A DNA stretch of 64,000 bases from Candidatus Zixiibacteriota bacterium (GTDB lineage: Bacteria > Desulfobacterota > Binatia > UBA9968): positions 1 to 64,000 of the forward strand of contig DATLYW010000045.1 of assembly GCA_035574315.1 (NCBI GenBank), read 5' to 3'. The position numbers and the translations under genes were made by a program. Below are positions 1 to 64,000 of this stretch, piece by piece (the first letter of the stretch is position 1; every line of letters begins with the position of its first letter). The notes beneath the pieces were generated by a model, which had not been told where the DNA came from, made no database searches, and worked only from the letters and a program-made list of their open reading frames with translations.

Positions 1-177
1 GTCGCCCTGCAGCCCGGCATGGTCAAAGCCCTCGAGGATACCCTCAAACGCAAAATCAACCTCCCCCCGCAACCCCATATGGTCGGCGCCCTCGGCGCCG
101 CCCTGCTCGGCATCAACCGCCTAAAAAAAAGACGGGAAGAAGGCATGGAGGCAGCGAGCGTCGCCCGGACCGCCTAG
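1..177 (+). CDS. C-terminal end of a BadF/BadG/BcrA/BcrD-family ATPase (partial)
   Basis: The open frame enters from the left edge and ends at TAG 175-177, giving the last 58 residues of a protein. The stretch PHMVGALGAALLG and the preceding VALQPGMVKAL match the C-terminal signature of the acetate/sugar-kinase-fold ATPases of this family (benzoyl-CoA reductase ATP-binding subunits and 2-hydroxyacyl-CoA dehydratase activases). In that family the protein couples ATP hydrolysis to low-potential electron transfer through a [4Fe-4S] cluster. The Cys ligands and nucleotide site lie outside the window, so reductase subunit and activase cannot be told apart. A BadH-like dehydrogenase 57 nt downstream favours an aromatic-ring reductase subunit (BcrA/BcrD type). 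Confidence 0.75.
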   Translation, partial: VALQPGMVKALEDTLKRKINLPPQPHMVGALGAALLGINRLKKRREEGMEAASVARTA

Positions 178-234
178 CGGAAATTTTTCGACAGCGGATA
201 AAATCCGACGAAACCAACCCCAAAGGAGTCAAGC

Positions 235-999
235 ATGAGCCTGAGAAACAAGACAGCGATCGTAACCGGGGGCGCGAGCGGCATCGGCCGCGCAACCGTT
301 CTTGCACTGGCGCTCGACGGAGCGCGCGTGGCGGTCGCCGACATCGCGGCGGACAACGCCAACCGGGTGCGGGACGAAGCGACGGACTGCGGTTTTGCCC
401 CGGCGATCGCCTGCCCGGTCGACCTGACGAAGCGGGCCGAAGTGGAGCGCATGGTCGAAACCGTGCTGAAGGAGTTCGGCCAGATCGACATTCTGGTCAA
501 CTGCGCCGGATGGGACCGGCTCGAGCCTTTCGTGGAAAGCAACGAGGAAACCTGGGACAAGATCATCGCCATCAATTTCAAGTCGGTGCTTCACACCTGC
601 CGCGCGGTGCTGCCGCACATGATCGCCCGCGGCGCCGGCAAGGTCGTCAACATCGCCTCGGACGCCGGCCGGGTAGGCTCGTCCTGGGAGGCGGTCTATT
701 CCGGGACCAAGGGGGCCGTGATCGCCTTCTCGAAGACGCTGGCGCGCGAGGTGGCGCGCTACAAGATCAACGTGAACGTGGTCTGCCCCGGAATGACCGA
801 CACGCCGCTGCTGCAGGCGATCCGGGCCCAGTCGCCGCAAACCGAAAGAATCGTGGAAGCGGTGATCAAGGCGACGCCGTTCCGCCGCGCGGCCAAGCCG
901 GAAGAGATCGCCGACGCCGTCCGCTTCCTGGCCTCGTCGTCCGCCGACTTCATCACCGGACAGACCCTGAGCGTGAGCGGAGGGTTGACGATGGTGTGA
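235..999 (+). CDS. SDR dehydrogenase, BadH-like (2-hydroxycyclohexanecarboxyl-CoA dehydrogenase type)
   Basis: This is a 254-aa classical short-chain dehydrogenase. The NAD(P) loop TGGASGIG spans residues 11-18, followed by NCAG (89-92) and the catalytic set Ser142, Tyr155, Lys159. The segments NIASDAGRVGSS, NVVCPGMTDTPLL and FITGQTLSVSGGLTM are very close to what I recall of Rhodopseudomonas palustris BadH. BadH oxidises 2-hydroxycyclohexane-1-carboxyl-CoA to the 2-keto form after aromatic-ring reduction. The start is ATG 235 with an AAAGGAG ribosome site. It follows a benzoyl-CoA reductase-type ATPase, which fits that role. A generic 3-hydroxyacyl-CoA dehydrogenase remains possible. Confidence 0.8.
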   Translation: MSLRNKTAIVTGGASGIGRATVLALALDGARVAVADIAADNANRVRDEATDCGFAPAIACPVDLTKRAEVERMVETVLKEFGQIDILVNCAGWDRLEPFVESNEETWDKIIAINFKSVLHTCRAVLPHMIARGAGKVVNIASDAGRVGSSWEAVYSGTKGAVIAFSKTLAREVARYKINVNVVCPGMTDTPLLQAIRAQSPQTERIVEAVIKATPFRRAAKPEEIADAVRFLASSSADFITGQTLSVSGGLTMV

Positions 1000-1045
1000 G
1001 CGCCCTTCGCTCTCCCGCGAGGGTGCGACCGGAAAGGAGACGGAG

Positions 1046-1900
1046 ATGCGCGATGGCGTGAAAGCGATCGACTTCATGTACTACGTGGCGACGCCCGAGT
1101 TCATCGCCAGGTGGAACGAGGCCAAGAAGGGAGAGCTCATCTGCCGGATGGAGAGGGCCATCGGAGGGCTGCCCCAGTACGACAGCATCGACGCGATGGT
1201 CGCCAAGATGGACGAAGCCGGCGTCGACAAGGTCTTCATCACCCAGTGCAAGATGTGGTCGTACCGCAACAAGTGGATGTACATGGACACGAAGCTGGAG
1301 GAGGTCGCGCAGTACCTCGAGCGCTATCCCGACCGCTTCGTCGGGCTGGCCGGCTACAACCCGTTTCGCATCAAGGAATCGCTGGCGGAGATCGAGCGCG
1401 CGGTGAAGGAGCACGGCTTCAAGGGCGTCTACGTTCACATCTACGGCTTCGACATCCCCCTGCACGACGCCAAGATGTATCCGCTTTACGCCAAGTGCGC
1501 CGAGCTCGACGTTCCGGTCTCCATGCAGGTCGGCCACGTGCTCGAGGCGATGCCGAGCGAGCACGCGCGGCCGATCTACCTGGATCGCATCGCCAGCGAT
1601 TTTCCCGACCTGAAAATCGTCGGCGCCCACACCGGGTGGCCCTGGGTCGAGGAGCTGATCTCGGTTTGCTACAAGTGGGACAACGTCTACTTCGGCATCG
1701 ACGCCTGGATGCCGAAGTACCTCAAGCCCGAAATCATCCACTACATCAACAGCCGCATGGGGCAGGACCGCTCCCTGTGGGGGACCAACGGCCTGCCGTG
1801 GAAGGAAAGCCTCGAGCAGATCGAAGCTTTGGGATTGAGGGAGGAGGCGAAGAAAAAACTCCTCCGCGACAACGCCGTTCAGTTGTTCCGGCTGGCCTAG
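1046..1900 (+). CDS. Amidohydrolase_2-family protein with non-canonical metal site
   Basis: The 284-aa protein has the overall layout of the COG2159/Amidohydrolase_2 fold (ACMSD-like), with the segments KIVGAHTGWPWVEEL and WGTNGLPWKESL. The family normally opens with Asp-x-His-x-His. Here the equivalent near residue 9 reads AIDFMYY, so both histidines are missing. The late Asp of the usual GTD/GSD-x-P motif reads GTN. The His residues in VGHVLE and GAHTG remain. A conventional metal-dependent hydrolase or decarboxylase site is therefore unlikely. It may bind or turn over a substrate in another way, for instance in ring-cleavage or beta-oxidation chemistry suggested by its neighbours. AAAGGAGACGGAG supports ATG 1046. 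Confidence 0.7.
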   Translation: MRDGVKAIDFMYYVATPEFIARWNEAKKGELICRMERAIGGLPQYDSIDAMVAKMDEAGVDKVFITQCKMWSYRNKWMYMDTKLEEVAQYLERYPDRFVGLAGYNPFRIKESLAEIERAVKEHGFKGVYVHIYGFDIPLHDAKMYPLYAKCAELDVPVSMQVGHVLEAMPSEHARPIYLDRIASDFPDLKIVGAHTGWPWVEELISVCYKWDNVYFGIDAWMPKYLKPEIIHYINSRMGQDRSLWGTNGLPWKESLEQIEALGLREEAKKKLLRDNAVQLFRLA

Positions 1901-1942
1901 CCGGGGCACGGGAAGACGATCGCGGAGCCCGGGGAGAACGAG

Positions 1943-2737
1943 ATGAGTTATCGCAGCTTCGTTTTCGAGGTCGACGACGGCATCGCCACCGCGCGCCTGA
2001 ACGATCCGGAAAGGCTCAACGCGCTGACGTTCGAGACCTATGCCGAGCTCGAGAAGATGACGGCCGACCTGGCGCGCGACGACGCGGTCAAGGTGCTCGT
2101 CCTCACCGGCACCGGCAAGGGATTCTGCTCCGGCGGGAGCGTCCACGACATCATCGGCCCGCTGCTCAGGATGAAGGGCGAGGAGCTCTACCGGTTCACC
2201 CGCATGACCTGCAACGTCGTGGAGAACATGCGCAACCTCAAGAAGCCGATCGTCGCCGCGGTGAACGGCATCGCGGCCGGCGCGGGCGCGATGTTGATGC
2301 TCGCTTCCGACCTCCGCATCTTTTCGGAGAGCGCCAAGGCTTCGTTCCTTTTCGTCAAGGTGGGGCTCGCCGGAGCCGACATGGGAGCCCTGTATCTCCT
2401 GCCCCGGATCGTGGGCCTGGGCAGGGCGACGGAGCTGGTCTACCTGGGCGATACCATCGACGCGCAGGAGGCCTATCGCATCGGCTTGGCCAACCGGGTC
2501 GTTCCCGGGGAGCGCTTGATGGAAGAGGCCTATGCGCTGGCGCGGCGGCTCAAGGAAGGTCCGCTCTACGCGCTCGGCGTCACCAAGGAGCTGCTCAACT
2601 TCGAGGCCCACACGGATCTCAAAACCGCGCTGGAGATGGAAGCGATGGCCCAGGCGCGATGTATGGAGACCGCCGACTTTCAGGAAGGCTACCGGGCGTT
2701 CGTCGAAAAGCGCCCGCCGAAATTCAATCAGAAGTGA
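1943..2737 (+). CDS. Enoyl-CoA hydratase/isomerase (crotonase) family protein
   Basis: This 264-aa protein has crotonase-fold signatures: FCSGGSVHDI at the first oxyanion-hole strand, GIAAGAGAML at the second, and ADMGALYLLPRIVG in the catalytic helix. An acidic residue (Asp of AGAD) sits where hydratases carry the second catalytic Glu. The position of the first catalytic Glu is occupied by the FVKVGL segment, as in PaaG/isomerase-like members. It is therefore more likely an isomerase, hydrolase or specialised ring-directed hydratase than a plain crotonase. GGGGAGAACGAG precedes ATG 1943. It lies in a presumptive operon with BadH-like and acyl-CoA dehydrogenase genes. Confidence 0.85.
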   Translation: MSYRSFVFEVDDGIATARLNDPERLNALTFETYAELEKMTADLARDDAVKVLVLTGTGKGFCSGGSVHDIIGPLLRMKGEELYRFTRMTCNVVENMRNLKKPIVAAVNGIAAGAGAMLMLASDLRIFSESAKASFLFVKVGLAGADMGALYLLPRIVGLGRATELVYLGDTIDAQEAYRIGLANRVVPGERLMEEAYALARRLKEGPLYALGVTKELLNFEAHTDLKTALEMEAMAQARCMETADFQEGYRAFVEKRPPKFNQK

Positions 2738-2759
2738 ACGCCCCGGAGGTAAACCGCTT

Positions 2760-3209
2760 ATGGCAAAAGACGTCTACGTGAGGAACCTGGACAAGAGCGA
2801 CCTCGCGACCATCGTCGATATCGAGGAACGCGTGACCGGTGTCGCCCGCCGGGACTACTGGGAGAAAAGAATCGAGATCTCCGAGGCGATCCGCCCGCAC
2901 TGGGCCTCCCTGGTCGCCGAGCTGGACAACCGCGTCGTCGGCTTTCTCCTGGGGCGCGCCGGCGAGCTGGAGTTCGGGCTTCCGGGAACGGTCGCCTGGA
3001 TCGAGATCATCGGCGTCGACCCCGTCTACCGCCATCGCGGCGTCGCCCGGGCTCTGGTGGAGCGTTTCGCCGCGTCGGCCGAAGACCACGGCGTCAAGAC
3101 CATCTTCACCCTGATCGACAACCAGCAATCGGACATCAAGGAGTTCTTCAGCCGCCTCGGCTTCGTGCAGGGCAAGATGGTCCACTTCGTCAAGGAGATC
3201 ACGACCTGA
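2760..3209 (+). CDS. GNAT-family N-acetyltransferase
   Basis: The protein is 149 aa if ATG 2760 is used; CCGGAGG lies 11 nt upstream and the preceding stop is at 2737. It has the GNAT acetyl-CoA loop as YRHRGVARALVERF (family pattern Arg/Gln-x-x-Gly-x-Gly/Ala) and a C-terminal FFSRLGFVQGKMVHF strand pair. In R. palustris a GNAT protein (BadL) is associated with the benzoate-degradation locus, and GNAT enzymes acetylate acyl-CoA ligases. A regulatory role on a pathway ligase is a reasonable inference, but nothing in the sequence shows the substrate. Other possibilities are ribosomal-protein or small-molecule acetylation. Confidence 0.85.
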   Translation: MAKDVYVRNLDKSDLATIVDIEERVTGVARRDYWEKRIEISEAIRPHWASLVAELDNRVVGFLLGRAGELEFGLPGTVAWIEIIGVDPVYRHRGVARALVERFAASAEDHGVKTIFTLIDNQQSDIKEFFSRLGFVQGKMVHFVKEITT

Positions 3210-3220
3210 CGCGGGGCTCC

Positions 3221-4372
3221 ATGGATTTCGAGCTGCCGGAAGAGATCGCCGCCGTCAGGGATCTGGCGCGCGAGTTCGCCGACAAGGAGATCGCCCCGAC
3301 CGCCGCTCAGGACGATCGAAACCACGTCTTTCGCCGCGACCTGATCGCCAAAATGGGCGAGCTGGGGTTTTTCGGCTGCCTCATCCCCGAAGAATACGGG
3401 GGAAACGGCCTGGGATTCCTCGGCCACGCCGTCATCTCGGAGGAGATCGCGCGCGCCCACAGCGCCATCCGCGTCTATCTCAACATGCAGGCGGGACCGG
3501 CGGTGACCCTTCTCGAGTTCGGCACCGAGGAGCAAAAACGGGCTTACATTCCGGCGCTGGTCTCGGGGGGCTCCCTGGGCTGTTTTGCGATCACGGAGCC
3601 CGATGCCGGGTCCGACGTCGCGGGCATGAGGGCGACGGCGGCGCGCAACGGGCGCGGCTACGTGTTGAACGGGACCAAGACCTGGATCTCGAACGCCACC
3701 GTGGCCGACTCGGGCATCGTTTTCGCGTACACCGACCGGGCGCTCGGGCACCGCGGCATGTCCGCTTTCTACGTCGACCTCAATCGCCCGGGGGTCAGCC
3801 GGCGCGAGCTCGGCAAGATGGGTACCCACGCCTCGCCCACCGGCGAGCTGACCTTCGAGGATTTCGAGATCGCCGGGGAAAACCGCGTCGGCGCCGAAGG
3901 GGACGGTTTCCGGATCTGCATGCGCCACCTCAACCACACGCGCTTGAGCTGCGCGGCGGGCGCGCTGGGCCTGGCTCGGGCCGCCCGCGAGGCCGTGCTG
4001 GACTACTCGAACCAGAGAAAGCAGTTCGGCCGGCGCATCGGCGAGTTCCAGATGAACCAGGACCTGATCGCCCAGATGACGGTCCAGGAGGAATCCGCCC
4101 GCTTGCTCGTCTATCGGGCCGCCTGGCTCGCCGACCGCGGGCGGCCGAACAACCTCGAGGTCTCCGTCGCCAAGTACGCGGCGGCCGAGGCCGCGGCCTT
4201 CAACGCGGACGCGGCGGTAAGAATTCTCGGCGCCTACGGCTACTCCACGGAATTCCCGGTCGAGCGCTACCTGCGCGACGCCAAGGCGTATCAGATCGTG
4301 GAGGGGTCGGCGAACATCCACAAGCTCATCATCGCCCAGGATGCTCTCGGCTACAGGAGGGCGAACCGTTGA
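3221..4372 (+). CDS. Acyl-CoA dehydrogenase
   Basis: The 383-aa length is typical of this FAD-dependent family. Seen are the FAD/substrate segments CFAITEPDAGSDVAG and NGTKTWISN, the RKQFGRRIGEFQ helix, and the C-terminal catalytic Glu361 in IVEGSANIH. The enzyme would introduce a double bond next to a CoA thioester and pass electrons to electron-transfer flavoprotein. Next to a BadH-like dehydrogenase and a crotonase it could act on cyclohexanecarboxyl-CoA (BadJ-like), or on pimelyl/glutaryl-type intermediates. Substrate is not decidable from motifs. ATG 3221 lies 11 nt after the GNAT stop with only a weak ribosome site, so translation may be coupled. Confidence 0.9.
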   Translation: MDFELPEEIAAVRDLAREFADKEIAPTAAQDDRNHVFRRDLIAKMGELGFFGCLIPEEYGGNGLGFLGHAVISEEIARAHSAIRVYLNMQAGPAVTLLEFGTEEQKRAYIPALVSGGSLGCFAITEPDAGSDVAGMRATAARNGRGYVLNGTKTWISNATVADSGIVFAYTDRALGHRGMSAFYVDLNRPGVSRRELGKMGTHASPTGELTFEDFEIAGENRVGAEGDGFRICMRHLNHTRLSCAAGALGLARAAREAVLDYSNQRKQFGRRIGEFQMNQDLIAQMTVQEESARLLVYRAAWLADRGRPNNLEVSVAKYAAAEAAAFNADAAVRILGAYGYSTEFPVERYLRDAKAYQIVEGSANIHKLIIAQDALGYRRANR

Positions 4373-4398
4373 GGCGTCCGGGCTCTCTGAGGTGAAAC

Positions 4399-5190
4399 GT
4401 GTTGGCGGTCGCTTTACAGAAACGGCCCATCCGATCGAGGATCGTGTACGGCCCCGTGCGCTCCCGACGGCTCGGTTTCTCCCTCGGGGTCAACCTCATG
4501 CCGTCGCGGTACAAGCTCTGCTCGTTCAACTGTCTGTGCTGCCCCTACAGCTGGACCTGCCGGGCGACGGCTCCGCCGGGCGATCGGCTCAAGGACACGC
4601 CGCCGCCCGACAAGGTCCTCGGCGCGCTCGAGAACGCGCTGCAGCGGTTGTCGCACAACCGCAGGCGCGCCGACTCGATCGTCATTTGCGGCAACGGCGA
4701 GCCGACGCTTCACCCGCATTTGCGCGAGATCGTGGAGGCGGTCAAGGAACTCCGCGATCGTTACCTCCCCCGCGCCGCCACCGCCATCTTCTCCAACTCC
4801 TCCACCGTCGCCGATCCCCGCGTGCGCGACACCCTGGACCTGCTCGATCTCAACGTGATGAAGTTCGATGCCGGCAGCGAGGAGCTGATCCGGGAGCTCA
4901 ATCAACCCGCGGGGCCGATTTACGTGGGAGAGCTGGTCGCCGGCCTGAGGGAGCTGAAAAGAGTGCACCTCGCCTCTCTTTTCGTTCAAGGCCGGGTGAC
5001 CAACGCCGACCCCGATTCGGTGGAGCTGTGGTCCGAGCGGATCGAGGAAATCCGTCCCGCGCTGGTGCAAATCTACACGCTGGATCGCCCGCCCGTCGAT
5101 CCCAGGATCGAGAAGGTCAGCCTGCCGACGCTGCAGTGGATCGCCGAGGAGGTTCACTGGCGCACGCGAATCCCGGTCGAGATATGCTAG
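4399..5190 (+). CDS. Radical SAM protein
   Basis: The 263-aa protein carries a CxxxCxxC cluster motif (Cys41, Cys45, Cys48, in LCSFNCLCCPY) and the following strand segment VICGNGEPTLHP, the GE-type SAM-binding motif. The opening GPVRSRRLGFSLGVNL resembles the COG0731-like group of Fe-S oxidoreductases. The start is read as GTG 4399; TTG 4402 is an alternative. There is no recognisable C-terminal auxiliary cluster domain. It lies between the acyl-CoA dehydrogenase and the flavoprotein of the respiratory operon (13 nt before its GTG). It could mature a cofactor or protein of that operon, but the target is unknown. Confidence 0.85.
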   Translation: MLAVALQKRPIRSRIVYGPVRSRRLGFSLGVNLMPSRYKLCSFNCLCCPYSWTCRATAPPGDRLKDTPPPDKVLGALENALQRLSHNRRRADSIVICGNGEPTLHPHLREIVEAVKELRDRYLPRAATAIFSNSSTVADPRVRDTLDLLDLNVMKFDAGSEELIRELNQPAGPIYVGELVAGLRELKRVHLASLFVQGRVTNADPDSVELWSERIEEIRPALVQIYTLDRPPVDPRIEKVSLPTLQWIAEEVHWRTRIPVEIC

Positions 5191-5203
5191 CGGAAACGTT
5201 GCC

Positions 5204-7132
5204 GTGGAACAGGTGCTACAGAACGGCTATCGGGTTGAGCTTCCCTCCGCCGCTCACCACAGGCAGCTGATTTCATGTCAGGTCGCCTGTCCGGTGCACA
5301 CCGACGCGCGCGGCTACGTGCGGGCGATCGCCGACGGGGACTTCGAACGGGCTTATCTGATCGCCCGGGGACCCAACCCTCTCGCTTCCATCTGCGGCAG
5401 AATCTGCGGCGCCCCCTGCGAGCTCTCGTGCCGGCGGGGCAAAATTCCCCGCACCGACGACGACGGGTCGTTCGTGGCGCTGGACCGGCCGATTGCCATC
5501 CGGGCGCTCAAGAGATTCGTCTGCGAGTCCCACGGCGCGGAGGCTCGCGGCGCCGATGAGATCCTGCAGGCGCTGCGCTCGTACGAGCCCGGCGTCGCCG
5601 CCGACTCCGAAGAGATGGCTTCTCTGCTCCGGGCGGCCGCGCGCGGAGCGTTCGTTCCGGCAAACGGGGAGCGGGTCGCCATCGTCGGGTCGGGGCCGGC
5701 GGGACTGAGCGCCGCGCACGATCTCGCCCTGCTCGGTTTCCAGCCGGTGATTTTCGAGGCGGAGCCCGTACCGGCGGGCATGCTCGCTCTGGGGGTGCCC
5801 GAGTACCGCCTACCCCGCGAGCTCATCCGCCGCGAGATCGCCGTCATCCAGGCGCTCGGCGTGGAGATCCGCTGCAACGCCAGGGTCGGCCGGGACATCT
5901 CGCTGCGCGCCCTGCGCGCGGATTTCGCCGCCGTGATCATCGCCGTGGGCGCAAAGCGTTCGCGAAGCCTGGGCCTTGCGGGCGAGCAGGGCCCGGGGGT
6001 TTACGGCGGCGTCGATTTCCTTCGCGCGGTCGCGCTCGGCGAGCGCTTGCCGCTCGGCTCGGACGTCGCAGTGATCGGCGGCGGCAACGTCGCCTACGAC
6101 GTCGCGCGCACCGTGGTACGCCAGGCCGCTTACGACGCGGCGCGCACCGCCGCGCGCCTGGCCGGAACCCGGCGCGTTCGTCTGGTCTCGCTGGAAACGC
6201 TCGAGGAGATGCCGGCGGACACCGTGGAAATCCGGGAGGGAGCCGAGGAGGGAATCGAGCGCCTCTCCGGCTGGGGGCCGGTGGAAATTCAGCGGGATTC
6301 CCTCGGACGCGTCCGCGGTCTCGAGATCAAGCGTTGCCTGCGCGTCTACGACGATCAACGACGCTTCGCGCCGCAGTTCGCGGAGCACGACCGCCGGACT
6401 CTGGAGTGCGACACGGTTTTGATTGCCGCCGGTCAGGCGCCGGACCTTTCGTTCCTCGACGACGGCGGCGCCGATGTCGAGCAGATCCGTCCCGGCTGGC
6501 CGAAGGTGGATCCGGCCACGCTGATGACTTCGGCCGCAGGGGTCTTCGTCGCGGGGGATCTCGCCCACGGCACCCGGTTGCTGATCGACGCCGTCGCTTC
6601 CGGCAAGCGGGCGGCCCGCTCGGTCTACCAGTATCTGACCGGACGGGCGCTCCACCCCGAAACCCTGACGAGCTTCATCCGGCTCGACCGCTATCGGCGC
6701 GAGCGCGGCTACGAGCGAATCCGCCGCGTCGAGCTGCCCGCGCTGGCTATCGAGGAGCGCGTCCGGGATCCCAGGGCGCTGGTGGAAAAACGCCTGGAGG
6801 AACGGGACGCCGTGCGCGAGGCCTCCCGCTGCCTGGATTGCGGCGTGACGCCGGTCTTCGATTCCGCTCGCTGCATTCTGTGCGGCGGCTGCGCCGACGT
6901 CTGTCCGACGCTTTGCCTGACGCTGGTCCCGGTCTCGTCCCTCCATTCTACCCCGGAGCTGACCGACCTCATTCGATCACGGCTCGGGGACGGCGCCGAC
7001 CGGGACGACGCCTCCGCCATCCTGAAGGACGAGGATCGCTGCATCCGCTGCGCGCTTTGCGTCGAGCGCTGCCCTGCCGATGCCATTGCGATGGAGCGCG
7101 TCATTTTCCGAACCGAGTGGAGAACGGCATGA
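5204..7132 (+). CDS. GltD-like FAD/NAD(P) oxidoreductase fused to ferredoxin domains
   Basis: The 642-aa protein is built like the glutamate synthase small subunit and its NfnB/FNR-II relatives. An N-terminal Cys-rich domain (CQVACPVHTD to CRRG, about residues 26-85) is followed by a GSGPAG FAD motif near 160 and a GGGNVAYDVAR NAD(P) motif near 290. The C-terminus adds CLDCG and two ferredoxin motifs (CILCGGCADVCP, CIRCALCVERCP). It would transfer electrons between NAD(P)H, FAD and Fe-S carriers. Its stop overlaps the Rieske start by 4 nt (ATGA), so it belongs to the Rieske/cytochrome b operon. This suggests an NAD(P)-linked input or output module for that complex. The start is GTG 5204 with a weak ribosome site. 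Confidence 0.85.
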   Translation: MEQVLQNGYRVELPSAAHHRQLISCQVACPVHTDARGYVRAIADGDFERAYLIARGPNPLASICGRICGAPCELSCRRGKIPRTDDDGSFVALDRPIAIRALKRFVCESHGAEARGADEILQALRSYEPGVAADSEEMASLLRAAARGAFVPANGERVAIVGSGPAGLSAAHDLALLGFQPVIFEAEPVPAGMLALGVPEYRLPRELIRREIAVIQALGVEIRCNARVGRDISLRALRADFAAVIIAVGAKRSRSLGLAGEQGPGVYGGVDFLRAVALGERLPLGSDVAVIGGGNVAYDVARTVVRQAAYDAARTAARLAGTRRVRLVSLETLEEMPADTVEIREGAEEGIERLSGWGPVEIQRDSLGRVRGLEIKRCLRVYDDQRRFAPQFAEHDRRTLECDTVLIAAGQAPDLSFLDDGGADVEQIRPGWPKVDPATLMTSAAGVFVAGDLAHGTRLLIDAVASGKRAARSVYQYLTGRALHPETLTSFIRLDRYRRERGYERIRRVELPALAIEERVRDPRALVEKRLEERDAVREASRCLDCGVTPVFDSARCILCGGCADVCPTLCLTLVPVSSLHSTPELTDLIRSRLGDGADRDDASAILKDEDRCIRCALCVERCPADAIAMERVIFRTEWRTA

Positions 7133-7626
7133 AAAACGATCCCGATACCGGGGAAACCGGACGGTCGCGGCTCGAGCCCGAGCCCATGGCGCGCAGAGAT
7201 TTTCTCGGTCTGACGGCCTGGTGGTCCGCAGCGGCCGCCCTGCTCTTCGGGTTTCTCGGCGCGATCCGCCTGCCGAAGGCCGCCGTCCTTCCTTCCCCAT
7301 CGAAGAGGTTCCCCGTCGCGCTGCCCGCGTCGCTCGCCCCCGGTCAGCCCTACGTCCCGGCGGGTCGTTCCGTCGCGATCTACAAGGAGGGCAACGGCGT
7401 ATACGCGGTTTCCAGGATTTGCACGCACCTGGGCTGCATCGTGAACGCCACCGAGTCCGGCTTCGATTGCCCGTGTCACGGCTCGAAGTTCGCGAAAGAC
7501 GGAACCGTATTGAAAGGGCCCGCGCCGAAGCCGCTGCCCTGGCTGGAGATCAAATCCGTGGGCCCGAACCAGTTCCTGGTGGACGAGGGCAAGACCGTGC
7601 CGCCCGGCACCACCGTGACCGTATGA
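7129..7626 (+). CDS. Rieske [2Fe-2S] subunit of a cytochrome bc-type complex
   Basis: This 165-aa protein has an N-terminal membrane anchor with a twin-arginine-like motif (ARRDFLGL, residues 21-28). The cluster motifs are CTHLGC (Cys98, His100, Cys103) and CPCHGS (Cys114, Cys116, His117). It would accept electrons from quinol at the Qo site and pass them to a c-type cytochrome. ATG 7129 overlaps the flavoprotein stop, and its own stop overlaps the cytochrome b ATG (ATGA at both ends). This is tight translational coupling of flavoprotein, Rieske and cytochrome b. A paralogue lies at 34909-35358. Confidence 0.95.
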   Translation: MKNDPDTGETGRSRLEPEPMARRDFLGLTAWWSAAAALLFGFLGAIRLPKAAVLPSPSKRFPVALPASLAPGQPYVPAGRSVAIYKEGNGVYAVSRICTHLGCIVNATESGFDCPCHGSKFAKDGTVLKGPAPKPLPWLEIKSVGPNQFLVDEGKTVPPGTTVTV

Positions 7627-9191
7627 GCCGCCCCGCGCAGAGAGAAAATCCACCGGATGTTCCGGCGTCGGCCCGCTTCATCGGAAACCTGAAAGCGGTT
7701 CCCCGTCGCTTCGGCGAGACGATGTTTCGCAGCGGGAAGCCCCGGTCGGATCGGACGCGTTCCGCGTTCGTTTTCGGCAACGTCTTTTTGCACCTGCATC
7801 CGGTTCGAACCCACCGGTGGAGCCTGCGCTGGTCGACCACCTGGGGGCTCGGCATTGCCGCGCTCTCCTGCTTCTTCGTCCTGCTGATCACCGGCGTGCT
7901 GCTCATGTTCTATTACAAGCCGTACCCGGACGTTGCCTACCTCTCGATCAAGGACATCCATTTCGTGGTGCCGACGGGGCGCTTCATTCGCAACATCCAC
8001 CGCTGGTCGGGCAACATGATGGTGGTGCTCGTGCTGCTGCACATGGCGCGGGTCTTCTACACCGCGGCTTACCGGGCGCCGCGCGAATTCAACTGGGTGA
8101 TCGGGATGGGACTGCTGGTGGCAACCCTCGGTCTCTCCTTTACCGGTTATCTCCTTCCCTGGGACCAGCTCGCGTATTGGGCGATCACCATCGGCGCCAA
8201 CATCGCCCAGTCTCCCCGGGAGGTGACCGACGCGCTCGGAATCACCCGATGGCTGGATATCGGCGGACTGCAAAAACTGCTTCTTCTGGGCTCCGAAGAC
8301 GTCGGGGAAGAAGCGCTCATCCGCTTCTACCTCTTTCACGTCATGATCCTCCCGCTGCTGCTCGTGGCGCTCATGAGCGTTCATTTCTGGCGCATTCGCA
8401 AAGACGGAGGTCTCGCCCGGCCCGCCGACGCGGAAAAACGGCTCGGACCTCCAGGGACGGACGTCTATCCGGTCTTCACGGAAGCGCCGCAAAAGACCTA
8501 CAGCCTCGCCGCGCTGGTCAAGGGGAGAACGGCGGCGGTCGGCAACGGGCCGGAGCAGACGGTTCCCTCCATGCCGCATCTCATGATCGCGGAGGCCGCC
8601 GTGTTCATGTTGACGGTGGCGCTTTCCGTCGTTCTGGCGATTTTCCTCGACGCCCCGCTCAAGGAAGTGGCGAATCCCGCCGTTCCCGAAAATCCCGCCA
8701 AGGCGCCATGGTATTTTTTGGGTCTCCAGGAACTGGTTTCCCACTCCGCGTTCATGGGGGGCATCGGCATCCCGATGATCGTGCTCGTCGGTCTGGGCCT
8801 GATTCCCTACCTGGATCGCGAAACCGAAGGAACCGGCGTGTGGTTCGGTGGGCCGGGCGGCAAACCGCTGGTCGTCCGTTCGCTCGTCTTCGGCCTCGCC
8901 GCGGTCATCGCCGTCGAGGCGTTCGTGATTCGCTTCGGGTGGATTCGTCAATGGTGGCCCGCCGCACCCCAGCTGGTCATCACCCTGGTCAACCCGGGAA
9001 CGCTGCTCACGGTCTTGTACGCTCTTTACTCCCTGCGGTGTTTGAAGACATACGACTCCACGCGCGCCGGCGCTCTCGCCCTGTTCACCTGCTTCGTCTG
9101 CGGTTTCGTCGTGCTCACCGCGATCGGCACCTACTTCCGCGGACCGAACTGGGAATTTTACTGGTCGCCGGCCCAGTGGCCGGGACACTGA
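7623..9191 (+). CDS. Cytochrome b of a bc/b6f-type complex (one-piece)
   Basis: The protein is 522 aa from ATG 7623, with an N-terminal heme-b domain and a C-terminal subunit-IV-like domain in one chain. Two histidine pairs are visible. HRWSGNMMVVLVLLH gives a 13-residue gap, and the pair starting FHVMILPLLL and ending VHFWR gives a 14-residue gap. That is the spacing of b6-type cytochromes. The Qo signature reads APWYFLGLQE in place of PEWYFL. It is the quinol-oxidising core partner of the preceding Rieske protein. About 60 residues before the first transmembrane domain are a soluble extension. Translation is coupled to the Rieske gene. Confidence 0.95.
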   Translation: MSRPAQRENPPDVPASARFIGNLKAVPRRFGETMFRSGKPRSDRTRSAFVFGNVFLHLHPVRTHRWSLRWSTTWGLGIAALSCFFVLLITGVLLMFYYKPYPDVAYLSIKDIHFVVPTGRFIRNIHRWSGNMMVVLVLLHMARVFYTAAYRAPREFNWVIGMGLLVATLGLSFTGYLLPWDQLAYWAITIGANIAQSPREVTDALGITRWLDIGGLQKLLLLGSEDVGEEALIRFYLFHVMILPLLLVALMSVHFWRIRKDGGLARPADAEKRLGPPGTDVYPVFTEAPQKTYSLAALVKGRTAAVGNGPEQTVPSMPHLMIAEAAVFMLTVALSVVLAIFLDAPLKEVANPAVPENPAKAPWYFLGLQELVSHSAFMGGIGIPMIVLVGLGLIPYLDRETEGTGVWFGGPGGKPLVVRSLVFGLAAVIAVEAFVIRFGWIRQWWPAAPQLVITLVNPGTLLTVLYALYSLRCLKTYDSTRAGALALFTCFVCGFVVLTAIGTYFRGPNWEFYWSPAQWPGH

Positions 9192-9345
9192 AAGAAATGA
9201 TCCAAGCCGTTCAAACCGTGCAATCGCTTCGCTTCGTTCAAATTGTTCCGCGGCCTGCCTGTCAACCGCCTGCCGGCCGCAGGCGAAGGGCACCGGCCAG
9301 CGGCGGCTACGCCGTCTACATGCTTTCGAACTCACTAGGAGCTCG

Positions 9346-11019
9346 ATGAAAGCCAACAAACATCTCCTTCTCTGGTCCAGCCTGGGGACGCTGGCGGTGC
9401 TCGCGTGGGCTGCGGTTGAGGAGAATTTCTTTCGCGACTGGCGGGTGATCCAGCAGGAGATCCGCCGGCGCCTCCCGGCGGCCGAGGCCGCCGCGTTCGC
9501 CGTTCAGCTCCGCCAGATCGTAAGCCGCGACACGGGGGCGACCGACCGCTGCGTGAGCTGCCACGTCGGCATGGCTCCGGGCGAGAGCGGCCTCCAAGGG
9601 GACCGCCTTTTCGGGCGCCACCCGAACGTCGTCCACGATCCCGGCTCTTTCGGCTGCGTGGTGTGCCACGGCGGCCAGTCGCGGGCGACCGACACCGCCG
9701 ACGCGCACGGCCGGGTCCCTCACTGGCCGGAGCCGATGCTTCCGAAAGAATACTCGTACGCGGGCTGCGGGACCTGCCACACTCACTTGAGCGTACCGAA
9801 CCTTGCGCTGCTCGAGAGGGGAAAGGCCCGCTTCGAGCAAGCCGACTGCCTCGCCTGCCACAAGGTGGACGGACGCGGCGGCACCCTGCGTCCCGGCAGA
9901 GCCGGGGGCCAGGAAGGGCCGGATCTATCGCGGGCCGGCGCCACCGGCTACCAGCCGGACTGGTACGAGCGCCACCTCCAGCACAGAAAGAAAGCGGCCG
10001 GAGGTCCCTGGGTTACCGCGTTCGGAGAGCTTTCGGAGACGGAGCGGCTCGAGCTCGACGAATATCTCCGCTCTCGCGTCGGCGCTCCCGGCCTGCTCGA
10101 GGCGAAGGCGCTTTTTCATTCGCTGGGCTGTCGCGGCTGCCACAAGATCCGCGGCGTCGGCGGCGACGACGGTCCGGACCTGACGGCGGTGGGCAACAAG
10201 GATCCGGGGCAGTTGAACTTCAGCCAGGTGCCGGGAGAGCGCACGCTGGCGAACTGGCTGAAGCAGCACTTTCGTGCGCCCGCCTCGGTGGTGCGCGGCT
10301 CGATGATGCCCGAGCTGGGCCTGACCGAAGCGCAGATCCAGCAACTCACCTTCTACATGCTGTCGCTCAGGCGGCGGAGCTATCCGGAAGCGCTGTGGCC
10401 GAAGGACAGGATTCGAGCCGAGCGCTTCGGGTCGAGAGAATTCGCGACGGACGGAGCGACGCTCTACGGCACGTTCTGCGCCGCCTGCCATGGTCCCAGG
10501 GGCGAAGGGATGCGTTATCCCGGCTTCGCCGCCTTTCCCGCGATCGCCAACGCGGACTTTCTCCGGGTGGCCTCCGACGATTTCCTGCGGGAGCAGATCA
10601 AACGGGGGCGTCCGGGGAGGCGAATGCCCGCCTGGGGAGAGCAAGAGGGAGGGCTGCGAGAAGAGGAAATCGGCCGCCTGGTGGCGTACGTCCGCGGTCT
10701 CGGCGACGTGGCGTACGAAGGCGACGGCAGGCCGCGCCGCTGGATTCGAGGCGATGCGGCGCAAGGACAGCGGCTGTACGCTTCGGCCTGCGCCAGCTGC
10801 CACGGCGAGCGCGGCGAAGGCAAGGAAGGGCCCGCTCTGAACAACCGCGTTTTCCTCGATCTCGCCACGGACACGTATCTCCTGAGAACGATCCAGACCG
10901 GGCGGCGCGGGACCTCGATGACCGGCTTCGCGGCCGGTTCGGCGGTCCGCGGAGCGCTCACCGATCCCGAAATCGCCTCGATCGTCGCGTTCATTCGCAC
11001 ATGGGAGGGAAAAAAATGA
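9346..11019 (+). CDS. Heptaheme c-type cytochrome, membrane anchored
   Basis: The 557-aa protein has one N-terminal hydrophobic anchor (residues about 7-24) and seven CxxCH heme sites at 69, 104, 141, 168, 262, 378 and 482. The last two belong to a pair of cytochrome c-like domains with CAACHGP and CASCHGE. It would carry electrons on the outer face of the membrane between the Rieske/cytochrome b pair and the molybdenum enzyme encoded next. Its stop overlaps that enzyme's ATG by 4 nt. CTAGGAG lies upstream of ATG 9346. The 154-nt gap before it shows no clear hairpin. A pentaheme relative is at 31318-32409. Confidence 0.9.
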
Positions 11020-14000
11020 CGGACATCAGCCGCCGCGAGTTTCTGGAATGGCTCGGCGCCGCTGGATTCTCGGCGTTCGCGCTCTCGGCGAGCGAGGCCT
11101 GGGGCCTGCAGGCCGTCGAGAACCCTCTGGCCGCCTACCCCGATCGCAACTGGGAAGAAGCCTACCGAGACCTCTGGAAATACGATTCGACGTTCGCGTT
11201 CCTCTGCGCCCCCAACGACACGCACAACTGCATCCTGAAGGCCTTCACCCGCGACGGCGTGATCACGCGCATCGGTCCGACGATGAAGTACGGCGAGGCG
11301 ACCGACCTCTACGGAAACAGGGCAAGCCACCGCTGGGACCCGCGCGTCTGCCAGAAAGGACTGGCGCTCACGCGTCGCTTCTACGGCGACCGCCGGCTCC
11401 GCTATCCGATGGTCCGCAAAGGCTTCAAGGCCTGGGTCGAAAAAGGATTCCCGCGCGGAAAAGACGGCACGCCTCCCAGGGAGTACTTCAATCGCGCGCG
11501 CGACGAATGGCTGCGGGTGACCCACGAACAGGCGGCGGACCTGGTCGCAGCCGCCCTGATCAACATCGCCACGACGTACAGCGGCGAAACCGGACAAAAG
11601 CGGCTCCTGCAACAGGGATACGACGAGGAAACCGTTCGCGCGACCAGAGGGGCCGGCACCCAGGTGCTCAAGTTTCGGGGCGGCATGCCGCTCCTCGGCG
11701 TGACGCGGGTTTTCGGCCTGTACCGGCTGGCCAACTCTGTCGCGCTGCTGGACCACAGGCTGCGGGGCGTGAGACCTGAAGATGCTCTGGGAGGACGGGG
11801 CTGGGACAATTATTCCTGGCACACCGATCTGCCGCCGGGCCATCCGATGGTGACCGGCCAGCAGACCGTGGAGTTCGATCTCCATGCGGTCGAGCACGCC
11901 CGGATGGTGGTGGTGTGGGGGATGAACTGGGTTACGACCAAGATGCCGGACACCCACTGGCTCACGGAAGCCCGGCTCAAAGGGACCAGGGTGGTGGTCA
12001 TCGCCTGCGAGTACTCCTCGACGAGCATCAAGGCCGACGATGCCGTCGTCGTCCGACCGGGCACGACTCCCGCGCTGGCGCTGGGGCTCTGCCACGTGAT
12101 CATCCGCGAGAGACTCTACGACGCCGACTACGTCCGCCGGTTTACCGATCTCCCGCTCCTGGTTCGGGCGGACAACCTGAAGCTGCTGCGCGCCGAGGAA
12201 GTGTTCGGCGCCGAACCGGCGATTCTGAGGAACCAGACCACGGTGCTGGGAAAAGCGGACAAGGCGCCGCCGCCCGGCGCCCAGACGAACATGCTGATCC
12301 CCGCGGACCTCAGAAATTCCTGGGGAGATTTTGTCTGGTGGAACCGCAAGGCATCCCGGCCCGAAGCGATTACGCGGGATCAGGTGGGAGCCTTTTCGCC
12401 GGTGACCGACCCGCTCCTCGAGGGCACGGTCGAAGTGGCCCTGAAGGACGGGAAGAAGGTCGCCTGCCGCCCGATCTTCGACGTGATCGCCGAATACGTC
12501 AGGCACTTCGACCCGAAGACCACCGAAGAGATCACGTGGGCGCCGGCTCGAACGATCGAGGCCCTGGCGCGGGAGATCGCCGCGGCTCCGGGAACCACGC
12601 TCTTTGCGGTCGGCATGGGGCCGAATCAATTCTTCAACAACGACAACAAGGACCGCACGCAGTTTCTTCTCGCCGCGCTGACCGGCAACATCGGAAAGAT
12701 CGGCGGCAACATCGGCTCTTACGCGGGCAACTATCGCGTGGCGATGTTCAACGGCGTGCCCCAGTACATCAACGAGAACCCCTTCGATATCGAGCTCGAC
12801 GGCGCCAGACCCGCGCGGCCCAGGCAGTACTGGAGGCCGGAGTCGGCGCATTACTACAACCACGAGGATCACCCGCTCAAGATGGGCAGGACCATGATCA
12901 CGGGGAAGACCCACATGCCGACCCCGACGAAGTCGCTCTGGTTTGCCAACGCCAACTCGATCCTGGGCAACGTCAAATGGCATTACAACACCGTCGTCAA
13001 CGTGCTGCCCAAGATCGAGATGATCGCCGTCCAGGAATGGTGGTGGTCGACCTCGTGCGAATGGGCGGACGTGATTTTCGCGGTGGACAGCTGGGCCGAG
13101 CTGAAGCATCCCGACATGTGCGCGTCGGTCACCAATCCGTTCCTCACCGTTTTTCCGCGCACGCCGCTTCCGCGCCCGTTCGAGACGCGCGGCGACATCG
13201 AGTGTCTCGCGCTGGTGGGCAAGGCCCTGGCCAGGCGCACGGGAGACCGGCGTTTCGCCGACATGTGGAAGTTCGTCGACGAAAACAAGGTGGAAGTCTA
13301 TTTGCAGCGGATCCTCGACCACTCCTCGAGCACCAAGGGCTACAGGATCACGGAGCTGGAGGAGAAAGCGAAGCAGGGCGTGCCCGCCTTGATGATGAGC
13401 CGGACCAATCCCAAGGCCGTCGGGTACGAGCAGGTCCACGATTCCCGGCCATGGTACACGAAAAGCGGCCGACTGGAATTCTACCGGGAGGAAGACGAGT
13501 TCATCGCCGCCGGAGAAAACCTGCCCGTCTATCGGGAGCCGATCGATTCCACGTTCTACGAGCCCAACGTCATCGTCGCGCCGCCGCATCCCTTCCTCAA
13601 GCCCAAGGGACCGGAAGAGTACGGTGTCAAGCGGGACGATCTTTCCAACGAAGTCCGACAGGCGCGCAACGTGGTGAAGAGCTGGGCCGAGGCCCGGAAA
13701 ACCACCCATCCGCTCGCGAAGGACGGCTACCGCTTCGTTTTTCACACGCCGAAATACCGCCACGGAGCGCACACGATGCCGATCGACACCGACATGGTGG
13801 CGATGCTGTTCGGGCCGTTCGGCGACGTCTACCGCCACGACAGGCGGCAGCCCTTCGTCGCGGAGGGCTACGTGGATATCAATCCCGACGACGCCAAGGC
13901 GCTCGGCGTCGAGGACGGCGATTACGTATGGATCGATTCGGACCCGTCCGACCGGCCGTTCCGCGGCTGGGAGAAGAACAAGAAGGACTACAAATTCGCC

Positions 14001-14473
14001 CGCCTCCTCTGCCGCGCGCGCTACTATCCGGGAACGCCCCGGGGCATCGCGCGCATGTGGTTCAACATGTACGGCGCGACGCCGGGGTCGGTCGAAGGAC
14101 AGGAGTCCCGGCCGGACGGCCTGGCGAAAAGCCCGCGCAGCCCCTATCAGGCGATGTTTCGTTCCGGCTCGCACCAGTCGGCGACGCGAGGCTGGCTGAA
14201 ACCCACCTGGATGACCGACTCGCTCGTGCGCAAGGACCTCTTCGGCCACACGGTCAACCAGGGCTTTCTGCCGGACGTGCACTGCCCGACGGGCGCGCCG
14301 CGCGAGGCGATCGTCAAGATCACCCGAGCGGAGCCGGGCGGCCTCGACGCCAAGGGACTGTGGCGTCCCGCCGCGCTGGGGCTCCGGCCCAGGTACGAGC
14401 GCAAGGCGATGAAAGAATATCTCGCCGGCAAATTCGTCGTGACCGTCAACCCGAAGAAAGGCGGTAAAGAATA

Positions 14474-14474
<1 letters not shown>
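11016..14474 (+). CDS. Type II DMSO-reductase-family molybdenum enzyme, NxrA-like catalytic subunit
   Basis: This 1152-aa protein has a twin-arginine motif at residues 5-10 (SRREFL), so export is likely. The first cluster site is unusual. Where NarG has His-x3-Cys-x3-Cys this protein has Cys64, Asp68 and Cys72 (CAPNDTHNC), then Cys112. [14 protein letters not shown] and MVRKGFKAW nearby match what I remember of Nitrospira/anammox nitrite oxidoreductase NxrA. Asp271 in HTDLPPG is the candidate Mo ligand. With the B, C and D genes that follow it forms a periplasmic alpha-beta-gamma enzyme. It could oxidise nitrite, reduce nitrate or another oxyanion, or hydroxylate a hydrocarbon as ethylbenzene dehydrogenase does. 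Motifs favour the NXR branch but do not settle the substrate. Confidence 0.85.
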
Positions 14475-15601
<1,127 letters not shown>

Positions 15602-15610
15602 GAGAAGACC

Positions 15611-16582
15611 ATGGGCAGCCGAAAACATCGGGCAGCGGCCGAGGCGCGGTCTTCCGCGGCTCCGCGAAAGCCGGGAAGTTTCACCTTCGACATGCTTCGC
15701 CCCGTCCGGCGCGGCGCCGCAAAAGCGACCTTTCTGCTGGCGCTCTCGGCCGTCGTCCCTCTCGCCCTCGCCGCCTGCGCCGAAAGACGACCGCCCGTCT
15801 CGGAAGCCGAAGTCAAAGCGGTGTTCGAAAGCAAGCTGCCGTCCACCGCCGACGACAGAATCTGGGAGCGGGTCCCTCTGCACACGGCCAGGCTGGTCCT
15901 TCAAGATATGGTGGAGCCGCGGCTCATGCAGGCTTCTACGCCGTTCGTCGAGGTCCAGGCGGTTACGGACGGACGCGAGATCGTCTTTCGATTGAGCTGG
16001 CCCGACCCGACGCGGGACGAGGTTCCGGGCCCTGGCCGGTTCAGCGACGCCGTCGCCGTTCAACTCCCCGCAGCAACGACCCCCGACGTCCCGGCGCCGC
16101 AAATGGGAGAAGAAGGCCGGCCGGTCGAGATCACTTACTGGTCGGCCGTTTCTCAGGCGATCGCGGACGGCCGAAAAGACGAGATCGGCGCGATTTATCC
16201 GCGAGCCGCGCTGGATCACTATCCGTTCGAGGCGCCGCCGCTCACGCCGGGATCGCCGGAGCAGCAGGCCGCGGCGAAACGTTACGCGCCCGCGCGTAAC
16301 GTGGACAATCCCGTGGCGGCCCCGCGAACGGCTCCCGTGCAAGACCTGGTGGCGCAGGGCCCGGGCACGCTGCAGGTCGCGCCCAGGACCGTTTCCAGGG
16401 GCCACGGCAAATACGGGGGCGGACGCTGGTTCGTGTTGCTGGCCCGGCCGCTGCCGTCCGGGGCGCAACCCGGCGGTCGGACCCAGGTTGCGTTCGCGGT
16501 CTGGGAAGGATCGCGCCAGGAAGTCGGCGCGAGAAAAATGCGCAGCGTCTGGATTCCGCTGGCGTTCGAAGCGGCAAAATGA
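15611..16582 (+). CDS. Heme-b-binding gamma subunit (EbdC/NxrC-like) with lipoprotein signal
   Basis: The 323-aa protein contains the ethylbenzene-dehydrogenase heme-binding fold. In EbdC the heme b iron is held by Met and Lys. The equivalents here are Met165 in PQMGEEGRPVEI and Lys309 in GARKMRSVW. The hydrophobic segment before LAAC (Cys56) looks like a lipobox, which would anchor the subunit to a membrane. Known gamma subunits are usually soluble, so this is a variation. AGGAG six bases before ATG 15611 supports the start; an internal ATG at 15692 would give a shorter leader. It accepts electrons from the beta subunit. Confidence 0.85.
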   Translation: MGSRKHRAAAEARSSAAPRKPGSFTFDMLRPVRRGAAKATFLLALSAVVPLALAACAERRPPVSEAEVKAVFESKLPSTADDRIWERVPLHTARLVLQDMVEPRLMQASTPFVEVQAVTDGREIVFRLSWPDPTRDEVPGPGRFSDAVAVQLPAATTPDVPAPQMGEEGRPVEITYWSAVSQAIADGRKDEIGAIYPRAALDHYPFEAPPLTPGSPEQQAAAKRYAPARNVDNPVAAPRTAPVQDLVAQGPGTLQVAPRTVSRGHGKYGGGRWFVLLARPLPSGAQPGGRTQVAFAVWEGSRQEVGARKMRSVWIPLAFEAAK

Positions 16583-17169
16583 CGGCCGGCGGCGAGATCA
16601 TGGCCCAAACCCTCGCGGCACGAGCCGCGGCCTGGCGCCTGGCGGCTGTTCTTTTGGAGCGCCCCCGGCCCGAGCGCACGGCCGAGATCGACCGACTCAG
16701 CTCCGAGGTCCACGATGCCGCCCTGGTCCTGTGCGCCCGAAGGGCCGGCAGCTGGAGCGAAGCCTCCTACCACAGGCTCTTCGGTCCGGGAGGAACCGCG
16801 TCTCCGCGAGAAGCGAGTTATTGCGGCTTCGAGGACCCGGGGCATCTCCTTGCGGCCCTCGAGTCCTGCTACCGCGCCTTTTCGTTCACTCCGCGCCGCG
16901 AAGAAGCCGCAGACCACATCGCCGTTCAGGCGAATTTCGTGAGTTATCTCTTCCTCAAGGAAGCTTATGCTCTCCGCCGCGGCGACGCCGAAGCCGCCGC
17001 AACGACCGCCGCCGCACGGAACCGGTTCCTCGCCGAACACGTCGGCCGCTCGGCGAGGGGCATGAGGAAACGCATGGGCCAGGCTCCGCGGCATTTGCTC
17101 GATGTCGTCACATGGATTGCGCGGCAGGCGCAGCCCGCGGCCGATGAAGCCCGCGGCGGCGGTCCGTAG
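16579..17169 (+). CDS. TorD/NarJ-like molybdoenzyme assembly chaperone
   Basis: This is a 196-aa, mostly helical protein with the conserved TorD/DmsD-type segment EEAADHIAVQANFVSYLF and a downstream FLAEHVG. Proteins of this family bind the twin-arginine leader of a molybdenum subunit and hold it until the cofactor is inserted. The ATG overlaps the gamma-subunit stop by 4 nt. This is the usual last position in ebdABCD/nxr-type clusters, where the D gene encodes the chaperone. An internal ATG at 16600 is possible. No other TorD-like gene is seen near the type II enzymes of the 54-64 kb island, so it might serve them as well (inference). Confidence 0.85.
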   Translation: MTAGGEIMAQTLAARAAAWRLAAVLLERPRPERTAEIDRLSSEVHDAALVLCARRAGSWSEASYHRLFGPGGTASPREASYCGFEDPGHLLAALESCYRAFSFTPRREEAADHIAVQANFVSYLFLKEAYALRRGDAEAAATTAAARNRFLAEHVGRSARGMRKRMGQAPRHLLDVVTWIARQAQPAADEARGGGP

Positions 17170-17254
17170 CCCGCCGCAGGGCGCTCGCGCGCCGACCGCC
17201 GCTTGCTTTTGGCCGAGGCAGCAGGTAAAGATCACCGGGGTTTTGAGATTCAAA

Positions 17255-17274
17255 CGCCATGCGGATGCATGGCG
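17255..17274. promoter_or_regulatory. Perfect 8-bp inverted repeat upstream of the deacetylase gene
   Basis: CGCCATGC (17255-17262) and GCATGGCG (17267-17274) are exact reverse complements around GGAT. The dyad is 27 nt before ATG 17301 and 86 nt after the end of the molybdenum operon. It could be an operator, or a hairpin in the mRNA leader. No T-run follows it, so an intrinsic terminator is less likely. Confidence 0.35.
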
Positions 17275-17300
17275 GCCAGAAAATCACGAGGAGTGCGAAC

Positions 17301-18167
17301 ATGGGCAAACCGATCGCGATCGAATGGCCGGACAAGGCCAAAATCTGCGTGACCTTCATCATACCGTGGGAGGTTTGGCCGGCGAACTTCGCCACCCACC
17401 AGTCCCTGCAGCGGCACGGCGGAGCCACCCTGCCGCCGCCCAACGCGGTTTTCAAGCAGAACATGGCGCTGGTGACGGAACGAGAGTACGGCGACCGGGT
17501 CGGCATCTGGAGAATCATGGAGATGTTCGATCGCCACCAGCTCAAGGCGACCTTCTTGATGAACGGGCTGAAGGTCGAGCAATTTCCGGACGCCTGCCGC
17601 GAATTCAAGGCTCAGGGGCACGAGTTTTCCTCCGAGAGTTACGAGCACGAGTACTCGTTCATGTACACTCGCGAGCAGGAGCGGGAGTCGATCCAGAAAA
17701 CGGTGGCGGCGTTCGAGAAGGTGCTGGGTCAGAAGCCCACGGGCTATCTCTCGCCCGGTCACGCTTCCACTCCCCACACGCTGGAGCTGGTCGCCGAGGC
17801 GGGCTTCGTCTGGTGGGCCGATCCCCTCAACAGCGACAACCCCTACGTTCTGGAGTCGCGCGGGCGCAAGGTGGTCGTGATTCCTTACAACGTTCCCGGC
17901 TGCAACGACTACTCCACCTACGGGACCGGGCGGACGCCGAGAGACCTTCTGCAGATCATGAAGGACCAGTTCGACTACCTCTACTGGGAGGGCGAACAGG
18001 GCTATCCGAAGTATTTCGCTTTCAACCTCCACCCGTTCGTCTCGGGCGTGCCGTTCCGCACCAAGATCATCGACGAGTTCATCAAGTACGCCAAGGGCTT
18101 TCCCAAGGTGTGGTTCGCTCGTCGCATCGAGATCGCCGAGTGGTGGCTCCAGAAAGGCTACCCGTGA
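17301..18167 (+). CDS. Polysaccharide-deacetylase-fold (NodB/PuuE-like) protein
   Basis: The start is ATG 17301, which has GAGGAG nine bases upstream; the product is 288 aa. The NodB-type fold is seen in KATFLMNGLKVEQFPD, GHEFSSESYEHEYSF, SPGHASTPHTLELVAEAGF and WWADPLNSDNPY. These are closest to the PuuE/cyclic-imide-hydrolase subgroup rather than chitin deacetylases. The usual first-strand Asp is absent (VTFIIPWEVW). The first His of the His-x3-His metal pair is replaced by Glu (SESYEH). An amide or imide hydrolase with an altered metal site is the best reading. No signal peptide is present, so it is cytoplasmic. Confidence 0.8.
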   Translation: MGKPIAIEWPDKAKICVTFIIPWEVWPANFATHQSLQRHGGATLPPPNAVFKQNMALVTEREYGDRVGIWRIMEMFDRHQLKATFLMNGLKVEQFPDACREFKAQGHEFSSESYEHEYSFMYTREQERESIQKTVAAFEKVLGQKPTGYLSPGHASTPHTLELVAEAGFVWWADPLNSDNPYVLESRGRKVVVIPYNVPGCNDYSTYGTGRTPRDLLQIMKDQFDYLYWEGEQGYPKYFAFNLHPFVSGVPFRTKIIDEFIKYAKGFPKVWFARRIEIAEWWLQKGYP

Positions 18168-18201
18168 TCGCGGGGCGCATGCTGAGTGCGCCTTGCCCGC
18201 C

Positions 18202-18225
18202 GCGCCCGGCGTCGTCGCCGGGCGC
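18202..18225 (+). terminator. GC-rich hairpin after the deacetylase gene
   Basis: GCGCCCGGCG (18202-18211) pairs perfectly with CGCCGGGCGC (18216-18225) over a TCGT loop, 35 nt after the stop codon at 18167. The following bases are CGCTCCTTCCC rather than a T-run. It may therefore be a weak or factor-assisted terminator, or an mRNA-stabilising hairpin. Confidence 0.4.
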
Positions 18226-18318
18226 CGCTCCTTCCCTGAAAGATTCCGATCCTACTCGCTCGGACGCGCGACCTGTTCTCCTTGCTGCGGAGTGAGCGCC
18301 CCCGCGCCTCCCGCGCAC

Positions 18319-18492
18319 GAAACGGGGCAACCCCGAAGCAGCAAAGACGCAGAAACGTGAAACCTCAAAGCCCTGCAGCCTCGAGGCTCAGACCGTCCCC
18401 ATCGGGCACCGGCTCTCATCGAGGCAGCCCGGCCGGTGATCGCTCCGAGGCACCAACCCATCGGCTTTGCTGCAAAGGGGTTGCCCCGCGCC
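18319..18492. repeat. Tandem repeat unit, copy 1, with inverted ends
   Basis: The unit begins GAAACGGGGCAACCCC, continues GAAGCAGCAAAG, and ends CTTTGCTGC, AAAGGGGTTGCCCCG. Ignoring the first few bases, the two ends are 24-nt inverted repeats with about three mismatches. This is the layout of a non-autonomous (MITE-like) element or a long REP-like unit. The interior is not symmetric and encodes nothing recognisable. It is about 90 percent identical by eye to copy 2, 194 nt downstream. Confidence 0.75.
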
Positions 18493-18512
18493 TCAACGAT
18501 CGATGTGCCGGC

Positions 18513-18686
18513 GAAACGGGGCAGCCCCGGAGCAGCAAAGACGCAAAAACGTGAAACCTCAAGGCCCTGGTGCCGCAAGGCTCCAGCGGTCGCTGCCGGG
18601 CACCGGCTCTCATCCAGGCAGCCCGGCCGATGATCGCTCCGAGGCACCAACCCATCGGCTTTGCTGCAAAGGGGTTGCCCCGCGCT
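18513..18686. repeat. Tandem repeat unit, copy 2, with inverted ends
   Basis: This is the second copy of the 174-nt unit, separated from the first by 20 nt. The outer parts, including the CGGGGCA(A/G)CCCC left end and the right end TGCAAAGGGGTTGCCCCG, are nearly unchanged. Most of the differences from copy 1 cluster in the middle, around 18575-18610. Conservation of ends and divergence of the centre fits a mobile or RNA-structured element better than a coding sequence. Confidence 0.75.
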
Positions 18687-18744
18687 CCCCGCAGATCTCC
18701 TGTTCAGGCTGTACGCAAAGCGGACCTCTCAGGAGCCGTCCGGA

Positions 18745-18776
18745 TTCTGGGAATTAAACGCAGGCTTTTCCCAGAA
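18745..18776. promoter_or_regulatory. Inverted repeat TTCTGGGAA / TTCCCAGAA, candidate activator site
   Basis: TTCTGGGAA (18745-18753) and TTCCCAGAA (18768-18776) are exact reverse complements, 14 nt apart. They lie about 45 bp upstream of the -24/-12 element at 18823. A dyad of this kind upstream of a sigma-54 promoter is a plausible enhancer-binding-protein site. Distances for such sites are often somewhat longer, so this remains a candidate. Confidence 0.35.
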
Positions 18777-18822
18777 AATAGAACTCGCCACGCTACCCGG
18801 CAGTTATTTCCCACGCAATCGG

Positions 18823-18838
18823 TGGCATGCGAAATGCA
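18823..18838 (+). promoter_or_regulatory. Candidate sigma-54 (-24/-12) promoter for the CoA ligase-UbiD operon
   Basis: TGGCATGCGAAATGCA has the invariant GG and GC pairs exactly 10 nt apart and differs from TGGCAC-N5-TTGCA at two positions. Transcription would start near 18849, leaving a leader of about 155 nt before ATG 19005. Similar TGGCAT elements precede other operons in this window (minus strand 37683-37698, plus strand 38061-38076). Confidence 0.45.
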
Positions 18839-19004
18839 CACGGCGCAGTAGAAAGCCACGCGGAACGCGGTAAGGCTCAGCGGCCGACTCCGGCCATCGC
18901 ATCGGCCGAGTCGCCACGGAAGTCGCGTCGAGCGCCGCTGCGTCGACCAACCGTCCGGCTTCCGCTTGAGGATCGCAGGGCTCCGGCGCCGGGAGGTGGA
19001 AACC

Positions 19005-20456
19005 ATGCCGGAAAACTTCGTCCATTTCCTCGAGACGAACGCGCGTCGCTTTGGCGAGAAGCCGGCGCTGGTGTGGGAGACGGGGAGCCTCACGTGGTCG
19101 GAGCTGGACCGCCGCGCTTCAGGATTCGCGTTGAATCTTGCCAGGCAATCCGTGGGGCCGGGAGACCGTGTGGCCATCTTGCTGCCGAACGGCTGGAGCT
19201 TCGCCGTCGCCCTGCTGGGCATCTTCAAACGCGGCGCCACGGCCGCTCCGCTGAGCCCGGCGCTCACCGGGGTAGAGCTCGACGCGCTGCTGGCCGACCT
19301 GCGGCCGAAACAGGTCGTCGATGACGTGCCGGTCGAGGACGGTCCGCAAGCGCCGGCGGCCGAAGGCTCTTTTCCTGCCCTCGTCATCTATACCTCGGGA
19401 AGCACCGGGGCGCCCAAAGGAGCGGTCTTCAGCCATAGCGCGCTGCTCGCCGCCAACAGGATCTGGGCCGAAGTCGTGATGGGGCTTACGCCCGCCGACG
19501 TCGTCCTCGGCGTTCTTCCCTGCTCCCACAACTACGGCCTCTACGCCGGGTTGCTCGCGCCGCTGCTTTGCGGCGCCACCGTCGTTCCCCTGGAGCGCTT
19601 CTCCCCCGAAGCGACCGCGCGCGCGATCAAGAGACACGGGGTGACGATCTTCCCCGGCGTGGCCACCATGTTTCGCCGCATGCTCAACTCGAGCGATGTC
19701 TCGCCGGAGGACCTGTCGAGCCTGCGCCTTGCAGTTTCGGGGGCGGCCCCGTGCGCCTCGGAGCTGTGCGCGGAGTGGCGCGGCCGGATCCGGATCAGGA
19801 TCGTCTGCGGCTACGGCGCCACGGAAGTCCCTCGCACCATCTCGTACTGCGCCGACGACGAGAACGAAGTGCCGGGGGCCACCGGCAAGCTTATGCCCGG
19901 GGTCGAGATGCGAGTCGTGGACGAACACGGAATGGCGTTGCCGGAAGGCGAGGTCGGAGAGCTGCTGATCAAGTCCCCGACGGCGATGGAGGGCTACCTG
20001 GACGACCCGGAGGAGACGCGCGCGGTCTTGAACGACGGGTGGTTTCGCTCCGGCGACGTGGGCGCCGTCCTTCCCGGCGGGTACGTCCGGCTGGTCGGGC
20101 GAAAGCGCGACCGGATCCTGAGGGGCGGGTACTCGGTCTTTCCCCAGGAGATCGAAGGCGTGCTCTGCTCCCACGCGGCCGTCGCCGAGGCCGCGGCGGT
20201 GGGAGTCCCCGACCCTGACGTGGGCGAGGAGGTCGTTGCCGTCGTCGCTTTCAAGCCGGGGGCCGAAGCGCCGACCGAAGAGCTGATCGCCCGCTGCCGA
20301 AAGCAGCTGGCGGCTTACAAGTGCCCGCGGCGCGTCGTGATCGTCAAGGAGCTTCCTCGAGGTCCCACGGGAAAGGTCCTCTACTCCGAGTTGCTGAAGA
20401 TCGCCGCCGGCGCGCAATCCGGAGGATCGGTCGAAGGCGCCGGCACAAGCCCGTGA
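19005..20456 (+). CDS. AMP-forming acyl/aryl-CoA ligase
   Basis: This 483-aa ANL-family enzyme is complete. The ATP loop YTSGSTGAPKG is at 129-139, then GYGATE and DGWFRSGDVG, with the catalytic Lys457 in GPTGKVL near the C-terminus. GGGAGGTGG supports ATG 19005. It would activate a carboxylic acid as its CoA thioester through an acyl-adenylate. It is short for the family (many exceed 500 aa) because the N-terminal region is compact. The UbiD gene starts 3 nt after its stop, so the acid is probably a substrate or product of UbiD chemistry, such as an aromatic carboxylate. Its acyl specificity cannot be read by eye. Confidence 0.9.
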   Translation: MPENFVHFLETNARRFGEKPALVWETGSLTWSELDRRASGFALNLARQSVGPGDRVAILLPNGWSFAVALLGIFKRGATAAPLSPALTGVELDALLADLRPKQVVDDVPVEDGPQAPAAEGSFPALVIYTSGSTGAPKGAVFSHSALLAANRIWAEVVMGLTPADVVLGVLPCSHNYGLYAGLLAPLLCGATVVPLERFSPEATARAIKRHGVTIFPGVATMFRRMLNSSDVSPEDLSSLRLAVSGAAPCASELCAEWRGRIRIRIVCGYGATEVPRTISYCADDENEVPGATGKLMPGVEMRVVDEHGMALPEGEVGELLIKSPTAMEGYLDDPEETRAVLNDGWFRSGDVGAVLPGGYVRLVGRKRDRILRGGYSVFPQEIEGVLCSHAAVAEAAAVGVPDPDVGEEVVAVVAFKPGAEAPTEELIARCRKQLAAYKCPRRVVIVKELPRGPTGKVLYSELLKIAAGAQSGGSVEGAGTSP

Positions 20457-20458
20457 CC

Positions 20459-21883
20459 ATGGATCTCAGCGCTTTCCTGCACGATCTCGAGGAGCGGCTT
20501 CCGCAAGACCTGCTGCGCGTGGAGCGGCCCATTTCTCCGGCGGCGTTCGAGGTCACGGCATTGCTGCAGCACCTGGAGAACGAGAAGGCGTTTCCAGCCG
20601 TGATCTTCGACCGGCCGCTGAGCCTCAAAGGCGCGCCTTCGCCCTTCCCGCTCTTGAGCAACGTTTTTGCCAGCCGCCGGCGCTGCGCTCTCGCTCTGGG
20701 ATTGGACCCCGACGACTCCCGCCTGCCGCTCAGCCTGGAATATGCCCGCCGGGAGGAGCGTCTTCTCGACCCGATCACCGTGCCGGCGGAGCAAGCGCCG
20801 GTCAAGGAGGTGATCAGGCGGGGCGACGACGCCACGCTCGAGGATTTCCCCGTCGTGCGCCACCATGCCATGGATCCCGCACCGTACATCGACATGACGC
20901 CGGTGATGAGGGATCCCGACGGCGGCTTCTACAACGTCGCCTTCCTGCGCACGATGGTCAAGGGACCGAAGCGCCTCGGCCTCCACATGTCGCCCCGCCA
21001 CAACTGGCAGATCCACCGGAAAAACGAAGAGCGGGGGCGCCCCACGCCGGTGGCGATCGTGGTCAGCCACCATCCGGCTTTCTATCTCGGCGCGTTGAAC
21101 GTTTCCCCGTACGGCGTCGACGATTACGCCCGCGTCGGCGCGATCATGGGAGCGCCGCTTCGTCTGGCGCCGTCCGAGACCTGGGGGGACGACTTTCTGG
21201 TGCCCGCCGATGCGGAGATCGTGATCGAAGGACACGTCCTTCCCGGCGCCCGGGAAGTCGAAGGCCCGTTCGGCGAATTCACCGGCTACTACGGCCCCCA
21301 GCGCCTGCGCAACGTCGTCGAGATCACCGCCATCACCCACCGGCGCCACGCCTTCTTCCAGCACGTCTTCGTCGGCCACCGCGACACGTGGGTTCTCGGA
21401 GGAATCCCGAAGGAGGGAAGCCTGTTCAATCTGATCCGCGGCGTCGTGCCGACGACCAAGGCCGTCCACTTTCCCATCTCCGGCTGCGGCCGTTTTCACT
21501 GTTACATCTCGATCGACAAGAAGATCGACGGCGAGACCAAGCAGGCCGCTCTGGCGGCCCTGGGAGGTTGCGACTTCGTCAAGCACGTCGTCGTGGTCGA
21601 CGCCGACGTCGACGTCTACGACGAAGAACAGGTCATGTGGGCGATCGCCACGCGCGTTCAAGCGGACCAGGATGTGGACATCATCAGGAACGTCAAGGGC
21701 AACCTTCTCGACCCGTCCCAGGCCGACGAGATCATGACGGCCAAGATGATCGTGGACGCCACGCGGCCGGTACAGAAACCCTACGCCGCCCGGGTCGAGG
21801 TTCCGAAAGAGGCGATGGCGAGAATCCGGCCGGAACGATGGATCGATCCGGACGACAGAGAACGGCTGCGACGGAGCCGCTGA
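20459..21883 (+). CDS. UbiD-family prenylated-FMN (de)carboxylase, paralogue 1
   Basis: The 474-aa protein has the UbiD signature EGPFGEFTGYYG, which carries the catalytic Glu, and matching flanking segments (HMSPRHNWQIH, HVFVGHRDTWVLGGIPKEG). UbiD enzymes reversibly (de)carboxylate aromatic or unsaturated acids with prenylated FMN. In anaerobes they include phenylphosphate, benzene and naphthalene carboxylase-type enzymes. ATG 20459 starts 3 nt after the ligase stop. No UbiX prenyltransferase gene is in the window. Two more paralogues follow (22107 and 23531). Whether the three form one multi-subunit complex or three enzymes is unknown. Confidence 0.92.
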   Translation: MDLSAFLHDLEERLPQDLLRVERPISPAAFEVTALLQHLENEKAFPAVIFDRPLSLKGAPSPFPLLSNVFASRRRCALALGLDPDDSRLPLSLEYARREERLLDPITVPAEQAPVKEVIRRGDDATLEDFPVVRHHAMDPAPYIDMTPVMRDPDGGFYNVAFLRTMVKGPKRLGLHMSPRHNWQIHRKNEERGRPTPVAIVVSHHPAFYLGALNVSPYGVDDYARVGAIMGAPLRLAPSETWGDDFLVPADAEIVIEGHVLPGAREVEGPFGEFTGYYGPQRLRNVVEITAITHRRHAFFQHVFVGHRDTWVLGGIPKEGSLFNLIRGVVPTTKAVHFPISGCGRFHCYISIDKKIDGETKQAALAALGGCDFVKHVVVVDADVDVYDEEQVMWAIATRVQADQDVDIIRNVKGNLLDPSQADEIMTAKMIVDATRPVQKPYAARVEVPKEAMARIRPERWIDPDDRERLRRSR

Positions 21884-21922
21884 CGGCCGGGCGGCCGGCC
21901 CGCAGAACGAGGGAGGAAGAGC

Positions 21923-22072
21923 ATGGCCAGAATCTTTTGGGTGTCCTGCCCGCAATGCGGGGGAGAATTCTACTGCCACTGGCAAGACCTGCGGCACAAG
22001 AGGATCCCGCTTCTATGTCCCTACTGCGGCCGGCGGTTCCTGGACAGCGAAAGCCCGAAAATCGTGGAATAG
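21923..22072 (+). CDS. 49-aa zinc-ribbon protein between UbiD genes
   Basis: ATG 21923 follows GGGAGGAAGAG, and the frame ends at TAG 22070-22072. The product has CPQCGGEF near the N-terminus, a YCHW element, and CPYCGRRF (Cys9, Cys12, Cys32, Cys35), a classical four-Cys zinc ribbon. It lies 39 nt after one UbiD gene and 34 nt before the next. Reversible hydroxyarylic acid decarboxylases (VdcBCD/BsdBCD) include a small Cys-rich D subunit of similar size. A comparable accessory role for these UbiD proteins is inferred from position and architecture, not from sequence identity. Confidence 0.75.
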   Translation: MARIFWVSCPQCGGEFYCHWQDLRHKRIPLLCPYCGRRFLDSESPKIVE

Positions 22073-22106
22073 CATCGGCGAGGCCAGCCGATCGAGGCTC
22101 GCGTTC

Positions 22107-23462
22107 ATGTCCCAGGATTTGCGCAGCTACTTGGAGCAGATCAAAACCGCCCGGCCCGGGGAGATTCTCACCGTTTCCCGGGAAGTCGACCCGGCCTACG
22201 AGATCACCGCCATCGCCGTGAAGCTCGAGCGGGAGGCGAAGCGCCGGCCGGTCCTGCTGTTCGAGAAAGTAAAGGGCACCAGGTTCCCGGTGCTGACGAA
22301 CCTTCACGCCAGCCGCGCACGGCTCGCGATGGCGATGAAAGTCTCCCCCGAGGAGATGCAGCAGGCCTACGTGCGAGCCCAGGCCAACCCGATCCCGCCC
22401 AGAATCGTCACCGAAGCGCCGGTCAAGGAAACGATCCTCACCGGCGACCGGATCGACCTTCGCGAGCTGCCGATGATCGTCCACCACGAGGGCGACGCGG
22501 CTCCCTACATCACCGCCGCGATCTCCTTCGCCAGAACGCCGAACGGCGAGGTCTGGAACTGTGCCTACAACCGGCTGATGATCAAGGGTCGCGACACGAC
22601 CTCGATCCATCTCACTCCCGGAAAGCACCTCTGGGAATTGTACCGCGCCGCGGAAGCGCGTAACGAGCCGCTTCCCGTGGCGTTCGCGATCGGCGTCCAC
22701 CCCGCGATCGCCCTCGGCTGCCTGGCAGTGGGGCCGATCCAGGAGGACGAGCGCGCGGTCATGGGCGGGTTGATGGGCGAGCCCCTGGAGCTCGTCCACT
22801 GCGAGACTTCGGACCTTCTGGTCCCGGCGCACGCGGAGATCGTCCTGGAGGCCGAGATCCTGCCGGGCGAACGAACGGCCGAAGGGCCCTTCGGGGAGTT
22901 CACGGGATACAGCCTGGGCGAGCGGCAGCGCCAGGTGGTGAAGGTACGCGCCATCACACGACGCAGGGACGCGCTTTTCCAGGACATCTGCGTCGGCCAT
23001 CTGGATCACCTGATGCTGTCGACGATCCCGATCGAGGCGAACCTGATCCGCGCGCTTCGCGCCGTGGTGCCGGGCGTCAGGGCGGTGCGCGTCCCCGCGC
23101 CTTTCACGTGTTATGTGTCGATCGAGCAGGCGGTTCCGGGGCAGGCGAACAACGCGATTCTGGCGGCGTTCGGCGCCGATCTTTATATGAAGCGAGTCGT
23201 CGTGGTCGACCACGATGTCGACATCTTCGACGACCGCCAGGTCAACTGGGCCATCGCTACCCGTTGCCAGCCCGACCGCGATATCACCGTCATCGCGAAC
23301 ACGCGCGGCTCGGACCTGGATCCGTCGGCCCGTGAAGACGGCTTTACCGCCAAATGGGGCGTCGATGCGACGGCCAAGCCTCTGCTGTCGGCGTACGCGC
23401 CGCGCCATCGCCTGCCCCGGGAGGTGTGGGAGCGGATCGACCTCAAAGAGCTTCTTTCCTGA
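22107..23462 (+). CDS. UbiD-family prenylated-FMN (de)carboxylase, paralogue 2
   Basis: The 451-aa protein opens MSQDLRSYLEQIK and carries EGPFGEFTGYSLGE with the catalytic Glu. The prFMN and metal regions are in matching places (TSIHLTPGKHLWELY, DICVGHLDHLMLSTIP). It keeps the family length and is clearly diverged from paralogue 1, so the duplication is not recent. The tail differs from paralogue 1, lacking the TAKMIVDATRP segment and reading TAKWGVDATAKP instead. It lies in the same presumptive operon. The substrate is unknown. Confidence 0.92.
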   Translation: MSQDLRSYLEQIKTARPGEILTVSREVDPAYEITAIAVKLEREAKRRPVLLFEKVKGTRFPVLTNLHASRARLAMAMKVSPEEMQQAYVRAQANPIPPRIVTEAPVKETILTGDRIDLRELPMIVHHEGDAAPYITAAISFARTPNGEVWNCAYNRLMIKGRDTTSIHLTPGKHLWELYRAAEARNEPLPVAFAIGVHPAIALGCLAVGPIQEDERAVMGGLMGEPLELVHCETSDLLVPAHAEIVLEAEILPGERTAEGPFGEFTGYSLGERQRQVVKVRAITRRRDALFQDICVGHLDHLMLSTIPIEANLIRALRAVVPGVRAVRVPAPFTCYVSIEQAVPGQANNAILAAFGADLYMKRVVVVDHDVDIFDDRQVNWAIATRCQPDRDITVIANTRGSDLDPSAREDGFTAKWGVDATAKPLLSAYAPRHRLPREVWERIDLKELLS

Positions 23463-23530
23463 ACCATGCCCGGTCGCCGGGTTGCCAGAGATGACCGCCG
23501 CACCCGCGGGTGCGGGGAGGGACGCCGCCG

Positions 23531-24916
23531 GTGGAGTTGAGAAGGTTCCTTCGAAAACTCGAAGAGGAAGGAGAGCTGCGGCGAATCGCCGAGCCCGTGG
23601 ATCCCGAGCACGAAATCGGCGCGGTTTGCTTCATGGAGCTCCGGCGCGGGATACACAGAAACCAGGCGCTGTGGTTCGAGCGGGTTCGAGGCTCCTCCGC
23701 TCCCCTGGTGGTCAACCTCCTGGCGTCGCCGAAACGGTTTTTCTCGGCTCTCGGCCTGCCCTCGGGCGGGGAATGGCACCGGTTCTGGCTGGAAAGAACC
23801 TCCCGCCCCATCGATCCGGTGCTCGTGGAAAGGGCTCCCTGCCAGGAGGCGGCGGGCGGCTCCTCGAAGCTTTCAGAGCTCCCGATTCCTCTGTGGAACG
23901 AGAAGGACGGAGGGCGCTATCTCACGATGCCGTGCGTCATCTCCAGGGATCCCGAGACGAACCAGCGCAACTGCGGCATCTACCGCATGATGCTTCACGA
24001 AGACGGTGCCGGCGCCGGCATTCTGGCTCCGCCCTACCGTCACCTCGCCGCTCATCTCGCGAAGTCGTTCGCCCGGGGCGAGGCCCTGCCGGTCGCCGTG
24101 GCCCTGGGGGTCGCCCCCGCCGTCCTCATCGCCGCCGCCACGGACTTCCCGTGCGGCGTCGACGAAATCGCCATGGCGGGAGCGCTGCAGGGTGCTCCCG
24201 TTGAAATGGTCCCGTGCCGGACGATTCCGCTCGAGGTTCCCGCCGCCGCCGAGGTCGTCCTGGAAGGAACGATTGCGCCCGGAGACGAAAAGGCCGAGGG
24301 CCCTTTCGGTGAATTCACCGGCTATTACAGCAGCGGGCCCGCGCTTCGCCCCGTCCTCAGGATCGGCTGCGTCACCCACCGGAAGGATCCCGTCGTTGTG
24401 GGCAGCTACGTGGGCCGCCCACCGCAGGAAAACTCCTTGCTGAACGCTCAGCTGACGGCGGTCGAGGTGATCCGGCAATGCCCGCTCCCGGGAATCCGCG
24501 ATCTTCATCTCGACCCCTCCGGCGTTTTCAATGCCGTCGTTTCGGTCCGACGCTCCTGCGCGGATGGCGCCAGAAGCCTCGCGAGGGCGATTCTGTCCAC
24601 GCAGGCGGGGCGGAGGATCAAGACCCTGGTGATCGTGGGCGAGGAGATCGATCCGCGCGACCCCGATCAGGTCTCGCGGGCCCTGGCTTACGGGGTGCGC
24701 CCCGACCGGGACGTGGAGATCGTCGGCGGTATGCCGGGGGTCTGCGTCGACCCTTCGCTCCCCGACGAGGAGCGACTCGGCGGCACGAACCGCACCTCCA
24801 AGATGATCATCGACGCCACGCGGGCGGGCCGGCTGTCCCCGGTCGAGGAATGCCTTCCGCGGCAGGACGTTCTGAAACGCGTGGAACGGAACTGGCGGCG
24901 CTACGGCGGCCACTGA
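23531..24916 (+). CDS. UbiD-family prenylated-FMN (de)carboxylase, paralogue 3
   Basis: The start is read as GTG 23531 because GGGGAGGG lies about ten bases upstream and the protein then begins with the usual VELRRFLRKLEEEGEL opening; GTG 23510 is the alternative. The product is 461 aa. EGPFGEFTGYYSSG carries the catalytic Glu, and SKMIIDATRAG marks the C-terminal helix region found in long UbiD members. It shares the operon with paralogues 1 and 2 and the CoA ligase. Its stop is almost adjacent (3 nt) to the convergent gene at 24919, so the operon ends here. Confidence 0.9.
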   Translation: MELRRFLRKLEEEGELRRIAEPVDPEHEIGAVCFMELRRGIHRNQALWFERVRGSSAPLVVNLLASPKRFFSALGLPSGGEWHRFWLERTSRPIDPVLVERAPCQEAAGGSSKLSELPIPLWNEKDGGRYLTMPCVISRDPETNQRNCGIYRMMLHEDGAGAGILAPPYRHLAAHLAKSFARGEALPVAVALGVAPAVLIAAATDFPCGVDEIAMAGALQGAPVEMVPCRTIPLEVPAAAEVVLEGTIAPGDEKAEGPFGEFTGYYSSGPALRPVLRIGCVTHRKDPVVVGSYVGRPPQENSLLNAQLTAVEVIRQCPLPGIRDLHLDPSGVFNAVVSVRRSCADGARSLARAILSTQAGRRIKTLVIVGEEIDPRDPDQVSRALAYGVRPDRDVEIVGGMPGVCVDPSLPDEERLGGTNRTSKMIIDATRAGRLSPVEECLPRQDVLKRVERNWRRYGGH

Positions 24917-24918
24917 GG

Positions 24919-25440
24919 TCAGAACAGGCCGCCCTCGACGATCGACGCGCCCGCGGCCGCGGCCAGCAAGGCGACCGCCACGTTGATCAGGTTGAGCCGC
25001 TCCAGCCACGCGTACGCCTTGATCTGCGCGGTGCGTCTCTTTTCGACGTCCGCCAGCGACGGATCGGAATCGACGGGCAATTTCTGGATGAGCCTCGGCC
25101 GGAGCACGAAGCTGATAACGGCGACGTTGACGACCGTAACCAGCCACGCAAGGATCATGAGGGCGAGCGAGCGGCCGTGGCCGTAGGCCCACAGCCCGGA
25201 AGAGAGGAGAATGCCGAGGTCCCCCGTGAGATAGAGACGCGAAACGCCGCTCAGCCCGAGAAGCGACAATGCGGTCCATCCGCTGTAGAGAAAAACGGTT
25301 CCCACGCGCTGGGAGATCACGACGGCGTGAGGCGCGGGGATCAGCGTCAGAGCCGGCCGCAGCAGAAAGTAGTTGAAGATGACCGAGCCTACCCAGAAGG
25401 CGGCCGCAAGATCGTGGATCAGGTTGAGCGTCAACAACAT
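24919..25440 (-). CDS. Membrane protein of CopD/DUF2269-like type, copy 1
   Basis: The 173-aa protein has about four transmembrane segments and no other domain. The start ATG at 25440 has GGGAGCGG upstream. The first helix begins NLIHDLAAAFWVGSVIF, with a His often seen in small heme- or copper-associated membrane proteins. A central AYGHGRSLALMILAWL segment is shared with the neighbour at 25529. Both end in GGLF, and the pair clearly arose by duplication. Function is unknown; a role in copper or redox-related membrane processes is only a family-level guess. Confidence 0.65.
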   Translation of the reverse strand: MLLTLNLIHDLAAAFWVGSVIFNYFLLRPALTLIPAPHAVVISQRVGTVFLYSGWTALSLLGLSGVSRLYLTGDLGILLSSGLWAYGHGRSLALMILAWLVTVVNVAVISFVLRPRLIQKLPVDSDPSLADVEKRRTAQIKAYAWLERLNLINVAVALLAAAAGASIVEGGLF

Positions 25441-25528
25441 CGTCCGCTCCCGCCCGACAACGGCTTCCGACGATGCCGCGCGGCGAGCCCGGCGAGGCTC
25501 GAACGGCCGTCCTGGCGTCTCGGCCGCA

Positions 25529-26071
25529 TCAGAACAACCCGCCGGCGGCAACGGAGCTGCCCGCCAGGAGAGCGAGAGCGGAGGCGATCATGTTCAGGAG
25601 CCGCAGGCGATCGACCCATCGAGCGCTTCCCGCCGGAATCGTCTTTTTGTCTCCCCCGCCGGCCGGCAGTCCCAGGCGCGCCGACAGCTTTTCGATCCAG
25701 AGCGGTCGCAAGATGAAGATCATCGCCGACAGGCTGGCGAGACTCGCGAGCCAGGCGATGATCATGATCAGCATCGCTCGGCCGTGCCCGTGAACGAAAA
25801 GGTCGGTCGAAGCCAGGATCCCGAGGTCTTCTCTCAGATAGAGGCGATGGAGCCCGGTCAAAAGGAGCAAGGCGAGCGCGATCCACGCGCCGGAGATGAA
25901 AACGGTTGCCGTCCGCCGCTGCAGCGCCGTTCCATGGGCCGGAGGAATCAGGCGCACCGCCGGTCGCAACAGGAAATAATCGAACAGCGCCGCCCCCACG
26001 AGCAAGGCGGCGGCCAGGACGTGAACGACCCTCAGGCCGAGAACCATGCGAGACCGACTAGCAAAATTCAT
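25529..26071 (-). CDS. Membrane protein of CopD/DUF2269-like type, copy 2
   Basis: This is a 180-aa relative of the downstream gene on the same strand, with the same four-helix layout. Shared features are the RVVHVLAAALLVGAALFDYFLL opening, HGHGRAMLIMIIAWL in the middle and a GGLF end. The start is taken as ATG 26071, which has GGGGCGGAGA upstream; an inner ATG at 26047 is also possible. The two genes are 88 nt apart and probably cotranscribed. No catalytic motif is visible. Confidence 0.65.
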   Translation of the reverse strand: MNFASRSRMVLGLRVVHVLAAALLVGAALFDYFLLRPAVRLIPPAHGTALQRRTATVFISGAWIALALLLLTGLHRLYLREDLGILASTDLFVHGHGRAMLIMIIAWLASLASLSAMIFILRPLWIEKLSARLGLPAGGGDKKTIPAGSARWVDRLRLLNMIASALALLAGSSVAAGGLF

Positions 26072-26113
26072 TCTCCGCCCCTCGCGCCTCGTGCCCGCCC
26101 GGTTAACCTTTTG

Positions 26114-26129
26114 TGGTCGGGACTTTGCT
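26114..26129 (+). promoter_or_regulatory. Weak sigma-54-like element before the O-methyltransferase
   Basis: TGGTCGGGACTTTGCT has GG and GC 10 nt apart and a perfect TTGCT -12 half, but three mismatches in the -24 half. It is about 150 nt upstream of ATG 26271, in the region between divergent genes. A chance match is quite possible. Confidence 0.25.
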
Positions 26130-26199
26130 ACGAACTCGAAGCGTCGAAAAAGGCACGGGAATCGCCGGTTTTCTCCGAAACATGGGAAAACGGCCGCAC

Positions 26200-26217
26200 C
26201 CATTTCCCAGGAAATGG
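26200..26217. promoter_or_regulatory. Palindrome CCATTTCC-CA-GGAAATGG in a divergent promoter region
   Basis: This perfect 8-bp dyad with a 2-bp centre sits between the divergent genes at 26071 (minus) and 26271 (plus). Its size and tight spacing are typical of a dimeric repressor or activator operator. No regulator gene is adjacent. Confidence 0.4.
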
Positions 26218-26270
26218 AATTTGCGCGGCCGGTAAAGGGACCGGGGCTTAGCGACCGAGGGAGTGGACAG

Positions 26271-26930
26271 ATGACCGATTCCGAAACATTGCAGCCGGTC
26301 CACGAAAAGATCGAAGCTTACATGGACGGCCTCCTCAAAAAGTACGACGAGGAAGTCCTGCTGGAGATGGAAGGCCTGGCGAAAAAGCACGGCTTTCCCA
26401 TCGTCGGCCGGGTGGTGGGGAATTTCCTGCACGTCCTGGCGAAGTCGATCGGCGCGAGGACGATTTTCGAGTTCGGCTCGGGTTTCGGCTACTCCGCTTA
26501 CTGGTTTTCCCTGGGAATGGACGGCGGAGAGTTGATTTTGACCGACGGCAGCAAGTCCAACATTTCCGTGGCCCGGCAATACCTGTCGCGGCTCCCCCGG
26601 AGTTGCCGGTTTCAATTCCACGCCGCCTGGGCCCAGGATGTGTTCAAAGAGACCTCCGGCGACTTCGACATCGTCTACAACGATGCCGACAAGGGGGACT
26701 ACGTCGAGATCTGGGAGCTCGCGCGCGAGAGGATTCGACCGGGAGGCTATTACATCGCGGACAACGTCCTCTGGTACGGGCGCGTGGTTGCCGAAAGCGT
26801 CGAGCATGACATCGAGCCCGGCTGGACCGAGACGATCAAGGAACACAACTCGCTTATATTCGACGACGCCGGTTTCGACGCTTTTATCAATCCGACCAGA
26901 GACGGAGTGGTCGTGGCGCGAAGAAAGTAA
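26271..26930 (+). CDS. SAM-dependent class I O-methyltransferase
   Basis: The protein is 219 aa from ATG 26271 (GAGGGAG upstream). The SAM-binding motif I reads FEFGSGFGYSAYWFS, and the DIVYNDADKGDYVEIWELA segment matches the metal-binding Asp region of catechol/caffeoyl-CoA-type O-methyltransferases (usually F-I-D-A-D-K). GGYYIADNVLWYGRV follows as in the family. It would transfer a methyl group to a hydroxyl, perhaps of a CoA-bound or phenolic compound. The three ligase-like genes that follow are tightly packed with it and probably act on the same unknown substrate. Confidence 0.85.
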   Translation: MTDSETLQPVHEKIEAYMDGLLKKYDEEVLLEMEGLAKKHGFPIVGRVVGNFLHVLAKSIGARTIFEFGSGFGYSAYWFSLGMDGGELILTDGSKSNISVARQYLSRLPRSCRFQFHAAWAQDVFKETSGDFDIVYNDADKGDYVEIWELARERIRPGGYYIADNVLWYGRVVAESVEHDIEPGWTETIKEHNSLIFDDAGFDAFINPTRDGVVVARRK

Positions 26931-27932
26931 GTGATCGGTACTCATTTTGAAAGGACTCATGGAACCGTCCGACCCGCTATGCATCCCGGCGCATCTCCGA
27001 CAAAACGGCTCCGGCGGCTGTTGAAGTCCGCCTCGGCCTCGCCGTTTTTCCGGCGAAAGCTTCGCGACCTCCGCGCCCGGGAAATCCGGGACGAGGAAGC
27101 TTTTTCCCGGGACGTCCCCGCGACCCGCCTCGAGGAGCTTGTGGCCGAACGCGCCGCCTCCGGCGATCCCTATTCTCTGCGGTGGTGCGGCAGGGACGCG
27201 CCGGCGGTCGTGCTGCAAACCGAGTACGACGTCGACCCGCCGCTTTACGTCGGCTTCGAGCCCTCGGTTCTGAGGACCTATGCCGGGGCTCTCGCCCGGT
27301 GCTGGTCTCTGCTCGGCGTGACGAAGGGCGACCGGATCGCCGTCTTCGATTACGGCACGAGCCCCCTCTCTTATCTCGCCTCTTCCCTCTTCACGCCCTA
27401 CCTCGGACGCGGCGCCGCGGAAATCCTGGGCTGCCTGCCGATCTGCAACGACGGAACCGCCAACATGGCTCCGCGAGCCGTCGAGATTCTCCGGTTCGTC
27501 CGCCCTCGCGTCATGTTCGTCCGGCCCGAGTGCCTCCATCCGTTGGCGACCGAGATCAGCCGGAAGCGCCTCTCGTACGCGGATTGCTCGAGCGCGCTGG
27601 TCGTGGCGCAGAACGAGGAAATCCTGTCGCGGGAAGATCAAGCCGGATACGAGGATATCTTCGGGGTGCCGGTGTACCGCCTGCTTCGCATCGACATCGC
27701 GATGTTTCTGGCCGTCGAGTGCCCGCATTGCCGCCTGCTCCATTCGCCCCACGACCTTTATTTCCTGGAGAACGGCGGTGAACCGAGCGGCAATTTCAGA
27801 AAGGACCCGCTCCTGGTCACCAACTGGTTCGCGAGAAGCCTGCCGACCCTGCGCTATCTCAGCCGGGCGAGAGGAACGGTGGTCTCCTCCGGCTGCCCGC
27901 TCCGCCCTCGCGACCAGAGGATCGCGGCATGA
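26931..27932 (+). CDS. PaaK-like adenylate-forming-fold protein lacking the ATP loop
   Basis: The 333-aa protein begins directly after the methyltransferase stop (GTG 26931; ATG 26979 is an equally good alternative). RLRRLLKSASASPFFRRKL matches the N-terminal helix of phenylacetate-CoA ligases. The positions that should hold TSGTTGKP read TEYDVDPPL, so the ATP-binding loop appears lost, and the usual YGLTE motif is not found. It is about 100 residues shorter than PaaK. I read it as a non-catalytic or altered-function ligase relative rather than a frameshifted gene, because the frame is open and codon use is like the neighbours. Confidence 0.6.
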   Translation: MIGTHFERTHGTVRPAMHPGASPTKRLRRLLKSASASPFFRRKLRDLRAREIRDEEAFSRDVPATRLEELVAERAASGDPYSLRWCGRDAPAVVLQTEYDVDPPLYVGFEPSVLRTYAGALARCWSLLGVTKGDRIAVFDYGTSPLSYLASSLFTPYLGRGAAEILGCLPICNDGTANMAPRAVEILRFVRPRVMFVRPECLHPLATEISRKRLSYADCSSALVVAQNEEILSREDQAGYEDIFGVPVYRLLRIDIAMFLAVECPHCRLLHSPHDLYFLENGGEPSGNFRKDPLLVTNWFARSLPTLRYLSRARGTVVSSGCPLRPRDQRIAA

Positions 27933-29257
27933 CCCCGGCCGATCGACCACAAGACCGCTTCGACGACATGGATACCTGGCCCCGGGAGCGTCTGCGCCGG
28001 TTTCAGTATCGAAAGCTGAAGCAGGTCGTGGATCGGGCCTACCGGCATCTTCCTTTCTACCGCCGGCGGTTCGACGCGGCGGGCGTGCGCCCGGATCAAA
28101 TAAGGAGCCTCGAAGATTTTACGCGGCTGCCTCTGTTCACCAAGAGGGATGTCCTTCGCGAGATGGAGGAACGAGGAAGCTTCTGCGCCGGCATGGAGCT
28201 CCGGGACCCCGCCGATCCCGCCGCCCTGTGCATGACGTCCGGCACTCTCGGCTCGGCTTTCCTTTGTCTTTCCGGGAAATGGCGCTCCGCTCGCGGCGAC
28301 TCGCTGGCCCGCTATTGCTGGTGGGGAGGACTGCGTCCGGGAATGCGCGCGCTCATGGCCGCACCCGCGTGGCACGGCCTGGCGGTCCAGGAGAGCCGCG
28401 CTCTGGAGCGTCTCGGCGCAACCTGCGTGATCCCGTGGGGAACTTTCCTGCCTCGATACGCGGGAAATTTTCTCGACGCCTTGAGAGATCTCAGGCCGCA
28501 GTTCGTTTCCATGTTCCTTCCGATGCTCTACGCCCTCCTGGCGGAGTGCCGCCGGCGCGAAATCGAGCCGCGGGAGGCCTTCAACGGCGTCCGCCACCTG
28601 GTCCTGGTCGGTGCCCCCATGACGCCGCGCGGCAGGGATCGGCTGAGAGAGGAGCTGGGCGTAGCCGATGTCTTCGAAGGGCTCGGCAATCCCGAGGCGC
28701 TGACCGCGATGGAATGCTCTTTTCACTGCGGGCACCATCTCTTTCTCGACTGTTGTTACGTGGAGGTCGTGGATCCCGAAAACGGCGCCCCCGTGCCTCC
28801 CGGCGCGCGCGGCACCGTGGTCGTCACGTCGCTGATTCCTCACGGCTCCCTTTACATCCGCTACGATTCGGGCGATGTCGGCGAAATTCTTCCCGAACCC
28901 TGTCCGTGCGGGAGAACCTGGCCGCGGCTGGAGGTCTACGACCGCTGGGCCAACGCGGTGCACGTCGCCGGAGCGCGGATCTTTCCCTACGACGTACGCT
29001 TGTGCCTGGACGACGTGCCGGAGCTGATCGGCGTCCCGTTCGCGCTCCTTCGCGGCGACAGGAGCTCGAGATCGCTTCGCCTGGTGATCCAGAAAACCCC
29101 GAACGGAGATTCCGAAAGGCTGGGGAGGCGCCTGCGGGCGCGCATCGAGGAAAGTCTCGGAATCGAAGCCAGCGCAGAATGGACCGAGCGATTGCCGGAG
29201 CGGTGGAAGGGGATCGCAGTGATCGAGGAAAAGGACTGGAGAGGCTCAGATGTCTAA
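27929..29257 (+). CDS. PaaK-like phenylacetate/aryl-CoA ligase family protein
   Basis: The 442-aa protein is full length for PaaK. It has RFQYRKLKQVVDRAYRHLPFYRRR at the N-terminus, a partly kept ATP loop (CMTSGTLGS, where Lys-Pro is missing), FEGLGNPEAL for the usual YGLSE region, and RYDSGDVGEILPEPCPCGRT, a strongly conserved PaaK segment. The ATG overlaps the preceding stop by 4 nt. It may still form an acyl-adenylate, but the loop change makes this uncertain. Phenazine- and siderophore-type pathways use PaaK relatives as adenylating enzymes; the substrate here is unknown. Confidence 0.75.
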   Translation: MTPADRPQDRFDDMDTWPRERLRRFQYRKLKQVVDRAYRHLPFYRRRFDAAGVRPDQIRSLEDFTRLPLFTKRDVLREMEERGSFCAGMELRDPADPAALCMTSGTLGSAFLCLSGKWRSARGDSLARYCWWGGLRPGMRALMAAPAWHGLAVQESRALERLGATCVIPWGTFLPRYAGNFLDALRDLRPQFVSMFLPMLYALLAECRRREIEPREAFNGVRHLVLVGAPMTPRGRDRLREELGVADVFEGLGNPEALTAMECSFHCGHHLFLDCCYVEVVDPENGAPVPPGARGTVVVTSLIPHGSLYIRYDSGDVGEILPEPCPCGRTWPRLEVYDRWANAVHVAGARIFPYDVRLCLDDVPELIGVPFALLRGDRSSRSLRLVIQKTPNGDSERLGRRLRARIEESLGIEASAEWTERLPERWKGIAVIEEKDWRGSDV

Positions 29258-30503
29258 GGGAGCTGTCGGCCTGACGGCGGGGTACTGGCCGGAAAACGTC
29301 TATCGCTACCTCGCAATTCCGGGCATGTCGCTGGACGAGGGCTTGATCGCGCGACCCGCACGGCGACGAGCGGACCATCCGGCGCTGCTGACGGGCGATG
29401 CCGCCGTGACCTACGGGCGGCTGGGCGCCGAAGCGGATCGGATCGGTAGAGCCCTGCTCGCGCTCTCCGACGGCCGGGCTGCCCGAGTCGCTGTGGTGAC
29501 GCGCCGGCCCATGTGCGCCGCCGAGCTCCTCTTCGGCGCGCTGAAGGCCCGCTGGGTCGTTTTCGTCGCGGATCCTTCCCTGCCGGCGCCGGCGCTGGCG
29601 GATCAGTGCCGGCGGTTCGGCGCCGACGCCGTTGTCGCGGGCGAGGCGGACATCGAGCGGAAACTGCAGACGGAGGCTTCGGAACCGCGCGTCATCCTGC
29701 TCGACCGGCTTCTGGAGAAGGAATCGAAGATCTCCCCTCCCCGCGGGCGACAGGATTTCCAGGCGCCTGCCGTCGCCGTGGCGATGGATGACGGCCGCCT
29801 GGTTTACCACAGCCACGCCTCCCTGCTCGCGGGAGCCGTCTCGTGGAGCGCCTTCGTCCAGTTGCGCGCCGAGGACGTGATGCTCGGGCTCCAGCCGTTG
29901 CACCGCTGGGAAGGGCTGTACGCTCTTCTGCCGATCCTGTTTCGCGGGGGAAGCTGCCTGCTCGCCGGGCTGCAGGATCCGGAGGTTACCGCCGAAGCGA
30001 TCGTCAGGCACCGTCCGGTATACGCGATCGTTCCCCGGCTCGAGGCAAGAAAGCTCTATCACCCCGAAAACAAGCCCGTGGTGCAGGCGATCAGGACGGC
30101 GCTTCGCGGACTGTTCGTGTCGGTCAATGAGCCGTTTACGGTTATGGGGCGAGCCAGGCTTCGAAACCTGCTGGAGAAGCCCGCGCTTCTCAGTTACGGC
30201 TCCCAGCAGGCCGGTCCGGTTCTCTCGTCGCATCCCACGTGGTACCTCGACGCCGCCGTGGGCATGCCTCTGACCAACGTCGATGTCTGGCCCTTGAACC
30301 CGTCCAGTGGAAAGCCGCTGCGGGTTCCGTGGGAGACCGTGGAATACGCCGAGGTCGGAGTCAAATCGCCGATGGTCGCGGTCGGGTACGAGACGGCGGA
30401 GGATGCCGAGAAACACGTGCGCGACGGGTGGCTGCGCACGAGGATCGTCGCGACCATGGACCCGAACGGGCTTTTCTACCTCCAGTCCAAGGTCACTGAC
30501 TGA
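29250..30503 (+). CDS. Truncated acyl-CoA synthetase-like protein, probable pseudoenzyme
   Basis: The 417-aa protein follows the ANL fold through YGRLGAEADRIGRALLAL and a GVKSPMVAVGYETAED segment. Where the family has TSGSTGxPKG it shows DGRLVYHSHASLLAG, only the part after the loop. It ends right after the hinge (YLQSKVTD), without the C-terminal domain that carries the catalytic Lys. Both ATP chemistry and the thiolation step should be impaired. The start overlaps the preceding gene by 8 nt and its end overlaps the convergent cytochrome gene by 11 nt. A binding or scaffolding role next to the two PaaK-like proteins is a guess. Confidence 0.65.
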   Translation: MSKGAVGLTAGYWPENVYRYLAIPGMSLDEGLIARPARRRADHPALLTGDAAVTYGRLGAEADRIGRALLALSDGRAARVAVVTRRPMCAAELLFGALKARWVVFVADPSLPAPALADQCRRFGADAVVAGEADIERKLQTEASEPRVILLDRLLEKESKISPPRGRQDFQAPAVAVAMDDGRLVYHSHASLLAGAVSWSAFVQLRAEDVMLGLQPLHRWEGLYALLPILFRGGSCLLAGLQDPEVTAEAIVRHRPVYAIVPRLEARKLYHPENKPVVQAIRTALRGLFVSVNEPFTVMGRARLRNLLEKPALLSYGSQQAGPVLSSHPTWYLDAAVGMPLTNVDVWPLNPSSGKPLRVPWETVEYAEVGVKSPMVAVGYETAEDAEKHVRDGWLRTRIVATMDPNGLFYLQSKVTD

Positions 30504-31269
30504 GCTGGCTTGGCGGAGCCGCCGGGAGAAAGCCGAGCTCCATCCGCTCTCTGGCCACCGGATTGGCAAAGTAGCCGAGGTAACGGAGCGCCAGAGCTCG
30601 ATCGGCGGGACCGAGCAGATCCGCAAACCCCGGCATCGCCGTTTCCGGCTTTCCGTTCGTGATAACCGAGAAGAGATAGGACTCCGTTTGCTTGTTCATC
30701 CAGATCGCGTCGGTAAAATCGCGCGGCTCTGGAGAAAGGAGGTGGCCCACGGGTCCCGCACCGTTGCCCGACTCCCCGTGGCAGCCCGCGCAGTAGGTCC
30801 GGTAAACCGCGCGCCCCGCCCTGTAAGCGGAGAGACTCTTCGGAGCCTCGGGAACGCTTGCGGCCGGCGCCGGCGCGCCTGCCGCGGGCGCTCTCGGCAG
30901 GCTTTGAAGAAAGGCGATCAAAGCCGCCAGCTCCTGCCCCGAAAGATAGCCGTAAGAGGGCATCGGGCTCCAGGGAAGCAGGGCGCGGGGGCGAATGAGA
31001 TAGGCCAGGTACCAGTCGCGAGTTCGCCTGGGCGTCTTGCGCAAATCGGGCACGAATCCGACGGCCGCATCCGGCACATGCGGAGCAAGCGTGGTCACGT
31101 GGCAGGAAACGCAGGATTCCCGCTTGAAGAGCTGTCGGCCCCTCGCCGCCGCGGCGGCGACGTTCTCTTTCGGGAAAGGTTCCGGCGCGGGCACGCATCC
31201 CGCCAGGCCGGCCCCGCAGAGAACGACCAGCAGCGCCAGCTTCTTTGGCCTTCTGCCGAGAAGGGTCAT
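30493..31269 (-). CDS. Diheme cytochrome c lipoprotein
   Basis: The 258-aa protein has a lipobox (LAGC, Cys25) and two heme motifs, CVSCH (53-57) and CAGCH (160-164), each in a class I-like cytochrome domain. A Pro/Ala-rich linker separates the domains (about 125-143). It is the last gene of the minus-strand Rieske/cytochrome b operon and would be the terminal electron carrier or the link to an oxidase or reductase. Its 3' end overlaps the convergent ligase-like gene. Confidence 0.9.
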   Translation of the reverse strand: MTLLGRRPKKLALLVVLCGAGLAGCVPAPEPFPKENVAAAAARGRQLFKRESCVSCHVTTLAPHVPDAAVGFVPDLRKTPRRTRDWYLAYLIRPRALLPWSPMPSYGYLSGQELAALIAFLQSLPRAPAAGAPAPAASVPEAPKSLSAYRAGRAVYRTYCAGCHGESGNGAGPVGHLLSPEPRDFTDAIWMNKQTESYLFSVITNGKPETAMPGFADLLGPADRALALRYLGYFANPVARERMELGFLPAAPPSQLSQ

Positions 31270-31317
31270 CGCAAGCGCCTTCCTCCCCTGCGCTCTCGAA
31301 CCCGGTTTGCCGCCGGC

Positions 31318-32409
31318 TCAGCCGAGGGTCTTCAAGTAGGCCACCAGGGCCTTGACCTGCTCGTCGTTGAGATACAGGCGGGGCATCTTGCCCCCGGGCA
31401 GCACCCGATCGGGATCCCGCAGCAACTGCTCCAGTTCTTCGGGGCTTCGCTTCCGACCTATATAGGTCAACGCGGGACCTACCTCCCCTCCGCTGCTGCC
31501 GACCGTGTGGCACAGGCTGCAACCCGCGCCCCGGAAAAGCGCGCGACCCGAATACCGGAAGCGCTCGACCGCGTCGCCCGCGGCGACCTTCGATCGCTCC
31601 TCGACCCGCGCCGGCAGCGGCGGCTTACCGGAAAGGGACGCGCTTCTGACCTGGAGCGCCGCGGTTCTCAGTCGGTCCCGGGTATCCCGGAGCGTCATCA
31701 GATAGATCGTGATGTCGCGTATCTCTTCCCGGGTCATCGCATAAACCGGCATCGTCGACCCCGCGACTACTCCCTGCGGTCTCGCGAGGTGCGCGTACAG
31801 CCAAAGCCAGTCGCGGTGGCTGCCGACGGCGCTCAAATCGGGCCCTTCGTCCCCTCCTTCTCCGTCGATGCGATGGCATCCCAGGCAGAAGTAGCGATTG
31901 ACGAGTCGCCTGCCGCGGATGACGCCAGCGATCTCCGCCGGCGCAAGGCTGTCCTCGCCGTGGCAGCCGTAGCACGCCGCCTGCATGTACTCTCGCTTCA
32001 ACAAAGATCTCGCGCGGATCGTTCCCTGACCGTGCGCATCGAGCGTGGTGACGGCTCTGCCTTCTCCTCCGTGACAAACCACGCAGCCGAAGCGCTGCGG
32101 CGGATGACTCTTCAGCAGAGCAGGGTGCGCTCCCAGCGGCTGAGCCAGAGAGCCGATCGCCGCGTCGTCCAGCCCCAGGTGGCAGGACGTGCAGCGCTCC
32201 ACCGAGCCCAGCTCTTTTGGCTGCAGCTGCTTGATCTCGAGCCGTTGACCCGCCGCCCATTCCTTGACCGCCTCGTTCGTCGTGAGCGCCGCGGCCAACC
32301 GGTAGTACGATTCTTGATAGCCCGTCCATTCCCGCCCGCTACTGTCCCAGAAGACCCAGCCGAGAACCAGCGCCAGGCACAGATTGGCCAGTCCGAGCCA
32401 TCTTTCCAT
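31318..32409 (-). CDS. Pentaheme c-type cytochrome
   Basis: The start is ATG 32409, which begins with a single N-terminal membrane segment; upstream frame is non-coding. The 363-aa product has CxxCH at 73, 109, 146, 175 and 297. The first four sites have the same order and spacing trend as the heptaheme protein at 9346-11019 (CTSCH, CVVCHGG, CYGCH, CLGCHRIDG). The two are therefore paralogues in paralogous bc operons. It would take electrons from the Rieske centre encoded upstream. Confidence 0.9.
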   Translation of the reverse strand: MERWLGLANLCLALVLGWVFWDSSGREWTGYQESYYRLAAALTTNEAVKEWAAGQRLEIKQLQPKELGSVERCTSCHLGLDDAAIGSLAQPLGAHPALLKSHPPQRFGCVVCHGGEGRAVTTLDAHGQGTIRARSLLKREYMQAACYGCHGEDSLAPAEIAGVIRGRRLVNRYFCLGCHRIDGEGGDEGPDLSAVGSHRDWLWLYAHLARPQGVVAGSTMPVYAMTREEIRDITIYLMTLRDTRDRLRTAALQVRSASLSGKPPLPARVEERSKVAAGDAVERFRYSGRALFRGAGCSLCHTVGSSGGEVGPALTYIGRKRSPEELEQLLRDPDRVLPGGKMPRLYLNDEQVKALVAYLKTLG

Positions 32410-32420
32410 CGCGCCCTCGC

Positions 32421-33671
32421 TCAGTTCGGGCCCGGCCAGTTCTCCCAGGGCCAGTAGAAATTCCAGTTCGGCCCGCGGAAAAACACTCCGATCGCCGTCA
32501 AGACGACGATCGCGATCAGGATCGCCGTCCAGACCACGATCATGAAGATGCGCTCCCGGGAGAACCAGACTCCGACCCCTGCCGGGCCGCGGTCGACGTA
32601 CGGCAGCGCAACCAGGAAAACCAGCAGAAGCGTAGGCACCATGATGCCGCCCCAGAACGCGGAATAGCTCACGAGCTCCTGCAGGCCGAGAAAGTACCAC
32701 GGAGCCTTCGACGGGTTGCTGGGCAGCAGCGGATTGGCTTCTTCTTCGAGAGGCGCATCGAACACGATCGAGGCCGCCAGCAGCCCGGCCATGAGCACGG
32801 CGAAAACCAGAAGCTCGAGGTATACCACCGTCGGGAACGTGGGAAGGACGGGCTCCGTGCGATGAGCTTCGGGGTTTTTTTCGAAAGGATGGGCGAGACC
32901 GCCGTCCTTGATCACGCGCCAGACGTGATAATTCACCAAGAGCGCGGTCACGGCGGGAATGGCGATGACGTGCAAAGTGTAGAACCGGAGCAACGCTTCG
33001 CTCCCGACGGAGTCGCCGCCGAGCAGGAGAAATCGAAGTTTGGGGCCGAGCCACGGCGCGTAGCCGACGATGTTGGTGCCGACCGTGATCGCCCAGAAGG
33101 AGAGCTGATCCCAGGGAAGCAGATAGCCCGTGAAGCTGAGCGCCAGCGTCATGACCAGCAGGATCACGCCGAGCACCCAGTTGAACTCCCTCGGCGGCTT
33201 GTAGGCGCCGGTGTAGAAAACCCGGCACATGTGCACCGCGACCGCGACCACCATGGCTTCCGCCGCCCAGCGGTGAAGATTGCGCATGACCCTGCCGAAG
33301 GCGACCGTATAATTCAGATCGAGAATTCGTCCGTAGGCGGCGCCGGTCGACGGCTCGTAATAGAACATCAGGAAAATGCCGGTTATCCACTCGATGATGA
33401 AGAGGTAGAGACAGATGAGCCCCAGACCGAGGGTGGTCGCCGGCCGGATGCTGCGTTGGAACACCCTGGACGGATGGACGTGCAGGATCAAGTTGTTGAC
33501 CACGACGGCCAGCTGCTGCTTGAGCGTCTGCGGATAGTCCCCGCGAAATACCGATCGATACACACGCCCGCACGCGTCGCGCCACGCGCTGACGACGGCG
33601 CAGGAAATCCGTCCGAGTCTTCCCGCCAACCTAGGCTCCCCAGCAGCCGACGATCCGAATTCTCTCTTCAC
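32421..33671 (-). CDS. Cytochrome b of the second bc-type complex
   Basis: The 416-aa one-piece cytochrome b has the same b6-type His spacing as the 7623 copy. HRWAAEAMVVAVAVH has a 13-residue gap, and the pair from LHVIAIPAVT to YHVWR has a 14-residue gap. APWYFLGLQE is at the Qo site. It is about 100 residues shorter than the first copy, missing most of the middle and C-terminal extensions. The start as drawn (ATG 33671) overlaps the propeller lipoprotein gene by 41 nt, so a slightly later start is possible. Confidence 0.93.
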   Translation of the reverse strand: MKREFGSSAAGEPRLAGRLGRISCAVVSAWRDACGRVYRSVFRGDYPQTLKQQLAVVVNNLILHVHPSRVFQRSIRPATTLGLGLICLYLFIIEWITGIFLMFYYEPSTGAAYGRILDLNYTVAFGRVMRNLHRWAAEAMVVAVAVHMCRVFYTGAYKPPREFNWVLGVILLVMTLALSFTGYLLPWDQLSFWAITVGTNIVGYAPWLGPKLRFLLLGGDSVGSEALLRFYTLHVIAIPAVTALLVNYHVWRVIKDGGLAHPFEKNPEAHRTEPVLPTFPTVVYLELLVFAVLMAGLLAASIVFDAPLEEEANPLLPSNPSKAPWYFLGLQELVSYSAFWGGIMVPTLLLVFLVALPYVDRGPAGVGVWFSRERIFMIVVWTAILIAIVVLTAIGVFFRGPNWNFYWPWENWPGPN

Positions 33672-34893
33672 GAAGGGCGAGCAACGTGGCCGGCGCCGCG
33701 CCGGACACGGACCCCACGAGCCTTGATTCCCCGGGGCGCTCCTCCACCCACAAAAGGCTCCCGAAGCATTCCTCGATCCCGGCGACTCTGTCCGGCGGCG
33801 GCCTGAGCGGGTGCAGCTCGGCTGCCGAGCCTCGCTCCACCCTGAGCAAGTCCGCGTCGCGAAAGCGTCCGTCGAGCCACCGTCGGCGGCTGACGACGAT
33901 TTCCGTTCCGGCCGCGGACCAGGTCTGCGCGCCGAACACGGCCTGTGTCTCCTTCGCGACGATGGTGGACTGCCCGGTCCTCAAGTCCATCACGGAGAGC
34001 ACATTGCCGGGCGGCGCGCCCCCCGCAAGCGCGCCGCTCCTCGGCAGTGACTCCGGATGGCTGCTCAGATAACCCAGGCTGGCGCCGTCGGGAGAAAGGC
34101 GCGGCAGGCCGGTGTAGGACGGCTCCGGCAGAATTTCCCGGAGCGAGGAGCCGTTCGGAGACATCGACCAGATGCCCTGGGTCGCCATGCCGCGAAAGGG
34201 TTGCAGCCCCTGGAGATAAAGGTCCCTGGTCGCGCGGGACCAGGCGAACGGTACGGGGACCACGCCGCCCGAAAGATGCGTCTTTTCCGGAACGAGGGAG
34301 ACCTGAAAATCGCGCCGCAGCAGATCGACGACCGCAATGCGCCAAAAAACGCGCTCGCTGCGGCTGCGGCGGAGATCGATTTCGGCGTAACCGAGATGCT
34401 CCCCGGTGGGGCTGAGCGCAAATCCCAGGACGGCGAGATCCCTGGCCGGCACGATCCTGATCGAACGATGTCGCTGCCCGAGATCGAGAACCTCGATGTA
34501 GTTCCCGGACGGGTTCACGGTCTCGCGAACGAGATAGGCGAGCCGACCCGAGGCGAGCGAAGCGACCGTATCGCCGGTCGCCTTCCGCGCAAACTGGACG
34601 CTCTCCCTTGTTGCGAGATCCCGAACGACCATCGTGGTCGCGTCCCACCGTTCCAGCGCCAGCAACACGCCCTGGCGCGGAAACCGCCTCGCGAGAGAAA
34701 ACTCCCCTTGTTCCGTTACGTTGTCGGGGGCGCGCGCTCGATCGGGCGCTCCGGAATCCGGGGCGGCTGCCGGCCCGGCTTCAGCCGCGGAAGGAAAAGG
34801 CGGCGGGCCGGCCGGCGGGGAGTCGCACGCCGGCCCCGAAGCGATGAGCAGCACCACGACCAAAGCAGCAGGCGCGCGCTTCCTCCCGGCCAT
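33631..34893 (-). CDS. TolB-like beta-propeller lipoprotein
   Basis: The 420-aa protein has a signal peptide ending in a lipobox (ASGPAC). Repeated propeller blades follow, with motifs such as LGFALSPTGEHLGYAE, SMSPNGSSLREI and LPRLSPDGASLGYLSS that mark TolB/DPP-type propellers. It lies inside the bc operon, between the Rieske and cytochrome b genes. It may be an extra periplasmic subunit or an assembly factor for that complex. No such gene is in the first bc operon. There is no enzymatic motif. Confidence 0.75.
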   Translation of the reverse strand: MAGRKRAPAALVVVLLIASGPACDSPPAGPPPFPSAAEAGPAAAPDSGAPDRARAPDNVTEQGEFSLARRFPRQGVLLALERWDATTMVVRDLATRESVQFARKATGDTVASLASGRLAYLVRETVNPSGNYIEVLDLGQRHRSIRIVPARDLAVLGFALSPTGEHLGYAEIDLRRSRSERVFWRIAVVDLLRRDFQVSLVPEKTHLSGGVVPVPFAWSRATRDLYLQGLQPFRGMATQGIWSMSPNGSSLREILPEPSYTGLPRLSPDGASLGYLSSHPESLPRSGALAGGAPPGNVLSVMDLRTGQSTIVAKETQAVFGAQTWSAAGTEIVVSRRRWLDGRFRDADLLRVERGSAAELHPLRPPPDRVAGIEECFGSLLWVEERPGESRLVGSVSGAAPATLLALREERIRIVGCWGA

Positions 34894-34908
34894 TTCCCGC
34901 GCAGCCCT

Positions 34909-35358
34909 TCAGGCTCTGAAGAACGTGCCTCTCGGCACGGGGCGCCAGGTGTCCACCACCAGCTGCCCGTCGGGACCCTGCAAGATTCTGAGCCAGGGCA
35001 GGGGCGTGGGCGCAGGACCCGCCAGCACGCGCCCGTAGGAATCGAACTTGCTGCCGTGGCAGGGGCACTGGTATCCCCATTCGACTCTTCCGACCGTGCA
35101 GCCGAGATGGGTGCACACGGCCGACATCGCGTTGATTCCCTTTTCGCTCGACACGACGAAAACCCGGCTCTCGCGGAGAAATGTCTGGGTTCCGGGCGGA
35201 AAGTCCTCCGGCTTGCCGATCTTGAACATCGTGGGAGGACCGAACACCCGATCCGGGATGAGAAACCGGAAAGAGCCGAACCCCATCAGCGCCGCCTGGG
35301 CGACCACGCTTCCCCAGGCGAGGCGCACGAGAAATTCCTGGCGCGAAAGCTTTTGCAT
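34909..35358 (-). CDS. Rieske [2Fe-2S] protein of the second bc-type complex
   Basis: The 149-aa protein has an N-terminal membrane anchor preceded by SRQEFLVRL, a weak twin-arginine-like leader with only one arginine. The cluster motifs are CTHLGC (Cys82, His84, Cys87) and CPCHGS (Cys98, Cys100, His101). [12 protein letters not shown] follows as in the first copy. As first gene of the operon it lies directly downstream of a -24/-12-like element. It passes electrons from quinol to the multiheme cytochromes encoded further on. Confidence 0.95.
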
Positions 35359-35390
35359 CGCCGTCCTCGAAGTTTTCGGCCCTACGGCCG

Positions 35391-35406
35391 CGCAAACTTC
35401 GTACCA
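35391..35406 (-). promoter_or_regulatory. Candidate sigma-54 promoter for the second bc operon
   Basis: Read on the minus strand, TGGTACGAAGTTTGCG has GG and GC 10 nt apart, a single mismatch in the -24 half (TGGTAC for TGGCAC) and TTGC in the -12 half. The predicted start is near 35380, 20 nt before the Rieske ATG at 35358. Confidence 0.4.
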
Positions 35407-35569
35407 CGCGCGAGCTCCACCCGATGCCGGAGCGCCAATATTTTCCCGGATTTTTCAGCCTCGGCCGTTGTCCGCCCGGAAAGTCATCTGCGATCTTTCA
35501 AGGAATCGAGAAAAATCAACCGACGATTCCTACCGGTGAGAAAATCCTGGCCGTCGTGTCGAGGGCGGT

Positions 35570-35989
35570 TCAGTGCTCGGCGAGGTAGCGCATGATGTCC
35601 GTCTCGGTCACCATCCCGACGAACTTCCCCTCTTCCACCACCGGGAGACAGCCGATCTTTTTTTCCATCAGCAAACGGGCCGCCTCCTTGATCGACGCGT
35701 CGGGCGATATCGTGATGACGGGTTTGCTCATCACTTCCTTTACCCGAACGGTTTTCATCAGATCCTTTTGCTCCCGATGCTTGAACCCCAGAACCTTGAC
35801 GAGAGCCGAATGGAACAGGTCGCGCTGGCTCAAGACCCCCACCACCCGCCCCTGCTCGAGTACCGGCAGATGACGTATCCGGCCGAGCGTCATGATATCG
35901 TCCGCGACGTCGAGGACGTCGTCGCATTCGAGGGTGACGACGTCTCTGACCATGATGGCCCGAACGGGAACTTGCTCTTCCGATGGCAT
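35570..35989 (-). CDS. Protein with two CBS domains
   Basis: The 139-aa product starts at ATG 35989, which has CCGGAGGAATTT upstream. It consists of two CBS domains in tandem: AIMVRDVVTLECDDVL with IRHLPVLEQGRVVGVLSQRDL, and EVMSKPVITISPDASI with IGCLPVVEEGKFVGMVTETDI. Such proteins bind adenosine nucleotides and act as energy-state sensors. There is no attached enzyme domain. The gene stands alone between the second bc operon and the RidA gene, so its partner is unknown. Confidence 0.9.
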   Translation of the reverse strand: MPSEEQVPVRAIMVRDVVTLECDDVLDVADDIMTLGRIRHLPVLEQGRVVGVLSQRDLFHSALVKVLGFKHREQKDLMKTVRVKEVMSKPVITISPDASIKEAARLLMEKKIGCLPVVEEGKFVGMVTETDIMRYLAEH

Positions 35990-36161
35990 GGGAAATTCCT
36001 CCGGGCTGCGGCAACCGCGCTGCCGATCACGCCGTAGAGTCACGCCTGATCGCCGGAAGCGCCGACGATGTCCGACAGGTACGTGTGCGAGAGCAGCTCG
36101 CGCGGCCAGCCCCGGCAATGAATCCCGATTTCGTTCCCGGTCGCCGCGGACTCGAAGCCGC

Positions 36162-36575
36162 TCAACCCTCGCCCGGGACGACCGCCACGCCCTCGATCTC
36201 CACCATCGCGCCCGCTTCGTAAAGGCCCTTGACCTCGACGAGCGTCATCGCCGGAAAATGTCTGCCCATGTGCTTCCGGTAGACCCGGCCGAGCTCCTGC
36301 AATGAGCCCAGATAGGACTGTTTGTCGGTAACGTAGAGGTTGAGCTTGACGATGTCTTCGGGCTGCCCCCCGGCCTCCCGGACGACCTGCAGGAGATTCT
36401 CCAGCGCCTTGTCGAACTGCCGGACGACATCGCCTTCGCCGACGAGCCGGCCTTCCTTGTCCCAGGCAACCTGCCCGCCGAGAAACAGCATGTTGGTTCC
36501 TCCCGGAACCTTGAACCCGTGATTGTAGCCCTTCGGCCGGACCAGTTGCGCCGGGTTGACGATGGTGACGGGCAT
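36162..36575 (-). CDS. RidA/YjgF-family protein
   Basis: The 137-aa product starts at ATG 36575 behind AGGAGCGAGAG. Family features are GTNMLFLGGQVAWDKEG, a QFDKALENLLQVVREAGG helix with DIVKLNLYVTDK, and VEVKGLYEAGAMVEIEGVAVV at the end. RidA proteins deaminate reactive enamine/imine intermediates, and some subfamilies act on other small substrates. The Arg that is key in RidA proper (RVE or similar near the end) is not present here. This points to a non-RidA Rid subfamily with unknown activity. It follows the binding-protein gene by 20 nt. Confidence 0.85.
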   Translation of the reverse strand: MPVTIVNPAQLVRPKGYNHGFKVPGGTNMLFLGGQVAWDKEGRLVGEGDVVRQFDKALENLLQVVREAGGQPEDIVKLNLYVTDKQSYLGSLQELGRVYRKHMGRHFPAMTLVEVKGLYEAGAMVEIEGVAVVPGEG

Positions 36576-36595
36576 CTCTCGCTCCTGTGCGCGCT

Positions 36596-37609
36596 TCAGT
36601 TCCCGTAAATCTCCCTGACGAAGCCGCTGTCCTCCAGCTCCTTCAAAAACCGGTTGTCGAAAAATTCTTTGGGATCGGCTTTCGGCGCCCTCGGATGGTC
36701 GGTGACCGAGAGGACGGAGCGAATCGTCTCTTCCGTCATGTAAGGGATCCTGGGAAAAAGGAAGCGGTAAGACTCGTAGGCTTCCTCGAGGACAGCCCCG
36801 TCGTCCGTCGCCAGGAACCGGGCGAGCGCTTTTTTCGCCGTTTGCGGATCGTCCCGCGCAATCTTGATTGCCGCGATATAGGCTTTCAGAAAAGACCTGA
36901 CGACCTCGGGATGTTGCCGGAGGAGAGCGCGGCGCGCGACGATCGCGTTGTGAACGTAGGGAAGCTTGAGGCTGGCGATATTCACCAGCTCCCTGTAGCC
37001 CAAACGACGCGCGAGCAGAGTCGTGGGCGAGGAGATGACGCCCGCCGGAACGATGCCCTTGTCCAGAGCGGCCAGAATCTCCCGCACCCCGCCCAGGTAA
37101 AGGAACTTCACGTCTTCTCCCGGGCGCATTCGCTGTTGTCGAATCAGCGCCGTGGCGGCATGGTCCGAGGAAGCCCCCTTGGTCATGACGCCGATGATCT
37201 TGCCGCGCAAGTCGGACAGGTCCCTGATCTCCGGCCTGGCGTAAACCGAAAAGCCGTAGGTCGGCACTCCCATCGCGACATACACCAGATCGGCGCCGCT
37301 CAGGATGCCGTTCACCACCGCTCCTCCGGTCATCGCCATGTCGATGTCCCCCGATACCAGAGTTTGCGTCAGCCGCGCCCCTCCCGACACATAGATCACC
37401 TGGACCTCGATGCCGTAGCGCCGGTCGGTTCGCGCCTCGGGAATGACCCAGACCGGAAGCTGCGCGCCGCTCGGCTGCGGGTATCCCACTCGGACCGTCG
37501 GCGCCGCGGCATCCAGGAAGCTTACCGACGCGAAACCAAGGCCAACGAGTCCGATGACAAGACCGAAGGTGCACAGTCCGAGCTTCCGTGCAGCCCACCG
37601 AGCTTTCAT
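36596..37609 (-). CDS. NMT1/SsuA-like periplasmic binding protein
   Basis: The 337-aa protein has a signal peptide (hydrophobic core about 10-30) and the NMT1/THI5-like fold. Features are VRVGYPQPSGAQLPVWV at the start, QTLVSGDIDMAMTGG, and LRGKIIGVMTKGASSDHAATALI. ABC transporters of this class import sulfonates, nitrate, pyrimidines or aromatic acids. No permease or ATPase is nearby, so it is an orphan binding protein. GGGGGAGAAG precedes ATG 37609, and a -24/-12-like element lies about 75 nt upstream. A second member is encoded at 57277-58317. Confidence 0.85.
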   Translation of the reverse strand: MKARWAARKLGLCTFGLVIGLVGLGFASVSFLDAAAPTVRVGYPQPSGAQLPVWVIPEARTDRRYGIEVQVIYVSGGARLTQTLVSGDIDMAMTGGAVVNGILSGADLVYVAMGVPTYGFSVYARPEIRDLSDLRGKIIGVMTKGASSDHAATALIRQQRMRPGEDVKFLYLGGVREILAALDKGIVPAGVISSPTTLLARRLGYRELVNIASLKLPYVHNAIVARRALLRQHPEVVRSFLKAYIAAIKIARDDPQTAKKALARFLATDDGAVLEEAYESYRFLFPRIPYMTEETIRSVLSVTDHPRAPKADPKEFFDNRFLKELEDSGFVREIYGN

Positions 37610-37682
37610 CTTCTCCCCCTTCCTTCTTTGCCTTCAAGCGGATTACGTCTCGGGTTAAGAAGACAGCAAACCTTACTTCGGC

Positions 37683-37698
37683 CGCAATTTCGATGCCA
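37683..37698 (-). promoter_or_regulatory. Candidate sigma-54 promoter for the binding-protein gene
   Basis: On the minus strand the sequence is TGGCATCGAAATTGCG. GG and GC are 10 nt apart, with one mismatch in TGGCAC and a full TTGC. The start would be near 37672, leaving a 60-nt leader to ATG 37609. Confidence 0.45.
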
Positions 37699-38060
37699 TC
37701 GCCATCTCCTGCTGCTACGGTCCCGGCGAGATCGCACCGGACCTGATCACTGGAGACCAGCGACCGTCCCGGCCGGAAACGCTTTTCTGACCCTGATGTT
37801 CAAGCGCAAACTTACGCAATCTGTGTGCACGCTCGCCGACGCCAAAGTCGCGTAGCTCGATCGCGCGCTGGCTCGCGCGTTGGACCTCACGCGGCGCGAA
37901 ATCCGGGCCGATAATTTCCCCGTTGTGGTCTCTTTCGTCGAACCGCTCTTTCTGCACGTACCTCTGTATTTTCCCGGCGAAGGGAAACAGCACGCTTTTT
38001 TTCTCAGACTCTGGAAATAGCCTTTGCCGAACGGTGTGCTAAAACGCTGCCTTGCCGAAA

Positions 38061-38076
38061 TGGCATGCATCCTGCT
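38061..38076 (+). promoter_or_regulatory. Candidate sigma-54 promoter for the 38-46 kb operon
   Basis: TGGCATGCATCCTGCT has GG and GC 10 nt apart and one mismatch in each half. The predicted start near 38087 leaves a leader of about 40 nt to ATG 38127. Confidence 0.4.
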
Positions 38077-38126
38077 CTGCGCCCGAACGATTCCATCGAT
38101 CTCATCTTCCCCGGCGAGACGCGCAG

Positions 38127-40727
38127 ATGAGCCTGGCCCGGACGCTGCAGTCTTTTTTGCCCCGCCCTCGTTCCGCCACGGAAAAAACCGGAGAGGCACG
38201 GGCCGGCCCGCCTGCCCGCCGGATTCCGAGCGTCTGTCAGAGCTGTGTCAATACCTGCGGCATCGTCCTCAAAGTCCGAAACGGCGTGGTCGTGGGAGTC
38301 GAGGGCAACGCCGGGAATCCCCACAACTACGGACGGATTTGCGCCAAGGGCATTGCCGCGGTGATGGGTCTTTACGATCCTCACCGCGTCCTGGTTCCCC
38401 TCAAGCGAACCAATCCGGTAAAAGGCATCGGCGTCGACCCCGGGTGGGAGCCGGTGGAGCCTGCGGAAGCGCTGGACATCGTAGTGCATCGGTTGCGACG
38501 GGTTCTGGAAGACGACCCGCGAAAGCTCGTCATTCTTTCCGGGACCGGCGATCCCGAGTCGGTAAACGCGGTGATCGGCGCCTTTGCCGAGGCCTTCGGC
38601 ACTCCCAACGCGGGCACCGGGACTCCGTTCGGCGCCAAGACCTGGGCCAACTATTTGAACACGGGGTCGATGCACACCGAGCCGGACTTCGAGCACTGTC
38701 GCTATCTGATGCTGTTCGGCTCTCAAAAGGGAGCCATGGTCGGACACGACACGATCAAAGCGGCCGGCGCCATGGCCGAGGCACGGCGGCGCGGGATGAA
38801 GCTCGTCGTTTGCGATCCCGTCTGCACGCCCACGGCATCCAAGGCCGACGAGTGGATTCCCATCCGGCCCGGCACCGATCGAGCCATGGCGCTCGCCATG
38901 CTGAACGTTCTTCTCAACGAGCTGAACGTGTACGACGCCGAATTCCTCCGCGCGCAGACGAATGCCTGCTATCTGGTCGGCGAGGACGGGCGGTACGAGC
39001 GGGACGCGAGCGGCAAGCCCATGGTCTGGGACCGTGCGCAAGGGGCGGCCGGCCCTTACGACGCCGCGGAGGATCCCGCGCTGCTGGGAAATTACGAGAT
39101 CGGCGGCAACTCATGCCGGCCGGCGTTTCAGCTTCTGCGCGACCACTTGCGCCAGTACTCCCCCGAAGCGGTCGCCCCCGTAACGGATGTGCCCGCCGCA
39201 ACGATTCGCCGGTTGGCCGGCGAATTCGCCGCGTCCGCCGGTATCGGGAGCACCATCGTGATCGAGGGACGGCGCTTGCCGCTCCGGCCCGTGTGCGCCT
39301 TCCCGGATTGTCGCGGCCTGGCGGCGCACATGCACGGCGTCTGGACCAGCACCGCCGTTCAGCTGCTCAACGTCGTCGTCGGCGCCGTCGACGTGCCCGG
39401 CGGCAATCTCAGCACGAACGTGGTCGGGCCGCACGGCAGGTTCCGCGTCGGCGAAGGTCCGGAGGGGCTGGTAACCTCGGGTCCCGAGCTGGGGAACCGC
39501 CGGCCGTATCCGGCAAGGGCCCCGAAGGCTCCCGAGACCGTGGATCTCGGCGAGCTGTTTCCCGTGGGGCGAAGCCCGCGCCCGCTGCTTGCCTTCGGCC
39601 TCTCGGACTACGCCAGCCTGCTTCCTTACAGGCCCGAGATGATCGTCCATTGCTCGTCGAACGCCGTGATGGTGGCCGCAAACCCCGAAAAGCTCGCCGC
39701 GGCTCTCGGCCGGGTCCCGTTCATGGTCTCGCTGGCTCATACGATCGATGAGACGGTAGAGCTGGCGGATATCGTGCTGCCGGTGCAGCACACCTTCGAG
39801 CGGCTCGATTTTCCCGTCAACAGCCTGCGCGGCTGGGTCACCGGAGACCACTGGTACTTCACCCTGCGCCAGCCGGGAACCGCACCCGCCCCGGCAGTGA
39901 AGCACATCGCTCAGCTGTTTCTCGAGTTCGGGGAGCGGCTGCGGCTGGGGAAAAAGATCAACGCCGCCCTGAACGCCAAACTACGCCTGAGGGAGGAGCA
40001 CAGGCTCGAGGAGAACCGGATCTACCACTGGGAAGAAATCCTCGATCGCAGCGCCAAATCCGCGTTCGGCGACGATCGCGGGCTCGACTGGCTCAGGGAG
40101 CACGGCCTTGTCGCCTGGCCGCGAAGCCTGGGCGAGCGTTACCCGCGGGCGGTGCACCGGCTCCCGCGCCTTCCCGTCTATTTCGAGCACTTCCTGGAGG
40201 TGCGGCCGAAAATCGAGGCGCTGATCAGGGAGGCCGGGCTCGACTGGGACCTTTCCGGCTACCAGGCGCTGCCGTTCTGGAAGCCCTGCCCCGCCGCTGC
40301 GCAGCGCGATCGCGGTTACGACCTGATGGCGGTGAATTTCAAATTCGGCTTCCATGCTTTTTCGACGACCGAGCGAAACCCGTGGCTGGACGAGATCACC
40401 ACGCACCACCCGTGGGGCTATCGCCTGATCATGAACGCCGACACAGCCCGGAGAAAGGGTATCGCCGACGGCGATCGGGTGGTCGTGGAGAGCTGCGACG
40501 GGAAACGAGCGACCGGTACGGTCAGGCTGACGCAGGGGATCCATCCCGAGGTCCTGGGGATCGCCGCCTGCTTCGGCCGCTGGAGCCGGGGCGAGCCTGC
40601 CGCGCGCGGCAAGGGGGTCCACTACAATTCTCTGGTCCCTCACGAGATGTCCTGGATCGACACGTTCTCGGGACATCTGGACGCCTGCGCGCCGGTGCGC
40701 ATCGAAAGAGCGCGGGACGTCCCGTGA
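38127..40727 (+). CDS. Molybdopterin oxidoreductase (DMSO-reductase family), orphan catalytic subunit
   Basis: The 866-aa protein carries CxxCx3C...C for a [4Fe-4S] cluster (Cys37, Cys40, Cys44, Cys72, as CQSCVNTCGI and RICAKG). The molybdopterin-binding segments are in order (SKADEWIPIRPGTDRAMALAML; IVLPVQHTFERLDF; PHEMSWIDTFSGHLDACAPVRIE). The general layout is of thiosulfate/polysulfide/arsenate reductase-like catalytic subunits. No Fe-S or membrane partner gene follows; a CoxM/S/L set does. No clear export signal is seen. The substrate is unknown, and it may be a cytoplasmic enzyme using a shared ferredoxin. ATG 38127 has a weak ribosome site. Confidence 0.85.
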   Translation: MSLARTLQSFLPRPRSATEKTGEARAGPPARRIPSVCQSCVNTCGIVLKVRNGVVVGVEGNAGNPHNYGRICAKGIAAVMGLYDPHRVLVPLKRTNPVKGIGVDPGWEPVEPAEALDIVVHRLRRVLEDDPRKLVILSGTGDPESVNAVIGAFAEAFGTPNAGTGTPFGAKTWANYLNTGSMHTEPDFEHCRYLMLFGSQKGAMVGHDTIKAAGAMAEARRRGMKLVVCDPVCTPTASKADEWIPIRPGTDRAMALAMLNVLLNELNVYDAEFLRAQTNACYLVGEDGRYERDASGKPMVWDRAQGAAGPYDAAEDPALLGNYEIGGNSCRPAFQLLRDHLRQYSPEAVAPVTDVPAATIRRLAGEFAASAGIGSTIVIEGRRLPLRPVCAFPDCRGLAAHMHGVWTSTAVQLLNVVVGAVDVPGGNLSTNVVGPHGRFRVGEGPEGLVTSGPELGNRRPYPARAPKAPETVDLGELFPVGRSPRPLLAFGLSDYASLLPYRPEMIVHCSSNAVMVAANPEKLAAALGRVPFMVSLAHTIDETVELADIVLPVQHTFERLDFPVNSLRGWVTGDHWYFTLRQPGTAPAPAVKHIAQLFLEFGERLRLGKKINAALNAKLRLREEHRLEENRIYHWEEILDRSAKSAFGDDRGLDWLREHGLVAWPRSLGERYPRAVHRLPRLPVYFEHFLEVRPKIEALIREAGLDWDLSGYQALPFWKPCPAAAQRDRGYDLMAVNFKFGFHAFSTTERNPWLDEITTHHPWGYRLIMNADTARRKGIADGDRVVVESCDGKRATGTVRLTQGIHPEVLGIAACFGRWSRGEPAARGKGVHYNSLVPHEMSWIDTFSGHLDACAPVRIERARDVP

Positions 40728-40764
40728 CGGGCGGAGTCGAAACCAGGACGATCCTGGAGCTTTG

Positions 40765-41661
40765 ATGATCGGAGTCCTGCCGCCCTTCGAGTATTACAGG
40801 CCCTCCTCTCTGGAAGAGGCGCTGGCCGTTCTCGCGAGATTCGACGGCGAAGTCCTTCCCTACGCCGGAGGAACCGATCTGCTGGTCGCCCTGAAGCAGA
40901 AAAAAGCGCTTCCCCGGGCCCTCATGGACGTCAAGTGGATACCCGAGCTCAACGCCCTTCGACTTCAGGACGCCGGGCTTTCCGTGGGCGCAGCGGTCAC
41001 GGCCCGTGCGCTCGCCCGCTCGGTCCTGTTGCGCGAGGGCTGGCCCGTTCTGGCCCAGGCGTCGGGAACGCTCGGTTCGATGCAAATCGGCAACCGCGCC
41101 ACGCTCGGAGGCAACCTCTGCAACGCGTCGCCCGCCGCCGACGGTGCGCCGCCCCTGCTCGCGCTCGACGCGCGCGTGAAGCTCGTCGGGCGAGACGGCG
41201 GGCGCGAGCTGCCCCTGGAGAAATTCTTCGTCGGGCCGAAAAGGACCGTGGCGGATCGCGAGTTATTGACCGAGATCGTCATTCCGGAAATGCCGCCGCG
41301 AAGCCGCGGCGTGTTCTTGAAGCTCGGGCCGCGCGGCGCACCGGAGGACATCGCCATCGTCAGCGTCGCGGTTGTTGCCGTTCCCGACGCCGCCCAGGAA
41401 AGATGGCAGGAGGTACGTATCGCCCTGGGGGCTGTTGCGCCCACGCCCGTTCGTGCGCGCCGCGCCGAGCAGGCCCTGGCGGGTCGCCCCATCGACCGGT
41501 CCGCCATCGAAAGCGCGTCTCGAGTCGCTGCGGCCGAAGACGCCCGGCCGATCGACGATCTTCGCGGCTCCGCCTCCTACCGGCGCGCGATGGTCGGCGT
41601 CCTCGTCGGCCGGGCGCTCGCCGATCTGGCAGGCCAAATCCGCCCGGAGGGCGCGACATGA
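40765..41661 (+). CDS. FAD-binding subunit of a xanthine-dehydrogenase/CoxM-type hydroxylase
   Basis: The 298-aa protein has the two FAD motifs of the family: LPYAGGTDLLVALK near residue 33 and IGNRATLGGNLCNASPAAD near 110. It is the medium subunit, moving electrons from the [2Fe-2S] subunit to an external acceptor. There is no Cys-rich [4Fe-4S] loop, in contrast to the Hcr-type medium subunit at 46453. It overlaps the next gene by 4 nt, so the three subunits are translationally coupled. Confidence 0.93.
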   Translation: MIGVLPPFEYYRPSSLEEALAVLARFDGEVLPYAGGTDLLVALKQKKALPRALMDVKWIPELNALRLQDAGLSVGAAVTARALARSVLLREGWPVLAQASGTLGSMQIGNRATLGGNLCNASPAADGAPPLLALDARVKLVGRDGGRELPLEKFFVGPKRTVADRELLTEIVIPEMPPRSRGVFLKLGPRGAPEDIAIVSVAVVAVPDAAQERWQEVRIALGAVAPTPVRARRAEQALAGRPIDRSAIESASRVAAAEDARPIDDLRGSASYRRAMVGVLVGRALADLAGQIRPEGAT

Positions 41662-42146
41662 GCAGAGCGCAGGACGTTTCCATCACGATCAACGGCCGGG
41701 TTTACGATCTCCTGGTCCCGCCCAACGAGACGCTTCTCGAACTCTTGAGGTATCGCCTCCAACTCACCGGCACCAAAAGCGGTTGTGAAACCGGCCACTG
41801 CGGCGCGTGCACGGTGCTCGTCGACGGCAACGCGGTCAATTCCTGCCTGGTCCTGGGCATCGAGTGCGACGGCAGATCCGTGACCACCATCGAAGGAATC
41901 GCTGCCGACGACGAACTTCACCCGTTGCAGCAGTCCTTCATCGACAACGGCGTGGTCCAGTGCGGGTTTTGCACCCCCGGAATGATCATGGCGGCAAAGT
42001 CGCTGCTGGACGAAGATCCCGATCCCGCCGTCGATACCATCCGTTCCGCCATCGCGGGGAACCTGTGCCGGTGCGCGGGTTATCTGAGCGCGATCCGGGC
42101 TGTCGGCGCCGCCGCGGAAGTCCTGCGCCGGAAACACAAGCGATGA
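41658..42146 (+). CDS. [2Fe-2S] subunit of the CoxS/xanthine-dehydrogenase type
   Basis: The 162-aa protein has both cluster motifs: a plant-ferredoxin-type set Cys43, Cys48, Cys51, Cys63 (GCETGHCGAC) and a helical-domain set Cys102, Cys105, Cys137, Cys139 (QCGFCTPG; LCRC). It connects the molybdenum centre to the FAD subunit. The start ATGA overlaps the preceding stop, and its stop overlaps the large-subunit start. Confidence 0.95.
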   Translation: MSRAQDVSITINGRVYDLLVPPNETLLELLRYRLQLTGTKSGCETGHCGACTVLVDGNAVNSCLVLGIECDGRSVTTIEGIAADDELHPLQQSFIDNGVVQCGFCTPGMIMAAKSLLDEDPDPAVDTIRSAIAGNLCRCAGYLSAIRAVGAAAEVLRRKHKR

Positions 42147-44416
42147 GCTCGGGGCCAAGAAACATCGGCAGACCCCTTCCCCGGCAGGATGCGCGGGCCA
42201 AAGTGCAGGGCGCGGCGAAATACACCGACGATTTCGCCCTGCCGGGAATGATCCACGGGAAAGTGCTTCGCAGCCCTCACGCTCACGCCCGCATCCGTTC
42301 GATCGACGTCTCCGCGGCTCGCGCCCTTCCCGGCGTAGTCGCGGTCCTGACCGCTCGAGACGTTCCCGGAGCAAATTCCGTCGGACCGATCGTCAAGGAC
42401 CAGCCGATTCTGTGCGGCGACGTCGTGCGCTACGTCGGTGACGCGGTCGCGCTCGTGGCGGCCGAAACGGAGGCCGCCGCCGAAGCGGCGCTGGAGCGGA
42501 TCTCGGTGGATTACGAGCCCCTGACGCCGGTCCTGGACCCCCTCGAAGCGCTGAAACCCGGCGCTCCGCTGGTGCATCCGGGCGGCAACGTCGGCTCCCG
42601 GTTCAAAGTCCGCCGCGGCGACGTCGCCCGGGCGTTCGGCCGGGCGGCCGTGGTCGTCGAAAGAAGGTTTTTCACCCAGCGCGTCGAGCACGCCTATCTC
42701 GAGCCGGAAATCGCCGTCGCCGCGCCGGACCCGCAGGGGGGAATGACCGTCTGGTCCTCCACCCAGTACGCTCACCGCGACCGGGAGGAGGTCTCGCGCG
42801 TGCTGGGGCTGCCGCAAAGCCGCGTGCGCGTGCGGCAGATGGCCACCGGCGGCGGCTTCGGAGGAAAGCTCAGCCCGCACGCGCAGTGCTATGCGGCGCT
42901 GCTCGCGTGCAACAGCGGCCGGCCGGTCAAAGTGCGCTATCGCAGGGACGAGTCGTTGATCGCCAGCTACAAGCGCCACCCCTATGTCATCGACATGAAG
43001 CTTGCGGCCGACCACGAGGGCAATCTGCTGGCGATCGAGGCGACCTTCGTGGGCGACACCGGCGCCTATCTCCTCGAAGGACGGGCCGTGATCACCAAAT
43101 CCGTCACGCACGTCGCGGGTCCGTATTTCATCCCCAACATCAAAGCGGACGGCTACGCGGTCTATACCCATACGGTCCCCTGCGGCGCCTTCCGCGGATA
43201 CGGCGTGCCTCAGGCGGCCTTCGCCCTGGAGTCCTTGATGGATGAGCTGGCAGCCCGGATCGGGATGGATCCGATCGATCTCAGAATGCGCAACGCCCTG
43301 GATACCACGCGGCCGACGAGCACCGGGCAGGTCTTGCCAGCCAGCGTGCCTTTCAAGGAGATGCTGGGCAGAGCGCGGCTCGCCGCACGGTCGCTCGGTG
43401 CGCTTGTGCGCGAGGCGCCCGAAGGCAAGCGGCGCGGCCTCGGCATCGGCTGCAGCACGCGCAGCATCGGCAGCATCCGCACTCCCTCACGCAGCACCGC
43501 GGTGGTGAGCTTGCACCGCGACGGCAGCGTCACCGTCGCCTGCGGCAGCGTCGATATCGGGCAGGGCTCCGACATCATGTTCGCGCAGGTTGCCGCCGAG
43601 GAGCTCGGCACGAGCGCGGAGCGCGTCGAGGTGATCACCAACGACACGGCGGTCGCCCCCGATTGCGAGTCGACCTCGGCCAGTCGCGTGACCTACGTCT
43701 CCGGCAACGCCGTTCGCCTGGCCGCCGCCAGGGTCCGCTCACGGGTCCTGGAGCTGGCCGCCAGGGATTTCGGCTGCTCAATGGAAGAGCTGAGATTGAT
43801 CGACGGGGTCGTGGCTTTCCGCGAGCGCGGTCTGCCTCTGGCCGAGCTCTTCGCCAGGCACACTTTTCACATCTTGACCGAAGCGGCCGAGTTCGTGCCG
43901 GCGACGTCCCCTCTGGATCCGGAGACGGGCCAGGGGAGCCCGGCGGGGACCTACAGCTTCAGCGTCCATCTCGCCCTCGTCGAGATCGACCAGGGAACCG
44001 GACAGGTTCGAGTGCTCCGCTACGTGACGTTCAGCGATCCGGGCCGCACGATCAATCCCCTGACCGCCGCGGGCCAGGTGCACGGGGGCGTCGCGATGGG
44101 CATCGGCTACGCGCTGATGGAGGACGTGAAAGTCGACGGCGGCGTCGCCACCGATTCCTTTGCGACCTATCTCATTCCCACCGCCCTCGACATGCCCGAG
44201 GACGTGCCGGCCGAGCTCCTCGAGGATCCCGAGCCCACCGGACCCTTCGGCGCGAAGGGCTTCGCCGAGGGCTCTTTGGACCCGGTGGCTGCGGCCATCG
44301 CCAATGCCGTGAGCAACGCCATCGGCATCCGCGTCACCCGCCTCCCCATGACGGGAGAAGCGGTGCACGGGTTGCTTGGGTCCCCGCCGCGCGCGGCGTC
44401 GGCTCCGGCGTCCTGA
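42143..44416 (+). CDS. Molybdenum-binding large subunit, CoxL/xanthine-dehydrogenase type
   Basis: The 757-aa protein has the family signatures TGGGFGGK, CGAFRGYGVPQA, VDIGQGSD, and GPFGAKGFAEGS with the Glu that serves as catalytic base. The CO-dehydrogenase active-site loop (VAYRCSFR type) is absent; the site reads AFRGYG, so CO is not the substrate. Hydroxylation of an N-heterocycle, aldehyde or aromatic compound is the usual chemistry. ATG 42143 overlaps the [2Fe-2S] gene by 4 nt. Its relation to the orphan oxidoreductase upstream is positional only. Confidence 0.93.
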   Translation: MSSGPRNIGRPLPRQDARAKVQGAAKYTDDFALPGMIHGKVLRSPHAHARIRSIDVSAARALPGVVAVLTARDVPGANSVGPIVKDQPILCGDVVRYVGDAVALVAAETEAAAEAALERISVDYEPLTPVLDPLEALKPGAPLVHPGGNVGSRFKVRRGDVARAFGRAAVVVERRFFTQRVEHAYLEPEIAVAAPDPQGGMTVWSSTQYAHRDREEVSRVLGLPQSRVRVRQMATGGGFGGKLSPHAQCYAALLACNSGRPVKVRYRRDESLIASYKRHPYVIDMKLAADHEGNLLAIEATFVGDTGAYLLEGRAVITKSVTHVAGPYFIPNIKADGYAVYTHTVPCGAFRGYGVPQAAFALESLMDELAARIGMDPIDLRMRNALDTTRPTSTGQVLPASVPFKEMLGRARLAARSLGALVREAPEGKRRGLGIGCSTRSIGSIRTPSRSTAVVSLHRDGSVTVACGSVDIGQGSDIMFAQVAAEELGTSAERVEVITNDTAVAPDCESTSASRVTYVSGNAVRLAAARVRSRVLELAARDFGCSMEELRLIDGVVAFRERGLPLAELFARHTFHILTEAAEFVPATSPLDPETGQGSPAGTYSFSVHLALVEIDQGTGQVRVLRYVTFSDPGRTINPLTAAGQVHGGVAMGIGYALMEDVKVDGGVATDSFATYLIPTALDMPEDVPAELLEDPEPTGPFGAKGFAEGSLDPVAAAIANAVSNAIGIRVTRLPMTGEAVHGLLGSPPRAASAPAS

Positions 44417-44554
44417 GCCTGGAGCCGAGAGCCTCGAGGGTCGACTCCAGACGCAATTGAACCACCGCTCGGGCGCATGTTATCTTGCAGTCCTTGCCGG
44501 TCGGCCCCCTGCCGGGAAAGTGCGGGCGGCTCGAGCTCTTCGGGGCGGGACGCG

Positions 44555-45499
44555 ATGGCGAAACCCTACGATATCCTTCACGAGCGACTGCGGCGACGCG
44601 AGCTCCTTGTCCTCGACGGCGGCGTCGGCAGCGAGATCGTCCGCCGCGGCGTGCGCTGGCGCCAGCACGGCCTGCGCACCGACGCCGACACGGTCCGGGC
44701 TGTTCACACCGATTACATCGAGGCGGGCGCCGACATCGTCACCACCGATACCTTTCAGCTGACCCGGCGCACTTACCTCAACCTGTTCAGGAACCTCGAT
44801 CACATGCGCCGGATCGGCGCTCCGGGGCTGGAGTCGCAGGCGGCGGCGCTTACGGCGAAAGCCGTGCTCTTGGCCCGCGAGGCCAGGGAAAAAGCCGGAG
44901 GAAACAGAACCGTGGCGATCGCCGGCTCGATTGCGCCCCTCAACCACTGCTTTCGCCCGGACCTGGCTCCGCCCTCCGACGAAGCCCTGCGCGAGCACGC
45001 CGAAACCGTGCGCCTGCTCGCCGATGCCGGCGTCGACTTCATCCTGCTCGAAACCATGAACAACGCCGGCGAAGCCGCCGCCGCCCTGCGGGCCGCCAAG
45101 GCGACCGGGCTCCCCGTGTGGGCGAGCTTCACCCTCGCCCCGGGCGGCCGAACGCTGCTCAGCGGCGAGCCGATCGCCGACGCCGTTCGCGCTGCGGAGT
45201 CGGCGCCTTGCGACGCCGTTCTGCTGAACTGCGCTCCTCCGCCGGACATCTCGGCGGGCCTGGAGGAGCTGAGCAAGAGGTGCAAACTCCCGTTCGGCGC
45301 CTACGCCCACATCGGTCGTTACGATCCGCCGAGCTGGAAATTCGACTTCCATCCCCAGTTCTGCGACACCGAGGAGTGGCCGCCGGAGAAATACGCCGCG
45401 CATGCCCGACGGTGGCGCGAGTCCGGAGCCGCGATTCTGGGCGGATGCTGCGGGACGACGCCGGCGCACATCAAGGCCGTCAAGGAATTGCTGCAATGA
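44555..45499 (+). CDS. Homocysteine S-methyltransferase-family protein, copy 1
   Basis: The 314-aa product starts at ATG 44555; the region upstream to 44417 is non-coding. It is a Zn-dependent methyltransferase domain: VLDGGVGSEIVRRGV at the start, DIVTTDTFQLTRRT, and the zinc ligands in LLNCAPPP and GGCCGTTPAHI. Such enzymes move methyl groups to homocysteine from S-methylmethionine or betaine, or demethylate other donors. A weak -35/-10-like pair (TTGAAC, 17 nt, TTATCT at 44457-44485) lies upstream. It is coupled by a 4-nt overlap to a second copy. A role in removing methyl groups from the pathway substrate is possible but unproven. Confidence 0.88.
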   Translation: MAKPYDILHERLRRRELLVLDGGVGSEIVRRGVRWRQHGLRTDADTVRAVHTDYIEAGADIVTTDTFQLTRRTYLNLFRNLDHMRRIGAPGLESQAAALTAKAVLLAREAREKAGGNRTVAIAGSIAPLNHCFRPDLAPPSDEALREHAETVRLLADAGVDFILLETMNNAGEAAAALRAAKATGLPVWASFTLAPGGRTLLSGEPIADAVRAAESAPCDAVLLNCAPPPDISAGLEELSKRCKLPFGAYAHIGRYDPPSWKFDFHPQFCDTEEWPPEKYAAHARRWRESGAAILGGCCGTTPAHIKAVKELLQ

Positions 45500-46410
45500 G
45501 CCCGTACGATGCCATCCGGCAGAAGATCGCCGGGCAAAGGGTCGTCATCCTGGACGGCGGTGTCGGAACGGAAATCCTGCGGCGAAACGTCTCCTGGGCG
45601 GACCATCAGGTCACGCGCCTGCCGGAGGTGATCCGCTCGATCCACGAGGACTACATCGGAGCCGGGGCGGACGTCATCACCACGAACACCTTTCAGCTGT
45701 CGCGCCGGAGCTTTTTGAACCATTTCAAGGACACGGGGCACATGCGCCATATCGGCGCCCGCGACCTGGAGAGCCGCGCCGACAAGCTCTTGCGGGCGGC
45801 GGTGGCGCTCGCCGTCGAGGCTCGCCGGCGGCGGGGGGCGGATCGAACCGTTGCCGTCGCCGGGTCCGTCACGACGCTGGAGTGGTGTTTCAGACCCGAT
45901 CTCGCCCCGCCCGCCGAGCAGGCGCGCGGCGAATACGAGGAAATCATCCGGACGATGGCCGAGAGCGGCGTGGATCTGATTTTGCTGGAAACCCTGAACG
46001 GCGTTGCCGAGGCGGAGGTCGCCCTCCGGGTCGTGCGCGCCGCGGGTCTTCCCGCCTGGGTCAGCTTCGTTTGCGACGAGAAGGGACGGCTCTTCAGCGG
46101 AGAGACGCTCGCTCAAGCGGTCGCCGCGCTGGAACCGCTGGAGCCGGACGTGATTCTTCTCAACTGCGCCCCGCCGGACGACATCACCGCGGGTCTCCGC
46201 GAGCTGACGGCGTGCCGCTCGGGGCCGACCGGCGCCTTCGCGCACATCGGCCGCTTCGACCCGCCCGAATGGTTGTTCACCGACGAGTACCCGCCCGCCG
46301 GATACCTCGAGTGCGCGCGGCGCTGGCGCGACATGGGCGCGCGCGTCATCGGGGGCTGCTGCGGGACGACGCCGGCGCACATCGAGGAGCTCCGCAAGCA
46401 CCTGTCCTGA
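45496..46410 (+). CDS. Homocysteine S-methyltransferase-family protein, copy 2
   Basis: The 304-aa paralogue of the preceding gene has the same landmarks: ILDGGVGTEILRRNV, DVITTNTFQLSRRSF, LLNCAPPDD, GGCCGTTPAHIEELRKHL. About half of the aligned residues look identical by eye, so the duplication is old enough for the copies to have diverged in substrate. It ends the plus-strand operon, 42 nt before the end of the convergent hcr operon. Confidence 0.88.
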   Translation: MSPYDAIRQKIAGQRVVILDGGVGTEILRRNVSWADHQVTRLPEVIRSIHEDYIGAGADVITTNTFQLSRRSFLNHFKDTGHMRHIGARDLESRADKLLRAAVALAVEARRRRGADRTVAVAGSVTTLEWCFRPDLAPPAEQARGEYEEIIRTMAESGVDLILLETLNGVAEAEVALRVVRAAGLPAWVSFVCDEKGRLFSGETLAQAVAALEPLEPDVILLNCAPPDDITAGLRELTACRSGPTGAFAHIGRFDPPEWLFTDEYPPAGYLECARRWRDMGARVIGGCCGTTPAHIEELRKHLS

Positions 46411-46452
46411 CGACGCGCGGCGGACGGTCGGGAGAGCGGGCGGGAGCGACCC

Positions 46453-47454
46453 TCACGCGTTCGCTTCGGTCCCCCCAAGCCGCGCCAGCGCCCTCCTCAC
46501 GAAGACCTTCGTCATGCGCTTGCGATACCAGTAGTCGAGGTCCGCATTGTCGACCGGATGGGAAACCTTCGCCGCCTCTTCGGCGACCGCGTCGATCGCT
46601 TCGCGTTCGAGCTTCCGGCCCACGAGCAGGCGCGGCGCGGCCTCGACCGCCTGCGGCGCCGATGCGACGCCGGTAAGCACCACGCTGGCGGACCGGCAGA
46701 CGGACTGGCGATCGAGATCGAGCGCCGCGGCAACGCCCAGGATCGGAAAATCGAACGAGCCCCGGCGGCGAAGCTTGAGGTAGACGTTCTTCAGGCCGAA
46801 GGCGGCGCGCGGGATCACGATCGCCTCGAGCAGCTCGTCCGGCCCTTTGGTCAGAAAGCGCATGCCGTCGTTGCGATAGAGCCGGCTCAGCGGGACGCAG
46901 CGCGTCCCGCGGGGCGAGGTCAGGACCGCCTCGGCGCCCAGGCTGCACAGCACCGGGGCGGTATCCGAGGAGAAGACCGCGAGACAGAGCGGGCTTCTGG
47001 GCGCGACCAGGCATGCGCTGCCGTCTTTTTTCATGCAAAAGCCGGCGGCCTGGCGCCAGAAAAACGTCTGGTCGTAGTAGTTGCAGCGGGTATCGACGAA
47101 GACGTTGCCGCCGATCGTGCCGGTGTTTCGGAGCGGCGGCGTCGAAACGGAGCCGGCGGCGCAGGAAAGCGCGGGGAAAAGCTCCGCGATCGTCCGGCTT
47201 TCTGCGACGTTCGCCAGCGTCTCGCCGGCGCCGATCCAAAGCCCCTCTCTGCCGTCGGCGCGGATGCCTCGGATCTCTCCCAGCGTGCGCAGCGAGACCA
47301 GATGACGCGGCGTGAACTGGCCGCGCTTCATCTTCGGATAGACATCCGTGCCGCCCGCCACCGCCATCGCCTCGGGCCCCAGATCAGACAGGACGCGCGC
47401 GGCCTCTTTCAGCGACGCGGGCCTTATGTACTCGAAATCGGGCAGTCTGAGCAT
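46453..47454 (-). CDS. hcrB: 4-hydroxybenzoyl-CoA reductase beta (FAD) subunit
   Basis: The 333-aa medium subunit has the FAD motif VAGGTDVYPKM and RNTGTIGGN. It also carries an inserted loop with Cys124, Cys140, Cys148 and Cys157 (spacings 16, 8 and 9). As I recall, Thauera aromatica HcrB binds an extra [4Fe-4S] cluster with Cys122, 138, 146 and 155, so the spacing is identical. The flanking text (DTRCNYYDQTFFW, FCMKKDG) is also HcrB-like. That cluster lets Hcr run reductively, removing the para-hydroxyl of 4-hydroxybenzoyl-CoA. ATG 47454 follows the hcrA stop (47457) almost directly. Confidence 0.9.
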   Translation of the reverse strand: MLRLPDFEYIRPASLKEAARVLSDLGPEAMAVAGGTDVYPKMKRGQFTPRHLVSLRTLGEIRGIRADGREGLWIGAGETLANVAESRTIAELFPALSCAAGSVSTPPLRNTGTIGGNVFVDTRCNYYDQTFFWRQAAGFCMKKDGSACLVAPRSPLCLAVFSSDTAPVLCSLGAEAVLTSPRGTRCVPLSRLYRNDGMRFLTKGPDELLEAIVIPRAAFGLKNVYLKLRRRGSFDFPILGVAAALDLDRQSVCRSASVVLTGVASAPQAVEAAPRLLVGRKLEREAIDAVAEEAAKVSHPVDNADLDYWYRKRMTKVFVRRALARLGGTEANA

Positions 47455-47456
47455 GC

Positions 47457-49832
47457 TCAGCTCTTTTGCGCCACAGCGACGCCTTCTCCCGGCCGCCATT
47501 TGATCGGCGGCGGGAATTCGAACGCGGGGACGGAAACGGGTTTCAGTCTCCCCTCGAGCGCGCGCAGGACCTTGTCCGGGGTGATCGGGATCTCGTCGAT
47601 CCGGACGGCGATCGCATCGTAGAGCGCATTCGCCACCGCCGGCACCACCGGGAGGAGAAACCCCTGGCCCGCCTCCTTGGCGCCGAACGGACCTTCAGGG
47701 TCGTCGGTCTCGACCAGGATCGTCTCGATCTCCGGCATCTCAAGCGTCGTGAGGCTCTTGTAGTCCAGCATCGAGGGGAACTTGTGCAGCCCGGTCTTGC
47801 GAAAGACCTGCTCCTCCATCAACGCCTCGCCCAGCGCCATGTAGACGCTCCCCTCCGCCTGCCCCTCGACGAGCAAGGGATTGAACGCCCTGCCGCAGTC
47901 ATGACCGATCCAGACCTTCTCCACCTTGATCTGCGCCGTCTCGGGGTCGCAGGAAAGCTCGACGACGGCCGCGGAGTAACTGTAAGCCGGGCTCGGACCG
48001 ACGCCGGCGCCCTTGTAATCCCCGGGATGTCCGGGCGGCCGGTAGCTCCCGGTCGCCCCCAGAGTCCCGAACCTCGCCTCCGCCTTTTCGACGCACTCGG
48101 CGAAGCCGAGCGACCTCTTGGGATAGCTCCGGCTTCGCACCTGTCCCTCGACCATCTCGAGATCGTCCGCCGGCACCTCGAGAGCTTCGCTTGCGGCTTC
48201 GAGCAGGAGTTTTTTCAACTTGCCGCAGGCCTGAATCGCCGCGTTACCGGTCATCACCGTGACGCGGCTCGAATAGCTGCCGAGATCGACCGGGGTCAGG
48301 TCGGTATCCGCGGTCACGACGCGAATGTGCGCGGGATCGACGCCGAACTCTTCGGCCACGGCGTAGGCGAGGATCGAGTCCGATCCCTGGCCGATGTCGG
48401 TCGAGCCGCAAAAGACCGTGATGCCCCCGCCCCGGTCCAGCCGGATCTGCACGCCGGAGTGCGGCATCTCGTTCCAGTAGATCGGCAGCCCCGCGCCGCT
48501 TATGTAGCCGCTCGCCGCAAATCCGATCCCGCGCCCGTAGGGAAGCTTCCGAAACTTCCTTTTCCATTCGGCCCGCTCGGCGACCTTCTCGATGCATTCT
48601 CTCAAGCCGCTCGTGCCGATCCTGAGCCCGTTCACGGTCACGCTGCCGGGCTCGATCAGCTGCCTGAGGCGCAGCTCGATCGGATCGATACCGAGCTTCT
48701 CGGCGATCTTGTCGAGATGGATCTCGAGGGCGAAGCGGGGCTGGGGCGTGCCGTGGCCGCGCTTCGGGCCGCAGGGAGGCTTGTTCGTGAAGACGCGCAC
48801 CCCCTCGAACTTGTAAGCGGGCAGCCGGTAGGTCGTCGTCTGCAGCGCGCCCGTATAGTAGACCGTCGCCAGGCCGTAGCTGCTGTACCCTCCGCCGTCG
48901 AGGAAGGACCGGAAGTGCATCGCCTGAAGCGTGCCGTCGTTCTTTACTCCGGTCCTGATCCACATCTTGACCGGATGCCTGCCGCGGTGGACGTAAAAGG
49001 ACTCCTCGCGGGTGAGCGTGATCTTGACCGGCCTCCCGGTCATCATCGAGAGCCTGGCGACGCACATTTCGTGCGAGAAGGGGTCGCTCTTGCCGCCGAA
49101 GCCGCCTCCCACCGGTGCGGCGATGACGCGAATCCGGCTCATCGGCAGTCCGAGCACCTTGGAGAGCGCGCGATGGAGATAGTGCGGGGTCTGCGTCGAC
49201 GACCAGACCGTGAGCTTTCCCTCCGGCGTACAGGTGGCCACCGCGCAGTACTGCTCCATCGGCAGGTGCGTGTTGCCCTGATAGAAAAAGGTGTCCTCGA
49301 AGACCAGGTCCGCCCGGCGGAACCCCTCCGCGATATCACCGAATTCGAAGGAGGCCGCCTTGTGGATGTTCGCCCGCCTGTTCCACGAATGAATCTTCTC
49401 GCCCGGATCGGTCGACGCGAGCGCCTCTTCGATCGTCAGGATCGGCTCGAGCACCTCGTAGTCGACCTCGATCAGCCCCAGCGCCTTTTCCGCGAGCGCC
49501 TCGCTCGCGGCCGCGACCGCGGCGACCGGGTCGCCGACGTAGCGGGCCTTCTCCGTGGCCAGCGCCTCTTCATCCTGCGTCGAAGGCATGATGCCGAACT
49601 TCTCCGGCAGGTCGGCGCCCGTGATCACCGCGTAGACCCCTTCCATGGCCGCCGCCCTCTCGGTTCTCACCTCCCGGATCCGCGCGTGGGCGTGAGGGCT
49701 ATGGAGGATTTTCGCGTAGATCATTCGCGGAAAATCGAGATCGTCGGCGTAGCGGGTCTCGCCCATGCACTTGGCGAGCGCGTCGACCTTGCGCAGCGGC
49801 TTGCCGATGACGGAAAAACGGCGCTCGCTCAT
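47457..49832 (-). CDS. hcrA: 4-hydroxybenzoyl-CoA reductase alpha (molybdenum) subunit
   Basis: The 791-aa subunit is full length for HcrA. It has GGGFGGKSDPFSHE, PCGPKRGHGTPQPRFALE, TDIGQGSDSIL and GPFGAKEAGQG with the catalytic Glu. CGPKRGHGTPQ in place of the CGAFRGYG loop of the unit at 42143 is as in Hcr proteins. It catalyses reductive dehydroxylation of 4-hydroxybenzoyl-CoA to benzoyl-CoA, taking electrons through HcrB and HcrC from ferredoxin. It starts at ATG 49832, overlapping hcrC by 4 nt. The substrate could be a related hydroxy-aroyl-CoA. Confidence 0.88.
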   Translation of the reverse strand: MSERRFSVIGKPLRKVDALAKCMGETRYADDLDFPRMIYAKILHSPHAHARIREVRTERAAAMEGVYAVITGADLPEKFGIMPSTQDEEALATEKARYVGDPVAAVAAASEALAEKALGLIEVDYEVLEPILTIEEALASTDPGEKIHSWNRRANIHKAASFEFGDIAEGFRRADLVFEDTFFYQGNTHLPMEQYCAVATCTPEGKLTVWSSTQTPHYLHRALSKVLGLPMSRIRVIAAPVGGGFGGKSDPFSHEMCVARLSMMTGRPVKITLTREESFYVHRGRHPVKMWIRTGVKNDGTLQAMHFRSFLDGGGYSSYGLATVYYTGALQTTTYRLPAYKFEGVRVFTNKPPCGPKRGHGTPQPRFALEIHLDKIAEKLGIDPIELRLRQLIEPGSVTVNGLRIGTSGLRECIEKVAERAEWKRKFRKLPYGRGIGFAASGYISGAGLPIYWNEMPHSGVQIRLDRGGGITVFCGSTDIGQGSDSILAYAVAEEFGVDPAHIRVVTADTDLTPVDLGSYSSRVTVMTGNAAIQACGKLKKLLLEAASEALEVPADDLEMVEGQVRSRSYPKRSLGFAECVEKAEARFGTLGATGSYRPPGHPGDYKGAGVGPSPAYSYSAAVVELSCDPETAQIKVEKVWIGHDCGRAFNPLLVEGQAEGSVYMALGEALMEEQVFRKTGLHKFPSMLDYKSLTTLEMPEIETILVETDDPEGPFGAKEAGQGFLLPVVPAVANALYDAIAVRIDEIPITPDKVLRALEGRLKPVSVPAFEFPPPIKWRPGEGVAVAQKS

Positions 49833-50302
49833 CGGCCCTCCCCGTCTCGAGCCGCCAGCTCGACCGCATCGAGAATCTTCGTATATCCGGTGCAGCGGCA
49901 GAGATTGCCGGCGAGCGCCTCGCGGATCTCGTCGCGGCTCGGATGAGGATTCCTGTCCAGCAACGCCTTGGCGACGAGCAGGATCCCCGGTATGCAGTAG
50001 CCGCACTGCGCCGCGCCCAGGTCGGCGAAGCGCCGCTGCAGAGGGTGCGGCACGCCGTTGCGGGCCAGCCCCTCGACGGTCGTGATCTCGCCGCCCTCCG
50101 CCTCGACGCCCAGGATCAGGCACGAAAGCACCGGTGTCCCGTCGATCAGCACCGCGCAGGTGCCGCACTCCCCGAGCTCGCAGCCGTGCTTGGTGCCGGT
50201 AAGCCCGAGATCCTCGCGCAGCACCTCGAGCAGCGTCTTGGAGGTCTCGGCGGCGACCTCCTTGACCTCACCGTTGACCTTCAAACGGAGAATCCGTTTC
50301 AT
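49829..50302 (-). CDS. hcrC: 4-hydroxybenzoyl-CoA reductase gamma ([2Fe-2S]) subunit
   Basis: The 157-aa protein has the two [2Fe-2S] motifs: Cys41, Cys46, Cys49, Cys61 and Cys100, Cys103, Cys135, Cys137 (QCGYCIPG; LCRCTGY). It is first of three genes in the order C-A-B and is overlapped by hcrA. It is the electron entry to the molybdenum site. The 144-nt gap to the upstream transhydroxylase-like gene contains no clear promoter or hairpin, so the hcr genes may be read from further upstream. Confidence 0.9.
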   Translation of the reverse strand: MKRILRLKVNGEVKEVAAETSKTLLEVLREDLGLTGTKHGCELGECGTCAVLIDGTPVLSCLILGVEAEGGEITTVEGLARNGVPHPLQRRFADLGAAQCGYCIPGILLVAKALLDRNPHPSRDEIREALAGNLCRCTGYTKILDAVELAARDGEGR

Positions 50303-50446
50303 GGCTCAGGGCGGGATCAGCGAGAGTTCGAACGGTTCAAAGCCGATTGAGCGGCGCTCCAACGCTCGATGGTGCGCTCCGGAGCCGGCGGCCAAAACCT
50401 GCTATCGTCCAGCGCCCGCCCCTTTTTCAACCGGCGCCTGTCCCTT

Positions 50447-52939
50447 TCACCGGTGCACGGTTCGCCCCGCTCCTCCGACCGCGCCGGTGAACTTTTCCAC
50501 CTGCACGAGATTGCTCACCAGCGGCGCCGTCACCGGGCTCTCGGGATCGGTGAAAAAGATGTTGGGCGTGCAGCCCCAGTCGACCCCGTCGGCGTCCGGC
50601 GTGTACTGGCCGCCGTGGTGGATGACGATCATCCCCGGCATCACGCGCGACGTGACGTACGCGGGCACCACCGCCACGCCCTTGTCGTTGAAGACCCGCA
50701 CCAGCTCTCCGTCCCTGACGCCGCGCGCCTTCGCGTCCGCCGGATTCATCCAGACCGCGTGCCGGTAGCAGTCGCCGCGCAGCAACGGCACGTTCCAGAA
50801 CGTCGTGTGATTGCGGTATCGGGAATAGGCGCTCAGCAGAAACAGTGGAAAGCGCCGGACGTCGGCGTGGTCCATGCCGCGAAACATGGGTTGATAGGCC
50901 GGGATCGGCGGCAGGTCGCGCCAGTCGTTGGGCAGGTTGTCGATCAGCCGGCCGAAATCGTCGACCTGGAGCCTCCCTCGCCTCGATTCGTCCGCGATGG
51001 CGTAGGCGTAGATCTCGATCTTGCCCGTCTGGGTCTGCAGCGGTTTGCCGCGGTCGATGAAGTCGGTGTAGGCGTGATGCGGCTTTTCGTTCAGCTCCTG
51101 GACGTTGATCAGGGCGTTCTGCTTGAACTCTTCCCATTGCGGAGTCTTCAACCCCTGCGCCTGCAGCTCTTCCACCATCCGGTCGTACTCGAACTTGAGG
51201 TAGCGGTCCCAGCCTTCCCACCAGTCGCCGTCCTCGCCGCAGTAGGTGTTGTACAGCTCGCCGATGCCCAGACGACGCGCCAGCTCGGTATAGATCCAGT
51301 GCGCGGGCTTCGCTTCCCCCGGAGGATCGATGACGCCCGGCACGTAGGTGATGTCCACGAAGCCGCCGTAACCCGGGCTCCCTCCGCCCCAGATCTTGCG
51401 GTCCTCGAGCGATTGATCCGCGACCGGCAGGATCACGTCGGCGATCCACAGGGCCGGGCTCATATGGCTGTGCATCCAGACGATGAACTCCATTTTTTCG
51501 GCCGCCTTGATGTGGTCGTTGGTCGAATCGGCCGCGTTGTTGAGCGTCGTCGTGTTGTGCAACCACGTCCCGCCGCCCATCAGCATCTTCGGGTTCGGAA
51601 GCGGCAGCCCTTCGGGCGCGCGCCAGCCGATCATCGCCTTGTATTCCTGCTCGCTCAGCTCGCCGCTGTCGACCTTTTCCTTGAGCAGGACCATCTGCGC
51701 CCACTTGTGGCTGCGATACATCTTGGGCACCCGGACTTTGGGAATTTCCCCGTAAGGAAGCATTCGCGCCGGCTTCATCCTCGTGCCGATCTTGAAGGGC
51801 ACCGATCCGCCCGCGACGCCCCAGTTTCCCATGATCGCCTGCAGCGCGGCCGCAGCCCGCACGGTGTTCTCGCCCCGGCTTTTTCGCGGCGGCCCCCAAC
51901 CCAGCCACAGCCACGTCGGCTTGTGTCGCGCATAGAGGTAGGTGAAGGCGCGAATCGTCTCCGCCGGGACGGCGCAGATCTTTTCCGCCCATTCGGGCGT
52001 CTTCGGCGCGCCGTCGGCTTCCCCCAGCACGTACCTCCTCCACTCCTCAACCCCCTTCGGGTCGACGTACTTTTCCACGTATTCCTGGTCGTACAACTCC
52101 TCGGTGAAGAGAATGTAGGCGACGGCCAGCATCATCGCCGCGTCCGTGCCCGGCTTGATCGGAATCCACTGATCGGCGAGCACCTCTGCGGCAACCGTGT
52201 AGCGCGGCTCGATGCAGACCACCGGCGTGCCGCGCTCCCGCGCCAGCTTGAGGAAATAGGCCACCTGATGGCCGGGACCGAAGTGATTGATCGTCGGCTC
52301 GAAGCCCCAGAGCACGATCAACTTGCTGTTGAGGAGCACGTCGGCGAGATCGTTGGAGGTCTCGTTGTACGACCATCCCGGAACCCCGCCCATCAGATGC
52401 ATGGCCAGCCGGCCCGGATCCATCGAGCACCAGCCCCATCCCTCCACGCCCGCTCCCCACAGGCCGAAAATCCGCTCGAGATTGGGGCTGGGCTGGTACG
52501 CGGTAGTGATCGAATAAGGACCGTACTTGTCGACGATCTCTTCCATCTTTCGGGCCACCAGGTCGAGGGCCTCGTCCCACGAGATCCGTTCGTAGCGCCC
52601 CTCCATCCGCTTGCTGCCCTCCACCCGCCTGAGCGGGTAGAGAATCCGGTCGGGGGCATAGGCGAGCTTGTGAAACACCCACGCCATCGGACAGCCGCGC
52701 AGCTGCAACCGGTTCTTGATGTAGTCCGTTTCGGTGGCGACGTTGTCTTCGCGCGCCACTCCCGGGAAATAATGATCGTCGGGTTCGATCGCGGTGATCC
52801 TGCCGTCCTTGCGCCTGATCTTCAGCACGCACTGGCCCGCGCCGCAGTTGATGACACAGCCGGAATAGACCGTCTCCTCCCCGGCGTGCAGCGCCTTCAG
52901 CCTCCCGACGATGGTATCTCGCGCTTTGCCGACTTCCAT
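50447..52939 (-). CDS. AthL-like (transhydroxylase-type) molybdenum enzyme with N-terminal cluster, copy 1
   Basis: The 830-aa DMSO-reductase-family protein has a cluster motif Cys28, Cys32, Cys37, Cys83 (GCVINCGAGQC, LRGCP). ADQWIPIKPGTDAAMMLAVA, GVEEWRRYVLGEADGAPKTPEWAEK and ARGVRDGELVRVFNDKG correspond to segments I recall from pyrogallol-phloroglucinol transhydroxylase AthL. AthL itself lacks the N-terminal cluster, which this protein has. DMSO reductase and acetylene hydratase are alternative relatives. A ferredoxin-like partner gene is just upstream on the same strand. It has no twin-arginine leader, so it is cytoplasmic. AGGAGG precedes ATG 52939. Expected chemistry is hydroxyl transfer or redox on an aromatic ring. 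Confidence 0.8.
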   Translation of the reverse strand: MEVGKARDTIVGRLKALHAGEETVYSGCVINCGAGQCVLKIRRKDGRITAIEPDDHYFPGVAREDNVATETDYIKNRLQLRGCPMAWVFHKLAYAPDRILYPLRRVEGSKRMEGRYERISWDEALDLVARKMEEIVDKYGPYSITTAYQPSPNLERIFGLWGAGVEGWGWCSMDPGRLAMHLMGGVPGWSYNETSNDLADVLLNSKLIVLWGFEPTINHFGPGHQVAYFLKLARERGTPVVCIEPRYTVAAEVLADQWIPIKPGTDAAMMLAVAYILFTEELYDQEYVEKYVDPKGVEEWRRYVLGEADGAPKTPEWAEKICAVPAETIRAFTYLYARHKPTWLWLGWGPPRKSRGENTVRAAAALQAIMGNWGVAGGSVPFKIGTRMKPARMLPYGEIPKVRVPKMYRSHKWAQMVLLKEKVDSGELSEQEYKAMIGWRAPEGLPLPNPKMLMGGGTWLHNTTTLNNAADSTNDHIKAAEKMEFIVWMHSHMSPALWIADVILPVADQSLEDRKIWGGGSPGYGGFVDITYVPGVIDPPGEAKPAHWIYTELARRLGIGELYNTYCGEDGDWWEGWDRYLKFEYDRMVEELQAQGLKTPQWEEFKQNALINVQELNEKPHHAYTDFIDRGKPLQTQTGKIEIYAYAIADESRRGRLQVDDFGRLIDNLPNDWRDLPPIPAYQPMFRGMDHADVRRFPLFLLSAYSRYRNHTTFWNVPLLRGDCYRHAVWMNPADAKARGVRDGELVRVFNDKGVAVVPAYVTSRVMPGMIVIHHGGQYTPDADGVDWGCTPNIFFTDPESPVTAPLVSNLVQVEKFTGAVGGAGRTVHR

Positions 52940-53060
52940 GCTCGCCTCCTTGAATCTCCGTCAGGTCTCCCCTCTTCCGCCGCGCGCAAGCCGGCGGGAA
53001 CGTTTACTGCGATCCCGGCGGCTTCGGGCCGCCGTTCCCCGCCCCGGGGAGCACCGAGCG

Positions 53061-53816
53061 CTACTCGTCGTCACGGGTCGCAACCATGAGCTCCTCCGCG
53101 CTTCTCGCCTTGAGCACCAGCCGCTCCCTTCCCCGGATGCCCGACGCGGGGCGGGTCACCGCATCCCTGTCGTCGAACGTGGGCGGCAGATCGGCCGGCG
53201 CGTACGGGCCGCGCTGCCGCCAGAGGTCGAGCGCCCTGTCGGCGTCGTAAGGCAGCAACGGCTTCTTGGGGTCGCGCGGCTTGAACACGACCGCCGCCCG
53301 CGTGATTTTCCCGTCGGGAAGCCCGTCGAGCGTGTCGAGATCGCCGTATTTCTTTCTCAGCTCCTCGATGGGGCCGAAATCGAGGGCCCGCAGCGAGCAG
53401 GAGTGCACGCAAATCGGCAGTTCCCCCTGTTCCAGCCGATCGATGCACATCGTGCATTTGTGCGCTTTCTCGCCTTCTCGATCGCTGGCATAGACGATCG
53501 AGCCGTACGGACACGCATCCCAGCATCGACGCTCCCCTTCGCAACGTTCCTCGTCGATCAGCACGGCGCCGTACTTCTCCTCCTTGAAGATCGCCTCGTG
53601 CGGGCAGGCCTCGACGCAGGCGGGCTTCTCGCAGTGATAGCAGTTGACGGCGAGCAGCCCGAGGCGGACGTCGGGAAAAGCGCCTTGCTCCCATTGATAG
53701 ACCCGCATGTATTTCAGCGGCCCCGGAGGGATGTCGTACCAGCCTTTGCACGCGATGCTGCACGCGCGGCATCCCGTGCAGCGGCTCTGATCAAAGAAAA
53801 ATCCGTATTGGGCCAC
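53061..53816 (-). CDS. Four-cluster ferredoxin subunit (DmsB/AthS-like)
   Basis: The 251-aa protein has four groups of cysteines: CTGCRACSIAC (from residue 13), CYHCEKPACVEACP, CEGERRCWDACP, and CTMC with CVHSC. It would hold four [4Fe-4S] clusters, as the DmsB type does. The segment GAVLIDEERC followed by CPYGS and KCTMC also recalls AthS, the small transhydroxylase subunit. AGGAG precedes ATG 53816. It lies directly upstream of the AthL-like gene at 50447-52939 and is its most likely partner. The second AthL-like enzyme (58320) has no such neighbour, so this subunit may serve both. Confidence 0.88.
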   Translation of the reverse strand: MAQYGFFFDQSRCTGCRACSIACKGWYDIPPGPLKYMRVYQWEQGAFPDVRLGLLAVNCYHCEKPACVEACPHEAIFKEEKYGAVLIDEERCEGERRCWDACPYGSIVYASDREGEKAHKCTMCIDRLEQGELPICVHSCSLRALDFGPIEELRKKYGDLDTLDGLPDGKITRAAVVFKPRDPKKPLLPYDADRALDLWRQRGPYAPADLPPTFDDRDAVTRPASGIRGRERLVLKARSAEELMVATRDDE

Positions 53817-54009
53817 GGTCGCACTCCTTTCTGAATCCGCTCGATCCCCTGGTTCTTCAGCCCTGTCGCCCCCGTGCAGCGGCCCGACGAGAAAATGGAG
53901 CCCGCCACCAGGCGCGCGAAGAGCGTGAAAGGTCCTCGATTCCTGCTTCCGCGCTCCTCGCGCTCTCCCCGCCCGAACCGCGCGCCCCGACGCCGGTGCA
54001 GCCCTCCGG

Positions 54010-54216
54010 CTACATGTCCCCGATGAACATCCTCGGATCGTAGCCCGGCTCTTTTTCCCCCTCTTCGGTTTTCGGCACGAACTTTTGCGGATCGCGCTGG
54101 AATTCGGCCCGACATTTCTTGTCGCAGAAGAAAAAGACCTTGCCCCAGAACCGCGCCTTTCCTCCGGGAGCGGCCTTCTCGTCGACTTCCTTTTTGCAGA
54201 CTGGATCGGTAACCAT
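54010..54216 (-). CDS. YHS-domain mini-protein, copy 1
   Basis: The 68-aa protein begins MVTDPVCKKEVDEKAAPGGK and has FFFCDKKCRAEFQRDPQKF. This is the Cys/Cys-Cys pattern of YHS domains, which bind copper or other soft metals. A charged C-terminal tail follows (about residues 49-68). GGAAAGGAGAG precedes ATG 54216. It is next to a type II molybdenum enzyme and a ferredoxin subunit, and the same pairing occurs at 61056. A metal- or sulfur-handling role in assembly of these enzymes is a reasonable inference, but YHS proteins are also found in metal resistance. Confidence 0.85.
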   Translation of the reverse strand: MVTDPVCKKEVDEKAAPGGKARFWGKVFFFCDKKCRAEFQRDPQKFVPKTEEGEKEPGYDPRMFIGDM

Positions 54217-54366
54217 CGAGCTCTCCTTTCCGAAAGTTGACTGTGCCTTGAAACGGAACGGCCTTCCCCTGATCAGCCCGCCGCCCCGGCGGCCCGCGGC
54301 GATGGCAACCGGCTTTTCCTCTCGTTCGCGAAAGCCGAGCGCGCTTTCGCGAAAACGGACGCCGGG

Positions 54367-57201
54367 CTAGCAAGCGAGCCTCCCGTCGACGGCGCAACGT
54401 TTCCCGGCGCGGCGGCCTTCCGCTCTTTTCATGTCGACCCGGGTGTCTCGGTCGCTGATCCCGGGCGAGCACGCAAAGGGATCGGGCCGGATATGCCCGT
54501 AACCGCCGGCCAGCTCGATGGGATTCATCGGAGAGGCCATGACGCTCTTGAAGTGGCGCCAGCCCTCGAACTGGTAGTTTTCCCATCCGTGATAGATGAC
54601 CATCTGGCCGGGACGCACCGCCGGGGAAACCGCCGCGCGAACGCGGAAGTCCGCGAGGTCGTTGTACACCTCCATCGGATCTCCGTCGCCCATGCCGCGT
54701 CTTGCGGCGTCCCGCGGATTGACGAACGCCACCGGCTCGCCCCGCTGCAACCGGAGAAGGATCGCATCGTCGATCCAGTCGCTGTGCATGCTCCAGCGGG
54801 TGTGCCCTCCCGTCAGCTGGAGCGGATAATCCCCGCCCGCCTTGGGACAGTCCTTGTGCGTCGGCAGGTGCTCGTCGAGCTCCAGGTACCAGTCATGATC
54901 GATGTAGAACTGGATCCGGCGCGTGAGCGTGGGGTAAGGCTCTTTCTTTTCCGTGTGCTTCGTCAGGGGCACGAGCGGCTCTCCCTGTCGAAGGTCACAG
55001 GCGTTCCCCATTGACCGCAGCGCCGTACCGAGAGCCGTGTAAGCCGCGATCCCCCGCTCCCTGAACTCTTCCCACGCCAGCTCCTCGCGGTTCGCGGAGT
55101 TCAGGAAGGCGTCGCGCGCCAACTGCTCCTCGTCCTCCTCGCCGTAAAGCCCGCACGTCACGCGTTCTCCCAATCCTTCGAAACACCTCTCCCTTCCCGC
55201 ACCGTCACGGTAAGCCGATATCCCTCGTTCTGCCGCCCGCTCCTCCAGCTTCCTGGCCAGCCGCACGAAGATTCTCCAGTCGCTCGCCGACTCGTAAAGC
55301 GGTTCGACCGCCTCGTCAGCAAGCTGCAGGAACGGGGACTGCGTGCAGCCGAAGAGCGACATGGAGACGCGCTCGTACCAGCCGCACGCCGGCAGAACGT
55401 AGTCCGAGTAAAGGGCCGTGGTGCTCATGCGCCAGTCCATGGTCACGATCAGCCGGAGCGACCCCAGCAGCTCCCGGAGCAACCGCCGTGTGGCCCGGGC
55501 GCGGCGGAAGACGTTGCCTCCAACCTGAAACAGCGCCCTGGGGCGCGCCGGCGGCCCCTTGGCGGCGGGCTGCCAGGCGTTCAGCAGAGCCTCGTCGAGG
55601 TAGCTCTGAAGCGGCCGGCAGGCCGGAGCTTGCCGCCCGTCCAGATCCAACAGGCCGCCGCGAAGGAAATGATCCAGCCCCGCGAGCGGAACCGCGCCGC
55701 AGGCCACGCTTTCCCTCGCATACTCGGAGAGGATCATCTCGGCCGTACAGCCGTCTTCTTTCCAGCCGGCGTAACGCGGATCCGCCCCGGCCGCGGAAAC
55801 CAGGATCTGCTCTCCGCCGCGCTCCAGCGCTCCCACCGAGGTTTCGGGGGCGAGAATCGGAAGAGCGCTGAAGCTTGCGCCTCTGCGTCCCATGTGACCG
55901 CAGAGCGCAAAGACCAGAAGGATGGCGCGCTCGATGAGATCGCCGTGGTGGAACTTTCCCCAGTTCGTGGTGGCCACGTTCACGACCCCTCCGGCCGACG
56001 CGATGTCTCTCGCCAGCGCCCGGATCAGCGGCGCGGCGACGCCGGTAACGGCGGACGCCTTCTCGGGGGAAAAACGCGCGTCGAGCCTTTCCCGCAGCAG
56101 CGCGAAAACGGGCCGGACCCGGATCCGGCCGCAAAGCGCTCGAAGCTCGCATTCGCCGTCCAGCGCCGGCACCAGGCCGCCGAGCGCGAGGCTCTTGCGC
56201 GGCGCCTGGACGATCTCGCCCGTGCCGAGATCGCGGACGTAAAACGCGTCCTCGCGCCCGCCGACCTTCAAGTCCTTCTCCCGCAGGAGCCTGCCGTTAT
56301 CCATGCGCACCAGAAACGGCAGATCGGTCTGCTCGCGTACGAACTCCTCCCGGTAGAGCTTCTCTCCGATGATGACCTGCGCCAGGCCGAGAGCGAGGGC
56401 CGCATCCGTGCCGATGTTCACGGGCACCCAGAGGTCCCCGTGTCGCGCCGAGGCGTTGTAGTCGGGCGAGATGACCACCACGCGGGTGCCGTTGTAGCGC
56501 GCCTCGGCGATGTAGTGGAAGTTGGCGACGTTGGTGCAGGCGGGGTTCCCGCCCCAGATCAGGATCAGGTCGGCGTAAAACCAGTGATCGGCCGAGTCGC
56601 CAAGAACGACTTTCCCCAGCGTAACGGCGACTCCCTGATGGTCGTCGCCGATCTCCGTGTTCACGCTCGGAAGCGGCGCGCCCAGCGCCTCGAAGAAAGC
56701 GCCGGCCCCGGCGCCCTGGGTCTCCTGCCCGTGAACTCGCGTTCCGCCCCCGTGCATGATCGCCTGCGGGCCCTCGGAGACCAGAATGTCGATCAAGGTA
56801 TCGGCGATCTCCGTCAGCGCCTGATCCCAGCTCAGGCGCTGCCACCGCCCTGCGCCGCGCTCGCCGGCGCGCTTCAAGGGATATTTGACACGGGTCGGGT
56901 CGGCCATCCTCTGCGCGTAGCATGCTCCTTGCGCGCAGCCGCGGGGATTGGGATCCGGAACGCGCGAGTCGTTCGGCGGCGGATAGTTCCCGACCTGCTC
57001 CTCCCGCAGCACAATGCCGTCCTTGACGTAGAGATTGAAATTGCACGATCGCTGGTACCCGCAGTTGGTCGCATGCGAGCCCTTGACGACCCGATCCCAC
57101 CCGCCGGCGCTCTTGCCCAGCGCGCGCAAGCTGTAGCCGCCGTCGCCGCAGCGAGACGGGAACTGTCGGAGACCTTCCAGATCGAGTCGCAGAATGCTCA
57201 T
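54367..57201 (-). CDS. Type II DMSO-reductase-family molybdenum enzyme (EbdA/SerA-like), copy 2
   Basis: The 944-aa protein has a first-cluster motif His43, Cys47, Cys53, Cys89 (SHATNCGYQRSC, NPRGC). His as first ligand marks type II enzymes, but the Cys-Cys gap is five residues instead of three. TEIGDDHQGVAVTLG holds the candidate Mo ligand Asp186, as in selenate/chlorate reductase, DMS dehydrogenase and ethylbenzene dehydrogenase. No twin-arginine leader is seen, so it may be cytoplasmic. No gamma heme subunit is adjacent. A hydroxylating dehydrogenase or a reductase are both possible. A paralogue runs off the window at 62471. Confidence 0.8.
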   Translation of the reverse strand: MSILRLDLEGLRQFPSRCGDGGYSLRALGKSAGGWDRVVKGSHATNCGYQRSCNFNLYVKDGIVLREEQVGNYPPPNDSRVPDPNPRGCAQGACYAQRMADPTRVKYPLKRAGERGAGRWQRLSWDQALTEIADTLIDILVSEGPQAIMHGGGTRVHGQETQGAGAGAFFEALGAPLPSVNTEIGDDHQGVAVTLGKVVLGDSADHWFYADLILIWGGNPACTNVANFHYIAEARYNGTRVVVISPDYNASARHGDLWVPVNIGTDAALALGLAQVIIGEKLYREEFVREQTDLPFLVRMDNGRLLREKDLKVGGREDAFYVRDLGTGEIVQAPRKSLALGGLVPALDGECELRALCGRIRVRPVFALLRERLDARFSPEKASAVTGVAAPLIRALARDIASAGGVVNVATTNWGKFHHGDLIERAILLVFALCGHMGRRGASFSALPILAPETSVGALERGGEQILVSAAGADPRYAGWKEDGCTAEMILSEYARESVACGAVPLAGLDHFLRGGLLDLDGRQAPACRPLQSYLDEALLNAWQPAAKGPPARPRALFQVGGNVFRRARATRRLLRELLGSLRLIVTMDWRMSTTALYSDYVLPACGWYERVSMSLFGCTQSPFLQLADEAVEPLYESASDWRIFVRLARKLEERAAERGISAYRDGAGRERCFEGLGERVTCGLYGEEDEEQLARDAFLNSANREELAWEEFRERGIAAYTALGTALRSMGNACDLRQGEPLVPLTKHTEKKEPYPTLTRRIQFYIDHDWYLELDEHLPTHKDCPKAGGDYPLQLTGGHTRWSMHSDWIDDAILLRLQRGEPVAFVNPRDAARRGMGDGDPMEVYNDLADFRVRAAVSPAVRPGQMVIYHGWENYQFEGWRHFKSVMASPMNPIELAGGYGHIRPDPFACSPGISDRDTRVDMKRAEGRRAGKRCAVDGRLAC

Positions 57202-57276
57202 TCGCCCGCCGCTCGACTCTCGATTCCGTCCGGACGGGAGCTTGACCGACGCTTCGGCGGACCGGCCGGCCCACGT

Positions 57277-58317
57277 CTACTTGCCAATGAACTCCCTCGC
57301 GTCCTTGCGCCCGTCTTTTCCCCACAGCCGGTCGAAAAACCCGCTGGCTTCCATCTCGTCCAGATAGCGGCGATCGAACAGCTCCTCCGGCTTGACGTTC
57401 TTCGCCCGCGCATCGATCTGCGAGATCTCGTCGAGAGTCGCCTGGAGCGCTTCGACCCTGATCTCCATTCTCGGTTCGAGGGCCCGGATCTCGGCGTTGT
57501 AAGCGGCGTCGAGAATTTTTCTGTCGTCGACCCGCAGCTGTCTCGCCAGCACCCGATAGGTGAATTCCCGGTCGGTATGGAGGATCTTGGCCGCTTCCGC
57601 CATCGCGCGCATGAACGCGCCGACGGCCTGCGGCCGCCGGTTGATGATCGACCGGCGGGTTCCGAAGGTCGTCGCCGCGTAGGGAATGCGAAGCTCCGGC
57701 CCGTAGACTACATAGTGGAAACCCTGCGCGATCGCTTTCGCGTCTCCTGGCGCCGTCATGGTCGCCGCGTGGATGGCCCCTTTGATCAGGGCCGCGAGGG
57801 TCTCGAATTCTCCGCCGGTCTGGATGAACGTGATGTCGCGGTCGGGGTTCAGACCGGCGCGCCTGAGCGCCTGGATGGTAAAATAGTGCGTGTTGCTGCC
57901 GATCCGGGTAACGCCGATCTTCTTCCCCTTGAGATCGGTCGGCTTCTTGATCGCTCCGCCTGCCAGGATGCTCTGCGTCATGATGTTCTTGACGTTGCCG
58001 ATGAAAACCAGATCGGTGGCGCCTTGCACGTAAGCCCGCACGTTGCCGACGCCGCCGGTGAGGCACACTTCGGCGTCGCCTCCCAGCATGGCCGCGGTCA
58101 CCATTCCGGAAGAGGCGATGTAGACGAGGCGAAAGTCGAGATTGTGCTTCTGGAACAGCCCGGCTTCCTGCGCGATCCAGGGCATCGACTGAGACATCAC
58201 CCGGGCGGAGTAGATGCCGACCAGCCGCTCGGCGGCCGGAAGACCGCCGGAGGGAGCGCCCGAAAACAACAGGACGAGCACTCCGAGCCGCCCGATGACC
58301 CTTTTCGCGTGTCGCAT
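57277..58317 (-). CDS. NMT1/SsuA-like periplasmic binding protein
   Basis: The 346-aa protein has a signal peptide (hydrophobic core about 10-22) and the NMT1-like fold: YSARVMSQSMPWIAQEAGLF, GGDAEVCLTGGVGNVRAYVQGATD and LKGKKIGVTRIGSNTHYFTIQALRRAG. ATG 58317 is 2 nt after the stop of the AthL-like gene, so it is translationally coupled to a molybdenum enzyme gene. No permease or ATPase is adjacent. It could deliver the pathway substrate to a transporter encoded elsewhere, or act as a substrate sensor. It is distinct from the relative at 36596. Confidence 0.85.
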   Translation of the reverse strand: MRHAKRVIGRLGVLVLLFSGAPSGGLPAAERLVGIYSARVMSQSMPWIAQEAGLFQKHNLDFRLVYIASSGMVTAAMLGGDAEVCLTGGVGNVRAYVQGATDLVFIGNVKNIMTQSILAGGAIKKPTDLKGKKIGVTRIGSNTHYFTIQALRRAGLNPDRDITFIQTGGEFETLAALIKGAIHAATMTAPGDAKAIAQGFHYVVYGPELRIPYAATTFGTRRSIINRRPQAVGAFMRAMAEAAKILHTDREFTYRVLARQLRVDDRKILDAAYNAEIRALEPRMEIRVEALQATLDEISQIDARAKNVKPEELFDRRYLDEMEASGFFDRLWGKDGRKDAREFIGK

Positions 58318-58319
58318 CG

Positions 58320-60917
58320 TCAAAACCCCCCTTCCGGGCGCCGGGAGCCCTCGCAGCGCTCGACCTCGACCAGGTTGGTGACCGCCGGCGCCGTAACCGG
58401 ACTTTCGGGATCCGTGAGGAAAACGTTCGGCGTGCAGCCGCGGTCGACCCCGTTTTCGTCCGGCTCGTACCACCCCCCGTGATGGATGACGGCCAGGCCC
58501 GGCAGGAGGCGGGCGGTGACGTAGGCAGGGATCACCGCGACCCCTTTGTCGTTGAAGACCCGCACCGTGTCCCCGTCCTTGATTCCCCGCTTCCGCGCGT
58601 CCGCCGCGCTCAGCCAGATTGCGTGGCGGTAGCAGTCGCCTCTGAGCCACGGCACGTTCCAAAACGTGCTGTGGATCCGGTAGCGGGGATAGGACGTGAG
58701 GAGCATCAGCGGAAAACGCTTCACGTCCCGGTGATCCATCCCCCGGTACGGCGGCTGGTAGGTTGCGAAAGGCGCCAGATCGCGCCAGTCGTTGGGCAGG
58801 TTGTCGATCAGCCGGCCGTGGGCGTCGAAATGGAGCCTGCCCCGCTGCGCTTCGTCGGCGACGATGTCGCTGTAGAGCTCGATCTTGCCGCTGCGAGTCT
58901 TGAGCGGCTTTCCACCCTCGATGAATTCCTTGTAGCCGTGCCACGGCTCGTCGAAGAACTCGTCGACGTTGATGAGGCAGTCGCGCGTGAATTTCTTCCA
59001 CGTCGGCGCCTTCACCCCTTCCTTCTCCAGCCTTTCCCTGAGGTCGCGGTATTCGTCCTCCAGGTACTCTTCCCAGCACGCTTCCCAGCGCTCGCCGCTG
59101 TAGTACTGGTTGTACCGCTCGCCGATTCCCAACCGCCGCGCCAGCTCCGAGTACACCCACTCGTCGTTTCTCGCTTCGCCGGGCGGCGGCACCACGCCGG
59201 GAAGAAACGTGTAGTTGGCGAAGCCGCCGTAGCCGCCGCTGTTGATGTATCGGGTCTCCAGCGTCGTGTCGGCGAGGGGAAGGAGCACGTCCGCGTAGCG
59301 CGCCATCGGCCCCATCTGCGTTCCCGCCCAGACGACGAACTCCATCCGCTCGAGCGCTTTCAGCTGGTCGTTGGTGGAGTCGGCGTTGTTGTTGAGCGTG
59401 TTGGTCCCGGCCCCGTAGTAGGTGCCCCACATGAGCATCTTCGGGTTGGGCAGCGCCTCCTCGTTCCCGACGGTCCCGTTCTCCTCCACCGGGCTGGCGA
59501 CTCCTTGCCCGCCGCCGGTGCCTCCGGCCCATACCCGGGTCACCGGCCGTCCCGGCAACGCGCCGGCGCGCCAGCCGATGATCCGCTTGTATTCCTCGAC
59601 GCTCATCTCTCCGGCGCGGACCTTGTCCAGCAGGAGCACCATCTGCGCCCATTTGTGGCTGCGGTACATCTTCGGCACCATGCGCTTCGGGATCTCGCCG
59701 TACGGGAGCATCACGGGGGGCTTGTGGCGAAAGCGCAGGTGAAGCGGCACCGAGCCTCCGGGAACGCCCCAGTATCCCATGATCGCCTGCAGGCTCGCCG
59801 CTCCGCGTGCGGTGTTCTCGCCCCGGCTTTTCCGATCGATGCCGTAGCCCTTCCACAACCACGTCGGCTTTTTCCGCGCGTAGAGCCGGGCGAAGCCGCG
59901 AATGGTTTCCGCCGGAACGGCGCAGATCTTCTCCGCCCATTCCGGGGTTTTGTCGACGCCGTCGGTCTCGCCGAGGACGTGGCCCCGCCATTTCTCGAAC
60001 CCGGCGACGTCCACGTACTTCTCGACGAACTCCCGGTTGTAGAGTTTTTCCTTGATCAGAACGTTGGCGACCGCCAGCATCATCGCAGCGTCGGTGCCGG
60101 GCTTGATCGGGATCCACTGATCGGCCAGGACCTCGGCCGCCACCGTGTAGCGCGGATCGATGCAGATCACCGGCGTGCCCCGCTCCCTGGCCATGCGAAT
60201 GTAGTAGGCAAGCTGGTGGCCGGGACCGAAATGCGTGATCGTCGGCTCGAAGCCCCAGAGGACGATCATCTTGGTGTGGATCAGGAAATCCGCCATGTCG
60301 TTGGAGCCTTCGCCGTAGGACCAGCCCGGCACCCCGGCCATGAGATGCATCGCCAGCCGCCCGGGATCCATCGAGCACCAGCCCCAGCCCTCCATGCCCG
60401 CGCCCCAGAGACCGAACAACCGCTCCAGGCGCGCGTTGGGCGCGTACGGCGTCACGATCGAGTACGGACCGTAGCGCTCCACGATCTCCTTCATCTTTCC
60501 GGCAACTGTGTCCAGCGCCTCGTCCCACGAGATCCGTTCGAATCTTCCTTCGCCTCGCCGGGCCCCGCTCGCCCGCTTCATCGGGTAGAGCAGGCGGTCC
60601 GGCGACGACGCCAGCTTGTGAAAGACCCAGCCGACGGGGCAGCCGCGCAGCTGCAGCCGGTTCTTGATCAAGTCCAGATCCGAAACCACCGCGTCCTCGC
60701 GCCCCACGCCCCGGTTGTAGTGGTCGTCGGGCTCGATGGCCGTGACCGCACCGTTTTTCCGGCGCACGCGAAGGACGCACTGGCTGCCGCCGCAGTTGAT
60801 CCGGCAGCCGGTGTAGACGACCTCCTCCCCCGCGTGAAGCCGCTTCAACCGGCGCACCACCGCCGCCCGCCGATTCTTCCGGGTCCGGGTGCTTATTCGC
60901 GCGCTCGTCGATGTCAC
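58320..60917 (-). CDS. AthL-like (transhydroxylase-type) molybdenum enzyme with N-terminal cluster, copy 2
   Basis: Start GTG 60917 is preferred because GGAGGA sits six bases upstream; TTG 60923 is the alternative. The 865-aa protein parallels the 50447 gene throughout. It has the cluster motif GCRINCGGSQC with LRGCP, HVLGETDGVDKTPEWAEK, and a C-terminal NDKGVAVIPAYVTARLLPG. It has an extra loop of about 25 Gly/Val/Glu-rich residues (RVWAGGTGGGQGVASP region) absent from copy 1. The short N-terminal extension is Arg-rich without a twin-arginine consensus. Its Fe-S partner may be the protein encoded at 53061. The substrate may differ from copy 1. Confidence 0.8.
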   Translation of the reverse strand: MTSTSARISTRTRKNRRAAVVRRLKRLHAGEEVVYTGCRINCGGSQCVLRVRRKNGAVTAIEPDDHYNRGVGREDAVVSDLDLIKNRLQLRGCPVGWVFHKLASSPDRLLYPMKRASGARRGEGRFERISWDEALDTVAGKMKEIVERYGPYSIVTPYAPNARLERLFGLWGAGMEGWGWCSMDPGRLAMHLMAGVPGWSYGEGSNDMADFLIHTKMIVLWGFEPTITHFGPGHQLAYYIRMARERGTPVICIDPRYTVAAEVLADQWIPIKPGTDAAMMLAVANVLIKEKLYNREFVEKYVDVAGFEKWRGHVLGETDGVDKTPEWAEKICAVPAETIRGFARLYARKKPTWLWKGYGIDRKSRGENTARGAASLQAIMGYWGVPGGSVPLHLRFRHKPPVMLPYGEIPKRMVPKMYRSHKWAQMVLLLDKVRAGEMSVEEYKRIIGWRAGALPGRPVTRVWAGGTGGGQGVASPVEENGTVGNEEALPNPKMLMWGTYYGAGTNTLNNNADSTNDQLKALERMEFVVWAGTQMGPMARYADVLLPLADTTLETRYINSGGYGGFANYTFLPGVVPPPGEARNDEWVYSELARRLGIGERYNQYYSGERWEACWEEYLEDEYRDLRERLEKEGVKAPTWKKFTRDCLINVDEFFDEPWHGYKEFIEGGKPLKTRSGKIELYSDIVADEAQRGRLHFDAHGRLIDNLPNDWRDLAPFATYQPPYRGMDHRDVKRFPLMLLTSYPRYRIHSTFWNVPWLRGDCYRHAIWLSAADARKRGIKDGDTVRVFNDKGVAVIPAYVTARLLPGLAVIHHGGWYEPDENGVDRGCTPNVFLTDPESPVTAPAVTNLVEVERCEGSRRPEGGF

Positions 60918-61055
60918 TGGCAATCCTCCGGGACAGACTCACCCTTCCCCGCCCGGACCGGCGGTTTGCTTTCTCGTCGGAACCCTCTCGCCCCGCGCGA
61001 ACGATCCCGCTCCGGCGTTCAGCCGGCCGCGCGCGCCGGATCGCCGCCGGCGCGC

Positions 61056-61265
61056 TTAAGTGCGCCAGGTCTCCGAAGCCCTGGCCTTGTCGTAACCCGG
61101 CCCTCTTCCCTCGGCGACTTCGGGCGCGTACTTGTCGGGATCGCGCCGGAAGGCCGTGCGACACTGCGCCGTGCAGAAGTAAAAGATCTTGCCCCAGTAG
61201 TTGACCTTACCGCCGGGCGGCGCCTTCTCGTCGACCTCCATCTTGCACACGGGATCCGTCGCCAT
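61056..61265 (-). CDS. YHS-domain mini-protein, copy 2
   Basis: The 69-aa protein begins MATDPVCKMEVDEKAPPGGK and continues IFYFCTAQCRTAFRRDPDKY, the same YHS domain and charged tail as at 54010. ATG 61265 has GGAGGG upstream. About half of the residues match copy 1. Its place, just upstream of the second AthL-like enzyme, repeats the arrangement of the first module. Confidence 0.85.
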   Translation of the reverse strand: MATDPVCKMEVDEKAPPGGKVNYWGKIFYFCTAQCRTAFRRDPDKYAPEVAEGRGPGYDKARASETWRT

Positions 61266-61361
61266 AACTCGACCCTCCAACTCCAGCGATCTGGCGATGA
61301 CCATGCCATCGGACCGGCAGCAAGCCGGCGTTCCCCGCCGCAACGTCTCGCTCTCCGTTTC

Positions 61362-62441
61362 TCACGCTCCCCCGGCCGGCGGCGCCTTGAAGCTTCCGGA
61401 AGTGAACCGGAGCAGGAGGCGGTCGATGTTCTCGCCGTATCCCCGCCGATCGCCTTCCGAGACCATCGCACGCTCCAGCCATTCCTCGCAGTGGGTGCAG
61501 CCGTCGCAACCGAGGCGGCAATCCTTGTTCTTGAAAAACTCGAGGAAACCCTCCAGCCGCCGGTTGTCCAGCCCGACCGGAAACTCGCCGAACGGGTCGA
61601 CGCCGTCGAAGCCGAGGATCAGATCGTTGAGCTTCCCGCGATAGCTCCTGGCGGCGTAAGCGGCCGCCGCCTGCAGGATCCATTCGCGGCCCTTTTCGCG
61701 CCCCGCCAGCTTGAAGCGCGCAAACCCCATCGCTTCGTACTTCGAGAGATCCTCCGGGCGGATCCAGGGCGCTTTGACCATCTCCACCGGCCGCATCGAT
61801 TTCACCTGGATGCACTTCGCCAGCGAGTAGTCGAGATAACAGCCCCGGTCGAGACACTCCGCGGAGTGGCTCACGAAGTTCGCGTGGTAGTCGCGCAGCG
61901 GGCAATGGACGAGGCAGCCCAGGTTGACGATGGGCACGAGATCGCACCTCAGCTTCCGCCTCAACGTTCGCAGGAGGCGGAAGTCGCGGTTGAGGTACTC
62001 CGCGAGATAGATCGAATCGACGCCGAGGTCCTCATAGAACAACGCCTTGTCCACGCTGTCGACGTTGACGATGCTCGACAGGCTGACGCGGAGCTCCGGA
62101 TAGCGGCGCTTCACCATCTCGATGACGTAGGGGTTGGTCGCCACGACGCCTTCGGCGCCGCAATCGGCGAGCCATCCCAGCCGCTGCGCCAGCCACTTCT
62201 GCCCTTCCGCGGTGAACTCCCGGTTGGCCCCGCACGAGCTGTTGAGCGTGTAATAGAAGCCGATGCCCCGGGCGCGCGCCTGCGCGATGTGCTCCTCGAC
62301 CCCGACAAGATCGGCGGCGGGAAGCCACTTTTTCGCCCTCGCGCCGTGCTCTTCGGGCAGCGAGCCGTAGATCGCGCTCACCGGAATGCCGGCGAGACCG
62401 TCGAGAAGCTCCGTCTCGAACGTGGTGGGAACGACCAGCAT
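61362..62441 (-). CDS. U32-family (UbiU-like) Fe-S protein
   Basis: The 359-aa protein belongs to the peptidase-U32 family. It has YYTLNSSCGANREF and TNPYVIEMVKRRYPELRVSLSSI, and the cluster-type cysteines Cys176, Cys180 (NLGCLVHCPL), Cys201 and Cys210 (CYLDYSLAKC). The C-terminus adds four more (Cys308, 312, 315, 318), which suggests a second cluster. Several U32 proteins are O2-independent hydroxylation factors (UbiU/UbiV in quinone synthesis, RlhA and TrhP in RNA modification). In this island a hydroxylation role on the pathway substrate is plausible. ATG 62441 is 30 nt after the type II enzyme gene. No UbiV partner is seen. Confidence 0.8.
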   Translation of the reverse strand: MLVVPTTFETELLDGLAGIPVSAIYGSLPEEHGARAKKWLPAADLVGVEEHIAQARARGIGFYYTLNSSCGANREFTAEGQKWLAQRLGWLADCGAEGVVATNPYVIEMVKRRYPELRVSLSSIVNVDSVDKALFYEDLGVDSIYLAEYLNRDFRLLRTLRRKLRCDLVPIVNLGCLVHCPLRDYHANFVSHSAECLDRGCYLDYSLAKCIQVKSMRPVEMVKAPWIRPEDLSKYEAMGFARFKLAGREKGREWILQAAAAYAARSYRGKLNDLILGFDGVDPFGEFPVGLDNRRLEGFLEFFKNKDCRLGCDGCTHCEEWLERAMVSEGDRRGYGENIDRLLLRFTSGSFKAPPAGGA

Positions 62442-62470
62442 GGCGGCTTCGCGGGAGCGAGCCCCCGCCC

Positions 62471-64000
62471 TCAGACCTTTCGCACCTCCACGCGCGTGCC
62501 CCGGTCGCTGAAGCCCGGGTAGTTGCTCATCGTTATCGGCCGGATCTGGAAATAGTCCCCGGCGAGCTCGATCGGATTCATCGGCGAGGGCATCACGCTC
62601 TTGAAATGGCGCCAGCCGTCGAACTGATAGTTCTCCCAGGCGTGGTAGATGATCACCTGGCCCGGCCTGACCGCGGGCGACACCCCCGCCTGGACGCGGA
62701 AGGACGCGACGTCGTTCGCCACCTCCACGGTGTCGCCGTCCTCGATGCCCCGGGCGCGCGCGTCCTTTGCGCTGAGGAAGATCAACGGCCCGCCGCGCTG
62801 GAGCTGAAGCAGCAGACTCTCGTCGATCTGATCGCTGTGGATGCTCCAGCGGTGATGGCCGCCGGTGATCTTCAGCGGGTAGTCGCCGCCGGCGGCCGGC
62901 GGATCCTTGTGCACGGGGAGATCCTCGCCCAGCTCGCGGAACCATTCATGGTCGATGAGAAACTGGATGCGGCGCGTGAGCGTCGGATAGGGATCCTTGC
63001 GCTCGGTGTGCCAGGTGAGCGGCACGACGGTTTCTCCCGGGACGATGTCGCAGGTGTTGCCGATGGAGCGCATGCCGGTGCCCACCCCCGTGTAGGCGGC
63101 GATGCCCCGTTCCTTGAACTCTTCCCAGTCCATCTGCTCGACGTTCGAGGCGTTGAGGAAAGCGTCGCGGGCGATGCCTTCCTCGTCGTCTTCGTTGTAA
63201 AGCCCGCCGAAGGTTACCCGGTCCTCCAGCCCGGCGAAGCGAAATTCCGCTCCGCTCGCGCTCTTGTAGCCTTCCACTCCTCTTTCCGCCGCGCGTTCTT
63301 CGATCTTTCTCGCCAGCAGGCAGAACATCTTCCACTCGCTCATCGAATCGTAGAGCGGCGGGGTCGCCTGGTTGACCACGTGGACGAAAGGCTGAACCGG
63401 CATGCCCATGAGGAAGGTCGACGTCTTCTCGTACCAGCTGCAGGCGGGAAGCACGAGGTCGGCGTACATGGCGGTGGCGTTCCAGCGCCAGTCGATCGAT
63501 ATCAGGAGGCGAAGCTTGGGAAGGAATTTTTCGATCAACAGGTTCGTCGCCCTGGAGCGCCTGAGGAAATTCCCGCCCAAGGCGAACATGACCCGGGGCG
63601 CGGTTTGCGGTCCGGGGGAGAGAAACTGCCATTTCTTGTCGAAGGCCTCGCGGACATACTCCTTGATCGGCCGCTTGAGGTGAGGATCCCACTCCGGGTG
63701 CTCGGCGCAAAAATCGAGCACTCCGCCGTGGATGTAGTACATGAGGGAAGTCGGCGTGATGCCGCCCGACGCGAAGGCCTGATGCACGTATTCGTAGAGG
63801 ATCATCTCGTCGGTAAATCCCTCTTCGCGCCACTGGGCGAAGCGCGGATCACCGCCCGCGGCCGACAGGATGATCTGGTCGCCGCGTTTCTCCAGCCCGC
63901 CGATGGAGGTGTCGAGCCCCATCATCGGAAACGCGCTGAAGGTCGCCCCCTTCCGCCCCATGTGGCCGCAGAGCGCGAAAACGAGCAGAATCGCGCGCTC
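62471..64000 (-). CDS. Type II molybdenum enzyme, C-terminal half (cut by the window edge)
   Basis: The open frame continues to the window edge; the 5' end (first cluster and Mo ligand) is missing. The 509 codons present parallel the gene at 54367-57201 along their whole length: GHMGRKGATFSAFPMM, LISIDWRWNATAMYADLVLPACSWYEK, AWENYQFDGWRHFKSVMPSPMNPIELAG. The type II assignment is therefore by paralogy to that gene and not from the cluster motif. It heads the visible part of the minus-strand island and precedes the U32 gene. No partner subunit can be assigned. Confidence 0.8.
   Translation of the reverse strand, partial: ERAILLVFALCGHMGRKGATFSAFPMMGLDTSIGGLEKRGDQIILSAAGGDPRFAQWREEGFTDEMILYEYVHQAFASGGITPTSLMYYIHGGVLDFCAEHPEWDPHLKRPIKEYVREAFDKKWQFLSPGPQTAPRVMFALGGNFLRRSRATNLLIEKFLPKLRLLISIDWRWNATAMYADLVLPACSWYEKTSTFLMGMPVQPFVHVVNQATPPLYDSMSEWKMFCLLARKIEERAAERGVEGYKSASGAEFRFAGLEDRVTFGGLYNEDDEEGIARDAFLNASNVEQMDWEEFKERGIAAYTGVGTGMRSIGNTCDIVPGETVVPLTWHTERKDPYPTLTRRIQFLIDHEWFRELGEDLPVHKDPPAAGGDYPLKITGGHHRWSIHSDQIDESLLLQLQRGGPLIFLSAKDARARGIEDGDTVEVANDVASFRVQAGVSPAVRPGQVIIYHAWENYQFDGWRHFKSVMPSPMNPIELAGDYFQIRPITMSNYPGFSDRGTRVEVRKV

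Follow-up and report, generated by a model that had tools for sequence, protein, structure and literature searches.

An uncharacterised U32 protein subfamily with two conserved cysteine sets, encoded beside ethylbenzene-dehydrogenase-like molybdenum enzymes in Binatia

Characterised U32 hydroxylases

Known members of the U32 family add hydroxyl groups without oxygen. The characterised hydroxylases have roles in ubiquinone synthesis and RNA modification; UbiU and UbiV draw oxygen from prephenate, the RNA-modifying enzymes depend on prephenate, and the part that the Fe-S cluster plays in oxygen-independent C-O bond formation is an open question (PMC11574389). The cysteine motif is CX6CX16CX38C in UbiU and CXnCX12CX3C in UbiV (PMC6747719), and hydroxylation by TrhP requires E162, C170 and C177 (PMC6599085). 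PMC6747719 summarises the groups PepU32#1 to #6 of Kimura et al. 2017; in that summary no group is credited with eight conserved cysteines, and those of PepU32#6 are said to be poorly conserved. The proteins studied here were compared with these groups by description.

The U32 gene and its operon

The window analysed is a stretch of 64,000 nucleotides from a Binatia genome (4.26 Mb, 98.6% complete). An earlier note on it had placed a UbiU-like U32 protein at 61362–62441, inside an anaerobic aromatic-degradation island. The reading frame (minus strand, 359 amino acids) was confirmed, and the protein matched PF01136 (Peptidase_U32) with 43.2 bits against a gathering cut-off of 22.4. The gene is the sole U32 match in its genome. 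No NCBIfam family matched the protein, and the TrhP model gave an E-value of 0.001 with 18 bits against a cut-off of 534. A (beta/alpha) barrel at about residues 1–268, with a WxRPED motif at residues 226–231, is followed by a C-terminal extension, and the AlphaFold2 model of the protein has a mean pLDDT of 93.1. The closest solved structure, and the single U32 one to turn up, is 5D88 (Mk0906, a U32 protein of Methanopyrus kandleri), with Z 19.8 over 226 residues and the next row about 7 units lower, a comparison that covers the barrel and hardly tests the C-terminal 90 residues (270–359). The other PDB rows were generic barrels and were set aside. The subfamily profile also matched 5D88 in sequence (1e-21); however, 5D88 lacks C176 and C180 in the aligned stretch, and the match shows nothing in its 254-residue chain that corresponds to the C-terminal cysteine segment.

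In the order of transcription on the contig (C45), an EbdB-like ferredoxin-type subunit and a NarJ/TorD-type chaperone (PF02613) come first, followed on the minus strand by an ethylbenzene-dehydrogenase-like alpha subunit of DMSO-reductase type II (62471–65272, 933 amino acids, of which 62471–64000 lies in the window) and, directly downstream of it, by the U32 gene. Then follow, again on the minus strand, a small YHS-domain protein (61056–61265), a DmsA/TMAO-reductase-like molybdopterin oxidoreductase (58320–60923), an NMT1/SsuA-like substrate-binding protein (57277–58272), a second ethylbenzene-dehydrogenase-like alpha subunit (54367–57201), a DmsB-like ferredoxin-type subunit (53061–53816) and a second DmsA-like molybdopterin oxidoreductase (50447–52939). 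The U32 gene thus lies between two molybdenum enzymes, as had been claimed, with the YHS gene in between on the downstream side; a YHS gene is also part of the operons of loci L033, L035 and L036. No RNA was found by Rfam in the 45–64 kb part of the window.

Both alpha subunits resemble the ethylbenzene dehydrogenase and type II DMSO-reductase enzymes of the TIGR03479 family, with the ethylbenzene dehydrogenase alpha subunit 2IVF as best PDB match (5e-194 for the upstream and 4e-175 for the second alpha). In contrast to these systems, the second alpha stays under the curated TIGR03479 cut-off (831 vs 985 bits), and a simple pattern check saw no Tat motif in the alpha subunits. We know of no ethylbenzene dehydrogenase or type II DMSO-reductase system that includes a U32 gene. 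Elsewhere in the window (11700–15601), a ferredoxin-type beta subunit adjoins one more type II DMSO-reductase-like alpha, the third and a more divergent one (264 bits).

The description of the surroundings as an anaerobic aromatic-degradation island held in part. Fitting genes are present, namely two UbiD genes and an acyl-CoA dehydrogenase at 3221–4372 (NCBIfam glutaryl-CoA dehydrogenase, 483.6 bits vs cut-off 470), together with 4-hydroxybenzoyl-CoA-reductase-like genes that score below the cut-off. However, the search for BamA in the genome gave crotonase-type matches only, far under the cut-off, leaving a classical benzoyl-CoA route without support. As judged from gene content, the aromatic label is plausible.

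A subfamily apart from canonical U32 proteins

Scanning named genomes gave 380 relatives of the window protein, and the 80 best were retained. Among these, subfamily members came from Binatia, Syntrophaceae, Desulfocapsaceae, Omnitrophota, Elusimicrobiota, Armatimonadota, Clostridia, several archaea and others. In a maximum-likelihood tree of 57 rows (IQ-TREE), 37 subfamily rows were parted from 20 canonical U32 proteins (UbiU, RlhA and TrhP of E. coli and 17 further proteins) by a branch with 100/99 support. UbiV was omitted from this tree owing to its long branch, and a FastTree of 112 rows with UbiV included gave the same split. By its sequence, the window protein belongs to an uncharacterised U32 subfamily spanning many phyla and standing apart from canonical U32 proteins.

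The label "UbiU-like" was consequently dropped. The window protein shares with UbiU and UbiV the U32 domain and an expected cysteine-bound [4Fe-4S] cluster, but its cysteines follow C-x105-C-x3-C-x29-C with an additional C-terminal set, unlike either of the motifs given above; UbiU E161 aligns to V169, and UbiU C232 has no counterpart. Membership of the UbiU group was rejected, as the protein lies on the opposite side of the 100/99 branch and has C176-x3-C180 in place of the four-cysteine motif. The genome, with its one U32 match, gave no UbiV or UbiU partner.

With TrhP and RlhA, the protein has the U32 barrel in common, and the aligned Glu (or Gln) is kept by most of the wider subfamily. It differs from them by its separate branch, the missing CX6C spacing, the loss of the Glu in the Binatia clade and its catabolic operon. 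Assignment to TrhP/RlhA was rejected on tree placement and on residues, E162, C170 and C177 of TrhP being matched by V169 and C176, followed by C-x3-C instead of C-x6-C. The outcome named beforehand as speaking against a catabolic role, a grouping with TrhP or RlhA near translation genes, did not occur. A function in RNA hydroxylation like that of TrhP and RlhA is very improbable: family resemblance and the fact that the gene is the sole U32 of its genome would fit such a role, but the subfamily is separate, several genomes hold a canonical U32 protein besides one or more subfamily members, the genome has no convincing CmoB (24 bits, partial), and the gene lies in a catabolic operon and occurs patchily, in 20 of 148 genomes of the class Binatia.

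Some genomes carry further copies. In the Aminicenantes genome of locus L062 (G076), 11 U32 matches were found, three of which fall in a stretch of about 5 kb. In L032, a shortened U32 gene (8635–8874, 79 amino acids) has lost most of the barrel, probably by an internal deletion, but retains its start and the segment with the C-terminal cysteines. A second, distant U32 copy of genome G005 (L063, 656–1807, on the contig shared with L031) adjoins genes named by eye as aldehyde:ferredoxin-oxidoreductase-like and TPP-enzyme-like.

Two conserved cysteine sets

The presence of a second set of four cysteines at the C-terminus, already pointed out in the earlier note, was borne out across the subfamily. 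In the C-terminal set C308-x3-C312-x2-C315-x2-C318, the last three cysteines are found in 59/59 aligned members and C308 in 58/59; such near-invariance argues against chance. The exact C-x3-C-x2-C-x2-C spacing occurs in just 33 of the 59, although the aligned cysteines are nearly invariant, and the spacing alone is thus a poor search pattern. In the barrel, C176, C180 and C210 are present in all 59 aligned members and C70 in 54. In UbiU and the others, CX6C is found with additional cysteines (PMC6747719). The close clade has C201, whereas in clade C and others the cysteine is at position 206 instead, so that the fourth ligand in the barrel may have shifted.

With two near-invariant cysteine sets in a U32 protein, the proposal of an Fe-S protein is probably correct, and two [4Fe-4S] clusters are likely in the subfamily. 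The first would be bound in the barrel by C176, C180 and C210, with C70 or C201 as the fourth ligand, and the second in the C-terminal segment by C308, C312, C315 and C318. The C-terminal cluster might pass electrons to or from the barrel cluster.

Loss of the active-site glutamate in the Binatia clade

At the position of TrhP E162, glutamate (47) or glutamine (14) is found in 61 of the 67 rows that belong to the subfamily but not to the Binatia clade. Within the Binatia clade, all 21 members have V, A or S, the window protein V169. The alignment at this site is backed by a common strand pattern (MEIEIFVHG in TrhP, CELELIANH in L059). Every member of the Binatia clade has R87, R183, E195, E249 and W254, which are less common elsewhere in the subfamily. 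As the essential glutamate is lost in this clade, activity is not simply transferable from the known U32 hydroxylases. The natural loss in a single clade provides a ready-made test of the role of this residue.

For the same reason, the proposal of the earlier note that the protein hydroxylates a catabolic intermediate is weakened; it is possible, and would need a changed active site. A more specific form of it is somewhat doubtful: a two-cluster U32 protein with a rebuilt active site would partner water-using molybdenum hydroxylases in the breakdown of hydrocarbons or aromatics and carry out an O2-free hydroxylation or a similar oxidation there. If true, this would be the first catabolic U32 enzyme. 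The glutamate loss, with both cysteine sets fully kept, would also suit a protein that is inactive as a hydroxylase and serves the operon as an electron carrier or sensor. This is improbable, however, as the strongly conserved barrel residues Y64, N67, W226, R228, D231, K244 and R248 suggest a working pocket.

Co-inheritance with molybdenum enzymes

Within the window's own family, close alpha genes were found in 8/8 genomes with the U32 gene and in 0/17 without it (naive Fisher p 9e-7, kinship ignored), and genus g5 of this family comprises one genome with both genes and three with neither. Across the class, an alpha match at 1e-150 or better was present in 17 of the 20 carriers vs 13 of the 128 non-carriers (naive p 1e-11, kinship ignored). 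The close loci comprise the window and its seven closest relatives, of which the eighth locus, L038, was left out of the upstream comparison because its upstream gene calls are broken. A check for conserved neighbours, as suggested beforehand, found alpha directly upstream of U32 in 7/7 readable close loci, window included; the two genes overlap by 1–4 bases in six of these loci and are 29 bases apart in the window. In the seven close loci other than the window, an alpha gene also lies directly downstream of U32.

More distant Binatia copies vary in their surroundings. An alpha gene neighbours a distant U32 copy in another orientation in genomes G043 and G148. In several clade C loci (e.g. L044, L045 and L052), AMP-ligase and PaaK-like genes stand between U32 and an alpha gene a few genes away. 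No molybdenum genes directly adjoin U32 in clade B (L040–L043), where ligase and PaaK-like genes adjoin it without alpha at hand (L040, L043). At 26931–30503 of the window, about 31 kb from the U32 gene, there is a split set of AMP-ligase and PaaK-like genes of the type found next to U32 in clades B and C.

As the U32 gene is inherited together with hydrocarbon-hydroxylase-like molybdenum enzymes, the protein probably acts in Binatia in the same anaerobic pathway as these ethylbenzene-dehydrogenase-like enzymes, a placement with good support. The main rival to a hydroxylation or redox role is that of a maturation or assembly factor for the adjoining molybdenum enzymes (cluster insertion, or change of a residue or cofactor), without a free metabolite. 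The position directly behind alpha, with overlapping frames in most close loci, the perfect co-occurrence in the own family, the loss of the usual hydroxylase glutamate and a MoaA gene near one clade C U32 copy are consistent with it. However, the operon already has a gene for a NarJ/TorD-type chaperone, and subfamily members outside Binatia are mostly without molybdenum neighbours. The existence of 13 Binatia genomes with related alpha genes, several of them with at least six copies, but without U32 further weakens the idea. To our knowledge, the well-studied relatives EbdA, PcrA and NarG also mature without a U32 protein. A maturation role is hence rather unlikely.

The reading that is favoured, tentatively, is that of a two-cluster U32 protein within the molybdenum-enzyme pathway, most likely catalysing the O2-free hydroxylation of a small molecule in that pathway, or a redox step akin to it. 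Against it stand the loss of the glutamate, the clade B loci without directly adjoining molybdenum genes and the 13 Binatia genomes that have related alpha genes but lack this U32. Building on the subfamily, the cysteine sets, the operon, the co-inheritance and the glutamate loss as read from sequence, we infer clusters, an electron path and a hydroxylation by which the protein would hydroxylate, or otherwise oxidise or reduce, this molecule without oxygen. Known U32 hydroxylases obtain the oxygen from prephenate; the window protein, having lost the glutamate, may use another source. The branch carries two near-invariant cysteine sets across bacteria and archaea and is co-inherited with molybdenum hydroxylases in one lineage, and as a putative two-cluster branch it gives the search for U32 chemistry in catabolism a defined starting point.

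Gene contexts elsewhere in the subfamily

In 28 of 74 loci, a radical-SAM group, some members with B12-binding domains, is encoded at most two genes from U32 on the same strand; the group, obtained by single-linkage clustering of neighbours, is rough and takes in MoaA-like proteins. In two distant phyla (L075, 6241–7359; L095, 8889–9992), the immediate neighbour of U32 is a fused DAHP synthase-chorismate mutase, which would supply prephenate; chorismate mutase is also present in the genome of the window. UbiE adjoins U32 in L053, UbiA and UbiD are close by in L055, and LuxC/LuxE adjoin it in L059. The genes after L044 encode, in order, a CopD-like membrane protein, identified through its counterpart in L045, and then MqnE, MqnA (probable), MqnC and MqnD (probable); MqnE and MqnC score above the cut-off, and MqnA and MqnD were assigned by eye only. 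Judged by gene neighbourhood, the contexts of these single loci suit small-molecule chemistry.

Some of them also point towards quinones. A U32 protein that modifies a quinone like UbiU/UbiV could furnish the molybdenum enzymes with a special electron acceptor, and the MqnE and MqnC genes near the clade C copy L044, the adjoining UbiE in L053 and UbiA and UbiD near L055 would agree with this. For the window protein it is nevertheless unlikely, since its genome lacks a UbiV or UbiU partner, an occurrence in 20/148 genomes is ill-suited to a core quinone step, and the window operon showed no quinone genes. The clusters of L053 and L055 themselves are candidates for an undescribed oxygen-independent quinone route. 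Each of the two holds a second, short U32 protein, and the L055 cluster also a Gfo/Idh/MocA oxidoreductase.
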